Assembly: GCA_029582155.1 (NCBI GenBank)
Contig: CM055899.1
Coordinates: forward strand, 86,772,056-86,836,055
DNA from: Panopea generosa
Taxonomy: Eukaryota > Mollusca > Bivalvia > Adapedonta > Hiatellidae
Reading direction: 5' to 3'
Length of the DNA stretch: 64,000 nucleotides
Below, in pieces: positions 1-64,000 of this stretch; the first letter of the stretch is position 1, and the number at the start of each line of letters is the position of its first letter. Made by a program: the position numbers and the translations under genes. The notes beneath the pieces were generated by a model. The model made no database searches. It saw only the letters and a list, made by a program, of their open reading frames with translations, and had not been told where the DNA came from.

Positions 1-665
1 GGATTAATCCTTGCCGATTTGAAACTAACTTGATAAAACACAAAATATGCAACCCGTACTCGGGCAGACAAGGATTAATCCTTGCCGACTTTGAATTATT
101 TAACTTGATGAAATACAAAATATGCAACCCCTTCTCTAGGAGAGAAGGATTAATCCTTGCCATAGTAGCTTTATTGTTAAAACATAAAATATAAAAACAC
201 TACTCTTGCAGACATAGGTTAATTCTTGCCATATAAGATTTGAAAGTAGCTAAATTGATAAAACACAAAATATGAAACCCTTCTCTGAGAGAAGGATTAT
301 CCTTGCCATAGTAGCTTAAGAAACAAAATATAAATCCCTACTCTGGCAGACAAGGATTAATCCTTGCCAGATCAGATTTGGGAGTATCTAAATTGGTAAA
401 ACACAAAATATGTAACCCCTACTCTGGCAGAGAAGGATTAATCCTCGCCATATCGGATTTGAAAGTATCTATATTGATAAAACGCAAAATATGAAACCCC
501 TTCTCTGGCAGAGAATGATTAATCCTTGGCACATCAGATTTGAAAGTGGCTAAATAATTAATACACACAATATGATACCCTTACTCTGGGTGAGAAGGAT
601 TAATTCTTGGTATTCCAGATTTAAAAGAGGCTAAATTGATAAAACAAAATATGAAACACCTACAC
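1..665. repeat. Palindrome-centred satellite, left copy (~70-81 bp units)
   Basis: Tandem units built around AAGGATTAATCCTT, followed (on the minus strand) by a TCTGCCAGAGTAGGGGTT-like block and an AT-rich TTTTGTGTTTTATCAATT-like block. Unit length alternates between roughly 70 and 81 bp. The array is cut by the window start. It is the reverse complement of the array beginning at 19225, and individual variant units can be matched in order, so it belongs to the inverted repeat described separately. Confidence 0.93.
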
Positions 666-1245
666 TTGTAGAGAAATTGAAGTATTTGTCATAACAGCGT
701 ACAGTGGGCTACAGGTGCCACATTTATTGTCAGAGGAACTAGCCTGCTATATCACAATCAAATGTTTTTACATTTTTAACCTCAGTATGTTTAACTCTTG
801 CGAAGATCCCATCTCCTTGATACTTTATCGAAAACACTGAAATGAAACAAAAAATGGCTCAATTTTGTGAAAGATATTTTTCAAGAGTTAATATATGAAT
901 ATGTGATAAAAGTTTCAGAAATGGCAAAATAAATATGCAGAAAACAGCAATTAAACAGGTGTATAATTATTAAAGGGCCGTACGTTATAATCCCGTTTCA
1001 AGTCTGGACGCCCAAACCATTCCAATCTTTTAATGTGGTCCTAAACACCATTGTAATTGTTCTATATGTAGAATATTACAATTATCAGAATTTAAAGAAC
1101 ATACTCGATTTGACATATTCATTCCAACATTAACAAGAATATTAATTAATAGTAAAATATGAAAACACAACAATACAGTCCACTGCAAATTCAAATTCAG
1201 TCTGCAAAGCGTGTGAACGACAACAAGCGGTCGTGAGTTTGAATT
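1..1245 (+). repeat. Left arm of a large inverted repeat
   Basis: The sequence is matched in reverse complement and in the same order by 17998-19895. Position 1 corresponds to about 19895, 690-960 (non-satellite) to 18960-19210, 961-1140 to 18757-18960, and 1140-1245 to 17998-18085. The right arm carries about 670 bp not present here (18085-18757). Inner ends diverge just after a GGTCGTGRGTT motif. The arm may continue left of the window. Confidence 0.9.
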
Positions 1246-1459
1246 CGAGCTCAACCACACTATCTGTAATGATTCAATAGGATGTTGTCCTACGACCATG
1301 AATCTTCCTGTTTTAATTTTGTGGGGAATTAGTCAGTGACTTCTGTTCTTATATTTTGTAAACACGGATAGGAAAATGATATTAAAGTAAGACACTCATT
1401 GATAACTATATACATTAACAATTTAATTAAACGAACCAGTAGATTCAAAACGGTAAGTC
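1246..1459. other. Unassigned spacer
   Basis: No coding or RNA signal seen. The short B-box-like string near 1228-1245 suggests an old tRNA-derived SINE end at the inner boundary of the inverted-repeat arm. Confidence 0.4.
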
Positions 1460-1625
1460 GGGCCCGATTAGCTCAGTCGGTTACGCGTCTGAATATCAAT
1501 CCAGGGGTCGTGAGTTCGAATCCCCCGCCCGGCAACAGTCTCCGTGATGATTGATATACAATATTGTGTCTCATATCATTCGTCTCTCACCGCTGAGAGC
1601 AATCCCCAACTGACAGCTGGTTGGT
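1460..1625 (+). repeat. tRNA-derived SINE, copy 1 (5' part)
   Basis: The head resembles a tRNA: A-box region GATTAGCTCAGTCGG and B-box GAGTTCGAATCC, but the anticodon arm does not fold into a 5+7+5 structure, so it is a SINE rather than a tRNA gene. The following body (AACAGTCTCCGTGATGATTG... CATATCATTCGTCTCTCACC) is shared with 14762-15055 and with the headless copy at 24584-24785. This copy ends sooner than copy 2. Confidence 0.75.
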
Positions 1626-2146
1626 AGTTGGTTATTTGAATCCCGAACTACCAACTGCGAACTACCTACTAACTTTACAGTCATGCATTTATTACAATAT
1701 TACTGTCACAGTGTGAATGTAACGTTTGAAAATGTAGACAAGCACCCAAAGACGCTTAGTCGCCTTTTAATCGAGAAGTCAGGGCTCCAGTCATGCAGTA
1801 GCTGAATATAGTTCTAGCCCTGTTAAATTGTCACTCAATAAAGAACTGAGACAGATACATATCGGCGGTTTCGGTTAGTTAAGTAATGGTAGCAATTGGG
1901 TACAGCTAATATACAAACGCCATTAACCACGACACACGTACACAGGCGCGGACGCACGTACGTTCGTGTGTATATGTGTGGGGAGTTGAATGGCATTATT
2001 GATGTGTTTTTAACATTTTGAAAGCATTGTCATGTTTTAGTGGAAAGAGATCATGGCGGAATAAGGTAATACACTTTAAATTGAAATTATTATGTTCTGT
2101 CCAAAACCAGGGCGGTAAATAGAATGTTACCAGCTACACAAAACAT
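1626..2146. other. Intergenic, with one 9-bp-stem inverted repeat
   Basis: Contains TTGGTAGTT facing AACTACCAA near 1620-1665. Nothing coding recognised up to the end of the retroelement at 2147. Confidence 0.35.
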
Positions 2147-2438
2147 ATTTATAAATCTTGCCAAGGGTTTGAAAAAACAACTGAACTAAGGATGCATTGA
2201 ATGGGTCACATTGTGACCAGTTATTATTATACAATATATGTAAAGCACATATGTGTCATAAAACATGGTTATCATTATGCATTATTAGAACGACACACAT
2301 GTGCCATAAATGTTTTATACATTACATCTTCAGAAGCAAGGCACACATGTGTCATAATATCAATAACTTATATTGCAAATATTCAAATAATACCGAAAAA
2401 AGAAAAGAAATGTGAAGGGTTCGATAGAATACGCCACT
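2147..2438 (-). repeat. B2 repeat of the split-direct-repeat retroelement
   Basis: Direct copy of 6639-6914, starting at ATTTATAAATC and ending at AGAATACGCCA. It differs by a few substitutions and by about 16 bp near 2278-2294 that B1 lacks. Each copy contains three CACATRTGYCATAA motifs, whose CACATGTG/CACATATGTG cores are palindromic. It marks the outer 3' end of the element. Confidence 0.88.
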
Positions 2439-2514
2439 CCAACATATATGTTAAAAATCTAAACGGAATTATGGACCATATACAGACCCTAAACCGCTCA
2501 AGTACCCCAATTGC

Positions 2515-2720
2515 ACGCAAACGGAGTGCACTCAGAGCGTAAGCGGAGCGCGAGCGTAGCGCAGACGGAGCGCGAACGGAGCGCAGATTGAGCGCAGACG
2601 GAGCGGACATGGACCGTAAGCAAACGCTGGATTTTGAATAATAAACGCACTCCTGAACGCATGAAATAGATCGAGTGCACTCAGACACGCTGAATGCACT
2701 CAGATACGCTGAGTGCACTC
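2515..2720. repeat. Subterminal array, left (GCGCAAACGGA-type)
   Basis: Irregular tandem repeats of GAGCGCAGACGGAGCGCGAACGG-like words, grading into GAGTGCACTCAGA repeats near 2670-2740. GC-rich against an AT-rich background. The same motif lies in the same plus-strand orientation just inside the right terminus, so the subterminal arrays are direct while the termini are inverted. Confidence 0.8.
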
Positions 2721-3430
2721 AGAAGCGCTGTATACGCTAGACACAGTAAGAAAACTGATAACAGAACTTTTCGTGCGCTACTGAGTGCACTCGTTCATTC
2801 GGATATACTCTTTTTTTATTATTTGATCGTGAAGTCGATACTTAAAATCGAGATAAAAATAAATTTTCTTTCAAATGAATATAAACCATGTAGTTAATAT
2901 AAATGTTTTACTGTAAAACGCATGATAAAACTTATTTTGGTCAACAATTTATCAATTATAACATAAATATCAATATTTAGCTGATCAATACAATAATGTT
3001 TAAAACACCTATTATACAATAGACGACACATCATTGGTAATCTACGGTTTCAAGGCTAACTTGCCGTGTTATTTCGATATAAATTAGTTATAGAACATAC
3101 AAAACATGTACTTTATTTCGATTTAAGCGTATACTGCTCCTAATACAAAAATATCAAAGCATGCGTGAATCAATCAAAACATAGATATACGTAAAATTAT
3201 ATGATTATGATTCTATTTGTTTGGGTATTTCGGCAAAATAAAAATTACCAATTTTCAATTTAATTTGGACTTTAGTTTTATATTTTCCCCAAACATAGTT
3301 ACACTGAGTTTGTGCTTAGTTGTAAACAAATTTACGTAAACTGTTATATTGCAATTAAAGTGGAAACATTATACTCGTGCACATCTCATTAGAAAAATAA
3401 TAATAAATTAATTGTATTCTAAAATATAAA
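2721..3430. other. AT-rich interior of the nested element
   Basis: No recognisable coding sequence; short open frames here have no domain-like composition. Confidence 0.4.
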
Positions 3431-3432
3431 AT

Positions 3433-3515
3433 GGGTCAGTAGTACAGCGGATAGGGTGCTGGCTTCAGACGGCAGAGGTCGCGAGTTTGACCCAGGCTTT
3501 ACCCGACCTCTCGAA
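3433..3515 (+). repeat. tRNA-like sequence (SINE head or decayed tRNA)
   Basis: Has an A-box-like stretch (GTACAGCGGATAGGGTGC) and a B-box-like stretch (GGTCGCGAGTTTGACCC), with a five-pair stem TGCTG/CGGCA closing an eight-base loop. The oversize anticodon loop and poor acceptor pairing argue against a working tRNA gene. Confidence 0.55.
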
Positions 3516-3924
3516 ACACAATTCAGTACCAGATCTAATAAGAGAATGCACTGGAGAAAGATATGCATAAGCTCTGAGCTTACTTGACAATCAAGCTAAA
3601 TTAAATTAATGTAAAATAAATGTATGTATGCCAAATTAACAAGACAGACCGAAATAACACATTAGACATAGGAAATAAAAACTAGCAAACGTAAATTTCT
3701 AGGTGACCTTTTTGAGGTTGTGATTTTATATTGACTAAAGAACAGCTTTTGATCATGAGGAAGGTTTAAATAAACAAAAAAGAACATGTATTCACTGCCT
3801 ATAAAAAAGTAAATATATTGTTTTCCCGCTTTCCTACAAAATCGATACGCCTGATCACGTGCACGTAAGCACGTAACAATTAAACCACTATAAAAGTTGT
3901 GAAAGGGGCAACAAGTAAGAAATG

Positions 3925-4100
3925 ACAACAATAATAATAATAATAATAATAAAGAAGAAAAAATACTCAGATAATAATAATATGATAATATAATAATATA
4001 ATAATAAAGTAATATAGCAATAATAATATTAATAATATTAGTAATAATAGTAATAAATAATAATAAAATATACAATAGATATTAATAATAATGGTGATAA
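3925..4100. repeat. AAT/TAATA microsatellite tract
   Basis: Runs of AATAATAAT and TAATATAATAATATA. Open frames overlapping it are low-complexity Tyr/Ile/Leu translations of the repeat. Confidence 0.85.
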
Positions 4101-5990
4101 TAATAAAATTATAAAAAATCTGCATATTTAAGTATTGATTTTGACTATATATTTCTTATCCAATCACATGCCGCGGGTTAAATAAAGATTCATTCATCTT
4201 GCACAAATTATAATCAAAATGAAAATTACACACCGGCAGGGTTCGTTGTGATCAATGGACCGATAAATCACCAATTAACTATTTATTGACACACATGTGG
4301 TTCTCATCATGCGTATCTGTTTTGATGATTGCCATGCAACTCTGCCTTCATTATAGTAATTTAATTGTTACATTAATTGTGAACGACTGACCAGATGCAC
4401 ATACACACGTATCCAATATAAAAGCTGTAAACAAATCAATAAGTCAATATGTATATTATAATAATAGCTCCAATGATAATAATATTTAAAAAAAAAATAA
4501 AACAAATAATGAAAGTAAAGAATAATACAAATAAAATACTACATTTTTACAAGGAATTACTTTAATTTTTATTAGTTTTAAAATTGTAGGATTGTTTTAT
4601 TTTGTAAATTAACAATTCTGATCTGTTTTTATACGAAATCGCTATGGAAGCTGTGGTAAAATGACAGCCCTGAATATACATCCCTTTATACGTGTATGTC
4701 ACACTTTCTACCATTCACTCAGAGCTGGCGTGGGGTTTTCGGTTCGTTTATTTAATGATATTAACATCATGATATTTACATACTAAAGCGTTCTGAAACT
4801 TCGAATAACCAATATCTTAAATAATTTTTTTATTTGTTGTTAATTGGCTGGCAGTTTTTCTTTCTTATTTTTTTCTTTTCAATCACATAATGTTGGCTCA
4901 ATTAAAATTCATCCATCTGGCACGAATTACAATCAAAATGAAATCATACATATCTTCCGTGGTCAATAGACCGATAAGTCACCGCTTTAGCATATAACCT
5001 AATTGACACGGCTCTCACTGGCATGTGACATAACGTAATTAACACCACGGGTGTGTTGCTGCGTGTCATATAATTATTGGTATAGCACAGTGGGTGTAGT
5101 TTCAAACAAATTAAATATAGTTTGTCATTTTGAATAATATATTAACATAAAGCATACTATCAGCAAAAGAATAATTTGAGAAACCCACTGAAAAAAGTTT
5201 ATTGCAAGTATATTTATAAACATAATGATAACGAAAATAATGATAAAAAACTTAAAATATCAGAATATCTTTTTTTAAGTTTAGTGAAGCCACATTTGGA
5301 CCCAAATCGAGAAAAAACACTACAAGATTATTATTTTTCAAAAATCATTGATTATAATGTCGAATTGCATCGCACAGATTATAATCAATTTTTCATCACC
5401 CATGCAGTGCATATTATTGATTATAAAGCTTATTTTAGTTTGAACATTAACAAAACCAGTGATATATCCACATGTTGTTAAGTCACTGCTTACACTGAGC
5501 AGATTTATGGATTATCATAAGGCCAATGAGGTATCAACAGTATGGAATTATTAATTAAATTTAATTATAAATAACAATTTATTTAGTTTATGTTGATGAT
5601 GTATATGTAAATTTTGTGGACAAACTTTATTGATTTCCTGTAACAAACAGCTTACGGTATATCAAAGAAGATACTGACGCAAACAAACATCGGTGTCTGG
5701 ATAACAGAAGCCGGTATAACGTGCGATGTTCTTTGATCACCAAGACCACTGATCACATATCAAAACATAGACACTTCCGTTTAACATGCCTACTATCGAT
5801 ACTTGTTCAACCTATCGCCCAGCGGGTGACATAATCTGTAGACAAACAATCGGATTATGAATTAATTTACCTTGACTAAAATCCCATGGATACATTTAAT
5901 TGCTCCATTGGAACAGATTAAATTAAAAAGTCAATATAGAATCAGTTTAAAGAGTTGAGATGTTGCGATTGGCTATGGGCCGGAAACCGA
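4101..5990. other. Interior of nested element, no assigned gene
   Basis: AT-rich. The best open frame is 5176-5481 on the plus strand (101 codons, rich in Asn, Asp, Lys, Tyr), but it matches no family I know and its composition is what AT-rich DNA gives. Two stretches (about 4150-4330 and 4880-5050) share words such as AATCACAT, TAAA..ATTCATC and GACCGATAA, suggesting an old internal duplication. Confidence 0.4.
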
Positions 5991-6210
5991 ACTGAGCGAA
6001 CTGAACGTTGAGTGAACGCTGAACGAAGCGAACGCTAAAAGGAGTATTAAATACAGCACTTAGCTATACAGCGCTCGTGAGCGAATACTTGCGTTTGTGA
6101 GTGCATTAAATTAACCGCGTTTAATCGAGTGCACGCAAACGGAGCGCGAACGGAGCGCGAACTAAGCGCGAACGGACCGCGAACGGAGTGCAAACTGAGC
6201 GCAAACGGAG
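5985..6210. repeat. Subterminal array, right
   Basis: Begins with GAACTGAGCGAACTGAACG-like words and continues into GCGAACGGAGCGCGAACTAAG-like repeats next to the right inverted terminus. Same motif family as the left array. Confidence 0.75.
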
Positions 6211-6279
6211 TGCAATTATGGGGTACTTGAGCGGTTTAGGGTCTGTACCTGATCTGTGTGGAGCAGGGGGTGGTGGGGG

Positions 6280-6640
6280 TAACAAATAACTACGTGTGTT
6301 CCGAGAGTGTTTTGAGTTACAACTGAGACAAATTATCTCCACTGACCAGGTAACTGACCAATCAGCGACGGGCTAATCCGTCATGCTCCCAGTAGAGCTA
6401 ATTGCGTATGTGTGAAAAGGCTAGCGATAAGACCTGTGCGGTCCGAGAGTGTTTAGATTAGTAACTAAGATAAAGGATCTCCACTGGCCCGGTAACTAAC
6501 CAAACATTGACGAGCTAAACGGTGATGCTTCCCACAGAGCTTGTGTAAGTGCGGTGAGGCTTGCGATATAAACTGATTATACAATACACGCTGCCCTTAG
6601 CTCGAGTTATAAGACGCGCTATGATTTTCATAGCTATTAT
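6280..6640 (-). repeat. A2 repeat of the split-direct-repeat retroelement
   Basis: 361 bp, near-identical direct copy of 14077-14437. Internally it is a diverged tandem dimer of about 140 bp: TCCGAGAG at 6300 recurs at 6442, and GCGATA at 6424 recurs at 6563. On the minus strand it lies directly 3' of B1, as expected when a circular intermediate with a B-A junction is integrated. Confidence 0.9.
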
Positions 6641-6914
6641 TTATAAATCTTGCCAAGGGTTTGAAAAAAAACAACTGAACTAAGGATGCATTGAATGGGT
6701 CACATTGTGACCACTTATTATTATGCAATATATGTAAAGCACATATGTGTCATAAAACATGGTTATCATTACACACATATGCCATAAATGTTTTATACAT
6801 TACATCTTCAGAAGCAAGGCACACATGTGCCATAATATCAATAACATATATTGCAAATATTCAAATAATACCGAAAAAAGAAAAGAAATGTGAAGGGTTC
6901 GATAGAATACGCCA
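6639..6914 (-). repeat. B1 repeat of the split-direct-repeat retroelement
   Basis: Direct copy of 2147-2438. It touches A2 at the sequence CTATTATTTATAAATC, where the last bases of A and the first of B overlap as AT; this is the likely recombination joint. The same joint is split at the two outer ends (ATTTATAAATC at 2147 and GCTATTAT at 14437). Confidence 0.88.
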
Positions 6915-7587
6915 TAAAGGAAGAACTATGAATTATAGTTCTACCTTCCCCCACATTTCGAGTGGAGAAAGAGAGCAGAAGGAAACTCTAGGATATAACA
7001 AATGTATATGTAACCATTCATAAATCAAAACATGAAAATATAGGTTTTCATATTATAGGTTTTAACGGCAGTATGGCAATCGCCCATATGTACATCTTCA
7101 CAATACAATATACACCAGAATGATAATATTAATATTTAAAAAAATGAAAAATACATTATAATTATAAAATTACATGCTACGTGTATACATGTTACACAAA
7201 ATATTCATTATCATAGTACATAGACATAGTATATAATACAAAATATCAATAACAAAGTACATGTTACAAGCCCATGCATGTAACACAAAATACAATAGTA
7301 TAGTTCGTAGTAATCCAAAGTAGATAACACAAAATATGAATTCAGAGTTCATGTTACAAGCCCAAGCAGGTAACAAGGAAATAGCATTATCCTAGTACAT
7401 GTTACAAGTTACATGATGTAAAATCACAAGCCATTCAACCATATAAAGTATGCCCTGGATGTAAATGAAGAGCTTGCCGGGAAGATACTGGTTAGCGTGT
7501 TACACAGCCCAAGCAAGTAACACCAGATATCTGTGTAATTATGTAACTGCTACAACGTCCAAGTACGTAGCAATTTTGAACAAGATT
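6915..7587 (-). other. 3' non-coding region with repeated TGTTAC...GTAACA dyads
   Basis: Lies between the recombinase stop and B1. It contains several imperfect palindromes of the form TGTTACA-AGCCCAWGCA-DGTAACA (near 7260-7285, 7350-7376 and 7498-7525) plus related half sites near 7185 and 7400. These could be structural RNA or recombinase-binding features of the element; that is inference. Confidence 0.55.
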
Positions 7588-7590
7588 AAC

Positions 7591-8483
7591 TCATTTCTCG
7601 GAGTCAGAAATGCGTATGTAGCGACGGAAAGCATTGCTATGCCATCGACCAAGTGAACAGATAGAAGCATCTGAATTATCCCTTTGAGCACAATCTGACG
7701 CTTTCCCAATTCGGAAACAATGTGACTTATAACGAGAACTATCAAACCCGCAGAACAGTAAGCATTTTGAAAGCTGCTTATCAAATTGAGATCTAGGAAC
7801 AGGCGCACCCGAACTGAGAATAAACAGAGGACCCGCCTGTGAACCACGTAAATTAATATATTGGTGTAATGCAGTAACAGGGGATATCTTAGTGTGACCA
7901 TGAGAGAACCCAATACTGTGAGGTTTGCCGTTATTATGTTTAAATTTTCTGAAAGTGACTCTTACATCGGTAGGGATGCCTTGATGGTATTGAAAGGACA
8001 CGTCGTCATATTGTAAAACAGTTGCCGCCGTGTGAAACCTAGAACATGCAATTTCATTACATCTTGCAAAAGTACTAAACGCAAACAAAAACATTGCTTT
8101 GAAAAGGGTACTGTCATGCGAAGACGCGGAAACATGTGTAAGTGTTTGTACTATTTTGTCTAAAATTGGTATTGTAATTGGAAGGCGAAGAACGTATGAT
8201 GGTGCTAATCTTTGTGCGCCTTTTACCATAGAGGTTATCAGAAAGCACTGATCGGGTCAGACACATGAAGGATCTTATGAACATAACTAATTGCAGATAA
8301 ATATGTTAATATTGTTTTAGAAGTCATTCGCAGTTGGTGTAAGTATGATACAAAAAGAGCAATAACTGATGTTGAAACTGGTGGGCGGAGTGTCTGTCCA
8401 AAAACATGTTGAGAAAACTGGCCAAACAAATGCCAAGCTCTTTGGTATGTGACGGACGTAGAAGGAGCGTGAGATGCGCGCAT
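7591..8483 (-). pseudogene. Tyrosine recombinase of the retroelement (frameshifted)
   Basis: Integrates the circular cDNA intermediate by site-specific recombination in DIRS-order elements. The N-terminal SAM-like region (SVTYQRAWHLFGQFSQHV) is at 8240-8460 and the catalytic domain at 7591-8229. Catalytic residues visible: Arg in ARCNEIA, HxxR in SHCFRIG, His in LGRWHSN and the nucleophile Tyr in FRRYIR. The ATG at 8483 overlaps the RNase H stop as TGATG, suggesting coupled translation. A single missing base near 8240 (TTCTGATAA where TTCTTGATAACC is expected) breaks the frame between the two domains. All catalytic residues survive, so the inactivation looks recent. Confidence 0.88.
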
Positions 8484-8965
8484 CAAAGTTTCAACCCCTT
8501 GCAGAAGACCTCTGGGTAGAGATGGGGGTTGATTGGAGTCTGTACTTGATCGCAGTTTGGGACCAGTTGCTTGAAACGGGTAATCTGAAAACGAGAGAGC
8601 GCGTCAGCTATACTATTATCAATGCCTGCAATATGCCTGGAGATGAAATGGATATTAAGCTGAAGGCAAGATAATACTAGCTTACAAACTAAAAACATGA
8701 TGCTGGGGACCTTGGAGGTCTGTTTGTTAATAATAGAAACCACTGCCTCATTCACAGTAAAGAAAACTATGATATGGTTACACCATAAATGACCCCAGGT
8801 AGCTACAGACACCACAATAGGGTAAAGTTCAAGAAACGTAATATTAACCTTACGCCAATGAGAAGGAAATGGGCCGTAAAATCATTTGTTACTGTAGAAT
8901 GCGCCATATCCCAAAGAACCTGCTGCATCTGTGAAAGTTGCAAGGTTTGACTATCAAGGTTTGTA
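8483..8965 (-). pseudogene. RNase H domain of the retroelement (stop and missing Asp)
   Basis: Follows the reverse transcriptase and would degrade the RNA template. On the minus strand TDAAGSLGYGAF (first Asp, near 8935), LELYPIV (Glu) and DNSIADALSR (last Asp, near 8600) match DIRS-type RNase H. The third acidic site normally reads TDNEAV but here is TVNEAV (near 8750). A TGA replaces Trp after FYSNK (near 8882). The link from RT to this domain also changes frame near 8960. Confidence 0.82.
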
Positions 8966-10052
8966 TCATTCAAAAAGAAATGATTTTCCGATGAATTGGC
9001 ATAGAAAGTCAAGCCACATAGTTATGTCCTCCTGGGCCATCTTATTCAATTTGACATGGTGGTGTAATTGTTTGAAGCCGATTGTAAAACTAATAAGTCG
9101 GCGAAGAAATGCTCTGCCAGGTCGGACAACAGCACATGCGAAATTCAAAAATCCAATCACAACCAGCATATGTTTTAAGGTACATGAAGATATCTTGTGA
9201 ATGGACTGAAGTAGAGAGACCGCTTTTACCAGTTTATCCGCTGGTAATCGAGCCTCCATTTTGTTAGAGTCAAGTGTTATACCTAGGAAAGTCATGGTCT
9301 GAGAAGGAAAGAAAGTCTTCTTAGTTGATAGTGGTACGCCGATAGCCAGACAGAGGTCCTGAAAGTTGTGCAGATCCTGAAAAGCTAGTGTGTACGAAGG
9401 AGCCAAAAATAAGAAATCGTCAAGAATTTTAACAATATATTTTGCGTTAAATTTGTGGGTGGCTATCCACAATAAAGCAAAACTAAAAGATTCAAAAATT
9501 TGATAACTGGAAGAAGCTCCCATCGGTAAGCACTTATCGAAGTAAAACAAACCATGCCATTTGAAACCTAAAAGTTCGTAATCGTCTGGGTGGATAGGGA
9601 TTATACGGAATGCCGCTTCAATGTCTGTTTTTGGCCATAAAAGCGTGTATGCCAATTTGTTTTAAACATGAAATTGTGTCATCAGTTGTAGAATATGACA
9701 TGCGCGTATAACATGTCGGTATGTTAGCATTGACTGAAAACCCAGTAACCTTGGGGTAAGACAGGTGGTGTATCAGACGAAACTCATCAGGGGAATGTGT
9801 TGGAACCATGCCCAGCGGCGAAACCCTAAAATTAGGAAATGGTTCATGCCTGAAAGGCCCAGCCACTCTGCCAGATTCTAGTTCTTTCGAAATCTTCTGG
9901 GAAACAATAGAAGCATGTGAATGAGCAGAAAATAAATTGGGACTATCTTGACATCGGCGAATGCCCTCAAAATTTAATCGGAAACCTTCTTTAAAGCCAT
10001 TGGCCAAATAGTCTGATAACGTTTTATCGTAACCTTTTAAAAACGATTCCAA
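8966..10052 (-). pseudogene. Reverse transcriptase of the retroelement (one frameshift)
   Basis: DIRS/Ngaro-type RT. Motifs in order: RVAGPF and FRVSPLGMVP, EFRLIHHLSYP, KTDIEAAFRIIPIHP (first catalytic Asp), CLPMGASSSYQIFE, ILDDFLFLAP (the Asp pair; ILDD for YxDD) and LGITLDSNKMEARLP. The reading frame breaks between 9618 and 9655: an AAAAA run (plus-strand T5 at 9628-9632) has one base too many in MAK(T)DIEAAF. Everything else is intact, so this could be a young mutation. The upstream ORF opens without an ATG, overlapping the end of gag. Confidence 0.9.
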
Positions 10053-10087
10053 AACCCACCAATTTCACCGGAGTTGGTAGGGAAATA

Positions 10088-11233
10088 TTAGGATTTCCCA
10101 GTATTTTGCAAGTTTGGCAAGAATTGTAAGGGATTGAAACTTTTAAGTGGTTGTTTGGTAGGTTGAGAGTTTCGCTGCTCTGGGTACCGTTTCCAACATT
10201 TGAATTGTGGATGATGTCCTGAGCAGGTTTTGCAGCGATGTAAAAACGTACATCCTGTGCAGTGTTCCCCCTTGTTGTATTTGTGACATGCTTGTTTGGC
10301 TTGAGACACAGGTCTCTGGAAGGTGGAACGAAAAGACTGCTTATGACTCAGAGCTTTCATGTAAAGCTCATTGTGAAGTGTATTCCACGGAAAAGGGGTC
10401 GTTTGTCTAAGCAGACGGAACTGTCTGTCATAGAAATGCCAATTTCCTCTAGAACTCGAAATTGAGCGAACAGTGGTGCCATATTGGGCGAGGGCGTCAG
10501 CCATGTCTGGATATTTTAACCTATAGACAGAAGAGTAAGTGGCGAAAGCATCTGTCAATTGTTCGATAGAAAGGAACTTCTTGGATGACAGCAGAAATTC
10601 CAGACTCAGAGAGTGTGAGTTGAAATGACCGAGGTGGATTGGCAGAAAAAACAGTAGAAAAATCAACAAATTCATTGTTTCATATCTTCACTTTTACTGT
10701 CAGAGGAAAGTAGACATGTAGTAAAGGTATAGAAACTGATGTTTGATTACTGAGAAGAGAAGTGGCCGGATTAGTTGGAAAAGCAGAGTTTAGGGGAACT
10801 GGATGTACATGATTGAAATAATCAGTAGAGACATTCATACCTGGCATGTTCAAATGCCGTGGTTGAATGGCTGGGCTTGTTGTAATGTGACTTGAATCAT
10901 GACACAGTCGTTCGGCTGTTGTTAGTCCCAGCACCTCGTTGACCTTTGTCTGTACCAAGCCCTGTATTTCGGATGTAATGGCAGCGGTGATGGATGCTGT
11001 CAGCTGTTGAACAGCAGTGTCCGGTTGACCGTGGCTGATTGAAGTTGAGGTTCTTGTATATAATTGCTATCAGATATCGAGACATCATTCGATGGCCGAC
11101 TTGTTGTCGCCGTATGTGACGGTTCTGAACGTGCATTGCAAATTGGTGGCCGACTGTCTCCAATCGTGGAACGGCGCTTTTGATTGTTTACGGCTGGTGT
11201 TGCTGGATGCTTCCTTTTCTGCCTGGAACTCAT
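10088..11233 (-). pseudogene. Gag of the retroelement (stop and frameshifts)
   Basis: Likely start is ATG at 11233 (MSSRQKRKHPATPAVNNQKR, basic N-terminus). The frame shifts near 11010-11020 into a segment reading QPDTAVQQLTAS through VNEVLGL, hits a TGA in place of Trp near 10678 (KI*NNEFVDFS), then shifts again into SIEQLTDAFATYSSVYRLKYP. The C-terminus carries a Cys/His cluster (CHKYNKGEHCTGCTFLHRC and CKTCSGHHPQFKC) typical of DIRS-type Gag and likely to bind nucleic acid. The gag C-terminus overlaps the start of the RT frame. A good 3' splice site (CTCTTTTAG) lies just upstream of the ATG. Confidence 0.82.
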
Positions 11234-11369
11234 TGTCCTAAAAGAGATGAAGCAAATTAGTAACATGTAAAAAGGGAGGTATATACCAAGTGATGGGACC
11301 CCTTCTGTATTACTATTCCAATGATATGGAAATATATTATCGGCTATAATGATGGCTGTGAAAGCATGC

Positions 11370-13000
11370 AACAGGTTTATGCGCCCGAAGAAGCTAATAA
11401 CAAAAACATGCCCGTGGTAAAGCCAGTTGCTCACGGAAGTTGTAGTAACGTATGCCCGTGTTAAAGCATAAATGCTCACGGAAGCTGTAAAAACACATAA
11501 AGTAAAGCATAATGACTCACAGAAGCTGAACAAAAATATATAGAGTGACCATGGTAAAGCATAAACGTTCACGGAAACTTATAAGAACATATATAGTGCC
11601 TGTGGCAAAGCATAAGTGTTCACGGAAGCTGTAAAAACACATATTGTGCCCGCGGTAAAGTATAACTGCTCCCGGAAGTTGTTGATAACATAAATAGTGC
11701 CCGTGGTAAAGCATAAAGCTCACGGAAGCTGGAAAAAAACACATAAAGTGCCCGTGGTAAAGCATAACTACTCACGGAAGCGGTAAATAAAACACATAGA
11801 GTGCCCGTGCTAAAGCATAACTGCTCACGGAAGCTGTAAAACACATATAGTGCCCGCGCTGAAGCATAACTGCTCACGGAAGGTGTTAGACAAACAAACA
11901 ACACATATACTACCCGTGCTAAAGCATAACTGCTCACGGAAGCGGTAAAACACATATCGTGCCGGTGCTAAAGCATAACTGCTCACGGAAGTGGTGAAAA
12001 CACATAAAGTGCCCGTGCTAAAGCATAACTGCTCACGGAAGGGGTGAAAACACATATAGTGACCGTGCTAAAGCATAACTGCTCACGGAAGGTGTAAGAC
12101 AAACAAACAACACATATAGTGCCCGTGCTAAAGCATAATTGCTCACGGAAGCTGTAAAACACATATAGTGCCCGTGCTAAAGCATAACTGCTCACGAAAG
12201 CTGTAAAACACATATAGTGCCCGTGCTAAAGCATCACTGCTCACGGAAGGGGTAAAAACACATATAGTACCCGTGCTAAAGCATACCTGCTCACAGAAGC
12301 TGTAAAACACATATAGTGCCCGTGCTAAAGCATAACTGCTCACGGAAGCTGTAAAACGCATATAGTGTCCGTGCTAAAGTATAACTGCTCACGGAAGGGG
12401 TCAAAATACATATAGTGCCCGTGCTAAAGCATAACTGCTCACGGAAGCTGTCAAACACATATAGTGCCCTTGCTAAAGCATAAATGCTCACGGAAGCTGG
12501 AAAACCACATAAAATGCCCGTGCTAAAGCATGAATGCTCACGGAAGCTATAAAACACATATATTGCCTGTGCTAAAGCATAACTGCTCACGGAAGCTTTA
12601 AAAACACATATAGTGCCCGTGCTAAAGCATAACTGCTCACGGAAGCTGTTAAAACATATATAGGCCCGTGCTAAAGCATGAATGCTCACGGAAGCTTAAC
12701 AAAATATATAGTTATAGTGTCCGCGGTAAAGCCAGGTGCTCACGGAAGCTGCTAAAACATATGTCCATGATACAGCATAAATGCTCACAGAAGCTGCAAA
12801 CGTTTATAGTGCCCGTGGTAAAGCATAAATACTCACGGAAGCTGGAAAAACACATATAATGCTAGTGTAAACGCCTAAATGCTCACGGAAGCTTTGTTTT
12901 AAATATATAGATATAGTGCCCGTGGTGAAACCAGATGCCCACAGAAGATGCCTATAACATATGCCCGTGGTAAAGTTTAAATACTCACGGTAGCTGTTAA
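11370..13000 (-). repeat. Hairpin-forming ~47-49 bp minisatellite inside the retroelement
   Basis: More than 30 tandem units of the type GTGCCCGTGCTAAAGCATAA-CTGCTCACGGAAGCTGTAAA-ACACATATA. Each unit contains CCGTG facing CACGG, and inside that AGC facing GCT, so it can fold as a hairpin with a CTAA bulge and an ATAACT loop. Units are most uniform at 11790-12700 and more diverged at both edges. The long minus-strand frames here (AxALYVFYSFREQLCFSTG repeats) are translations of the repeat, not a gene. Confidence 0.9.
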
Positions 13001-13298
13001 ATTGACGTAAAGCAATATAATGAAATCAGAACGCTAGACACTCTTTTTGTGTTTGAAATGGTGGAGTGTATACACATGTTAATATACTAAGGATATGGTA
13101 TAGCATATAGAAGCTGACAGGACACGGTCCTGCAGTATCGAAGTATATATGAATATCGAATTCGAGACCATTGAGAGTTATTTATACACAAGTGTCATAA
13201 CAATATACCAGTCCGTACGGATCGTATTACATAATTAAAATGACAAAGTCGATATGTAAATATAGAAAAATAGTACAGTACTCCCCATGAATTTATGA
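13001..13298. other. Spacer between minisatellite and hydrolase ORF
   Basis: AT-rich, no features recognised. Confidence 0.4.
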
Positions 13299-13898
13299 TC
13301 ACCCAATGCGCCTCACTGCTGTCATGATGGCATGTCGTATGGACCGGTAAAACCGCTGCTGTCCAAACTGATTCAGGTGGACGCCATCGTCACGGAAGAT
13401 GGGTGTTCGGGCCCCGAAGATCCGTCTATGATGCCAGAAGCGAATGTTGTCATGGACACCAAGCAATGTGTTTAATATTGTGTTAGTGTGTACCCGCTTG
13501 TCCTCGTACATTTCGGCAGAAATACACTGTGGTTTAATCCTCGTAAATATTTCACACATCACAACCTGTCCGACATTAAAGTCATTCTGTAGCATAACAG
13601 CCAAGTCCTCCAAATCACTCGCTAGTGTCAAAGGATGGATATGCTCACATAAGTCATTGCCTCCAATTTGTATAACAACAACCGCCGGTGCAACTGCAAG
13701 TAAAAAAGTATGAAAATGGCGCAGAAACGCATTCTTGTCCGTGACTCGCAATCCACCAAATCCTTTATGAACAACACTGCATTCTACCAATCCATAATCT
13801 GCTAGCATACCCCCACACACAGATGAAGAAACAACATGGCCAAGACGACGAACGAAACTATGACCTATAACTGCGACGCGCACAGATGTATCCGCCAT
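13299..13898 (-). CDS. SGNH/GDSL-type hydrolase carried by the retroelement
   Basis: A 199-residue intact ORF, MADTSVRVAVIGHSFVRR... to VRRIG. SGNH blocks are visible: block I VIGHSFVRR (catalytic Ser; GHS where many members have GDS), block II KGFGG (Gly), block III IGGNDL (Gly and Asn of the oxyanion hole) and block V DDGVHLNQFG (Asp and His). The family includes esterases, lipases and acyl-hydrolases; the substrate here is unknown. No signal peptide or membrane segment is seen. SGNH-type domains are known as passengers of some non-LTR and Ngaro-type retroelements. It lies inside the A repeats, in the element's orientation, 5' of gag, so I read it as an element gene. It is the only core ORF without a break. 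Confidence 0.85.
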   Translation of the reverse strand: MADTSVRVAVIGHSFVRRLGHVVSSSVCGGMLADYGLVECSVVHKGFGGLRVTDKNAFLRHFHTFLLAVAPAVVVIQIGGNDLCEHIHPLTLASDLEDLAVMLQNDFNVGQVVMCEIFTRIKPQCISAEMYEDKRVHTNTILNTLLGVHDNIRFWHHRRIFGARTPIFRDDGVHLNQFGQQRFYRSIRHAIMTAVRRIG

Positions 13899-14076
13899 GT
13901 TTGTTTAACTACACAACAACATGCGTTGAAATTAAAGTCTGTGGCGTGTAAACAATCCAGATGTAAAAAACACAAGAAATTGACAATAGTCAATTAAAAA
14001 CAATATACCTGGATATCACTGTTCAAACAAGAAATAATAAAATTTAGACACTAATCAAAACGTAAAACAAATGTGT
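13899..14076 (-). promoter_or_regulatory. 5' leader of the retroelement with a possible splice donor
   Basis: On the minus strand the sequence CCAG-GTATAT near 14010 resembles a 5' splice site. Together with the acceptor CTCTTTTAG at about 11240, just before the gag ATG, it could define an intron removing the hydrolase and minisatellite so that gag is the first ORF of the spliced RNA. Spliceosomal introns have been reported in DIRS-like elements; this instance is a prediction. Confidence 0.35.
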
Positions 14077-14437
14077 TAACAAATGACTACGTGTGTTCCG
14101 AGAGTGTTTTGAGTTATAACTGAGACAAATTATCTCCACTGACCAGGTAACTGACCAATCAGCGACGAGCTAATCCGTCATGCTCCCAGCAGAGCTAATT
14201 GCGTATGTGTGAAAAGGCTAGCGATAAGACCTGTGCGGTCCGAGAGTGTCTAGATTAGTAACTAAGATAAAGGATCTCCACTGGCCCGGTAACTAACCAA
14301 ACATTGACGAGCTAAACGGTGATGCTTCCCACAGAGCTTGTGTAAGTGCGGTGAGGCTCGCGATAAAAACTGATTATACAATACACGCTGCCCTTAGCTC
14401 GAGTTATAAAACGCGCTATGATTTTCATAGCTATTAT
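14077..14437 (-). repeat. A1 repeat of the split-direct-repeat retroelement
   Basis: Outer 5' repeat, direct copy of 6280-6640 with the same internal ~140-bp tandem dimer. Copies differ at only a handful of positions. It should contain the promoter; no confident TATA or initiator was identified. Confidence 0.9.
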
Positions 14438-14670
14438 CTATGTAATTTGATAGAAATAGTACAGTTCATGTATGTAGTATATATATTATGAAGGTAGTGT
14501 GACATCTTATATGCTATTTTAAAACTCATTGAATATATATCGTGTCCGTCGTTCAATTAGTTCAATTTTATTTTTTTAAATTATATTACATGTATTTAAT
14601 TTCAAATCTCCAAGAAAAATGAAGTATTATATTAACTATTATACGCGGAGTAAAAACACATCAACAAGCC

Positions 14671-14710
<40 letters not shown>

Positions 14711-14761
14711 TGTATATTATTCTATACAAAGCATATAACTTGTTCATATAGTTTGCAAACC
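14438..14761. other. AT-rich flank with (TC)n microsatellite
   Basis: Holds an uninterrupted CT repeat at 14674-14708. Otherwise no feature seen. Confidence 0.7.
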
Positions 14762-15055
14762 GGGCCCGATTAGCTCAATCGGTTACGCGTCTGACTATCA
14801 ATCCAGGGGTCGTAAGTTCGAATCCCCGCCCGGCAACAGTCCTCGTGGTGACTGATATACGACATTGTGTCTCATTACCATTCGTCTGTCTCCATTGATA
14901 CAAATAGGAAAGTAATCAGTTACTTGCGGAGATGACGTGTGTTCGAGTACTGGTTAACCTTTCAGGATCGCAGGAAACAGTGGTTAGGTTAACCTCTGTT
15001 AGCCCTCGATGGCATAAAAATGACGCTCTTTATATTCAATTTATCAATCAATCAT
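14762..15055 (+). repeat. tRNA-derived SINE, copy 2 (longest)
   Basis: tRNA-like head at 14762-14836 (GATTAGCTCAATCGG A box, AAGTTCGAATCC B box), then a body with GATATACGACATTGTGTCTC, CAGTTACTTGCGG, GGTTAACC and AGCCCTCGATGGCATAAAAA. The open frame at 14932-15132 is inside this SINE and not a gene. Best of three clear copies in the window (1460, 14762, 24584). Confidence 0.82.
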
Positions 15056-16089
15056 ACATTTCACAAAAAGGAAATAAGCGAAAAGGATTTAGACGCAAAC
15101 AAATCACAAAAATACATGTACATGATCAATGATATAAACTAATGATCAAATACATAATATTTTCCAAAATCGTCAGTATTACAGAAAATACATTGTATGA
15201 TCATTATTTTTTTATTGCTACTAAAAAGAACAAAAACACTTACCGCTTGAAGCAGTGTCGATATATCCATGTAAAATAACAAAGTGGCATTTCTTCACGT
15301 CAACAATATATCTTGTAATTATATATCACGCTGTTTTTCCTCTAAGATGACGCTACGCTTGATTGACGCTTAAATCGATAACGAATTTGAACGAATCTAA
15401 TCGGATATAGGGGTGTCGTTTTGTTCAAATGTATTTCACCACAAAGCTAATTTCGTTAACATGTTCAAATTGGATGCGATAGCTGTGACTTAACACTCTT
15501 TGTTCAACAATAAGTGTTTTTAATTCGGTTAAAATATACAATAGTGCAACGCAAACACAATTATCACTATCTGGCCACCCGATTAGAGAAATGGACTCGA
15601 CCGCTAATCGGCACATCAAAGCTCATCAACAGGCCATGTGTTTATATTGAACAGAGATTCTGCCGTTAGGGATAATTTATAGACTGTAAGTAAAAGTTTA
15701 TTGTTTACATTTTATATACATTTAAAGATTTTCTTTTTCTGTTTTCTCATTGAACGCTATCAATTCCAAATTATAATTTTTTTATTTGAATGGAATTTAT
15801 CGCCATTTTAAACACGTTTCAGGTTATATACACAACAAAAAATAGTCCTTTGGTCATAACAAGCATTCTCTTTTGATAAATTAAAAATGCATTTATGTAT
15901 ACGCTTAAAATTTCTATACAATTTGATGGCGATCAACCCATCGTGCGTTATTACACATTAACAACTGGTGGGTGGGGTTAAGACAAGATTAATTAACTGG
16001 TCGGAACTTACAAATTAATAATTTCGCAGCTGTCAAAACAGTCAATATTCATTTACAAATTTAGACCGGAAATTAGTTTTATGGATTAG
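15056..16089. other. Intergenic, nothing recognised
   Basis: AT-rich, low complexity in places; no family-like open frame on either strand. Confidence 0.4.
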
Positions 16090-16165
16090 CCAGCCCGATC
16101 AGTTCAGCCGGTAGAGCACGAGACTTCTAGTATTGGGGTTGCGGGTTCGATTCCCGGGGCTGGAC
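16090..16165 (+). repeat. tRNA-Arg/Lys-like SINE head or tRNA pseudogene
   Basis: 74-bp tRNA-like sequence: CCAGCCC at the start can pair with GGGCTGG at the end, A box CAGTTCAGCCGGTAGAGCA, anticodon-loop candidate CTTCTAG (TCT anticodon) on a stem with a mismatch, and B box GGGTTCGATTCC. The D-arm spacing and stem mismatches make a functional tRNA unlikely. Confidence 0.55.
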
Positions 16166-17997
16166 AACTAAGAATACTAAATGTCGTTGTGATATGACTT
16201 TACGTGTGACGGTGCTATACACCGATTAAAGACCTATGGGTTATGGGAAAACGGTGGCGATGTAAATCTAGCTGATGATATACAAAAGTTTTATGGATCA
16301 ACCCGTTGTGTCTGACTGTGGTCTTCTGAGAACACGTGCACATAAAGTCATAATTTAACGTAGTGGTAATTAGTTGTTATCACCAACTGTCTTAAGTTCG
16401 CTTAAGATATAAATTACCGATTATCACAGATTATTTGTATCCATCATTTGTGTCATCTAAAATCACAGAATCATGATTTATATGGTATTAATTGCATTAA
16501 TACAGTTTATCACTAAGTTTCATACTTTTATTCCAATTTTGATTACTGTTATTGCTTTATATGTACAATGATATTAATATGTTTGCATTTTATTTGCATA
16601 GACGTCACGCACGGTAATGGCACCTCTAAGCGTAACACGATGTAAACGTTAAAATTGTATAAAATGTAATATGACGTTTTAATTCATGTATTTCGTATCA
16701 TTTATTTAACAAGAAAATAGCCAAACATCGGAATATCAATGACTGCAATGGAATCATGATTTTTTTGCGGATATTAAATGGATCAAAACCAATGATATTA
16801 CTGTACAGTATACCATGTTCATAACTAGCGGCGTCCATAGGTTGTATCGTATTAAAAGAACGTCAAATGTCGTTGTCAATATTTGATATATGACAAAGGA
16901 AATGCTTGATTCGAGGTGTAAGTGATTTTCCAAATATTTCAAAATTTTGGGACACTAACAGAAACTAAATTAACTCGTTAATGTAATATTCAAAAGACAA
17001 TATTCTGTGTTAAAAATATGGTAAATATGATCAAAATATGGAGACAGACGTTATGTCTTGGTAAAAATACTAAGGGGCGGCAACTCATAGAGGACATTTT
17101 CAATACGAAAGCTGTACCATTTAGAGCAAAGTGAATATATTTCATTCCACAAAAGCAGGTTCCACTGGAATTTTACTTAAGTATGATTGGACTTTAAGAT
17201 TTTTATGTTCGCGATATTTTCTAATATAATTAAATAATTCAAATACTTTTCAATTATTTCTTTCTAATAACGTTGGAGGGCAACACCTTAAAAATTGTAA
17301 TATCTCATAATCGCAATATGAAAATGTCATCAAATACTTTATAATAAAACAATGACCATAGACATACATATGTTTAATGCAATATCAACATTTATTTTTC
17401 ATCTTGACTGTTCAGTATGACTTTATTGTCGAGTCGTTTGTTTTCGGGACATTTAGTAAATACGTAATGAACTGCGTGTTCCGTAATGACCGTTAAGTTT
17501 GTTGTAATAAAACACACATGTCTGTTACCTGAAATTATGTCACTTTCTCTAATGAATAGACCTTATATCTGTCGTTTCGCGCCGTTTCTAAACATAATGT
17601 TTTAGGCCGGAACACGGGGAAAATGACGTTAAATGTGACTTATTATTATATTAAAATATATAAATCGTATCAACAGCATAGTTTATATCTGTCAACTAAA
17701 AATATCGTTCCACGACCTTTATTTTGATATATAGTAACTATAATTCCAAAAACGATCAAGTATTCGGGAACAGTTTTATATATTTCGGGTATTAGTTTTA
17801 TCAGTAAACTTACATATTCATTTATACCGGCTATATTATTTTGGTGTTCTTTTTTACTGTAAAATATCAAACGTTTAAATGATCGCACAGTTAAACATTA
17901 TGCAACATGCAGTGTTCTGTCATATAGCGCTGAAATATGGACCATATTTATCAAAAGAACGCAGGGAAACTTCATGATGCAACATTGATAACCCACG
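16166..17997. other. Intergenic, nothing recognised (1.8 kb)
   Basis: AT-rich. Small open frames (16754-16942, 17670-17888, both minus) resemble chance translations. Confidence 0.4.
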
Positions 17998-19895
17998 ACC
18001 GCTTGTTGTCGTTCACACGCTTTGCAGACTGAATTTGAATTTGCAGTGGATGGTATTGTTGTATTTTCATATTTTACTATTAATTAATATAATATTACAG
18101 AGCTCACGCTGCCGGTCGCCAAAGGCGCCAAATGTGATAAAAAATCAAAGTGGCGCATGTTTTTTCACTTTGGCGAAAGTGATTGGCGCATAAATAATAT
18201 GCCAATATTTTAGCTATATGGCCATGATTTGTTCATAAAGTAACTCTTCATTGTCCTTAACTTTCGATCATAAAGTGTGTCTCCATGGATACCACCTGTC
18301 CGATAGCTGGTGGACACGAATGCACTGGCCCGCGAAATTCCCATGCGGTTGTTTATGACACGTAATTGCGTTTTCCTAATCTGTTTATTGTTCGTAACTC
18401 GAGATGTCATGGTTTTATAATAAGTGTATTAACTTATACATAAGTTAGGCACAGATAAGTCTGTATTCTGTTTGTTAAGGTCCCGAAAAATTTAAACTTA
18501 ACAAGATTCGCTCCAAGATAAACACATATATTTTTTGATAAGTTAGGAAATTTCGGTCAAGTGTGTTTTATGATGTGCATTTTCACTAATTTCAATCAAT
18601 TTAACTACGAAAAATTAAATGATACAACTGTTTTGACAAGCTAGCCACCAGTGAAATATTACAGAATTTTCGCGAATAGGAAGATGTAATTTAACCATTT
18701 ATTTGGTATTGACGGCGCATGCGCAATTTGAAAATGAATATGCACAATCTAATTTTTTTATTCTTGTTAATGTTGGAATGAATATGTCAAATCGAATATG
18801 TTCTTTAAATTCTGATAATTGTAATATAATAACATATACTACATATAGAACAATCAAAATGGTGTTTAGGACCACATTAAAAGATTGGAATGGTTTGGGT
18901 GTCCAGGTTTGAAACGGGGTTATTACGTACGGCCCTTTAATAATTACATACCTGGTTAATTACTTTATTCTGCCATTTCTGAAACTTTTATCACATATTC
19001 ATATATTAACTCTTGAAAAATATCTTTCACCAAATTGAGCCATTTTTTGTTTCATTTCAGTGTTTTCGATAAAGTACCAAGGAGATGGAATCTTCGGAAG
19101 AGTTAAACATACTGAGGTTAAAAATGTAAAAACATTTGATTGTGGTATTACAGGCTAGTTCCTCTGACAATAAATGTGGCACCTGTAGCCCACTGTACGC
19201 TGTTATGACAAATACTTCAATTTCTCTACAAGTGTAGGTGTTTCATATTTTGTTTTATCAATTTAGCTACTTTTAAATCTGGAATGACAAGAATTAATCC
19301 TTCTCACCCAGAGTAAGGGTATCATATTGTGTGTATTAATTATTTAGCCACTTTCAAATCTGATGTGCCAAGGATTATTCATTCTCTGCCAGAGAAGGGG
19401 TTTCATATTTTGCGTTTTATCAATATAGATACTTTCAAATCCGATATGGCGAGGATTAATCCTTCTCTGCCAGAGTAGGGGTTACATATTTTGTGTTTTA
19501 TCAATTTAGATACTCCCAAATCTGATCTGGCAAGGATTAATCCTTGTCTGCCAGAGTAGGGATTTATATTTTGTTTCTTAAGCTACTATGGCAAAGATAA
19601 TCCTTCTCTCAGAGAAGGGTTTCATATTTTGTGTTTTATCAATTAAGCTACTTTCAAATCTAATATGGCAAGAATTAACCTATGTCCGCAAGAGTAGTGT
19701 TTTTATATTTTATGTTTTAACAATTAAGCTACTATGGCAAGGATTAATCCTTCTGTCCTAGAGAAGGGGTTGCATATTTTGTATTCCATCCAGTTAGATA
19801 ATTCAAAGTCGGCAAGAATTAATCCTTGTCTGCCCGAGTACGGGTTGCATATTTTGTGTTTGATCAAGTTAGTTTCAAATCGTCAAGGATTAATC
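17998..19895 (-). repeat. Right arm of the large inverted repeat
   Basis: Reverse complement of 1-1245 in matching order: 17998-18085, then 18757-19210 (unique-sequence part), then satellite from 19225. The two satellite arms can be aligned unit by unit up to about 19895. The interruption at 18085-18757 is listed separately. Confidence 0.9.
18085..18757. other. ~670-bp segment present only in the right inverted-repeat arm
   Basis: The left arm joins directly TTACTATTAATTAAT to ATTCTTGTTAATG; here these are separated by about 670 bp. The segment holds a GGCGCC-rich stretch with paired TGGCGCA/GGCGAAAG words at 18110-18195. AATATTACAGA occurs at about 18091 and again at about 18654, which may reflect an insertion with a short duplication. 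No coding region recognised. Confidence 0.65.
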
Positions 19896-21600
19896 CTTCT
19901 CTACAAGAGTAGGCGTTTTATATTTTGTGTTTTAACAATTAATCTACTATGGCAAGGATAAATCCTTCTCTCTCAGAGAAGGGGTTTCATATTTAGTGTT
20001 TTGATCAATTAAGCTACTTTCAAATCTGATATGGTAAGGATTAATCCTTGTCTGCAAGTGTAGGGATTTATATTTTGTGTTTTAGCAATTAAGCTACTAT
20101 GGCAAGGATTAATCATTCTCTGCCAGAGAAGGGGTTTCATATTTTGCGTTTAATCAATATAGATACTTTCAAATCCGATATGGCGAGGATTATTCCTTCT
20201 CTGCCAAATAGGGGTTACATATTTTGTGTTTTATCAATTTAGATACTCCCAAATCTGATATGGCAAGAATTAATCTATGTCTGCCAGAGTAGGAATTTAT
20301 ATTTCGTTTTTTAACAATCAAGCTACTATGGCAAGGTTAACATCTCTCAGAGAAGGGTTTCATATTTTGTATTTCATCAAGTTAGATAATTCAAAGTCGG
20401 CAAGGATTAATCCTTGTCTGCCCGAGTACGGGTTGCATATTTTGTGTTTTAACAAGTTAGTTTCAAATCAACAAGGATTAATCCTTCTCTACATGAGTAG
20501 GGGTTTCATATTTTGTGTTTTAACAATTATTCTACTATGGCAAGGCTAAATCCTCTCTCTCAGAGAAGGGGTTTCATATTTGGTGTTTTATCAATTAAGC
20601 AACTTCCAAATCTGATATGGCAAGGATTAATCCTTGTCTGCAAGAGTAGGGGTTTTATATTTGTGTTAACAAGTAAGCTTCTATGGCAAGGATTAATCCT
20701 TCTCTCTCTCAGAGAAAGGGTTTCATATTTTGTGTTTTATCAATTTAGCTACTTTCAAATCTGATATGGCAAGGATTAATCCTTGTCTGCAAGAGTAGGG
20801 GTTTATATTTTGTGTTTTAATAATTAAGCTACTATGGCAAGGATTAATCCTTCTCTCCCAGAGAAGGGGTTGTATATTGCGTATTTCATCAAGTTAGATA
20901 ATTCAAAGTCTGCAAGGATTAATCCTTGTCTGTCAGAGTACGGGTTGCATGTTTTGTGTTTGATCAATTCAGTTTCAAATCGACAAGGATTAATCCTTCT
21001 CTACCAGAGAAGGGGTTTCATATTTTGTGTTTAATCAATTTAGATACTTCCAAAATTGGTATGACAAGGATTAACCCTTCTCTCCCAGAGAAGGGGTTGC
21101 ATATTTTGTATTTCATTAAGTTAGATTTTCAAAGCTTCTATGGCAATGATTAATCTTTATCTGTCAGAGAAGAGATTGCATATATTGTGTTTTGTCAATT
21201 GAGATACTTCCAAAATTGGTATGACAAGGATTAATCCTTCTCTCCGTGAGAAGGGGGTTGCATATTTTGTATTTCATCCAGTAAGATATTTCATTCAAAG
21301 TCGGCAAGGATTAATCCTTGTCTGCTAGAGAATGGGTTGCATATATTGTGTTTTATCAGTTGAGCTACTTCCAAAATTGTTATGGCAAGGATTAATCCTT
21401 CTCTGTCAGAGAAGGGGTTGCATATTTTGTGTTTTATTAATTAAGATACATCCAAATTTGATATGGCAAGGATTAATCCTTGTCCGCCAGAGAAGGGGTT
21501 GTATATATTGTGTTTTATCAATTAAGATACTTCCAAATCGCACATAGCAAGGATTAATCCTTCTCTGCCAGAATAGGGATTGCATATTTTAGATTCTATC
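19225..21600. repeat. Palindrome-centred satellite, right copy
   Basis: About 30 units of ~70 and ~81 bp containing GGCAAGGATTAATCCTT, CTGCCAGAGWAGGGGTTKCATATTTTGTG-like sequence and a variable AT-rich tail. Plus-strand frames reading ARINPSLPEKGLHILYFIKL-like repeats are translations of the satellite. Decayed half-units persist to 21760. Confidence 0.95.
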
Positions 21601-22080
21601 TTAATTTTAGTTTTAATTAGTCAATGTGTATATTTTGTAATAAATATTTATAACTGAAACTAGATGTTGTGTTGTTTTTTTACTAGTTTGCAGGTATCAT
21701 ATCTTGAAAAAAAAAGAGGATTTTTTTCACAAACATGTTTTGTGAGAGGATTAATCCTTGCGTATTTTCTAATTTAGGGGGGTCAGGACGCGAATTTAAG
21801 TTAAAGTAGATATATGAACCTCCCAAAAACGACACATCTGAACCACCCCTTTTACACAATATAGGTCCTAAAAGAGTACTTTATTGGCAAATCCCTATTT
21901 AAAATGTCTTCCATTCTATGTGTTATAGAATTTGAATAAAAATGTTGTGAGTTAAAAATAGTTCTTCTATTGTAATATTGTTGACTTTTTCTGGAAATTT
22001 AGTTTGTATATATGACAAGTTGTTTGTAACTTCATTCATGTAGTACTCTCTAAACACTCATCATACGTTATTGGTAATAA
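21601..22080. other. Spacer between two arrays
   Basis: AT-rich; one isolated GAGGATTAATCCTTGCG at about 21747 is a stray satellite remnant. Confidence 0.6.
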
Positions 22081-24010
22081 ACTTTACTGATTCTTTCAAT
22101 ATCCTAAATTCTCTATTTTTTCTCACACTAAACTCTCTATCATTATACGTACACTAAACTCTCTATTATTTTCCGTACACTAAACTCTATATCATTATCA
22201 CAACACTAAACTCTCTATCTTTTTCCGTACACTAAACTCTCTATTATTTTCCGTACACTAAACTCTATATCATTATCACAACACTAAACTCTCTATCTTT
22301 TTCCGTACACTAAACTCTCTATTATTATCACCGCACTGAACTCTCTATCATTGTCCGTACCCTAAACTCTCTATTAGTATCACCACACTTATCTCTATAT
22401 CGTCTTCCGTACACTAAATTCGCTGTTATTACCACAACACTAAACTCTATATACTTTTCCGTACACTAAACTTTTTATTAGCATCACCGCACTAAACTCT
22501 CGATCATTTTCTGGACACTAAACTGTCTATTTGTATCACTACACTGAACTATCATTTTCCGTACACTGAACTCTCTATTTTTATTAACACGCTGAACTCG
22601 CTATCATTGTCCGTACACTAAACTCTCTATTAGTATCACCACACTAAAATCTCTATAATTTTCCATACATTAAACTCTTTATTATTATCTCTACACTGAA
22701 CACTCTATCATTTTCCGTACGCTTAACTCTCTTTTATTATCACCACACTAAACTTTCTATCATTTTCCGTACACTAAACTCTCTATTATTATCACCACAC
22801 TAAACTCTCTATAATTTTCCGTACACTGAACTCTCTATTTTTATTACCACGCTGAACTCGCTATCATTGTCCGTACACTAAACTCTCTATTAGTATCACC
22901 ACACTAAACTCTCTATCATTTCCCATACATTAAACTCTTTATTATTATCTCTACACTGAACACTCTATCATTTTCCGTACGCTAAACTCTCTTTTATTAT
23001 CACCACACTAAACTCTCTATCATTTTCCTTACACTAAACTCTCTATTATTATCACCACACTAAACTCTCTATCATTTTCCGTACACTAAACTCTCTATTA
23101 GCATCACCACACTAAACTCTCTATATTTTTTAGTACACTAAACTCTCTGTTATTATCACTTGATGAACTATCTATCATTGTCCGTACATTAAACTCTCTA
23201 TTTGTATCACCACACTAAACTCTATATCGTCTTCCGTACACTAAATTCTCTGTTATTACCACAACACTAAACTCTATATAAGTTTCCTTACACTAAACTT
23301 TTTATTATTGTTACAACACTAAACTCTCATTAGCATCACCGCACTAATCTTTCGATCATTTTCTGGACACTAAACTGTATATTAGTATCACTACACAGAA
23401 CTATCATTTTTCGTACACTGAACTCTCTATTATTATTAACACACTGAACTCGCTATCATTGTTAACCACTAAACTCTTTATTATCATCACCACACTAAAC
23501 TCTCTATCATTTTCCGTACATAAAACTCTTTATTATTATCTCCACACTAAACACTCTATCATTTTCCGTACACTAAACTCTCTTTTATTATCACCACACT
23601 TAACTCTCTATCATTTCCCGTACACTAAACTCTCTATTGGCATAACCACGCTAAACTCTCTATTATTATCACAATACTGAACTTTCTATCATTTTCCGTA
23701 CACTAAACTGTCTATTAGTATCACCACAATAAAGTCTCTATCATTTTCCGTACACTAAACTGTCTATTATTTTCACCACACTAAACTCTCTATTAGTATT
23801 ACAACACTAAACTCTCTATCATTTTCCGTACACGAAACTTTATTATTTTCACAAAACCGAACTCTATCTCATTTTCCGTACACTACACTATAATATACTA
23901 CATATTTGTATTATATTTTCCCACACTTAACCTCTACCATTTTCTGTATACTATACATTCTTTTATTTTCATTTCACTATTCTCTATTATTTTCCGTAAA
24001 ATAAACTTTC
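22080..24010. repeat. 26-bp minisatellite with a 52-bp alternating unit
   Basis: Units alternate CACTAAACTCTCTAT + CATTTTCCGTA and CACTAAACTCTCTAT + TATTATCACCA, giving a 52-bp higher-order unit. Segments around 22590-22720 and 22850-22990 share the same ordered variants, pointing to block duplication inside the array. The frame at 23459-23680 is a repeat translation. Confidence 0.95.
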
Positions 24011-24583
24011 GTTTCATGTTATATATATATAGTTTCACATCAATTAAATAATAAAACAAATTAATTCTTAGAATTAAGGGTACTCGTATTTCCGACTTTT
24101 ACACCAAACATATAGCGTTCTATTCCCTGAAATCTGCATAGAACAATTTTCCGGGAATACTTAATTTTCTTAGAAAGTATTAACACCAATTCACAAAGCA
24201 TTGTTTATATAGACCAAAATATACACATATTTACATACATACATGCAGATATATGTAAAATATATAGTTCATGTGACAAAACACGAAATCAAAAATTAAA
24301 AACACTACTGAGTAGTGATACTGTAGTGGTTAACAGTTTTGTTCGATGTCGTTTTAAATACTGTATTTATGGCGGTAGTTTACATTTATACTCTTGAACG
24401 TGTCATTTAATTTTGCCAAACATAATATACACATTAAGGTAAGGGGTTTAACTCAAACTTTGCATAATCATGGTTATATAGCATGTCAAAAAGTATAACG
24501 AATATTTTATTTCCATAATTTGTACCGGTTTACCAATGTTCAGGCAGTTATTAGAGCTTTTTCCATCATTTATATTCCATTTT
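24011..24583. other. Intergenic, nothing recognised
   Basis: AT-rich spacer 3' of the aldo-keto reductase gene. Confidence 0.4.
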
Positions 24584-24785
24584 CAGTCGCCGTGATGATA
24601 AATGATATACGACATTGCGTCTTATTGCCGTTCTTCTCTCATTGTTGATTTAGGTGGAACAGTATTCAAGCACTTGCGGATATGGGTAAGATTGAGTATC
24701 GGTTAACCTACCGAGATCATAAGAATGATTGGTCAGGATAACTGTTGTCTATTAGCCATCGGTGGCATAAAATGACGTCAAAATC
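24584..24785 (+). repeat. tRNA-derived SINE, copy 3 (headless)
   Basis: Shares with copy 2 the words CCGTGATGAT, GATATACGACATTG, CACTTGCGGA, GGTTAACCTACC and AGCCATCGGTGGCATAAAA, in order, but lacks the tRNA head. Confidence 0.75.
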
Positions 24786-24946
24786 AAACAAAACAAAAAA
24801 AACAAAAATATAACACTATCACCAGTTAATACACAAATGTTTATTTATACATTTTATCAATAACACCGTGCCCCTTTCTAATCCATCATGTAACTTTATC
24901 GTTTAATCTGTCCCATTGCAAATAATTGAGTGTTTCGTAAATGCGC

Positions 24947-25057
24947 TTATTTTACGTATGTTTTATTGAATTTGTTTTGTCTGTTATAGTTGTATTTCAC
25001 AATCCAGTCATGCGGGTAGTCAACAGAAACATTCCCAGCGTCGTTCGACTGGTCAAT
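24947..25057 (-). CDS. Aldo-keto reductase exon 8 (terminal)
   Basis: 36 codons and TAA. IDQSNDAGNVSVDYPHDWIV then KYNYNRQNK matches the family's C-terminal pattern, a short Asp/Ser-rich linker followed by DYP(Y/H) and a basic tail. Acceptor CCATCCAG. Weaker than the other exons because the segment is short and variable. Confidence 0.68.
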   Translation of the reverse strand: MDQSNDAGNVSVDYPHDWIVKYNYNRQNKFNKTYVK

Positions 25058-25379
25058 CTGGATGGATTAAAATAATACAGATTAAGCTAGATGTGTCCGT
25101 TAGGATCTACGTAGCACTTTTTAATATTCGCCATATTATATATTTTCAACAAAGTATATCCAACACGGACAATTAGTTTACTTTACGTATATACATGGAA
25201 TATTCATGAGTGCAAGATAAATCCTAACACACATTATAAAGATTTAGATAAACTAGTTTATGCCTACATCAGTTAAACGTTCACTGCAATACAGTATGAG
25301 CTTTGGATAAAAGACGAATATTTCATATATAATAATAATTGATTAAACAATTATATCATTTTAACTCATACGTATATTG

Positions 25380-25419
<40 letters not shown>

Positions 25420-26287
25420 ATATATTTATAGACACATATGTAAATCATTTATGCACATACGCATGTATATCATTTATAGACACAGTTATACTATATATAT
25501 ATTCAAACACACACACGTATATAGAATGTGGGCATACAAACAAGTATATATGATTCATATCATATAAATGCATGTCTGCTTGTCTCGACGATGATTAACG
25601 TAATTTAATCATATCGAAAGTTTTGTTAGAATCTAGTAATATCAAAATATCGAGAATTTAACAAAGATATAGAGAATATTAACAATTTTATTCATACTTA
25701 ATCTGTAATTATAATTTTGAGCGGATTGACCAGAGGCCGGTTATATATAAATTCTCAAGCTGAGATTTTCCTCGACTAAAATATTTCATTTTTCTTTATA
25801 AAAACTTGAACTCATTGTATATTTAACGGCCATAAACAATTGAAGTCATAAAACAGCGTTACTCATTGATAAAGGATAATATTCAAGATGGTCAATTTAT
25901 ATGAAGTTATATCATTTCCATCATTTGAATTGAACAAAATCTCAAGGTGAGATGTTTAGTGAAACTAGGGTCTGATACTAGTATGTTAAAATCATACAAA
26001 AGCAACTATAGGCATATTTAAAAAAAAAACGAAAAGTTAGTTAGAATGATAGAAAATGTTTGCCACATCTTAATTTGGTCGAATATTTGAGAAATATTGA
26101 AATGTGACGTTTATAGTGGTGAACGGGGCGTAGCACAAGGAATCGAGCGATAAACTGTTAAACATTACAGCAGAAAGGAAACATGCCTTTAATATATCAC
26201 TATTTTCAATTTTTTTTTCAATCTGTAATTCTTGTTAAAACTGAAATCTTTCCGACCGATTTAATATATTTCATTAGTTACGTATAC
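25058..26287 (-). other. AKR intron 7, with (CA)n microsatellite
   Basis: Contains an uninterrupted CA run at 25381-25417 flanked by other CACA/TATA-rich sequence to 25530. No other feature seen. Confidence 0.7.
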
Positions 26288-26427
26288 CTCCTCTGCTGTC
26301 ATCTCCCAACCAGAAGCCGCTCCCATGTTCTCTTCCAACTGTTTTACTGTCGTTGCCCCGACAATTACCGAAGCTACGATGTCTTTTTGCAGCAGCCAGC
26401 GTAGTGACACTTGGGTAATTGATTTGC
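26288..26427 (-). CDS. Aldo-keto reductase exon 7
   Basis: 140 nt, phase 1 in, phase 0 out. Encodes KSITQVSLRWLLQKDIVASV and IVGATTVKQLEENMGAASGW with EMTAEE, the NADP-binding C-terminal lobe. Acceptor CACGCAG, donor GTATACG. Confidence 0.93.
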
Positions 26428-27084
26428 CTGCGTGAAATAACACAAAGTATATATGAAATAAAATGTATCTGAAATGCGATTTCTCAAGTTCAAAACATTT
26501 TAATTGGTAATTATGCATATTGAATCACGTGACTGCGCGGGATTCGCTAAACAGCGCCAGGACTTCGAGCATTTTTGTATAAGTTGTAAGAACTTGTTTC
26601 GCAATCGAAGTTACATAAAGAAGTTTAGACTAAAGAATTAATCCAAAAATTATAAAAGTTTATGTAAATGAAAGAGAAGTTTTCGAGAGTTTGAGTTGAG
26701 GAAAACTTCAAGTTGAGATGTTTAGTAAAAGCAGGACTAGCGCTGTAGTAAGCTTAGCTGTAATTAACTATGCAGGTAATTGAGTTTGTTTCATAGTAAC
26801 AGTAAATTTCCACCGACTCCTATTGTAATTACTCATCATTCAGTCACGCGATGCACAACTCAAATCCAACAATTATATATTATGCACTCGTGTACGTTTA
26901 TAGATTTAATACGTTTAATTAACCATTACCAATATTTTTTCCTGAACATGATAATGGTTTGAAAACGGCGTTTAACCATATATGACAACACATGTCGAAA
27001 CATCGTCTTATAAATGAATAAAAAAAAAATAAAATGTTTCATTATTCACAACTATATTCAGTAAAGAGTCATCAATGGTCTGAC
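26428..27084 (-). other. AKR intron 6
   Basis: AT-rich, no repeats or nested genes recognised. CTCAAG/AGATGTTTAGT words recur near 25945 (intron 7) and 26710, perhaps an old duplication. Confidence 0.5.
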
Positions 27085-27277
27085 CGTGTTTGTTGGCGAT
27101 TTTCCTGAGTAAGTCGTTTAATTTCCAGAAGGTTAGGGTTCATCTTTGGCATATTTACTCAAGAAGTATTCACTGGCACCAGGGATTATAGAGTTTTCGT
27201 CTGAGTTAATGTGACCAACCCTGCTGCCCGTTATAGAAGGAACATCACCACGCCTGTGTCTTCCAGTCAGGAGACCC
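27085..27277 (-). pseudogene. Aldo-keto reductase exon 6 (frameshifted)
   Basis: Begins by completing KGG, then LLTGRHRRGDVPSITGSRVG and EYFLSKYAKDEP in one frame, then a stop (CCC-TAA at about 27135). The last part, FWKLNDLLRKIANKHG, is in another frame and joins exon 7 correctly (G-KSITQVSLRW). Exon length contradicts the intron phases by one base, which independently confirms an indel near 27132-27140. Donor is the weak GTCAGA. Confidence 0.8.
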
Positions 27278-28383
27278 CTGTGTGAATGATAAAATACATG
27301 TAGCTGATGGGATATAATCCAATGCGTTTATCTTGTATAATAAAGGCTACTTGTATACATGTTCATAAACACGAACAAACTTTAAATTTGTGAATTGATT
27401 GTATAAAATTGGATATTTGGTTGGACTATCAAATGTTAACTTGACATAGATACCATTTTTATTCCTGGCACTTCATTTCGTGCCTAAATGTCCCAGAGTT
27501 TAGATAATTTCGTAATCAAACATAAAGGAGATTAAATTACTAATTTTTCATAGTTAACTGGTTGGTTATCATTGTGAACTATATTTTATTATGTGTAAAA
27601 GGCAAATCCAGTGTTGTTCAATGTAGAAACGGTAGATATAAATTATACAGGTAAAATATCTTGAATACCCAAAACATCTTTTTGGCAGGGGATCACTACT
27701 ACAATCCACCAATCATGTGTTAGACACTTCATCACAAACCCGCCCACTCTATTACCAAGTTTCGTGTTGATATTACTAAATAAGTAAAAGAGAAATATTT
27801 CTTACAACGATTATGACGATTATCAGTCGTTACACATTTCTTTTTAGAGTTTTAGTTCAAAAAAATTTCCACAAGAAACGGATCTGATTTAAAGGATCTA
27901 CGACAAAAATATAAAACACATTTACTTGTGCACACAATCATGCTTAAATACACGTATACATGGTGTGTATACGGTGCAGAATTAAATATATATTGAACGA
28001 AACAGCACACCCGCCACTTCTGTTTTTTTCCAATATCTTCATTAAACTGTCGAGTATGCTATTAGAGAATAAACATGAGAAGACAAGTAGCCATTGTTTT
28101 TACATAAATGTTCTATCTTACACAAGTCCGATATTAAAATACCTTGCTTTGACATTTCTTGAAAAAATACATGAAATGTCAGGTACATAAGTTGTCAGGC
28201 AGTAGGTTTCACTTAGTTGTCCCGTTCAGTATACATAACACCATACAAACGTGATATTACACGTAGATATTCTCCATAATTTTGCTGAAGCTAAAACAAA
28301 TCGCTTCTCAAACGTATTAATAATATGCATTGTATGTAACATATTGATAAAAAGTACAAATAAGAATATAATAAATAGTTTAC
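27278..28383 (-). other. AKR intron 5
   Basis: About 1.1 kb, AT-rich, no features recognised. Confidence 0.5.
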
Positions 28384-28481
28384 CCCTTCAGCGGACTCCA
28401 TGTCAACACTCCAATACGCTCATTCCTGCAAACTCTGAACTCTTCCAATTCTGACTTTCTAGCCAGTAAATTGTATTGTTG
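28384..28481 (-). CDS. Aldo-keto reductase exon 5
   Basis: 98 nt, phase 0 in, phase 2 out. Encodes QQYNLLARKSELEEFRVC then RNERIGVLTWSPLKG, the SLQ-QYxLL and PWSPLKGG region of YajO-like reductases (here TWSPLKG). Acceptor GTTTTTTAG, donor GTAAAC. Confidence 0.9.
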
Positions 28482-28969
28482 CTAAAAAACGTCACAAAAT
28501 ATGATAGACAAGTAAGTCCTAAGTTTAAATAAGCGTTTTTTAAACATTCAGCGTTTCGCACTCTTTTTTCTATATAGGTAAGAAAGTTCACCACCATTCC
28601 TTTAATATATAACCAATTTGAACAGAGAGAATGCGAAATAATATGTTTTCAGTTTATAGTATTTATATTTAATCTCGTTTGATAGTTAAATAAAGTAAAG
28701 TCATACTTTGTTTTAAGTAAACTCATAACAAAATATGCGAAATTCATTTTTAAGGCTAATCAAACAAACAACTATATAGTAAGGTAACCCATTTCAAACA
28801 CGCATCGCTTATTCCTTTTTTTTCCGTTCAAGTGTAAGACCTCTCACTAGAAAATATCCAATGGCATTTAAAACACTGCTAAACATAAACGTTCAACATA
28901 GAAGTAGATACATATGTATGCCACTGCATACCAGATCTCCGAAACATAGCATGCTGTCACAACACTATG

Positions 28970-29179
28970 AGCAAATAAATTGTGCGCACAATTGACATGT
29001 ATTTATTATGGGTTTAAAGCAAATGAATACATATACGTGTAATGTTCAGTCAAGGGTACAGAGCACGAGCCAACTCGTGCGATACAATGGGTATATAAGT
29101 GATACAAGTGTAGGCCCACTCCATTCGAGGTCATTGCGTTTGCCGAATAGTTACGTTGTTTACACATATTTTCATAAGA
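28970..29179 (+). repeat. Left member of an intronic inverted-repeat pair
   Basis: Matches 31551-31780 in reverse complement over about 210 bp, including ATTTATTATGGGTTTAAA, GAATACATATACGTGTAATG, CCACTCCATTCGAGGTC and TAGTTACGTTGTTTACA. The open frame 29008-29259 lies in it and has no family match. Confidence 0.85.
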
Positions 29180-31518
29180 TTGGCTATGGAAATTTAATCG
29201 ATGACCGCGATATTGTGTTATACGTCGGAACTACGATTAAAACTTTTAAAATGTATTAAATATATGAATTAAATTGATTTAAAATGGAGATTTTGTTTAA
29301 TATCAATAGCTACGGAGAACAACAGAACTGTTGTAATTTATTCATGTTATTAGAAAAGTGATTCATGAAGTTATAACCTAAAATGCCACAAGTTCATCGC
29401 CTGGATCAATAGATAGGACAGCGTTAAAAAACACCAGTTCAGGAGCCGGACACTAATGCTGGATGGAGAGTAAGCATAAGCCGGCTGTCCATTGTCTGGA
29501 GCCGCACATAAGCCCCATTGCTTGGACGAGCGGTGATATATTACGATGAGAGCACCAGCTCTAAGGTTAAGTATGAGACAACTGATACAGTCAGATACTT
29601 TCTAAGATAAGTATATTATTTTATTATCATATGGTTTAAGTTACATAAAACTTAAATTAGGCCAGTGTAAAATTATAAAAACATGGTATGTTATAAAAAT
29701 TATACAAATATACAGAGTCTAAGACTGAATATAAGATGTAAGAGATAAACATACGAAGTAGTTTATTTCAATATCTACTGCATGTAACAGTGTAAAACTA
29801 GTTTCGGATATTTTTATTAGTAAGGTTAGTACAAATGGCAGAAAAAGCGTCGTAGCTTGATAAATTTAAAAGTGCAGGTCTATATATATATGTAAATTGC
29901 CATTGGCACATAATCATGAGTTGTGTGGGTACTTTATATAATTATGTAAAACATACCAGTTACAAAAGATTGTTTGCAATCTCAATTATTTCAGATTGTT
30001 TTTTTATTTTTCTTGGGAAAAGTGTAGGCCTGGGCCTACTTGTAACAACGCCGGTGGGAAATTTGGATTATAAAAGTTTATTTTTGCATTATAGAGTGCA
30101 TGTTTTTTCAGATTAAATAATATGAATAAAATATTTATTAAACAATCCTAAAATAATAAGGAACGAAACAATAATCTATGCGGTATGTTAATTTGATACA
30201 GTGTAGTTTAAACGTTCAGGTAAAAAGTTTGTAACTTTTCTGGGACTTTTGGGGAAAACACTACACAGAATAATTTATAATTGGATAAAACAGGCATGAG
30301 ATGGTGGTATTAAATGTAAGTTATATATTGTAAGGACAGTTTCAAAGGGGACTCACCCATTAACAAGTCCATGGATCTTCCCATGCATCGTGATTCATTA
30401 AAGTTATACATGTATTACACATATATAATATCAGGAAAGTTTCTCTGCATCGATGTGCTCTGATTTATTATATCATTTGCCATAATAGCATGGATATGTT
30501 TATATTATTGATAAGATGGTTTCATATATGGATGAATGATATGTTACTTACTATAGTGTTATCGTGTTACACATTAGTTTTGTATCTTAAACTTAACACT
30601 CAACCCAGAGATGTTTCAACAGACAAGGTACGAATGTATTACTGTTATGACTCTTATTGCTTATGGGTTTGTTAAATGACAAATATCTCGTGTCTACCAA
30701 TATAAACCGTGATTTTTTAAAGATTTTTCCTAGTATACGATTTACGGTTAATTGTCATACAACCCTGCTTCGGTTATTTATAGATAATAAGCTATAGGTT
30801 GTTTACCTTATGTTAAAGGCTCCTTTAGTCCTTTTTTGTTTACTTTAGAACGGTAGTAAACATGTTATTGACCGATACATGTAAGACAGGTGTATAGGTA
30901 CGCTTTATCATTTATCAACTAACTTTAAATGCATTATATTTATGAACATACTAAGGCAAAAAGCAACCTTCCTTTTAGATAATACTTGGCTGGTTTACAT
31001 ATTAAATCAAAATTTCCCTTGTTCGACTTGTGCGGTGAGGTCTAATAGTTTTATTTTCTAATTCGCTTTGCGTTTCATTTATCATTTATTTAACAAATCA
31101 TTTATTTTCTTTACAAAGCAATCTGAGGGATTTTAAGAGAACAATACATTGTATAGGAATTGTCACTTGCATTGCCGTTATAATATTTTTCACAATAAAG
31201 ATGCACAAAACGATCTATCAAACATCCTGTCATAAAAGGAGAATTTGCAACAGCTGATAGCATGGAGGTTTTATTTGCATGAAGCACCCTTATCTTGCAA
31301 TGGCTATCTGTCAATAAACAAACTCTAAGTAAGTACAACCTTATACAAGATATAATGTCCAACATCTGACAGGAAGTGTATACCAACTTTCAAAAATAGT
31401 TACTTCATAACACGATAACGACTTCATGTAGTTATATATACAGTTTTAAATACGACAAAACACCATTTTTTCTTTTTTATACTTTACTTTGACCTCTTTT
31501 GGGTGGGGTTGTGTGTGT

Positions 31519-31550
<32 letters not shown>
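29180..31550. other. Sequence enclosed by the intronic inverted repeats
   Basis: 2.4 kb of AT-rich DNA within AKR intron 4. No transposase or other coding region recognised; small open frames are unsupported. The pair may be termini of a non-autonomous element or two opposed copies of one repeat. Confidence 0.45.
31509..31549 (+). repeat. (GT)n-(G)n microsatellite
   Basis: GT run at 31509-31533 followed by about 17 G, right at the inner edge of the right inverted repeat. The Gly-rich frame at 31503 is its translation. Confidence 0.95.
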
Positions 31551-31780
31551 TCTTATGAAAATATATGTAAACAACGTAACTATTTGATAAGCGTAAGGAC
31601 CTCGAATGGAGTGGGACTACACTTGCATCACATATATAGCCACTGTAGTGCACAAGTTGGCTCGCGCTCTATACCCTTGACTGAACATTACACGTATATG
31701 TATTCATTTGTTTTAAACCCATAATAAATACATGGAATGTGTGCATAGATGTAAAGTACAATAAACGATAAATTTGCTTT
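31551..31780 (-). repeat. Right member of the intronic inverted-repeat pair
   Basis: Reverse complement of 28970-29179 with scattered substitutions; similarity stops abruptly at the poly-G tract. Confidence 0.85.
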
Positions 31781-31965
31781 CCACCACATCCGTACACTTT
31801 ATGTTATTTTAATTTAAATATTATCTTTTCAAAGTTTGCATTCTATTGATATTAAAAGCAAAAGTACCTGTTTGACTCTAATAAGTTTCATTTAGAGTTG
31901 TTATTATAAATTTAGATTTAAAATATATAATGCTGTTGTTATTGTCGTCTTTGTTGTATGGTGTT

Positions 31966-32249
31966 AAGAGCCTTTCAGCCATTTTGCGACGATATCACTT
32001 GAGACAGCATTATAAGCGCTGCTTCACTGGAGTACCATGAAGCAGACAAACGTAATGATACTACACCCAGTGATATTGTACTGACACCGGTCGACCATAC
32101 CGAGAACTATTCTCTAAATATTAAGCGACAAGCGATGAAGGTTCTGGTATCATTTCTCAAGTTTTTTGGTATGACCTGGTCGAGGATCAAAACCACGACC
32201 TTCCGCATGCGAGGCGAATGCGCTATCAATAGACAACCACTGTGGTGGA
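31966..32249 (-). repeat. tRNA-derived SINE, second family
   Basis: On the minus strand the head reads AGTGGTTGTCTATTGATAGC (A box), TTCGCCTCGCATGCGGAAGG (anticodon region) and GGTCGTGGTTTTGATCC (B box). The body includes GTACTCCAGTGAAGCAGCGC and CTGTCTCAAGTGATATCGTC, a SINE body type I associate with bivalves. It sits antisense/sense neutral inside AKR intron 4. Confidence 0.78.
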
Positions 32250-32459
32250 ATATATTCTATAAAAGTAGCGAACGGTTGTAATTGCGTTATTATATATGCA
32301 TATTATATGCTATAACATATGCATGATAAGCTGTTATTTTCCGGTTAAAGAAGACATTTACCTCATAGAGTCATGACCATCGTTCTGAATATTAAAGGAA
32401 CATACTTTTTTCACAAATTTGCACTAAACCCTATTTCATCAATATGATTCAAATCTGAT

Positions 32460-34360
32460 ATTCAAATGTGAGCAGGCACTTGATTGTCTTTCTATTCACA
32501 GAACAGACATAATTTATGTCAATTGATAATATTCATCAGTTTTCCTGTACTTATTGTCATATATAACACAATGAGTGTGCAGGCGCTTGGTTGTCTTTCT
32601 ACTCTTAGAACGGACATTATATATGTCAATTGATAATTTATCAGTTTGCTTATATATTTTGTCATATACACCACAATGAGTGTGCAGGAACTTGATTGTC
32701 ATTCTACTTTAAGACGGGACATATTTATGTCAATTGATAATATTTATCTGTTTTCCTATATCTTTGTAATATCTATACCACAATGAGTGTGCAGGCACTT
32801 GATTGTCTTTCTACTCTAAGAAGGGACATAATTTATGTTAATTGATAATATTTATCAGTTTTCCATTATCCTATGTCATATACACCACAATGAGTGTACA
32901 GGCACTAGATTGTCTTCCTACTCTGCGAAGGGACATGATTTTCTTAAAATTGATAATAGTTATCAGTTTTCCTGTACCCTTCGTCATATACACCACAATG
33001 AGTGTACAGGCACTAGATTGTCTTTCTACTCTACGAAGGGTCATAATTTATTAAAATTGATAATTTTTATCAGGTTTCCTGTACCCTTCGTCATATATAC
33101 CACAATGAGTGCGCAGGTACTTGAATGTCTTTCTACTCTAAGAAAGAACATATCTAATGTCAATTTGATAAAATTTATCAGTTTTCCTATACCTTTGTTA
33201 TATATAGCTCAATGAGTGTGCAGGCACTCGATAATCTTTACTCTAAGAAGTGACATAATTTATGTCAATTTATAATAGTTATCAGTTTTCCTGTACATTT
33301 TGACATATATATCACAATGAGTGTGCAGGCACTTGATTGTCTTTCTACTCTAAGAAAGGACATAATTTATGTCAATTGATAATATTTATCAGTTTTCCTA
33401 TATCTTTGCAATATCTATACCACAATGAGTGTGAAGGCAATTGATTGCCTTTCTACTCCAAGAAGGGACATTATTTATGTCAATTGATAATATTTATCAG
33501 TTTTCCTATATCTTTGTCATAAACACTGTAATAAGTTTGCAGGCACTTGATTGTCTTTCTACTCTAGGAAGGGACATATTTAATGTCAATTGATAATATT
33601 TATCAGTTTTCCTGTGCCCTTTGACATATATACCATAATGAGTGTGCAGGCACTTGATTGTCTTTCTACTCTAAAAAGTGACATACTTTATGCCAATTGA
33701 TAATATTCATCAGTTTACCTATATCTTTCTCATATAAACTTCATTGAATGTTCCGGCACTTGATTGTCTTTCTACTCTAAGAAGGGACATAAAATTATGT
33801 CAATTAATAATATTTATCAGTTTTCCAATATCCTCTGTCATACACACCACAATGAGTGTGCAGGCACTTGATTGTCTTTCTACTCTAAGAAGGGACATAA
33901 TTGATGTCAATTGATACTATTTATCAGTTTTCTGATATTTTTGTCATATATACCACAATGAGTGTGCTGGTACTCGCTTGCCTTTCTACTCTACGAAGGG
34001 ACATTATTAATTTCAATTGATAATAATCATCAGTTATCTGTACCCTCTGTCATATAAACCACAATGAGTGTGCAGGCACTTGATTGTCTTTCTATTCCAA
34101 AAAGGGACATTATTTCTGTCAATTGATAATAGTTACCAGTTTTCCTATATCTTTGCCTTATATACTACAACGAATGTGCAGGCACTCGATCGTCTTTCTA
34201 CTCGAAGAAGGGACATAATTTATGTCAATTGATAATTGTTATCAGTTTTCCTTTATCTTTATCATATATAACACAGTGAGTATGCAAGCACTTGATTGTC
34301 TTTGTACTCTAAGAAGGGACACAATTTATGTCAATTGATAATATTTATCTGTTTCCCTTA
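32460..34360. repeat. 106-bp satellite in AKR intron 4
   Basis: About 18 tandem units, each with CACTTGATTGTCTTTCTACT, AAGRAGGGACATAATTTATG, TCAATTGATAATATTTATCA and CACAATGAGTGTGCAGG. TGATAATATTTATCA in each unit is a near-perfect palindrome of two GATA-type sites. Coding-like frames at 32514-33215 and 34296-34544 are repeat translations. Confidence 0.95.
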
Positions 34361-34884
34361 TATACCACAAATAATAACGCATACGATGTTTTTTATAAAT
34401 ATTCCGAAGAAGTATGATGTAACAACTCTTGATAATTTCTTAAATATGAAGTTTCTGACAATACTATTAGGATGCTCGTCTCTTTATATGGATAAACTCG
34501 GTTTCGACAGTGATACGTGTCCGTTCAAAATAATATTAATGTAATTATGCTTTTCATTGATACGAACACCATATTTGTTCTCTAATAAATTATCAGCAAA
34601 AGACATATATTACATGTATTTAATAATAAAAAGTAACCAACACGTTTATATAAAATATACATGTATATATAAAAATAGAAACAAAACATAAACTTTTTTA
34701 AACAAAGGCGCTACAAATATATCAAATAAACTATCCTCTAACAAAGGTAACAATACATTATTTCAATTGGGACATGTACCTAACGTTTTCGTATATTTAG
34801 GGTCTAATAAGGGACTTTTCATCTTTTAGTCACCAGTCCGTTCTACTATCGCACAATTCATACTTCAATGTTAAACTATCTTAC
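34361..34884 (-). other. End of AKR intron 4 next to exon 4
   Basis: AT-rich, nothing recognised. Confidence 0.4.
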
Positions 34885-35058
34885 CTGCAGACTTACGCAG
34901 GAGTTGAGTCCCATTGCTTCAACTCTGTCCACTATTTTCTGTAGCTGCCAGCTGCACACGTTACTAACTCCAAAATAACGTATTTTACCACATCGGATGA
35001 GATCGTCAAATGTTCTGAGAGTTTCTTCAATAGGAGTTGCCTCATCCCATAGGTGTGA
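34885..35058 (-). CDS. Aldo-keto reductase exon 4
   Basis: 58 codons, phase 0 at both ends. Begins SHLWDEATPIEETLRTFDDL (catalytic His) and continues CGKIRYFGVSNVCSWQLQKI to NSCVSLQ. Donor CTGCAG-GTAAG. The next intron is 6.4 kb and holds most of the gene's repeats. Confidence 0.92.
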
Positions 35059-35384
35059 CTAATCAAATCATGAAATGCAACAAGAGTATATAGTATACGA
35101 TGTTGTACTGTAGATAAGGAACTATTATAGAGGGTATAATTAAGCTGAAATTAGTTTGCACACTCGAGTTCTTTACACGTACGTGCAACTCAAAGTGATT
35201 AAACAATTATTTCTTTGTTCGTCTTATATATTCATATATGTATAAAATATAATGTAGAATTCTTCAAAGAACAAATCAACAACAACAGCATACATAATTA
35301 ACCCTTAGTTAATCGTAATAAATACAAAACAAACATACCACTGTTAAGCTGTTGCTAAGGGGTGGACGTAAGGGGAGTTTGATA

Positions 35385-35898
35385 TGTAACATTATGGGAT
35401 GCTAGTGAGATGTTAGAATTGAAGATACTTCATTTGACATAAATAAATATATTGATATATGTATGTATTGAGAAACATTATACGTATAAATAAAGAAAAC
35501 TTGAGTCTTGAATCTATGACAGTTTAATGAGATAGGATGACAGTTTGCTGGAGATAAATGATAGCCTAGGGTTATCTTGATGTATTGCTGTCAAGGTAAT
35601 TGTAGGCTGGACTTTAAGATCGGTAATTGGTTAACTGACCAATAGCAATGTAGGAATTAATTGTCCAATGAGAGAATAGCTGTTTATTCATTCAGGGACT
35701 GGTTTTAGCATAGAGTGGACAGACAGTTGAGTTTGAGCCACGGTCAGGGTAAGGTGTTAGTTAGACTAGGTTTAGTTTAAACGAGCAGTAGCGAGTTTAA
35801 AAATGTTAGCTTGTGACTTTGAACTTATGAGAACTTTATATTTATGTGAATAAAATTTACTTATGATATACAAGAGTTGTTGAGTCGATTATGCGACA
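35385..35898. repeat. Candidate solo LTR in AKR intron 3
   Basis: 514 bp beginning TGTAACATTATGGG and ending GATTATGCGACA, flanked on both sides by GATA (35381-35384 and 35899-35902) as a possible 4-bp target duplication. AATAAA lies at 35849-35854, 45 bp from the end. The TG...CA ends and TGTAACA start resemble Gypsy-type LTRs. There is no second copy or internal region in the window, so this rests on the ends alone. Confidence 0.5.
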
Positions 35899-35974
35899 GA
35901 TATTTCATTACCTATCAGAAACAGTTTCTTGTCTGTGCTTTTAATGGTTATATATATCTGAAGGCATGACTCAC

Positions 35975-36128
35975 TTGGAACAAATCAATATAAGGAGTTT
36001 GCAGTCGTTCTATGCTTTCATCGCAACTTTCCACCATATGTCTGCGGCTAAGACCTTGTTTGTTCACATTGCGCATGTCCATGGGAAACCTTACCTTTGT
36101 TGTCACAACAAACATACTTCTGTCATGT
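35975..36128 (-). CDS. Aldo-keto reductase exon 3
   Basis: 154 nt, phase 2 in, phase 0 out. Encodes HDRSMFVVTTKVRFPMDM with the catalytic Lys, then KQGLSRRHMVESCDESIERL and the strand YIDLFQ. Acceptor TTTCAG, donor GTGAGT. Plus-strand open frames at 35966-36203 are shadows of this exon. Confidence 0.9.
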
Positions 36129-36590
36129 CTGAAATTTTGTCATGGTATATTTCTTTTAAAACAAAATGTCACTATTGCTTTAACAAATAACTTATTTATC
36201 TGAATCAATTGCTAAATATAGAGTTGTGTGTTTGTTGAATATAAATACAACATGATTTGTTTATAATTAGCATTAAATACGCTATAGACAAAAGTGTTTA
36301 ATACATTGTTTCAAGGATAATTAACTAACAATTGATATAGAAAGTTGTGTCACATACTTGTGGTACATCAGTAATAAACCTATGATTCATTATGAACAGA
36401 TTCATAAATCTCGGATATGTTTATAAAACAGGACATGAAGCATTTAAAGGACAAGGCCAACAAAGCATTTTCAACATAATGTGATTCTCGATTTTCCTTC
36501 TTTATATAATGTTTAAGTAAAATAGTACGTATTATTATTCTGCATATCCATCTTTACTGCTGGTTCGGTACATATTTACCTAATACCTAC
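36129..36590 (-). other. AKR intron 2
   Basis: 462 bp, AT-rich, nothing recognised. Confidence 0.55.
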
Positions 36591-36736
36591 TTTTTAAGCC
36601 AGTTGCCAACGATTTGTTCAGATAATCCAACACCGTACGCGTTTGCAGTATCTACGAAGTTGCCTCCCAGCTCAGCGTATTTATCCATTATCTGATGAGA
36701 CTTTTCTTCGTTCGCTTGGGTTAGAGGACAAAATAA
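36591..36736 (-). CDS. Aldo-keto reductase exon 2
   Basis: 146 nt, phase 0 in, phase 2 out. Encodes ANEEKSHQIMDKYAELGGNF and VDTANAYGVGLSEQIVGNWL with the catalytic Asp and Tyr. Acceptor ATACAG, donor GTAGGT. The first residues (LFCPLTQ) replace the usual RPGQ-type turn. Confidence 0.88.
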
Positions 36737-37854
36737 CTGTATAAATTAATGATGTTTAATGAAGAAATTTAAAAAAATAATATGAAACTGGTTTTATAAA
36801 AATATGTCGAAGTGAGTTTTTTAAAGTGCATACATTATTGTAATTGTTAGTAAAAAATCTATGAATTAGCTATACGCGGGGGTTGCTATAAAGGCTGTAC
36901 AAAAAACAATTTGACACAGTATATAATCACAGTTGTTGAACCTGACAATTCAAATTAATATCAATGATGATGCGATTCTTTAGTGGTATTTTTGTTATTG
37001 TTGGTAAAACATCTAGTTATCCCGATTACCACTGTTTGGAAGACGGAAACCTTGTTTTTTTCTTCATTTTACTATGGGTGTCCTCCGTGGTGGTCCTAAA
37101 CACCGTCTCAAAATCACTTATCTCTCACCGCTTATAGCGTAGTTTAGGTCCCGCTCACTCCAAGAAGATTATGTGAGAAAGTTTGCCAGTTACTTGTGGA
37201 AGGACAGTGTTTCTACTTAGATTCCGTCCGAGGACTTCCGTCACCAAAAAAAATGTATATGCCATATATAACCTGAAATGTATTGAAAATGGCATTAAAT
37301 CGTCATCCGTTTCACTGTGAAAAGTTATATATTTAGATATTTTAATTCTGTTGCAATCCATCGGAATGCACAAAACGACCCATCTATTACCCATCATCAT
37401 TTGAAAAAGTTATAAAACTCGAACTACTTACATAAAGCAAATTATTACTGCATAACGGTATAACATGGACATTTAAAAATCGTAATTTCCATTTCATTTT
37501 TCTCTCCCTTCCTCTATTTTTCCCCCGCCTCTCTCTCTCTCTCTCTACTGTTCTCTTTATTCATCAATATCTCTCTTCACATAGCTCTCTCTTTCAACAC
37601 ATATATATATATATATATCTCCCCTTCTGTATCTCTCTCTCATTCCTTCTCTATTTAGCTCAGTATCATAATAAGGAACTTGTTGATAAAATTACCAGCC
37701 AGCCAGTTTTAAGAGACGTACAAGATAACAGAAACCACCTATTATATATTACTATGTTATCGATAGTATAAGGATAGTTTCTGACATAACAGAACATATA
37801 ATAATGACGTGTTCTATTGGAGGAACCTCGTGACATGATAAACGGTCGACTTAC
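36737..37854 (-). other. AKR intron 1 with SINE fragment and microsatellites
   Basis: A degraded SINE-like stretch at about 37078-37245 includes TCCTCCGTGGTGGTCCTAAA, TCTCTCACCGC and CCAGTTACTTGTGGAAGGAC, words shared with the tRNA-SINE bodies in this window. CT repeat at 37531-37546 and AT repeat at 37602-37619 lie close to exon 1. Confidence 0.6.
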
Positions 37855-37956
37855 GCTGTTTGGATTCTTCCCAAATGTCATGGTCCCAAGACAAATGTTG
37901 GAAACATTTAATCCTGACTTTCCCAGAAAGTTGTACTCAACTTTAGTCTGAGACAT
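37855..37956 (-). CDS. Aldo-keto reductase exon 1 (start)
   Basis: 34 codons from ATG at 37956: MSQTKVEYNFLGKSGLNVSN, then ICLGTMTFGKNPNS, the canonical AKR N-terminus (first beta strand and LGTMTFG). Donor GTAAGT at 37854. A TTTTCAG acceptor-like site lies 9 bases upstream of the ATG, so a 5' UTR intron is possible. Confidence 0.88.
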
Positions 37957-38360
37957 ATTAAAGCCTGAAAACAGACAACAATAGTATAGTTTATATATTA
38001 CAATAGCATTTATATTGAGATTGTCTTCGTTGTCAATTTAAAATGGTTAAATGTTTAAATATCAACTTCTTTTATCAAACTACACAGTGGCAAACAGTTA
38101 CCTGACAGCAGTTTAATATCTAATTTAAAATATACGAGGTAGGTCCTTTAATATTTTGTCATATTTAATATAATGGGAAGTAATACGTTAAATTTTATAA
38201 GATATTTCATACCGGGGACCGACGCAGGTGATGACGTTATTTACACGACGTCGACATAAAAGTCATTGCTTTTCAAAATATTCTCCGTGATTTTCATCGC
38301 ACCGTCTGGCGTTTTACCCAATTTTCGTAAATGATTCCAAACCATTCTGTGCCGAGCCCT

Positions 38361-38373
38361 TTCTTAAAGTTTA
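38361..38373. repeat. Target-site duplication of the LINE, left
   Basis: TTCTTAAAGTTTA, identical to 40449-40461; the pair brackets the truncated LINE within the mariner remnant. Confidence 0.85.
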
Positions 38374-40448
38374 GTTTAAACATATTTTATTTCTCAATAT
38401 AAGTACATTTTATAAAGTATTACAAGTGTATACAATAATAGAAAAAGGATTAGAACGGAAGCATAATGCTTATGATGTTCTTCTCCTGCTTGTGGTGTAA
38501 ATTCTAATATAAATGGCAATTCGTGTACTTCGTTTATAATATTTAACTGGTATTAACATTGACAATTGCAATTATTTAATTAAATATTTAGAATAGTTAA
38601 GTATTATTGAATAAATAGTTAAATAGTAAGAGAAATATGTATTAATCGTAGTCGGTACCAGTAGTTAAATGGGCTCATACATATACACACTAGGACTAAA
38701 ATCGTTTTGTGCTTTTAATATACGAATGCGCTGCATTAAAAATACGAATATTTGTTTCAAGTGAGATATTTTGGTCTCCAAAAAGAAGAGTTTTTAGGTT
38801 AATAATTGAAATATTACATAGTGCGTTTCGTAATACATTCCTCGCTTCATTATATTAATTACAGTGAAAGAAAAAAATGTTGAGCGTGTTCAACGTTGCC
38901 ACAGGAGCACAGAGGAGACTCTGACATATTTTTTTGTAAATAGATCATAATTGAGAGAACTACACTTAGTTCGGAGTCTCGTATGCAGAATTTGAATACT
39001 TCTTTCGCTGTAATAGTAGTATTTTGGTACTTTACTAGCATTGCAGTTCAGCATCTATTTAAATTCGTAAAACTGTTTGTGCATCTTTTATTTCATCTGT
39101 GAGAGTGTTCCATTCCCGTATAGGAAAAGGAAGGAAAGAATCATAATGGTAATTAGAGCGTGTATTTAGCGTTTGGATATTATTTAATATATTACCTGGA
39201 GATGTCACCAACAATCGTTGGTAGCAGCCCGGAAAGGAAATCGGGAGTTAAGTGGTGTTTCATTTTGTAGAGTAAAACAAGTTTATGTTTCCGACGTTTG
39301 TTCCAAAGTGATTCCCATTTAGTTTCATTATATAGTTGTTCGAGAGATACAAGCTTGGTTGTTCCTGTCACTATTCTTGCAGCTTCATTTTGGATTAAGT
39401 CTAACTCATTTTTCTCATATTGAGTGCAATTATCGAATAGTATATCTCCATATTCTAGAAGGGGTCTTATAAATGATGTGTATATAGTTTCTAATGCTAT
39501 CCTATCAAGACTGTATTTAAATGTTTTTATAATATTTATTCTGTTCCAAGCTTTTGTTTTTATATAATCAATATGTTTATGCCATGATAAGTCATTTGAC
39601 AGGAACACACCAAGATGTTTGTGATCGTCTACTTCGGTTATCATATGATTATTCATAAAAACTGGTGGACGGTTTATGAAATTGACCTTGCGTGAAATCA
39701 AGAGAGATTCTGTTTTTAAGGGGTTAAATTTGACAAGCCGTTTATCTGCCCAATTAGATATTTTTAACAAGTCGGAATTTAGAGTAGTTGCAGCTTGAAT
39801 AGGGTTATCTACTATAATAAAAAGACCTGTGTCATCTGCGAAAAGACGAATGTTTGAATTGATATCGTCTACGATGTCATTTATATATAGAAGAAACAAT
39901 AGTGGTCCCAATACTGAGCCTTGGGGTACACCGGTCTTAATGTTATTCCAATCACCTTAACACCTGTTAATACAACGCGTTTTTTTTCTATCACTAAGGT
40001 AGTGTTCAAACCAGTTTAAAAGATTTCCTGTGATACCAGCAGCCTTCAATTTTACAATTAGTCCTTTGTGCCAAACACGATCAAAGGCTTTGCTGATATC
40101 ACAGAAAATCGCCCTTACTTCTTTGCCAGAATCAAGTGCATCGCAGAAGAAATTATATAATTATGCAAGCTGATTTTTGGTACTGTCACCAGGAACAAAT
40201 CCAGATTGCATTTTTGCTAGTATATCATTGTCACGAAAGAAGATGAATACATGTTTAAATATATTTTTTTCAAAAACTTTCTCTATTGTACAGAGTAGAG
40301 AAATTTGTCTATAGCTAGAAACGAGAGACTTGTCATCACCTTTGAATATCGTACAGACATTAGCTTCCTTCCATATATTAGGAACAATTCCTTCACGTAA
40401 GGAGTGATTGAAAAGAGAACATAAGGGGTCTGAGAGTTCATTTGCCAA
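38374..40448 (-). mobile_element. 5'-truncated Jockey/I-group-like LINE, copy A
   Basis: Minus-strand non-LTR retrotransposon fragment. RT pieces: VPNIWKEANVCTIFKGDDKS and SSYRQISLLCTIEKVFEK (40161-40448), QSGFVPGDST, then [14 protein letters not shown] and NIRLFADDTGLF (catalytic FADD, about 39840), and C-terminal PLLEYGDILFDNCTQYEKNE. The 3' UTR ends at AATAAAATATGTTTAAAC. Same family as the copy at 49140-52790. The frame breaks between 39911 and 40161. It starts exactly at a 13-bp target duplication, so truncation happened at insertion. Confidence 0.9.
39192..40448 (-). pseudogene. LINE copy A reverse transcriptase (5'-truncated, frameshifted)
   Basis: Reverse transcriptase core of a non-LTR element. 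The longest open piece is 239 codons (39192-39911) from the [11 protein letters not shown] motif to the C-terminal RT/thumb region; the preceding fingers piece is at 40161-40448. The region between (39912-40160) still encodes ISKAFDRVWHKGLI-like sequence but is out of frame or has stops. No endonuclease domain because of 5' truncation. Confidence 0.88.
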
Positions 40449-40461
40449 TTCTTAAAGTTTA
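40449..40461. repeat. Target-site duplication of the LINE, right
   Basis: TTCTTAAAGTTTA, identical to 38361-38373. The first five bases may also belong to the LINE (microhomology with AAGAATTGGC in copy B). Confidence 0.85.
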
Positions 40462-40772
40462 ATGTTTCTCTCATTAATTTCATCAACTGTTTTGAACCAT
40501 TGGCCACACAGATACTCCTTCAGGTTAAGGAAATAGGAAAGTCAAGGGGTGCGAGGTCCGGGGAGTAGGGTGGATGTAAAAATCTCTGAACAACCAGTTT
40601 ATTGATTTCCATTTCAGTCGTCATGGCTGTACGACTCGGGGTATTGCCCTAACACGTTCTTATGCCTTTCAACGGTTTGCATTTTCTTGTAAATAACCAC
40701 TGGAGTCATTTCAAGCTCTGTACAAAACTCAATAACGTTGCTGTGCGTCGCACTGTCGTTTGACGTCGCCAT
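40462..40772 (-). pseudogene. Mariner-like transposase remnant (5' half, internally deleted)
   Basis: ATG at 40772 opens MATSNDSATHSNVIEFCTEL, resembling the N-terminal helix-turn-helix of mariner transposases. After about 50 codons the frame passes directly into the C-terminal catalytic motif, with frameshifts: PPYSPDLAPLDF is the third catalytic Asp region of the D,D34D triad. The two first catalytic Asp regions are missing. The other end of the gene is at 38262-38360. Confidence 0.75.
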
Positions 40773-40990
40773 TATTTTTACAAACCTCTCATAGAAGTTG
40801 ATGTTATAAAACGAGCACCACTCAATTGTTGAAAATGGAAATTTCTTCAAATCATAAAATATGACGTCACTGTCTTAACGTTAACATTCCTGATTTTTTA
40901 GCGGCAATTTACGTCAATAATTATTTAATTGAAATACACATTACCGACATAAACAAATGAAATTGAGATGTTTTAGGGCTGCGCCGGTCA

Positions 40991-41250
40991 AACATAATTA
41001 TATGATATTAATAAATTTTAGATAAAAGTATAATATTCATGAAATAGCGCAATTGTGCCTAAAATTGAATGAGGATTACATATGCAAAACATAAATACAC
41101 TGAGTCGTCGAAAAGGAGGTTTATCCGAATTTGTTACGCTATTTAGAGACAACCGTCGTATATAGATAGACCGGTTACATTTTGGGAAATAACTACCTAT
41201 TAGTGCAACGAGCGTATGTGATTTAAGCTCGATTGCGGAGTGTTGTTTTA
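40991..41250. other. Spacer, nothing recognised
   Basis: AT-rich sequence between the mariner remnant and a SINE. Confidence 0.35.
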
Positions 41251-41254
41251 TGGA

Positions 41255-41345
41255 TGCCTCGTGTCGATCTGGGAACGAACACACAACCTCAGGCGTGAGC
41301 GGCCGCCAACAACACTTTATTCGCTATACTACCACCCCGCATATA
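41255..41345 (-). repeat. tRNA-derived SINE head, minus strand
   Basis: On the minus strand: GGTGGTAGTATAGCGAATAA (A-box-like), TTGTTGGCGGCCGCTCACGC and CTGAGGTTGTGTGTTCGTTC (B-box-like TGTTCGTTCC). GC-rich against the background. The plus-strand frame here is a shadow. Confidence 0.55.
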
Positions 41346-41639
41346 TATTTATATTACAGAAAACAGAACACTATACGAATGCTGTCATTTTACAGCAAGT
41401 AAGTCTGCTGTTAAGGAAATAAATCATAACTCATAAACTGATCATTTTGGAAGCACAGAACGCTGCTGGATAAATGAAATAGAAAACTCACTTAAAATAA
41501 TAAATAGGTTACAAGATAGTGTTAGAAAGGCGTTCTGTGACACACGAACCCAACAATCGACAGGATGTAGTAAATGCTTCGATTATATATAAGTATGTAC
41601 ATGTCTGTATACATATTATGTTATTACTGATCCGGTCCT

Positions 41640-41895
41640 CCGCGGCTGAGTGATCGAAGACGTTTAACAAAAACATCTATCTCAACCCTCATGTCCTTTG
41701 AAATCAGTATCTATCATCGGCATCGGCGAATACCCGCGGGTAATCCATTACGATACTCTCCATTTATCATAGATGATTGATGGAGAGTATCGGAATTGTC
41801 ACCTGGGGTAATCCGACGATGAGTATCTATGTGCAAAAATGTGTCAGTTACTTGCGGTAGCACGGTCGTTCAAATCAAATTCATTCTAAAGTCTA
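41640..41895 (+). repeat. SINE-like sequence containing a strong hairpin
   Basis: Starts GGTCCTCCGCGGCTGAGTGA and ends with TGTCAGTTACTTGCGGTAGC, words shared with the SINE bodies elsewhere in the window. In between lies a perfect 13-bp inverted repeat, CGATACTCTCCAT (41751-41763) and ATGGAGAGTATCG (41780-41792), whose loop can pair further (ATCAT/ATGAT). Confidence 0.6.
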
Positions 41896-44800
41896 CTTAA
41901 ATACAATTGGATACGCAATAAATAGAATGTAACGTGTGGCAAATGGTTTAACCCCATTAAAACCCCATTACAATGCCTGTATCATTACCAATCTTGTATG
42001 CTTTATTGCTATTGCCATTTTGTAGTGTTATTAATGTAGATCAAGTGTGTGCCAAGGCAATCTTGTATACATTTTTTTTATAATAAATGTCATCATGAAC
42101 TATAAATTGAAACATATCTTTAGATCAAGTTTAAAATATATTTTAAATCTATTGAAATGGAGACAACGGTGTCATCTTGCATAGAAAAAGAAAGGAACAT
42201 TTTATGGGACTCAAAGTTAAAACGAAAGATTAAAGATGACTTTCTCACCATTTAAAAGAATTAAAGAACAATAATGTTAGTCTCAGTTAAATATCAGATG
42301 AAGAGTATACGAATATTTTCAAAACCGATATCACACGAGTAACAGTTCAAAATAATCTGCAAAAACAATTTAAAGCAGTGTGCTGAAATGGGTCTGTAAA
42401 ACAACAGAAATGCATAAATTTAATTTATGATCATATGTCCTTGTTTCAAAGTTTGACAAACATAATATCCTGAAAAGTGACATTTAAATCTATTAATTGT
42501 ATACCATCTGTTGCTATATCGGACAATGTTTCAGCAACAAAACCAGACCATGTGTAAGTTGAGCAGAAAGCTAACGAAGTACTTGGATAAAGTAATGGGA
42601 TCTTCTTATATTGTTATATCTAAAATTTATTATCAAACGAAAATTTAATACTATGACTTATTGGAGATTTAGCATTCAAATGATACAGCTATCATAACGA
42701 CAGAAATTTATTTATTAAAAGAGCACTACAAACTAACAGAAAATTATCTTGGATGTGACGGATCATCCGCAAATTGAAAGTTGAGTTACAGTTACCGCTT
42801 ACCTCTCTAATTCTCTCGTTGTCGCATCATGGAAATACAACAATGGAGATAAAAGTAAAAGTAAGCCATCAAAATATCTTCTTAAATGTACTAATGTCAA
42901 CAACCACATGTTACGTATGTACAGATGCATAGGTATGAGAAGAAGCTGTAGCAGATACACTCGATGATTTTTCAAAGAGGCATGATAACAATAACTAAAG
43001 AAGATAGGGACAACTATCTAGCGTAGCATTATAACTGAATCCGAAGTTTTTCCCCGGTTGCCACACACAAAAGAACGCTGTTTGTTATCAATGGAGTGAC
43101 TTTTTCAATTTTATATAAATCATTAAAAAAAAGTTTACATAAATGAACTACTCTGATAGAAACGACTGTTTCATTTAAACTACTTGGTCGATATATATTG
43201 ACCTTCCCGTGTTACATCACAAACATATCTTTGAAACTGTACTAATAACCACCATGAAGAGAAAAAGAATATTTGTTAAGTATTACTCATATTTTTGCTT
43301 TCAACATGGAGTGTTTACATTAACAAATAAAAAGAAAATATCTGAAATTCATCCATAAAAATAACTGCTTTTTACTCGACATAGAAATGTACATGAAAGG
43401 ACATGGTCGTTAAAACGTTTTGGCTGAATTGAACCAAAGTGTACCTGTTAAATTCTTGCATTGACCATTATCAACATTATTCGAACCGCATCGATTGGTC
43501 TTTTTAAATGGGTTAATCCTGATACAAAATGCAATGGCGTCTATTCGGTAACGAATTAGTTTTTATCATGTCCAAATTTTAATCAACCTCGCATTCCTTT
43601 GTCTTTTGTTAGGTTTACCTTTACCAATTCCTCACCAGTTACATGATTCTTTCAATATCAAAACTACCCACATATTGGCAAACTAAATGCATGTCGATTT
43701 TAATTAGTTCATTCATTTATACTTCCGTGGAATGATTAACCTCCAAATGTTGACGACGGTGAATGAAGAGCGACCAATATATTTCTGAGACAAGTTGATC
43801 AATTACATATACGTCAATTTTGAAAAAAACAACTGGCGCAAATTTATATCACACTGAATTTAAAGGGATTGTATTAGCAAATTACACATAAAAACTGCAA
43901 ATGAATACTTTCTCTATATGTTATCCACAATAGTTAATGTATACCGATTCGATGCAATAAATAACCTTGTAAAAGTAATTAAATTTACACAACAGTCAAT
44001 TTAAATTCAAATGAGATACGGTCACTGCATTTTGATTTAGATAAAGAAGGTATATCGTGCAAACATAATAGTTATAAAGCAAACCGTAAACATTCCGAAC
44101 ATAGCTTCGCATTACTAAAGATATCTGGTTGAAATAACAATTAATTACAAATTCACGGGTCAATGTCATAAACACTAATTAAAGAATAGACTTGTTATAT
44201 AATTTATTAGATATAGGTTCCGTGCGTGCGGAAGTCGGATACCATGTCAATGATTTCATTGAAACTAAGAACGAACTAGGTTTTGACACAGTTGTATTTC
44301 TTGCTTTTTTTTACCTAAAAATATAGCAAGAACTGTTTCGTTTAACTGTCGATATTTTCTCCATAATTCGTTGACTACCTTATTCTTATACAGCAAAATA
44401 CAGCAATTATATATTACATGTAGCGAATAAATTCTTTAAAACTGTTTGACATTACCTGTGTATAACAGTCGTAATCTATGCATTAATACACAATAATTTA
44501 CACCGCCGCGATTGGCGCTGGTTGAAAAGGTAAAAAAATCATTTAGCTTATGACAACAGCCGCATATACTTAAGTGGTAATATATATTCATATATTCATA
44601 TATAGAGAAGTTTAATGTATATCATTGTATTTGTAATGTTTGTTCATGACGCCATATTGAAAGTTAAATGCCAATAAGCTCCCTTTAAATAAAATTAAGT
44701 ATGTATACCATTGAAATTCGATAATACAATATTTCTTTTAATCCGTTAACGCAAATTTGCAATGTCAAACGGCATAAACAGCTGTTAAACTTAATACTTG

Positions 44801-46077
44801 ATATACAAAATTATCTCCAAAATAAAATGTTTTTGCCATGGACTTTCTTTAAGCAAAATATCACTTTTGGAATACCTCGAAAATGAGTTTAAATCAATAA
44901 TATAGATCTTTAGCATAATTAAAAATCATATTAACCTAATAAATCTATACTAGTATATCCTCCAGATTTCTCAATAATATAGGTGGCAACGGTTGATAAA
45001 ACAATACGTAAGCAGTGATGTGCGCAAATGTATATGCAGCAATTCGTATATTATAAAACAAATGACGCCTAAGGGAATGAAACCAAAAAAAATTCAGATA
45101 TTGCAAAGTTTTTCAGTACGGTCTAATGTATAAACTTATTACTTTTATGGTACCTTTTTGCGCTCAATTTTTATAAAATTACATAGATGACACGGTCCAG
45201 TCACTTTAGAAACGGTGCCCGGTTAGCGTATGACTGTCAATAAAGGTGAGTTTTATTTTTTTACTAGTATTTTTGTGATGAAAAAAACCCCAATATTCTC
45301 ACGCAGTTAAGGTATTATCGATTTGAAAGACTAACAAAGGTATGTAAGGTATTTGGAAAGCAGGAACTGGTTCTAGTAATTAAAACAATACGTGAATGCT
45401 GGGGGAAAAACGTTTTCATCGCTGGCAGTACGGGCCCAGTGGTTTAAATCTTTGTTAGCACTCCGTTAGATGAAATATTCTATGTTCAATGTCTTTAAAA
45501 ATCAAAGTTTAATATCGAGTATAGTGGGTTATAGAAGTAGAATAATATTTTGTTATGATTGCAAGAAACTTGTTACTTTCAATGTTTTAAATTGAACAAA
45601 AAAGATGGATCACGTGACAAGATTGTGATCAGTTTGTAAATTTTATCTATAGCTGAAAATAAGCATATTCTATGTCCTAATTCGAGGAATATGAAGGTTT
45701 GACTGTTTGTACAGTGCTATAAGAATTTGAGGATCACTTGGTGGTCATTGCAGTGAATGAATTTGTGTAATGAGTATTTAATCAACTAATTTAACTTTGA
45801 ACCTAATGTTTGCACGCAGTTAGAGTAGTCTTGCTCTGATATAGTGAGCGAAAACATTGCCACTGACGCACGCTCAAATGTCAAGCAGTTAATGCAGTCT
45901 TGCTCGGACTCTCGAATAATTTAATGAGAGGCATAGTGCTCAAAACAATTAAGGTGTGATATTATGAGTAGTCCGATCACGTAAACACCAATAAACAAAA
46001 AGAAAAAAAGAGAACTCTCGACTCCATTTGAACAATTTGAGATTAAAAATAATAATTAACTAGACTACGCTTCAGAC
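41896..46077. other. Gene-free stretch (4.2 kb)
   Basis: AT-rich single-copy-looking DNA. I read both strands and found no family-like coding segment, tRNA or tandem array. Poly-A/T runs and scattered polyadenylation-like hexamers are at background level. Confidence 0.45.
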
Positions 46078-46543
46078 ATGTCAGATATGGAAGCTACCCC
46101 TGAAGTAGTTAACAAAATTTGCTTCGGTGACCAAGACATTGATAAAATAACAAACATTCTTAAAGGGTCATTTGACAGGAATCAAGGAATTGGCTAATTA
46201 GTCAACTGACGGCAAAATTATGGATATGGCCACTGCCTTAGAAGTAGATCTCGATATCCGTGACATTGGCAGGTCACATCGAGTTGGCAAACTATCTACA
46301 GGTTCGTAGCCCAGAGCAATCACTGTCCGGTTCTCTTCGTATAGAAATCGCCAGCTGTTCTATCGTTCCCGTACGCTTGCAAAGGATCGTGGGTACAAGG
46401 GGGTTAACATCAATGAAGATTTGACAAGACACAGGAACAACCTTGTATACAATGCTCGCTGTCTTGTTAATACGAAGCGTCTTCTGGGTGCCTGGACCTC
46501 TGACGGAACAGTGCTGGTCAAAGAAAATAACTCTGTAGTGTAG
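46078..46543 (+). pseudogene. LINE ORF1-like nucleic-acid-binding protein (broken)
   Basis: ATG at 46078 opens MSDMEATPEVVNKICFGDQD but stops after about 40 codons (GTAATCAAG...GGC-TAA). A second frame from 46219 reads MDMATALEVDLDIRDIGRSH and RVGKLSTGS, a stop, then PRAITVRFSSYRNRQLFYRS, AKDRGYKGVNINEDLTRHRN and LLGAWTSDGTVLVKENN. The order DIxRSHRVG, P(R/I)xVRFxSY, VxxNEDLT and LLGAWTxDG fits ORF1 proteins of LINEs in invertebrates. It may be the ORF1 of the LINE whose ORF2 starts near 49140. Confidence 0.7.
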
Positions 46544-46899
46544 TACACAGAGTTATGATGGAGGCTGACCTTTTCACACATTAACTTTTGCCACTATCAG
46601 TTGAGCAATACAACATACAGTGCCTATATTTTTGTGTAGTTTACAACGATTGTACTTTTACGATGTAAAAGATGTGTAGGCTGATTTCCCGTGTTCGTTA
46701 TTTACATTATCTTCTATTATAATTAACGTGCACTCTGCCGTAACCGGCTCTCAACGCATGTTGACTAACAAGTACCAAATATTTGTAGACTTTTATAGAT
46801 TGTGTTATTTCTACAAAAGATTTACTTGATTTATTGATGCATTGTCTACCTAAAATGTACAAGTATTCCTAATACAGTTTTAATTGATTATCAATTTCA
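46544..46899 (+). other. Region downstream of the ORF1-like sequence
   Basis: No coding signal; possibly the inter-ORF region of the LINE. Confidence 0.35.
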
Positions 46900-47599
46900 A
46901 ATATTTGCTATCAGAGTGTTGTTGCTAGTATAAAACTAGCACTTTGTCATTTTACATATATTACTTGACTGAGCGCTGTAAGTATACAATCAACACTTTG
47001 TCTACTCGAATGTATGTATACAACCTGTGCTATGTCTAGTTACATATACTACTTGAATGTGGTTTGTTGGTATACATATACTACATGAATATGGTTTGTT
47101 GGTATAAATATATTACTTGAATGTGGTATGTTGGTATACATATACTTCTTGAATGTGGATTGTTGGTATGCATATACTACTGGAACGTGTTCTGTTGGTA
47201 TACAACTAAACCAGTGCTATGTCTACTTACATATACTATTTGAAAGTGGCTTGTTGGTATTCATATACTATTTGAATGTGTTTTGTTGGTATACATATAC
47301 TACTAGAATGTGGTTTGTTGGTATACATACACTACTTGAATGTGGTTTGTTAGTATGCATATACTACTTGAATGTGGTTTGTTGGTAAACATATACTATT
47401 TGAATGTGGTTTGTTGGTATACATATACCATTTGAATGTGGTTTGTTGTTATACATATATTACTGGAATGTGGTTTGTTGGTATACATATACTACTTGAA
47501 TGTGTTTTGTTGGTATATATATAATACTTGAATGTGGTTTGTTGGTATACATTTACTATTTGAATATGATTTGTTGGTATACATATACTACTTGAATGT
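46900..47599 (+). repeat. 32-bp minisatellite
   Basis: Units of the type TACTTGAATGTGGTTTGTTG + GTATACATATAC. Because 32 is not a multiple of 3, the VxHTLLECGLLV-like open frame at 47128-47388 is a repeat translation. Confidence 0.93.
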
Positions 47600-47848
47600 T
47601 ACATGGGTTCAATTTGATTCGCTCAGTATTTGGTTTTCGGCCGCCTGGCCTTTGTTGGGTTTCGGAGGTTTAATGTTGCGGCTGGGTAACGTCCATCTTC
47701 CTATAATATCCTGGCTGCGGTATTGAATTTTCAATTTTTTATATCGGCCGGGTGGCCGAGGATTAAATAGTGAGTGAATTAAGTTGAACTAGTGTAATAT
47801 TGTAGCTTCCCTGAGGAAGACATTTTGAATGAATATATTAGTTAACAC
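47600..47848. other. Unrelated insert within the minisatellite
   Basis: About 250 bp with CGGCCGCCTGGCC and CGGCCGGGTGGCCG words and the tail CTTCCCTGAGGAAGACATTT. Minisatellite units flank it on both sides, so it looks like a small inserted element; family not recognised. Confidence 0.55.
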
Positions 47849-48420
47849 TATTTGAATGTGGTTTTATGGTAAACATATACTACTTGTATGTGGCTTGTTG
47901 GTATATATATACTACCTGAATGTGTTCTGTTGGTATACAACCAAATCAGTGCTATTTCTACCTACATATACTTCTTGATTACATGATGTTGGTATAAAAC
48001 CAACACTATGCCTACTTACATATACTACTTGTATACAACCAGTGTTATGTCTACCTACATATAATACTTGTTAACATGTCGTTGGTATTCAGCCTGCACT
48101 ATGTCTACTTAATATACTACTTGTTTACAACCAGTGTTATGTCTACCTACTTATACTACTTGTAGACATGTTGTTGGTATTCAGCCTGCACTATGTCTAC
48201 TTACATATACTACCTGTATACAACCAGTGTTATGTCTACATACATATACTAATTGTATACATGTTGTTGGTATTCAGCCTACACTCTGTCTACTTACATA
48301 TTCTACTTGTATACAACCAGTGTTATGTCTACCTACATATATGACTTGTATACATGTTGTTTGTATTCAGCTTGCACTATGTCTACTTACATATACTTCT
48401 TAAATGTGTTTTGCTAGGAT
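47849..48420 (+). repeat. Minisatellite, variant with ~93-bp compound unit
   Basis: Compound units: CAGTGTTATGTCTACCTACA + TATACTACTTGTATACATGT + TGTTGGTATTCAGCCTGCAC + TATGTCTACTTACATATACT. Related to the preceding 32-bp family through CATATACTACTTG and GTTGGTAT. Confidence 0.9.
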
Positions 48421-49139
48421 GTGGTTTGTTGTATTATAATCATTATTGTACAAAGTGTAAATACCAGGTTTATGTATATTTGTGTTATCTTCATGCCTTT
48501 CTATATGCTTCTTAGTAACATATTTATTCTGACATGTCTTTAAATGTACGAGTATCTTCTCATCTGGATCGCTTTAACCACTGCAAAAAGACGTAAAACT
48601 TATCCTTACATTTATTTATTGTTTAATGTATAATGAATAACCTTCTTTTACATACCCTCTTCATATATCTCAACTTTTCAAAGTTTCTTAATAGTTTTCA
48701 ATTTTTGAATTCTCTTGGAACGACACATGGGAAATGGGGACATACGGCAATTGAATCATGTTACATTGTTACCATTTTGAAGCCAAGAAATTGTATCATA
48801 CTGACAACCGTCTTTTTTTTGTTACTACTGTTAAAGATATCATGAAAATCTCAATCAAAAGTACGGTTGCCGTCATGAAGCATTTCCAGCTGAATTTTTG
48901 TCCATTGTTTTTTACTACATGTGTCTTATTATCGATCTTCAACTCTGACGTTAAACTTTACACGACACTGTATGATATTCATGCACAATGCTGTATTCTT
49001 ACATCAGTGCATGCTTGTTACCTTTGGTGAAGTATGTACAACTTGGTTATTTGTATAAGTGTTATTATCAGAAGATGTGCACCCTAACCCCCGCCAGTCT
49101 TGACGTCAAATTCTAGTACAACTTCCTCATTTTCTTACT
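48421..49139 (+). other. Spacer before LINE ORF2
   Basis: Moderately AT-rich. Two open frames (48633-48845, 48758-49030) overlap each other and match no family. Could be part of the LINE upstream of ORF2. Confidence 0.4.
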
Positions 49140-52084
49140 CTGCGAGTAATTCAATAGACCTGTCAAAACACTTGTCGTTCGTTCACCACAATGTCCAAAG
49201 CATTTACAACAAACTTGATATTCTACGTACCAAACTAAGTGATTTTGATATTCTGGCTTTTTCAGAAACTTAGCTCAACCAAACAATATCAACTCATAAC
49301 CTTAATTTTGATTCCTTTTCAAATCCAGAGAGACAGGATCGTGCTGATGACAGTCATGGTGGTGTGTTGCTTTATGTAAAGAATTCTGTACATTATAAAC
49401 GTGGAAAGGACCTTGAACCCCATGCAATTGAATGAATATGGATTGAAATTATAATCAAACATAAATATATATTATTTGGACTGTATTACAGACCCCCTAA
49501 CACAGACATACACCACCATACATTAATTGAAAATCCTATCCACCTTGCCCAAGGTGATTTTAACCTTAATATAAATAATTCTAACTCTTGTTGGAAAATG
49601 ATGTATATTTGTAAGCAATTTTCATTATATTAGTGTATAAATGAACCAACCCATTTTACAGAAAATTCGTCTTCAATAATTGATGTTATTTTGGTTGGCA
49701 AACAAGATAGTTTATTGGCAAGTGGTGTAGGAGAACCATTATTTCAGCAGGATGTAAGATTTCATTGCCCGGTATATGGTATTCTTAACTTTAAAAAATA
49801 TCTAACAAAATCATTCACTAGACATATATGGAGTTTTGATAAAGGTGATTATGACAAATTGAGACATATAGCTCAAAATACAAATTGGATCACACACTAT
49901 GACAATGACACCAATGTACATGCAACCAACATAACAGCACATATAATAACTCTTTCTAAACAGTGTATTCCTAACAAACTTGTTCTAATCAAACCATTTG
50001 ACCGCCCATGGAATACAACTTCCATAAAACGTATGAATCGCAAGAGAAAGCGGGCCTATCGTAAAGCCAAGCACAGTAACTTATTAGCTCACTGGGCGAA
50101 ATTTCGTAGACTTAGGAAAGAAACAATATTACGCTATCCGTACTAATAAAAATGTACATTTTAATCATTCATCAGATACACTTAAAAACCAATCACAAGT
50201 CTTCAAGGAAATGGTGGCAAACACTAAAATCACTCATTTCAACAAACCAAAAAGATTGCATACCACCTCTACAGTTTTGTGACTATTTAACAACAGATGA
50301 TTTTGAAAAGGCTAATGTATTAAATAACTTCTTCCGAGACCAAACACTGATAAATGAGAACAATGTTCAAATCCCTGTGTTAATTACTTCCACAGATAAT
50401 CATCTTTACTCTATCGTTTTATTACCATTTGAAGTCAAATACATATTAGAAACTCTACCATTAGGTAAAGCTGTAGGTCCTTACGCAATAGATAATCGTA
50501 TCCTTCAAGAATTGGCAAATGAACTCTCAAATCCCGTATGTTCTCTTTTCAATCATTCCTTACGCAAAGGAATTGTTCCTAATATATGGAAAGAAGCTAA
50601 TGTCTGTACGATATTTAAAGGTGGTGACAAGTTTCTAACTATAGACAAATTTCTCTACTCTGTACAATTGAGAATTTTTTCGAAAAAAAAAAATTAAACA
50701 TGTATTCAACTTCTTTCGTGACAATGATATACATGTACTAACAAAAAATCAATTTGGATATGTTCCTGTCGAAAGTACCCTAAATCAGCTTGCATACTTA
50801 TATAATTTCTTCTGTGATGCACTTGGTTCTGGCAAGGAAGTAAGGGCGATTTTCTGTGATATCAGCAAAGCCTTTGATCGTGTTTGGCACAAAGGACTAA
50901 TTGTAAAATTGAAGGCTGCTGGTATCACAGGAAATCCTTTAAACTGGTTTGAACAGTACCTTAGTGATAGAAAACAAAGGTTGTGATAACAGGTGTCCAA
51001 TCTGATTGGAAATACATTATGGCCGGTGTACCCCAAGGCTCAGCATTTGGGCCACTATTGTTTCTTCTATATATATAAATGACATCGTAGATGATATAAA
51101 TTCAAACATACGTCTTTTTCGCAGATGACACAGGTCTTTTTATTATAGTAGATAACCCTATTCAAGCTGAAACTACTCTAAATTCCGACTTGTTAAAAAT
51201 ATCTAATTGGGCAGATAAATGGCTTGTCAATTTAACCCCTTAAAACAGAATCTTTCTTGATTTCACGCAAGGTCAAATTCATAAACCATCCACACGTTTT
51301 TATAAATAATCATATGATAACCAAAGTAGACGATCACAAACATCTTGATGTGTTCCTGTCAAATGACTCGTCATGGCATAAACATATTGATTATATACAA
51401 ACTAAAGGATGGAACAGAATAAATATAATGAAAAAAAAATTACAGTCTTGATAGGGTAGCATTAACTATATATACCTCATTTGTAAGACCCCTTCTAAAA
51501 TATGGAGATATACTATTCGATAATTGCACTCAATATGAGAAAAATGAGTTAGACTTAATCTAAAATGAAATTGCAAGAATAGTGACAGGAGCAACCAAGA
51601 TTTTATCTCTAGAACAACTATATAATGAAACTAAATGGGAATCACTTGGGAACAGACGTCAGATACATAAACGTATTTTACTCTACAAAATGAAACACCA
51701 CTTAACTCCCGATTTCCTTTCCGGTCTGTTACCAACGATTGTTGGTGACATCTCCAAGTATAATCTTACCGAACGTTAAACACACGCTCTAATTACCATT
51801 ATGATACATTCCTTCCTTCTTCTATACGGGAATTGAACACTCTCACAGATGAAATGAAAGATGCACAAACAGTTTGCGAATTTAAATAAGTGCTGAACCG
51901 CAATGCTAGTAAAATACCAGAATACTACTATTACGGCGAAAGAAGTATTCAAATTATGCATACGAGACTCCGAACTAAGTGCAGTTTTCTCAATTATGAT
52001 CTATTTACAAAACATATGTCAGAGTCTCCACTGTGCTCCAGTGGCAAAGTTAAACACGCTCAACATTTTTTTCTTTCACTGTAA
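49140..52084 (+). pseudogene. LINE copy B ORF2: endonuclease and reverse transcriptase (degraded)
   Basis: Endonuclease domain (49160-49690): SFVHHNVQSIYNKLDILRTK, FDILAFSET followed by TAG (for Trp), DDSHGGVLLYVKNSVHY and LYYRPPNTD, the AP-endonuclease type. Linker and fingers 49691-50697 (GKAVGPYAIDNRILQELANE, VPNIWKEANVCTIFKGGDK). Palm pieces: KEVRAIFCDISKAFDRVWHK (50838-50900), [14 protein letters not shown] (51030) and FRRxx-ADDTGLFIIVDNP (51120). C-terminal LKYGDILFDNCTQYEKNE at about 51500. Many stops and frameshifts; the segment encoding SSYRPISLL is deleted near 50640. Confidence 0.9.
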
Positions 52085-52298
52085 TAAATATAATGAAGCG
52101 AGGATTGTTTTACAAAACGCACTATGTAATATTTCAATTATTAACCTAAAAACTTCTTTATGGAGATCAAAATGTCTCACTTGAAACACATATTCGTATT
52201 TTTTATGCAGCACATTCGTATATTAAAAGCACAAAACGATTTTATTAGATCACTCCAACTTCAATTTCAAGTATGGTATAAAGCACAACTTGTCCTTG

Positions 52299-52332
52299 CC
52301 CCCCCCCCCCCACTCCCACCCCCACCCCCTAC
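52299..52332 (+). repeat. Poly-C / CCCCA low-complexity tract
   Basis: Run of C with interspersed A and T in the 3' part of LINE copy B; gives the PPPPLPPPP translation at 52160-52438. Confidence 0.9.
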
Positions 52333-52790
52333 CCTATCTGTGTTGCCCCAAATGACTTTCATTCTTTTCTTATATTTCAATATGAACTTTGTCATCTATA
52401 TTCGATTTAAAATTTTATTTAGAATATTTCCCTTATGATATCGTATGTCAACATGGTACCCTTTCGTCCTAGTGTGTATATGTATGTGCCCATTTAACTT
52501 CTGGTACCGACTACCATTTATACATATTTCTCTTACTATTTAACTATTTATTCAATAATACTTAACTATTCTAAATACTGAATTAAATAATTGCAATTGT
52601 CAATGTTAATACCAGTTAAATATTATAAACTGCGTACACGAATAGCCATTAATATTAGAATTTACACCATCAGCTTGAGAAAAACATCATAAGCATTATG
52701 CTTCCGTTCTTATCCTTTTTCTATTATTGTGTACACTTGTATTACTGTATAAAATGTACTTATATTGAGAAATAAAATATGTTTAAATTT

Positions 52791-53039
52791 CAAAATACCA
52801 TGCTTAGAAAATCCATCACAGCGTTTGAAGGCCAGGACTGGTATTCACCAGCCGTTATTAAGAATAATCTTAGACTTGAACTCAAGAATGAATTTTGAGA
52901 AATACACTTTGAGACCTTTTTTTAGACCAAATTTGTAGTATATAATCAGATAAACACTCACAATAATGCTATATCCCATGACAAGACATCTGATATTTAA
53001 ATTTGGATTTTCAAGCTGAAGACAAAAAATATTCTCAAT
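52791..53039. other. Junction between two LINEs
   Basis: Contains TCAAGAATGAATTTTGAGAA-type sequence; may be the decayed upstream part of the L1-like element. No clear coding. Confidence 0.4.
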
Positions 53040-55630
53040 AAATGATAAACAATTATTTGATCCCTTTAGAGAATTTTATCCAGATATAAACAGATATACC
53101 TGGAGACGCACTGGGCCTTTACAACAAGCCAGGCTAGATTTTTTCTTGTTAACTGATGATTTTTACCATATATTAAGATGTGCGACATTCATTCTAGTAA
53201 AAAATTTGACCATTCTATAGTTATTCTAAAACTTTGTTCAAAGAAGTTACAACATGGTAAGGGATTATTGAAGCACAACAACTAACTTCTATATGATATG
53301 AAATATTTATCCGTAGTCAATGACAAAATAGATGAAATAAAGAAACAGTATTGTTTACCTGTTTATATTACAGAAAATTTAACTGACATCCCCAGTGAAG
53401 ATATTCAATTTGCTATTAAGTTATTTCTTGAAACCTTAATGATGGAGTTACGAAGAAAATCAATTTCATATGGAAGTTATTAACAAAAGTAAAAATAAAA
53501 CAGAAAAAATAACTGATTGAAAAAATAAATAACTTAGAAATATCTTTAAACCAAAGTAAGAGTAATGTATTAACAAAATTAAAGAATGATTTAGAGGTGT
53601 TACGTAATGACAAAACCAAAGGGCATAAAGTGAGATCTAAAGCTTAGTGGGTTGACTAAGGTGAAAAACCTTTTTTGCAATTAAGAAAAAAATAATTTTG
53701 TGAGCAAAATTATTCAAAAAAATAGTAAAGGATAATGGAGACATTATTGACAATCAATCAGATATTTTGAAAGATAACTTGATAAAAGTCTTTTATAATA
53801 ATAAACAATCATATGTAAGTCAATGTGGGTTTTTATCTGATGTTTTCAGAATAGTTCACGGTTGTCATCAAGGGGATTCCTTGTCACCTTATATATGCGT
53901 TCTTTGTGGTGAAATCCTTACCATCAAGATAAAAAAGAATAATAATATTAATGGAATATATATAGATAATACAGAATATAAACTATCACAATTTGCAGAT
54001 GATACTTCAGTACCGTTAGATGGTTCAGATAGCTCACTTAATAAAACCCTTTCAGAATTACACCATTTTTCACAAATACCCAGCCTAAAAATCAATTTTG
54101 GAAAAAATACAGCACACATTGAATAAAAAACCGATGGAATTTGTCATGGGGTCAAACTGAATTTAAATTACTTTGAATAAAAGTTGATGTGGATTTGGAT
54201 AAAATAATTATGTTGAATTATAATGAAAATATAGAAAAAATCAATTGGCTTCTGGAAAAGAAGATTTTAGCTCAAATAGGAAAAATAACTGTAATTAAAA
54301 GTTTATTAATTCTGTAACTTAACCATCTTTTTATTTCTATTCCAAGTCCGGAGGACAATTATATCAAGCAAATAAATGACATTTTATACAAATTTCTTTG
54401 GCATGGACCAGCAAAAATTAAAAGTTCAGTTATTACAAAACATTTTCTTGAAGGAGGTTTGAAAATGATCAATTTAAAGGCTTTCATATGTAGCCTAAAA
54501 ATTACTTGGATCAGGAGACATACCAATTCAGATGGATTGTCGCAGCACTTGTGTAACTAATATTTTGATTTAAATAAAGTTTTAACTTGTGGTAAACATT
54601 ACCCAGAGAAAATATTAAAATCTATCAAAAACAACTTTTGGAAAGATATTCTAAACTCATATGAAACTTTTTTAATAGTTACAAGTAGATAGTTATGAAA
54701 CATTTCTTAAAATGCCACTTTTTATAATCATCATATATTGATTGGAAACAGAGAGTTTATCTTAAAAGTTGGTATGATAAAAGCATAGTATATATAAATG
54801 ACTTAATTCATATTAATGGTAAATTCTACACAAAAGAAGATTTTGATAAAATTACATATATCAAAATTAAATATCTACATTTGCTCGGTATGACAACAGC
54901 AATCAAACAATTAAAAAAAGTCAATAAACTGTAAAGTGAACATAAAAAGGAACCAAATCCTTTCAGTCCATCACATGTGTTTCCATTTCTGAAAAACAAA
55001 ACTGGGACTAAACCAATATATGACATTTTAAATAGAAATAACGAGAAAACAACAAGCCAGAGTAAATGGAATGAAATGTATGATATAAATGAAAATGATT
55101 GGAATATACACTATAACATTCCTTTCCAAGTAACCAGAAACATTATACTCCAATGGTCACAATATCGACTTCTACATCGAATTCTCCCCAACAAATCGAT
55201 AAAGATCAAATTAAATGAAAAATGTACTTTTGTAAGAAACAGACAGAAACATTGCAACATATCTTTTGGCATTGCTCTCATACACAAGAACTTTTATCAA
55301 ATGTAATGATGCATCTAAATAATATAAATATTCAAGTACAATTGAATGAAACTCAGCTTCTATTTGGGATTTCAAAAACTGATAAAAGAACATTAACAGA
55401 GAACTTGTTTATTCGGTAAAACGATACATTTATGCAAGTAGATGCTTGAATGCTATTCCTATAAAGGACTCCTGATGAGTATGACATCCATGTTTGACGT
55501 AAATAGATGTATATCTGTTAAGAACGGACTATCTGACAAATTTGAGGAAGACTGGAGTCTGTTTTGTTATTGTTTTCTCTTTAATTTAAATAAACAAACA
55601 AACCTGGATGTAGACTGTATACGTTTTTGA
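53040..55630 (+). pseudogene. L1-like LINE ORF2 remnant (5'-truncated)
   Basis: Different clade from the neighbouring LINE. Starts inside the endonuclease: FDPFREFYPDINRYTWRRTG then QQARLDFFLLTDDF. Next an L1-type linker (LFLETLMMELRRKSISYGSY, LRNDKTKGHKVRSKA). RT palm at 53767-54126: GCHQGDSLSPYICVLCGEIL, YKLSQFADDTSVPLDGS (FADD) and SLKINFGKN. C-terminus has the zinc-like CTFCKKQTETLQHIFWHC (55222-55290). Numerous stops, frameshifts and deletions; not functional. Confidence 0.85.
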
Positions 55631-55756
55631 TATTTGCTTAAACTGCTTTTTCTTAATAGAGATCAATTAATATATAATTATAAAGTATTATACATTTACA
55701 AAACTGACTAATTGAAGAATGAAATATGAATGAATGTGGTGAATATTTTATATGCT

Positions 55757-55780
55757 ATTGATATATATATATATATATTT
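55757..55780. repeat. (AT)n microsatellite
   Basis: AT dinucleotide run just downstream of the L1-like remnant. Confidence 0.9.
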
Positions 55781-55884
55781 ATTTTGAAATTGTAAGGAGT
55801 GTAGGGGGATGGTCCTCTCCGACACCGCACACCTAGGACGGGGAGAATAAATGGGTCATCCAAATGGGTGATTGAAAAAAAATC

Positions 55885-55985
55885 ACGACCATGGCCGATT
55901 GGTCTAAGGCGCATTCGTCTAATGACCACTAATTTCTAACCATTGAGGTCATGTTTTCAAGTTCAACTCAGCTCAGAAATTGTGA
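55885..55985 (+). repeat. tRNA-Leu/Ser-like sequence (SINE head or pseudogene)
   Basis: GACCATGGCCGATTGGTCTA + AGGCGCATTCG is a strong A-box/D-arm of a class II tRNA; the expected B box is degraded (GGTCATGTTTTCAAGTTC). The minus-strand frame at 55708-55929 is a shadow. Confidence 0.6.
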
Positions 55986-55989
55986 GTAC

Positions 55990-57190
55990 AAAAGGACGGT
56001 GATTCTACCTTGATTCATTCTAAGGTCTTCCTCCACTATGTATATAGTTTTAATAATAATACGTCTTCGGCAAGAAAACAACTACTTAGATATGCTTATT
56101 TGTTTTGAATTTACGTTTTATCTATTTAAATCAATGAAATTGCACAACCCAAATAGTAATTGCCTTTCTAGAAAAAGATCCACAAGTATGTAACAACATA
56201 AGCCTTAAATATCATGTTTTATTGTTATATCGTTATAAGGGTCTCTAACACTATCTAAATTTTCGTCAGGACTATATCAAAAATTGTGGGCTGTAAACAC
56301 AAGTGTTTTTTTTAACCCGAAAAGGCCAACACGTGCTCTCATATAATCACACAACGTTATTGATAGTGTTATTTAATATCCAGATTATCGTAAGCCTGAT
56401 ATTGTCTATAAAGTAAAGTTAATACTTTTTGAAATTTTATCATTTTTGTATATAGAATATTAATATGTTCAATAGTGTATAGCTTTAAATATTAACATTT
56501 TATAAAATACAATAAATGTATTCTTCTCTATTCATTACTCATTCAATTCTCACAGACACTTAATAGTTATTAGAAATTAATAAATTCTTGTCATGAAATA
56601 TTTATGAGTCCAATTTTGTACAACTAAATTGAAATAAAAGTTACAAAAAAGTATTCTCAGTTTGAACTATTTATGTTAATTTTTAAAGTAATATAGTAAA
56701 AATATTAATTGCCATTTTAGAAACAGTCAATGTATGTCTTAAATTATCATGATTCATTGTTATTACGGTCGCTAACGCCATCTAAATATTCTTTGGGGAG
56801 GGGGCATCAACCGCTGGTGGCCGTAACAACAGCTAGTAAACCCTAATACAACTGATTTTACACATCTCAGAAAAAGCCAAAATAGACAATAGTCTCCATA
56901 ACTTAAAAATTACAAAACATGTTTACAAACATACAAGTATGTAAATTCATTGTTATTACACACACACACAAAAGCAAATACAATTTGCAAATATAAAGAG
57001 TTTGGCAGGTTGAAACATGTCGTAATCCAATATATATTCGCATCAGATATCTTTACGATTTGTATCTGTAACATATTTGAAATAACTTCCATGTATTAAC
57101 AATGAGGAAAATCGGGCTTGAAAAGAGGAAAAACAACTTCATGAATACATTTAATATCAACACATTTGTGCATTTTGTCATTAGACTGTC
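55990..57190. other. AT-rich spacer (1.2 kb)
   Basis: Two stretches (about 56060-56340 and 56650-56870) look like diverged copies of one sequence: both include AAATTGC/ATTGCC..TTAGAAA, CTTAAATATCATG-like and TCTCTAACRCTATCTAAAT-like words. No coding signal. Confidence 0.4.
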
Positions 57191-60100
57191 CCATAGAGAT
57201 AGACTGTTTGTTTCTTGTAATATATAATGTTCACTTAACTCAATACGTTGATAAAGTCCCTAAATGTGTACTCGGTTCCAGCTGTTGTTAGAGGTCCTAT
57301 ATGTTCAATGTGTTAACTATTGTTAAATTCTCTATACGTGTAAAATTATCTAGCTGAGCCCTTTTATGTGTATAATCTGTTCCAGCCGTTGTTAGAGCCC
57401 CGATATGTCAAATATGTGTTAACTGTTGTTAAATTTTTAATACGTGTAAAATTCTCTATTTGGACCCTTATATGTGCAAAAGGTTCGAGCTGTTGTTCGA
57501 ACCCCTTTTAGTTCAATATGTGTTAAATGTTGTTAAATTCTCTATACGTGTAAGAATCTCTTGGTGAGTACTTATATGTGTAATTTGTCCAAACGGTTAT
57601 TATAGCCACTATATGTCCAATATCTGTCAATGTTGTTAAATTCTCAATAGGTATAAAACTATCTAGTTGAGCCCTTATATGTGTATTGGTTCCAGCTGTT
57701 GTAAGAGCCCCTATATGTCCAATATGTGTTAAATGTTGTTAAATTCTCAATATGTATACAATTCTCTAGTTGAGCCATAATATGTGTTATTGGTCCAAGT
57801 TATTGTAAGAGCTCCTATATGTCCAATATGTGTTAAATGTTGTTAAATTCTCAATATGTATACAATTCTCTAGTTAAGCCCTTATATGTGTAATTGGTCC
57901 CAATTGTTGTAAGAGCCCCTATATGTCTTATATGTGTTAAATGTTGTTAAATTCTCAATATGTATACAGTTCTCTAGTTGAGCCCTTATATGTGTAATTG
58001 GTCCCAGCTATTGTAAGAGCCCCTATATGTCTTACAATGTATGTGTGTTAAATGTTGTTAAATTCTCAATACGTATAAACAACTCTAGTTGAGCCCTAAT
58101 ACGTGTAATTGGTCCCAGCTATTGTAAGAACCCCGATATGTCCAATATGTGTTAAATGTTGTTAAATTCTCAATATGTATACAATTCTCTAGTTGAGCCC
58201 TTATATGTGTAATTGGTCCCAGCTGTTTTAAGAGCCCCTATATGTCTTATATGTGTTAAATGTTGTTAAATTCTCAATATGTATACAATTCTCTAGTTGA
58301 GCCATAATATGTGTAATTGGTCCCAGCTGTTGTAAGAACCCCGATATGTCTTATATGTGTTAAATGTTGTTAAATTCTCAATATGTATACAATTCTCTAG
58401 TTGAGCCCTAATATGTGTAATTGGTCCCAGCTGTTGTAAGAACCCCGATATGTCCAATATGTGTTAAATGTTGTCAAATTCTCAATATGTATACAATTCT
58501 CTAGTTGAGCCCTTATATGTGTAAATGGTCCCAGCTGTTGTAAAAGCCCCTATATGTCTTATATGTGTTAAATGTTGTTAAATTCTCAATATGTATACAA
58601 TTTTCTAGTTGAGCCCTAATATGTGTAATTGGTTCCAGCTATTGTAAGAACCCCGATATGTCCAATATGTGTTAAATGTTGTTAAATTCTCAATATGTAT
58701 ACAATTCTCTAGTTGAGCCGTTATATGTGTAATTGGTCCCAGCTGTTGTAAGAACCCCGATATGTCCAATATGTGTTAAATGTTGTTAAATTCTCAATAC
58801 GTATAAACTTCTCTAGTTGAGCCCTATATGTGTAATTGGTCCCAGCTATTGTAAGAACCCCGATATGTCCAATATGTGATAAATGTTGTTAAATTCTCAA
58901 TATGTATACAATTCTCTAGTTGAGCCCTAATATGTGTAATTGGTCCCAGCTGTTGTAAGAGCCCCTATATGTCTTATATGTGTTAAATGTTGTTAAATTC
59001 TCAATTTGTATACAATTCTCTAGTTGAGCCCTAATATGTGTAATTGGTCCCAGCTGTTGTAAGAACCCCGATATGTCCAATATGTGTTAAATGTTGTTAA
59101 ATTCTCAATATGTATACAATTCTCTAGTTGAGCCCTTATATGTGTAATTGGTCCCAGCTGTTGTAAGAGCCCCTATATGTTTTATATGTGTTAAATGTTG
59201 TTAAATTCTCAATATGTATACAATTCTCTAGTTGAGCCCTAATATGTGTAATTGGTCCCAGCTGTTGTAAGAACCCCGATATGTCCAATATGTGTTAAAT
59301 TTTGTCAAATTCTCAATATGTATACAATTCTCTAGTTGAGCCCTTATATGTGTAATTGGTTCCAGCTGTTGTAACGCCCCTATATGTCTTATATGTGTTA
59401 AATGTTGTTAAATTCTCAATATGTATACAATTTTCTAGTTGAGCCCTAATATGTGTAATTGGTCCCAGCTATTGTAAGAACCCCGATATGTCCAATATGT
59501 ATTAAATGTTGTCAAATTCTCAATATGTATACAATTCTCTAGTTGAGCCCTTATATGTGTAATTGGTCCCAGCTGTTGTAAAAGCCCCTATATGTCTTAT
59601 ATGTGTTAAATGTTGTTTAATTCTCAATATGTATACAATTCTCTAGTTGAGCCCTAATATGTGTAATTGGTTCCAGCTATTGTAAGAACCCCGATATGTC
59701 CAATATGTGTTAAATGTTGTTAAATTCTCAATATGTATACAATTCTCTAGTTGAGCCGTTATATGTGTAATTGGTCCCAGCTGTTGTAAGAACCCCGATA
59801 TGTCCAATATGTGTTAAATGTTGTTAAATTCTCAATACGTATAAACTTCTCTAGTTGAGCCCTATATGTGTAATTGGTCCCAGCTATTGTAAGAACCCCG
59901 ATATGTCCAATATGTGATAAATGTTGTTAAATTCTCAATATGTATACAATTCTCTAGTTGAGCCCTAATATGTGTAATTGGTCCCAGCTGTTGTAAGAGC
60001 CCCTATATGTCTTATATGTGTTAAATGTTGTTAAATTCTCAATTTGTATACAATTCTCTAGTTGAGCCCTAATATGTGTAATTGGTCCCAGCTGTTGTAA

Positions 60101-62300
60101 GAACCCCGATATGTCCAATATGTGTTAAATGTTGTTAAATTCTCAATATGTATACAATTCTCTAGTTGAGCCCTTATATGTGTAATTGGTCCCAGCTGTT
60201 GTAAGAGCCCCTATATGTTTTATATGTGTTAAATGTTGTTAAATTCTCAATATGTATACAATTCTCTAGTTGAGCCCTAATATGTGTAATTGGTCCCAGC
60301 TGTTGTAAGAACCCCGATATGTCCAATATGTGTTAAATTTTGTCAAATTCTCAATATGTATACAATTCTCTAGTTGAGCCCTTATATGTGTAATTGGTTC
60401 CAGCTGTTGTAACGCCCCTATATGTCTTATATGTGTTAAATGTTGTTAAATTCTCAATATGTATACAATTTTCTAGTTGAGCCCTAATATGTGTAATTGG
60501 TCCCAGCTATTGTAAGAACCCCGATATGTCCAATATGTATTAAATGTTGTCAAATTCTCAATATGTATACAATTCTCTAGTTGAGCCCTTATATGTGTAA
60601 TTGGTCCCAGCTGTTGTAAAAGCCCCTATATGTCTTATATGTGTTAAATGTTGTTTAATTCTCAATATGTATACAATTCTCTAGTTGAGCCCTAATATGT
60701 GTAATTGGTCCCAGTTGTTGTAAGAGCCCCTATATGTCTAATATGTGTTACATGTTGTTAAATTCTCAATATGTATACAATTCTCTAGTTGAGCCATAAT
60801 ATGTGTAATTGGTCCCAGCTGTTGTAAGAACCCCGATATGTCCAATATGTGTTAAATGTTATTAAATTCTCAATATGTATACAATTCTCTAGTTGAGCCC
60901 TAATATGTGTAATTGGTCCCAGCTGTTGTAAGAGCCCCTATATGTCCAATATGTGTTAAATGTTGTTAAATTCTCAATATGTATACAATTCTCTAGTTGA
61001 GCCCTAATATGTGTAATTGGTCCCAGCTATCGAAGAACCCCGATATGTCTTATACGTGTTAAATGTTGTTAAATTCTCAATATGTATACAATTCTCTAGT
61101 TGAGCCCTAATATGTGTAATTGGTCCCAGCTATTGTAAGAACCCCGATATGTCCAATATATGTTAAATGTTGTTAAATCCTTAATATGTGTACAATTCTC
61201 TAGTTGAGCCATAATATGTGTAATTGGTCCCAGCTATTGTAAGAGCCCCTATATGTACAATATGTGTTAAATGTTGTTAAATTCTCAATAAGTATGGCAT
61301 TCTCTAGTTGAGCCCTTATATGTGTAATTGGTCCCAGCTGTTGTTCGAGCCCCTATATTTACAATATGTGTTAACTGTTATTAAATTTTCAATATGTATA
61401 CAATTTTCTAGTTGAGCCCTAATATGTGTAATTGGTCCCAGCTGTTGTTTGAGCCCCAATATGTCCAATATGTGTTAAATGTTGTTAAATTCTCAATACG
61501 TATAAACTTCTTTAGTTGAGCCGTTATATGGGTAATCGGTCCCAGCTATTGTAAGAGCCCCTATATGTACAATATGTGTTAAATGTTGTTATATTCTCAA
61601 TAAGTATGACATTCTCTAGTTGGGCCCTTTTATGTGTAATTGGTCCCAGCTGTTGTTTGAGCCCCAATATGTCCAATATGTGTAAACTGTTGTTAAATTC
61701 TCAATACTTGTAAAACTCTCTAGTTGAGCCCTTATATGAGTAATTGGTCCCAGCTATTGTAAGAACCCCGACATGTCCAATATGTGTTAAATGTTGTTAA
61801 ATCCTCTATACGTGTAAAATTCTCTAGCTGAACTGTTTTATGTGTAATCGTTCCAAGCTGTTTTAACAGTCCATATATATTCAATATATGTTTACTGTAG
61901 TTGAATTCTCTATACATGTAAAATTTTCTAGCTGAGCCACTATGTGTACACCTGGTTCAGCCTGTTATTAGAGCCCTTATTTGTCCAATATGTGTTAACT
62001 GTTGTTAAACTGTCTGTACGTGTCAAATTGTCCAGCTGAGCCCTTATAATATGTTTAATTGGTTAAATCTGTTGTTAGAGCCCCATATATGTCCAATATG
62101 TGTAAACTGTTGTGAAATTCTCTATACGTGTAAAATTCTCTAGCTGAGCTTTTTTTATGCGTAATCGGTTCCAGCTGTTGTTTGAGACCCTATATGTCAA
62201 ATATGTCTTAACTGTTATTAAATTCTCTATGCGTTCAAAATTCTCGTTAAATGTGTACTCGGTCCCAGCTATTGTTAGATATGTCCAACATGCCCTAGCC
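57190..62300 (+). repeat. 104-bp satellite with 208-bp alternating dimer
   Basis: About 49 units: AATTGGTCCCAGCTGTTGTA, AGAGCCCCTATATGTCTTAT or AGAACCCCGATATGTCCAAT, ATGTGTTAAATGTTGTTAAA, TTCTCAATATGTATACAATT, CTCTAGTTGAGCCCTWATAT. The two variant types alternate over much of 57950-61000, giving a ~208-bp dimer. Units are diverged at both edges (57190-57700 and after 61700) and homogeneous in the centre, as expected for unequal exchange. Confidence 0.96.
58607..60682 (+). repeat. Two tandem copies of a 1,038-bp (ten-unit) higher-order block
   Basis: Copy 1 about 58607-59644, copy 2 about 59645-60682. Private variants recur at a spacing of 1,038 bp, for example GTAACGCCCC at 59371 and 60409, and TTAAATTTTGTCAAATTC in both. 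The two copies look nearly identical, so the duplication is recent. Confidence 0.9.
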
Positions 62301-62560
62301 GCTGTTAGTTTTTCGATATAACCAACATTATGTAATATAACTGTTATTTCATACTTTATCAGTTTAATGTTTTAGCTGTGGTAATTAAATCGCCATGATG
62401 CTGTATGAGCCCCCCATATTTACTACATAATTTAGCTGTTGTAAAAGCCGCTATGAAGGTCAAAAGCTCTAACTGGTGTTAGAATATCTTTATTTTTTAT
62501 TATTCTTTCGTTGTTGGTAACAATTTATGATTTATATGCTAATTGTTGATACTGAAAAAT
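62301..62560. other. Transition between two satellites
   Basis: Degenerate sequence with fragments of both neighbours (TTTAGCTGT, GTTAATAG). Confidence 0.5.
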
Positions 62561-64000
62561 ATATGTCCACAATCTAACTGCAGTAAAATTCATTCCATTA
62601 GCTCTTAATAGAGACACTTAATATACAATATTCTCTAACCCCTGTATGTGTAATATGCTTTAGCTGTTAATGGAGACATTTTATATCAAACATTCTCTTA
62701 CCGCTGTATGGGTAATCGCCTTAAGCTGTCAATAGAGACACTTTATATCAAATATTCTCTAACCACCGTATGTGTAATAGGCTTTAGCTGTTAATAGAGA
62801 CACTTTATATCAAACATTCACTTACCTCTGTATATGTTATCGGCTGTAGCTGTTAATAGAGACACTTTATATCAAACATTCTCTAACTCCTGTATGTGTA
62901 ACGGGCTTTAGCTGTTTATAGAGACACTTTATATCAAACATTCTCAAACCCCAGTATATGTAATGGGCTTTAGCTGTTTATAGAGACACTTTATATCAAA
63001 TATTCTCTTACCCCTGTATGTGTAACGGGCTTTAGCTGTTTATAGAGACACTTTATATCAAACATTCACTAACCCCTGTATGTGTAATCGGCATAAGCTG
63101 TCAATAGAGACACTTTATATCAAACACACTCTAACCCCTGTATGTGTAATCGGCTTAAGCTATTAATATAGACACTTTATATTCAATATTCTCTAACACC
63201 TGTATGTGTAATCAGGTTCAGTTGTTAAAAGAAACACTTTATATCCAATATTTTAACCTCTGTATGTGTTATTGGCTTCATCGTTTAATAGAGACACTTA
63301 ATATCCAATATTCTCTAACCCCTGTATGTGTAATCGGCTTTAGCTTTTAATAGAGACACTTTATATCAAACATTCTCTAACCCCTGTATGTGTAATCGGC
63401 TTAAGCTATTAATATAGACACTTTATATTCAATATTCTCTAACACCTGTATGTGTAATCGGGTTCAGTTGTTAAAAGAAACACTTTTTATCCAATATTTT
63501 AACCCCTGTATGTGTAACCGGCTCATCTTTTAATAGAGACACTTGATATCCAATACTCTCTAACCCCTGTATGTGTAATCGGCTTTAGCATTTAATAGAG
63601 ACACTTTATGTCAAATATTATCAAACACCTGTATGTGTAATGGGCTTCAGCTGTTAATAGAGACACTTTATATCAAATATTCTCTAACCCCTGTATGTGT
63701 AATCGGCTTAAGCTGTTAATAGAGACACTTAATATCAAACATTCTCTTACCCCTGTATGTGTTATGGGCTTTAGCTGATAATAGAGCCACTTTATATCAA
63801 ACATTCTCTTACCTCTGTATATGTAATTGGCTTTAGCTGTTAATAGAGACACTTTATAACCAATGTTCTCTGATCCCTGTATGTGTAATGGGCTTAAGTT
63901 GTTAAAAGAGACACTTATTTTAAACATTCTCTAACTCCTGTATGTGTAATTGTCTTTAGCTGTTGATATAACACTTTATATCCAATATTCTCTAATCCCT
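62560..64000 (+). repeat. 62-bp satellite running off the window
   Basis: About 23 units of CTCTAACCCCTGTATGTGTA + ATCGGCTTTAGCTGTTAATA + GAGACACTTTATATCAAACA + TT. Segments at about 63130-63330 and 63390-63560 share ordered variants (GGTTCAGTTGTTAAAAGAAA), indicating a block duplication. The minus-strand frame at 63673-63927 is a repeat translation. Confidence 0.95.

Follow-up and report, generated by a model that had tools for sequence, protein, structure and literature searches.

Positions 14437-2146 of the 64,000-nucleotide stretch of Panopea generosa DNA that was analyzed (the window) very probably hold a degenerate, Ngaro-like retrotransposon, read on the minus strand. A repeat search and alignment gave the minus-strand layout A1-ORFs-B1-A2-B2, and the coding region runs in the order gag, reverse transcriptase, RNase H (by motif), and tyrosine recombinase. 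Elements of this kind are known but uncommon, and the Panopea copy is an additional example of the Ngaro type. One decayed copy is ordinary on its own; its clean split direct repeats and readable 3-bp junction make it a helpful case on which to test the circle model for tyrosine-recombinase retrotransposons.

Split direct repeats and a 3-bp overlap

The left split direct repeat, A1 (14437-14077; 361 bp, beginning ATAATAGC), aligned with its internal copy, A2 (6640-6280), without gaps and with 8 mismatches over the 361 bp (BLAST, 618 bits). A1 is itself made up of two ~140-bp subrepeats that are 75.5% alike. The internal copy of B, B1 (6914-6638), overlaps A2 and was identical to the right split direct repeat, B2 (2436-2146, terminating in ...AAATA), in 270 of 293 alignment columns, the remainder comprising 5 mismatches, one 16-base indel and one 2-base indel (BLAST, 433 bits). 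Divergence was thus similar in the two pairs (8/361 for A and 5/275 aligned bases for B), as expected of one insertion. As a control, the element minus its minisatellite was shuffled 100 times with dinucleotides preserved, and 87 of the shuffled sequences contained some direct repeat, with a top score of 33.7 bits; the A and B pairs are real and far above chance. BLAST of positions 1000-16000 against the whole window (E 1e-6) detected no further copies of A or B. The first-pass annotation of this DNA had proposed both pairs, with their orientation and order, and these were borne out by BLAST and alignment; its broader reading, of a retroelement with a tyrosine recombinase and split direct repeats, has good support from the repeats, an RVT_1 match, and the recombinase.

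B1 and A2 have the three bases ATA in common (6640-6638), one more than the two-base overlap annotated at first, and the same trinucleotide occurs at each outer end (14437-14435 and 2148-2146). The outer 3' end and the start of B2, previously placed at 2147 and 2438, were corrected to 2146 and 2436. The outer boundaries had also been regarded as set to the base; since either flanking ATA may be target-derived, the ends are ambiguous by that trinucleotide and cannot be fixed so strictly. DIRS1-like elements have a 3-bp circular junction in common with their element ends, which recombines with an identical genomic trinucleotide (PMC3266345), and by this likeness the minus-strand ATA overlap at 6638-6640 would be a 3-bp circular junction.

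The repeated ends fit former closure of a circle and its recombination into the chromosome. In such a cycle, element RNA would be reverse transcribed, and the internal B1A2 block, as a copy of the joined ends, would serve as a splint or template. The B2 and A1 ends would be joined at ATA to form a circle, and the tyrosine recombinase would swap the 3-bp core with a chromosomal ATA, with ATA then present at either end and without any staggered-cut target-site duplication. The A2-B2 interval would later have received a TIR DNA transposon, and the gag-pol-recombinase genes would have decayed.

Coding region

All coding features lie on the minus strand. The gag-like region (11233-10088) is spread over at least three frames and was assigned by position and motif: a possible start, MSSRQKRKH, lies at 11233 and a Cys/His cluster, CHKYNKGEHCTGCTFLHRCKTCSGHHPQFKCW, which we take to be a gag-type motif, at 10288-10193; the region had no match to a gag family in Pfam. 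The reverse transcriptase (10064-8966) occupies two frames and includes the motif ILDDFL. Its piece at 9655-8966 matched RVT_1 (Pfam) over the cut-off (E 5.6e-08), and the piece at 10064-9621, lacking a Pfam match, was assigned by position. The RNase H-like region (8956-8486), interrupted by a stop, was recognized by FTDAAGS, LELYP, and NSIADALSR, presumably RNase H motifs; it had no database match, its eight PDB listings being chance-level hits to large T antigen. The tyrosine recombinase (8603-7591), in two frames, consists of an N-terminal SAM-like domain followed by a catalytic domain. Phage_int_SAM_1 (Pfam) exceeded its cut-off by 0.1 bit. For the catalytic piece, the Phage_integrase match was weak (E 0.034), scoring 14.4 bits where the cut-off is 27.1, and a PDB search that allowed E values as high as 10 gave no hits. 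Within this piece ARCNE, HCFRIG, and GRWHSNAFRRYIR, which we assume to be catalytic-domain motifs, stand in order. None of six pieces matched NCBIfam.

The copy looks dead, as frame changes and stops disrupt gag, the reverse transcriptase, and the recombinase. The layout had been called complete, which holds for the ends but not for the genes. Likewise, the order gag-RT-RNase H-recombinase stood as first annotated, but that description leaves out both an SGNH ORF upstream of gag and a minisatellite with a 49-bp unit.

SGNH hydrolase ORF and minisatellite

The sole unbroken ORF encodes an SGNH/GDSL hydrolase upstream of gag (13898-13299; 199 aa, with GHSF, GGND, and DGVHLN blocks), which would presumably have a role in the element. 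Five PDB matches were obtained (E 0.047 to 0.54), to GDSL-like, TesA, and designed proteins. Between this ORF and gag lies a minisatellite on the same strand (13001-11395) with a ~49-bp unit, of which TRF counted 27.5 copies over 12893-11503. A lone unit is able to form a short hairpin; when 401 bases of the array (12300-12700) were folded as RNA, 55 of 100 shuffles folded at least equally well, and we therefore make no structural claim.

In some non-LTR elements, an esterase is found in ORF1, a location comparable to the 5' position of the SGNH ORF. It is conceivable, and we suggest it tentatively, that in a Ngaro lineage an SGNH/GDSL esterase was relocated to, or acquired at, a 5' site ahead of gag, with the long 49-bp array as a permanent component of the leader. 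If such a lineage is true, it would mean independent capture or relocation of these hydrolases by unrelated retroelements, and if other copies share the position, they would provide further instances of esterase capture by different retroelement classes. Arrival of the ORF and minisatellite by a separate insertion, so that neither belongs to the element's own genes, seems unlikely. Such an origin would suit an ORF that is unbroken whereas gag, RT, and YR are broken, and that precedes gag whereas the Xenopus Ngaro-like element carries its SGNH ORF after YR (PMC9210276). However, the ORF lies on the element's strand only 178 bases past A1, the search around it found no strong inverted repeat (only two 14-nt pairs, 86% complementary), and Ngaro elements with an SGNH ORF are known (PMC9210276).

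Probable nested insertion between A2 and B2

A2 and B2 are separated by 3843 bases, a distance on which the first-pass annotation was silent. This 3.8-kb gap is best read as holding a nested TIR transposon at 2483-6245, by which the length of the element was probably inflated. The arms of the putative insert have 36 identical bases each (TA included) with one 2-base gap; TA stands at both edges, and there are paired 11-bp subterminal repeats. With the insert set aside, A2 and B2 would be ~78 bases apart, which is close to the published B1A2B2 layout (PMC8547959). The adjacency of A2 and B2 depends on the nested insertion being real. We consider it improbable that the gap is intrinsic to the element: the arms are indeed no more than about 50 bases away from A2 and B2, but TIRs, TA edges, and subterminal repeats point to an insert, the GC content of the gap is lower than that of the coding part, and Ngaro elements are published as B1A2B2 (PMC8547959).

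No convincing transposase was found in the insert at 2483-6245, although it may hold a transposase trace. Other Pfam families listed for 90 ORFs included PhaG_MnhG_YufB (two members, E 0.0015), Topoisom_I (one member, E 0.059), and HTH_Tnp_IS1 (one member, E 0.075); families beyond GDSL, RT, and recombinase were taken as chance, and the ORF was named for the first member only.

Class assignment

In Ngaro elements the internal repeats follow the recombinase domain (PMC4157794), and the structure is given as A1-[ORFs]-B1A2B2 (PMC8547959). In the Panopea copy, the YR ORF ends at 7591 and B1 starts at 6914, and a tyrosine recombinase, recognized by a SAM-like domain barely over cut-off and by catalytic motifs, takes the place of a DDE integrase. 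The 20 Pfam families listed for the 90 ORFs (E values to 0.1) included neither an integrase core nor a methyltransferase. The RNase H motif ADALSR (ending at 8591) lies only 116 bases from the start of the SAM-like match of the recombinase (8474). Since there is little room for a methyltransferase and none was matched, the element is Ngaro-like by structure.

The first-pass label, PAT/Ngaro, therefore keeps its second half. A PAT element of the DIRS group would share the split direct repeats, and Pat1 has a zinc-finger gag, but PAT also includes a methyltransferase domain (PMC4157794). No such domain was found after RT/RH, either in the Pfam listing or in the 116-base space; DPPY and NPPY were absent, and the looser pattern.PP[YFW] was matched by EPPF and TPPF alone, both in unrelated ORFs. 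We rejected PAT membership as very unlikely. A DIRS1-like element, typified by inverted terminal repeats together with an internal complementary region, was also rejected: such elements have inverted terminal repeats and a methyltransferase (PMC3266345), whereas the Panopea copy has direct split repeats, and the nested TIR was the only inverted pair of at least 30 nt that the repeat search reported between 1000 and 16500. Finally, it is scarcely credible that this is an LTR retrotransposon in which A serves as LTRs and B represents unrelated duplications. Near-identical 361-bp direct repeats do flank gag-RT, but they lack TG...CA ends and flanking target duplications; the Pfam listing has no DDE integrase core, and the recombinase enclosed by the repeats is of the tyrosine type. 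B2 has its end outside A2, and the overlap at the B1/A2 joint is the same three bases as the outer ends.

Comparison with known elements

Rfam at the gathering threshold gave no match in the window, and ARAGORN gave no tRNA. In IMG/VR, 89 stretches matched the pattern of the RT piece, 13 that of the recombinase piece, and 4 that of the SGNH ORF, and in GTDB, 34 matched that of the RT piece, with none confirmed in any search; both collections hold few animal sequences, so these null results carry little weight.

The Ngaro-like DIRS-53_XT of Xenopus tropicalis has the same order of repeats, A1 ... B1, A2, B2 (there 236 and 152 bp), and, as described, the same gag, RT/RH (RH by motif in the Panopea copy), YR, and SGNH hydrolase ORFs with no methyltransferase (PMC9210276). 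In comparison with that description, the ~1.6-kb minisatellite, the 3.8-kb A2-B2 gap, and the broken genes belong only to the Panopea copy (PMC9210276). The Ngaro of Cafeteria burkhardae, in whose main text the terms "hydrolase" and "SGNH" are absent, differs in being about 6 kb long with three ORFs, and shares with the Panopea copy the A1-[ORFs]-B1A2B2 structure (with the putative insert set aside), RT/RH (RH by motif in the Panopea copy), and YR (PMC8547959).

Results and Discussion

The two minus-strand pairs of direct repeats in the element, a tyrosine-recombinase retrotransposon copy (14437-2146, minus strand), lie in the order A1-ORFs-B1-A2-B2, as proposed in the first-pass annotation. 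Repeat A (A1, 14437-14077; A2, 6640-6280) spans 361 bp with 8 mismatches, 7 of which are transitions; extending the alignment to 365 columns gave 9 mismatches, one of them beyond the repeat. Repeat B (B1, 6914-6638; B2, 2436-2146) is identical in 270 of 293 columns, with 5 mismatches and two indels. BLAST scored the A pair at 618 bits and the B pair at 433 bits. In a control of 100 dinucleotide-preserving shuffles, the best direct repeat among the 87 that yielded any reached 33.7 bits, and 13 yielded none.

Since B identity extends to 6638/2146 and A identity begins at 6640/14437, B1 and A2 overlap by three bases (ATA) rather than by the two originally annotated. With boundaries marked by slashes, the minus strand reads ...TTTATAA/ATA/ATAGC at the B1/A2 joint, ...TTTATAA/ATA/TGTTTTG from B2 into the right flank and, by alignment, ...TTACATAG/ATAATAGC from the left flank into A1; the overlap and these alignments therefore place ATA at the internal joint and at both outer ends. 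In DIRS1-like elements, a 3-bp circular junction is common to the two internal complementary regions, which overlap there; under the integration model, the junction trinucleotide recombines with an identical genomic one (PMC3266345). The anatomy of the element fits this model, with split direct repeats where DIRS1-like elements have inverted ones. The bases adjoining the core are also alike: the left end reads ATAGATA and the joint ATAAATA, 6/7 including the core. In this single case the likeness outside the core may reflect target choice.

The minus-strand gene order is an SGNH/GDSL hydrolase ORF (SGNH ORF), a 49-bp minisatellite, a gag-like region, reverse transcriptase (RT), RNase H-like motifs and tyrosine recombinase (YR). 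The gag-like region contains a Cys/His cluster and gave no Pfam gag match; we take it to be gag from its position and by motif. One of two RT pieces matched RVT_1 (Pfam, E 5.6e-08), and RT also weakly matched a protease/RT/RNase H chain in PDB (E 0.0044). Database search gave no support for the RNase H-like region that follows. The N-terminal SAM-like domain of YR narrowly passed the Pfam cut-off (E 1.5e-04, 22.4 bits against 22.3), and the catalytic domain matched weakly, under cut-off (E 0.034). The catalytic piece retains ARCNE, HCFRIG and GRWHSNAFRRYIR, which we read as recombinase motifs. Repeated frame changes and in-frame stops run from gag to YR. Frame changes from one gene to the next can be normal in elements of this kind, but those within gag, RT and YR are abnormal. 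We judge this copy inactive.

The SGNH ORF (13299-13898, minus strand), 178 bases past A1 and preceding gag, is the sole unbroken gene of the element (199 codons). In Pfam it matched Lipase_GDSL_2 at E 6e-09, with 37.1 bits against a cut-off of 32.9, and Lipase_GDSL with 23.7 bits against 23.6. Since, by hand estimate, an intact 600-base ORF is not surprising at the repeat divergence of ~1% per copy, no selection is claimed for it. In amphibian Ngaro, an SGNH hydrolase ORF is located after the recombinase (PMC9210276); the position before gag seen here differs from that in Xenopus Ngaro elements. Our literature search found no Ngaro with SGNH before gag; since this survey was partial, with the original Ngaro papers outside it, the arrangement is not claimed as novel. 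SGNH esterases are described from non-LTR, Penelope-like and LTR elements (PMC3905857; PMC5408684).

PAT elements carry a methyltransferase domain that is absent from Ngaro and Viper, and in Ngaro the internal repeats follow the recombinase (PMC4157794); the Ngaro layout is given as A1-[ORFs]-B1A2B2 (PMC8547959). A Pfam scan of 90 stop-to-stop ORFs of at least 45 codons, on both strands of 2146-14437, showed no methyltransferase and no integrase core among the families listed. Since the same scan missed RNase H, its silence on methyltransferase is weak taken alone; the stronger argument is the spacing from the end of ADALSR (8591) to the start of the SAM-like match (8474). Because pol and YR overlap in some DIRS1-like elements (PMC3266345), an overlapping methyltransferase frame between RNase H and YR was considered; the other frames there had no Pfam methyltransferase match. 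By structure, we file the element as Ngaro-like, given this spacing, the lack of a methyltransferase match, the A1-ORFs-B1-A2-B2 order and the SGNH ORF of amphibian Ngaro. Split-repeat variation among Ngaro-like elements is already published, with an amphioxus copy reported to be arranged differently from others (PMC2632668).

A2 and B2 are 3843 bases apart. Inverted arms (6247-6210 and 2481-2516; 36 identical bases including TA, one 2-base gap), subterminal 11-bp arrays and additional inverted pairs near the ends (2693-2709 with 6091-6107; 2718-2734 with 6065-6081), the latter from 20 reported pairs, many A+T-rich, point to a putative nested TIR transposon of ~3763 bp, in which no convincing transposase was found. 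Without the putative insert, the distance would be 78 bp.

The element sits between the arms (1-1239 and 17990-19896) of a large inverted repeat (1-1141 versus 19896-18759, 94.6%; 1139-1239 versus 18090-17990, 96%) that contain 81-bp tandem arrays, and it may lie inside a larger mobile element. A same-strand tRNA-like SINE pair (1459-1591 and 14761-14893, 89.6% alike) flanks it on both sides; ARAGORN detected no tRNA. Elsewhere in the window, LINE-like sequence occurs as two inverted copies (38375-40457 and 50503-52787, 90-94% identity), the first with an RVT_1 match at 39195-39956, and another RT fragment lies at 53704-54126 (RVT_1 E 1.1e-06, slightly below the Pfam cut-off). The LINE-type RTs, together with the SINE-like repeats, give an impression of animal DNA. 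A minisatellite of ~69 copies of a 26-bp unit (22104-23889) coincides with strong GC skew (-0.668 in 22001-24000), and two long satellites occupy 57264-62227 (104 bp unit, 47.7 copies) and 62598-64000 (62 bp unit, 22.7 copies), the second reaching the window end.
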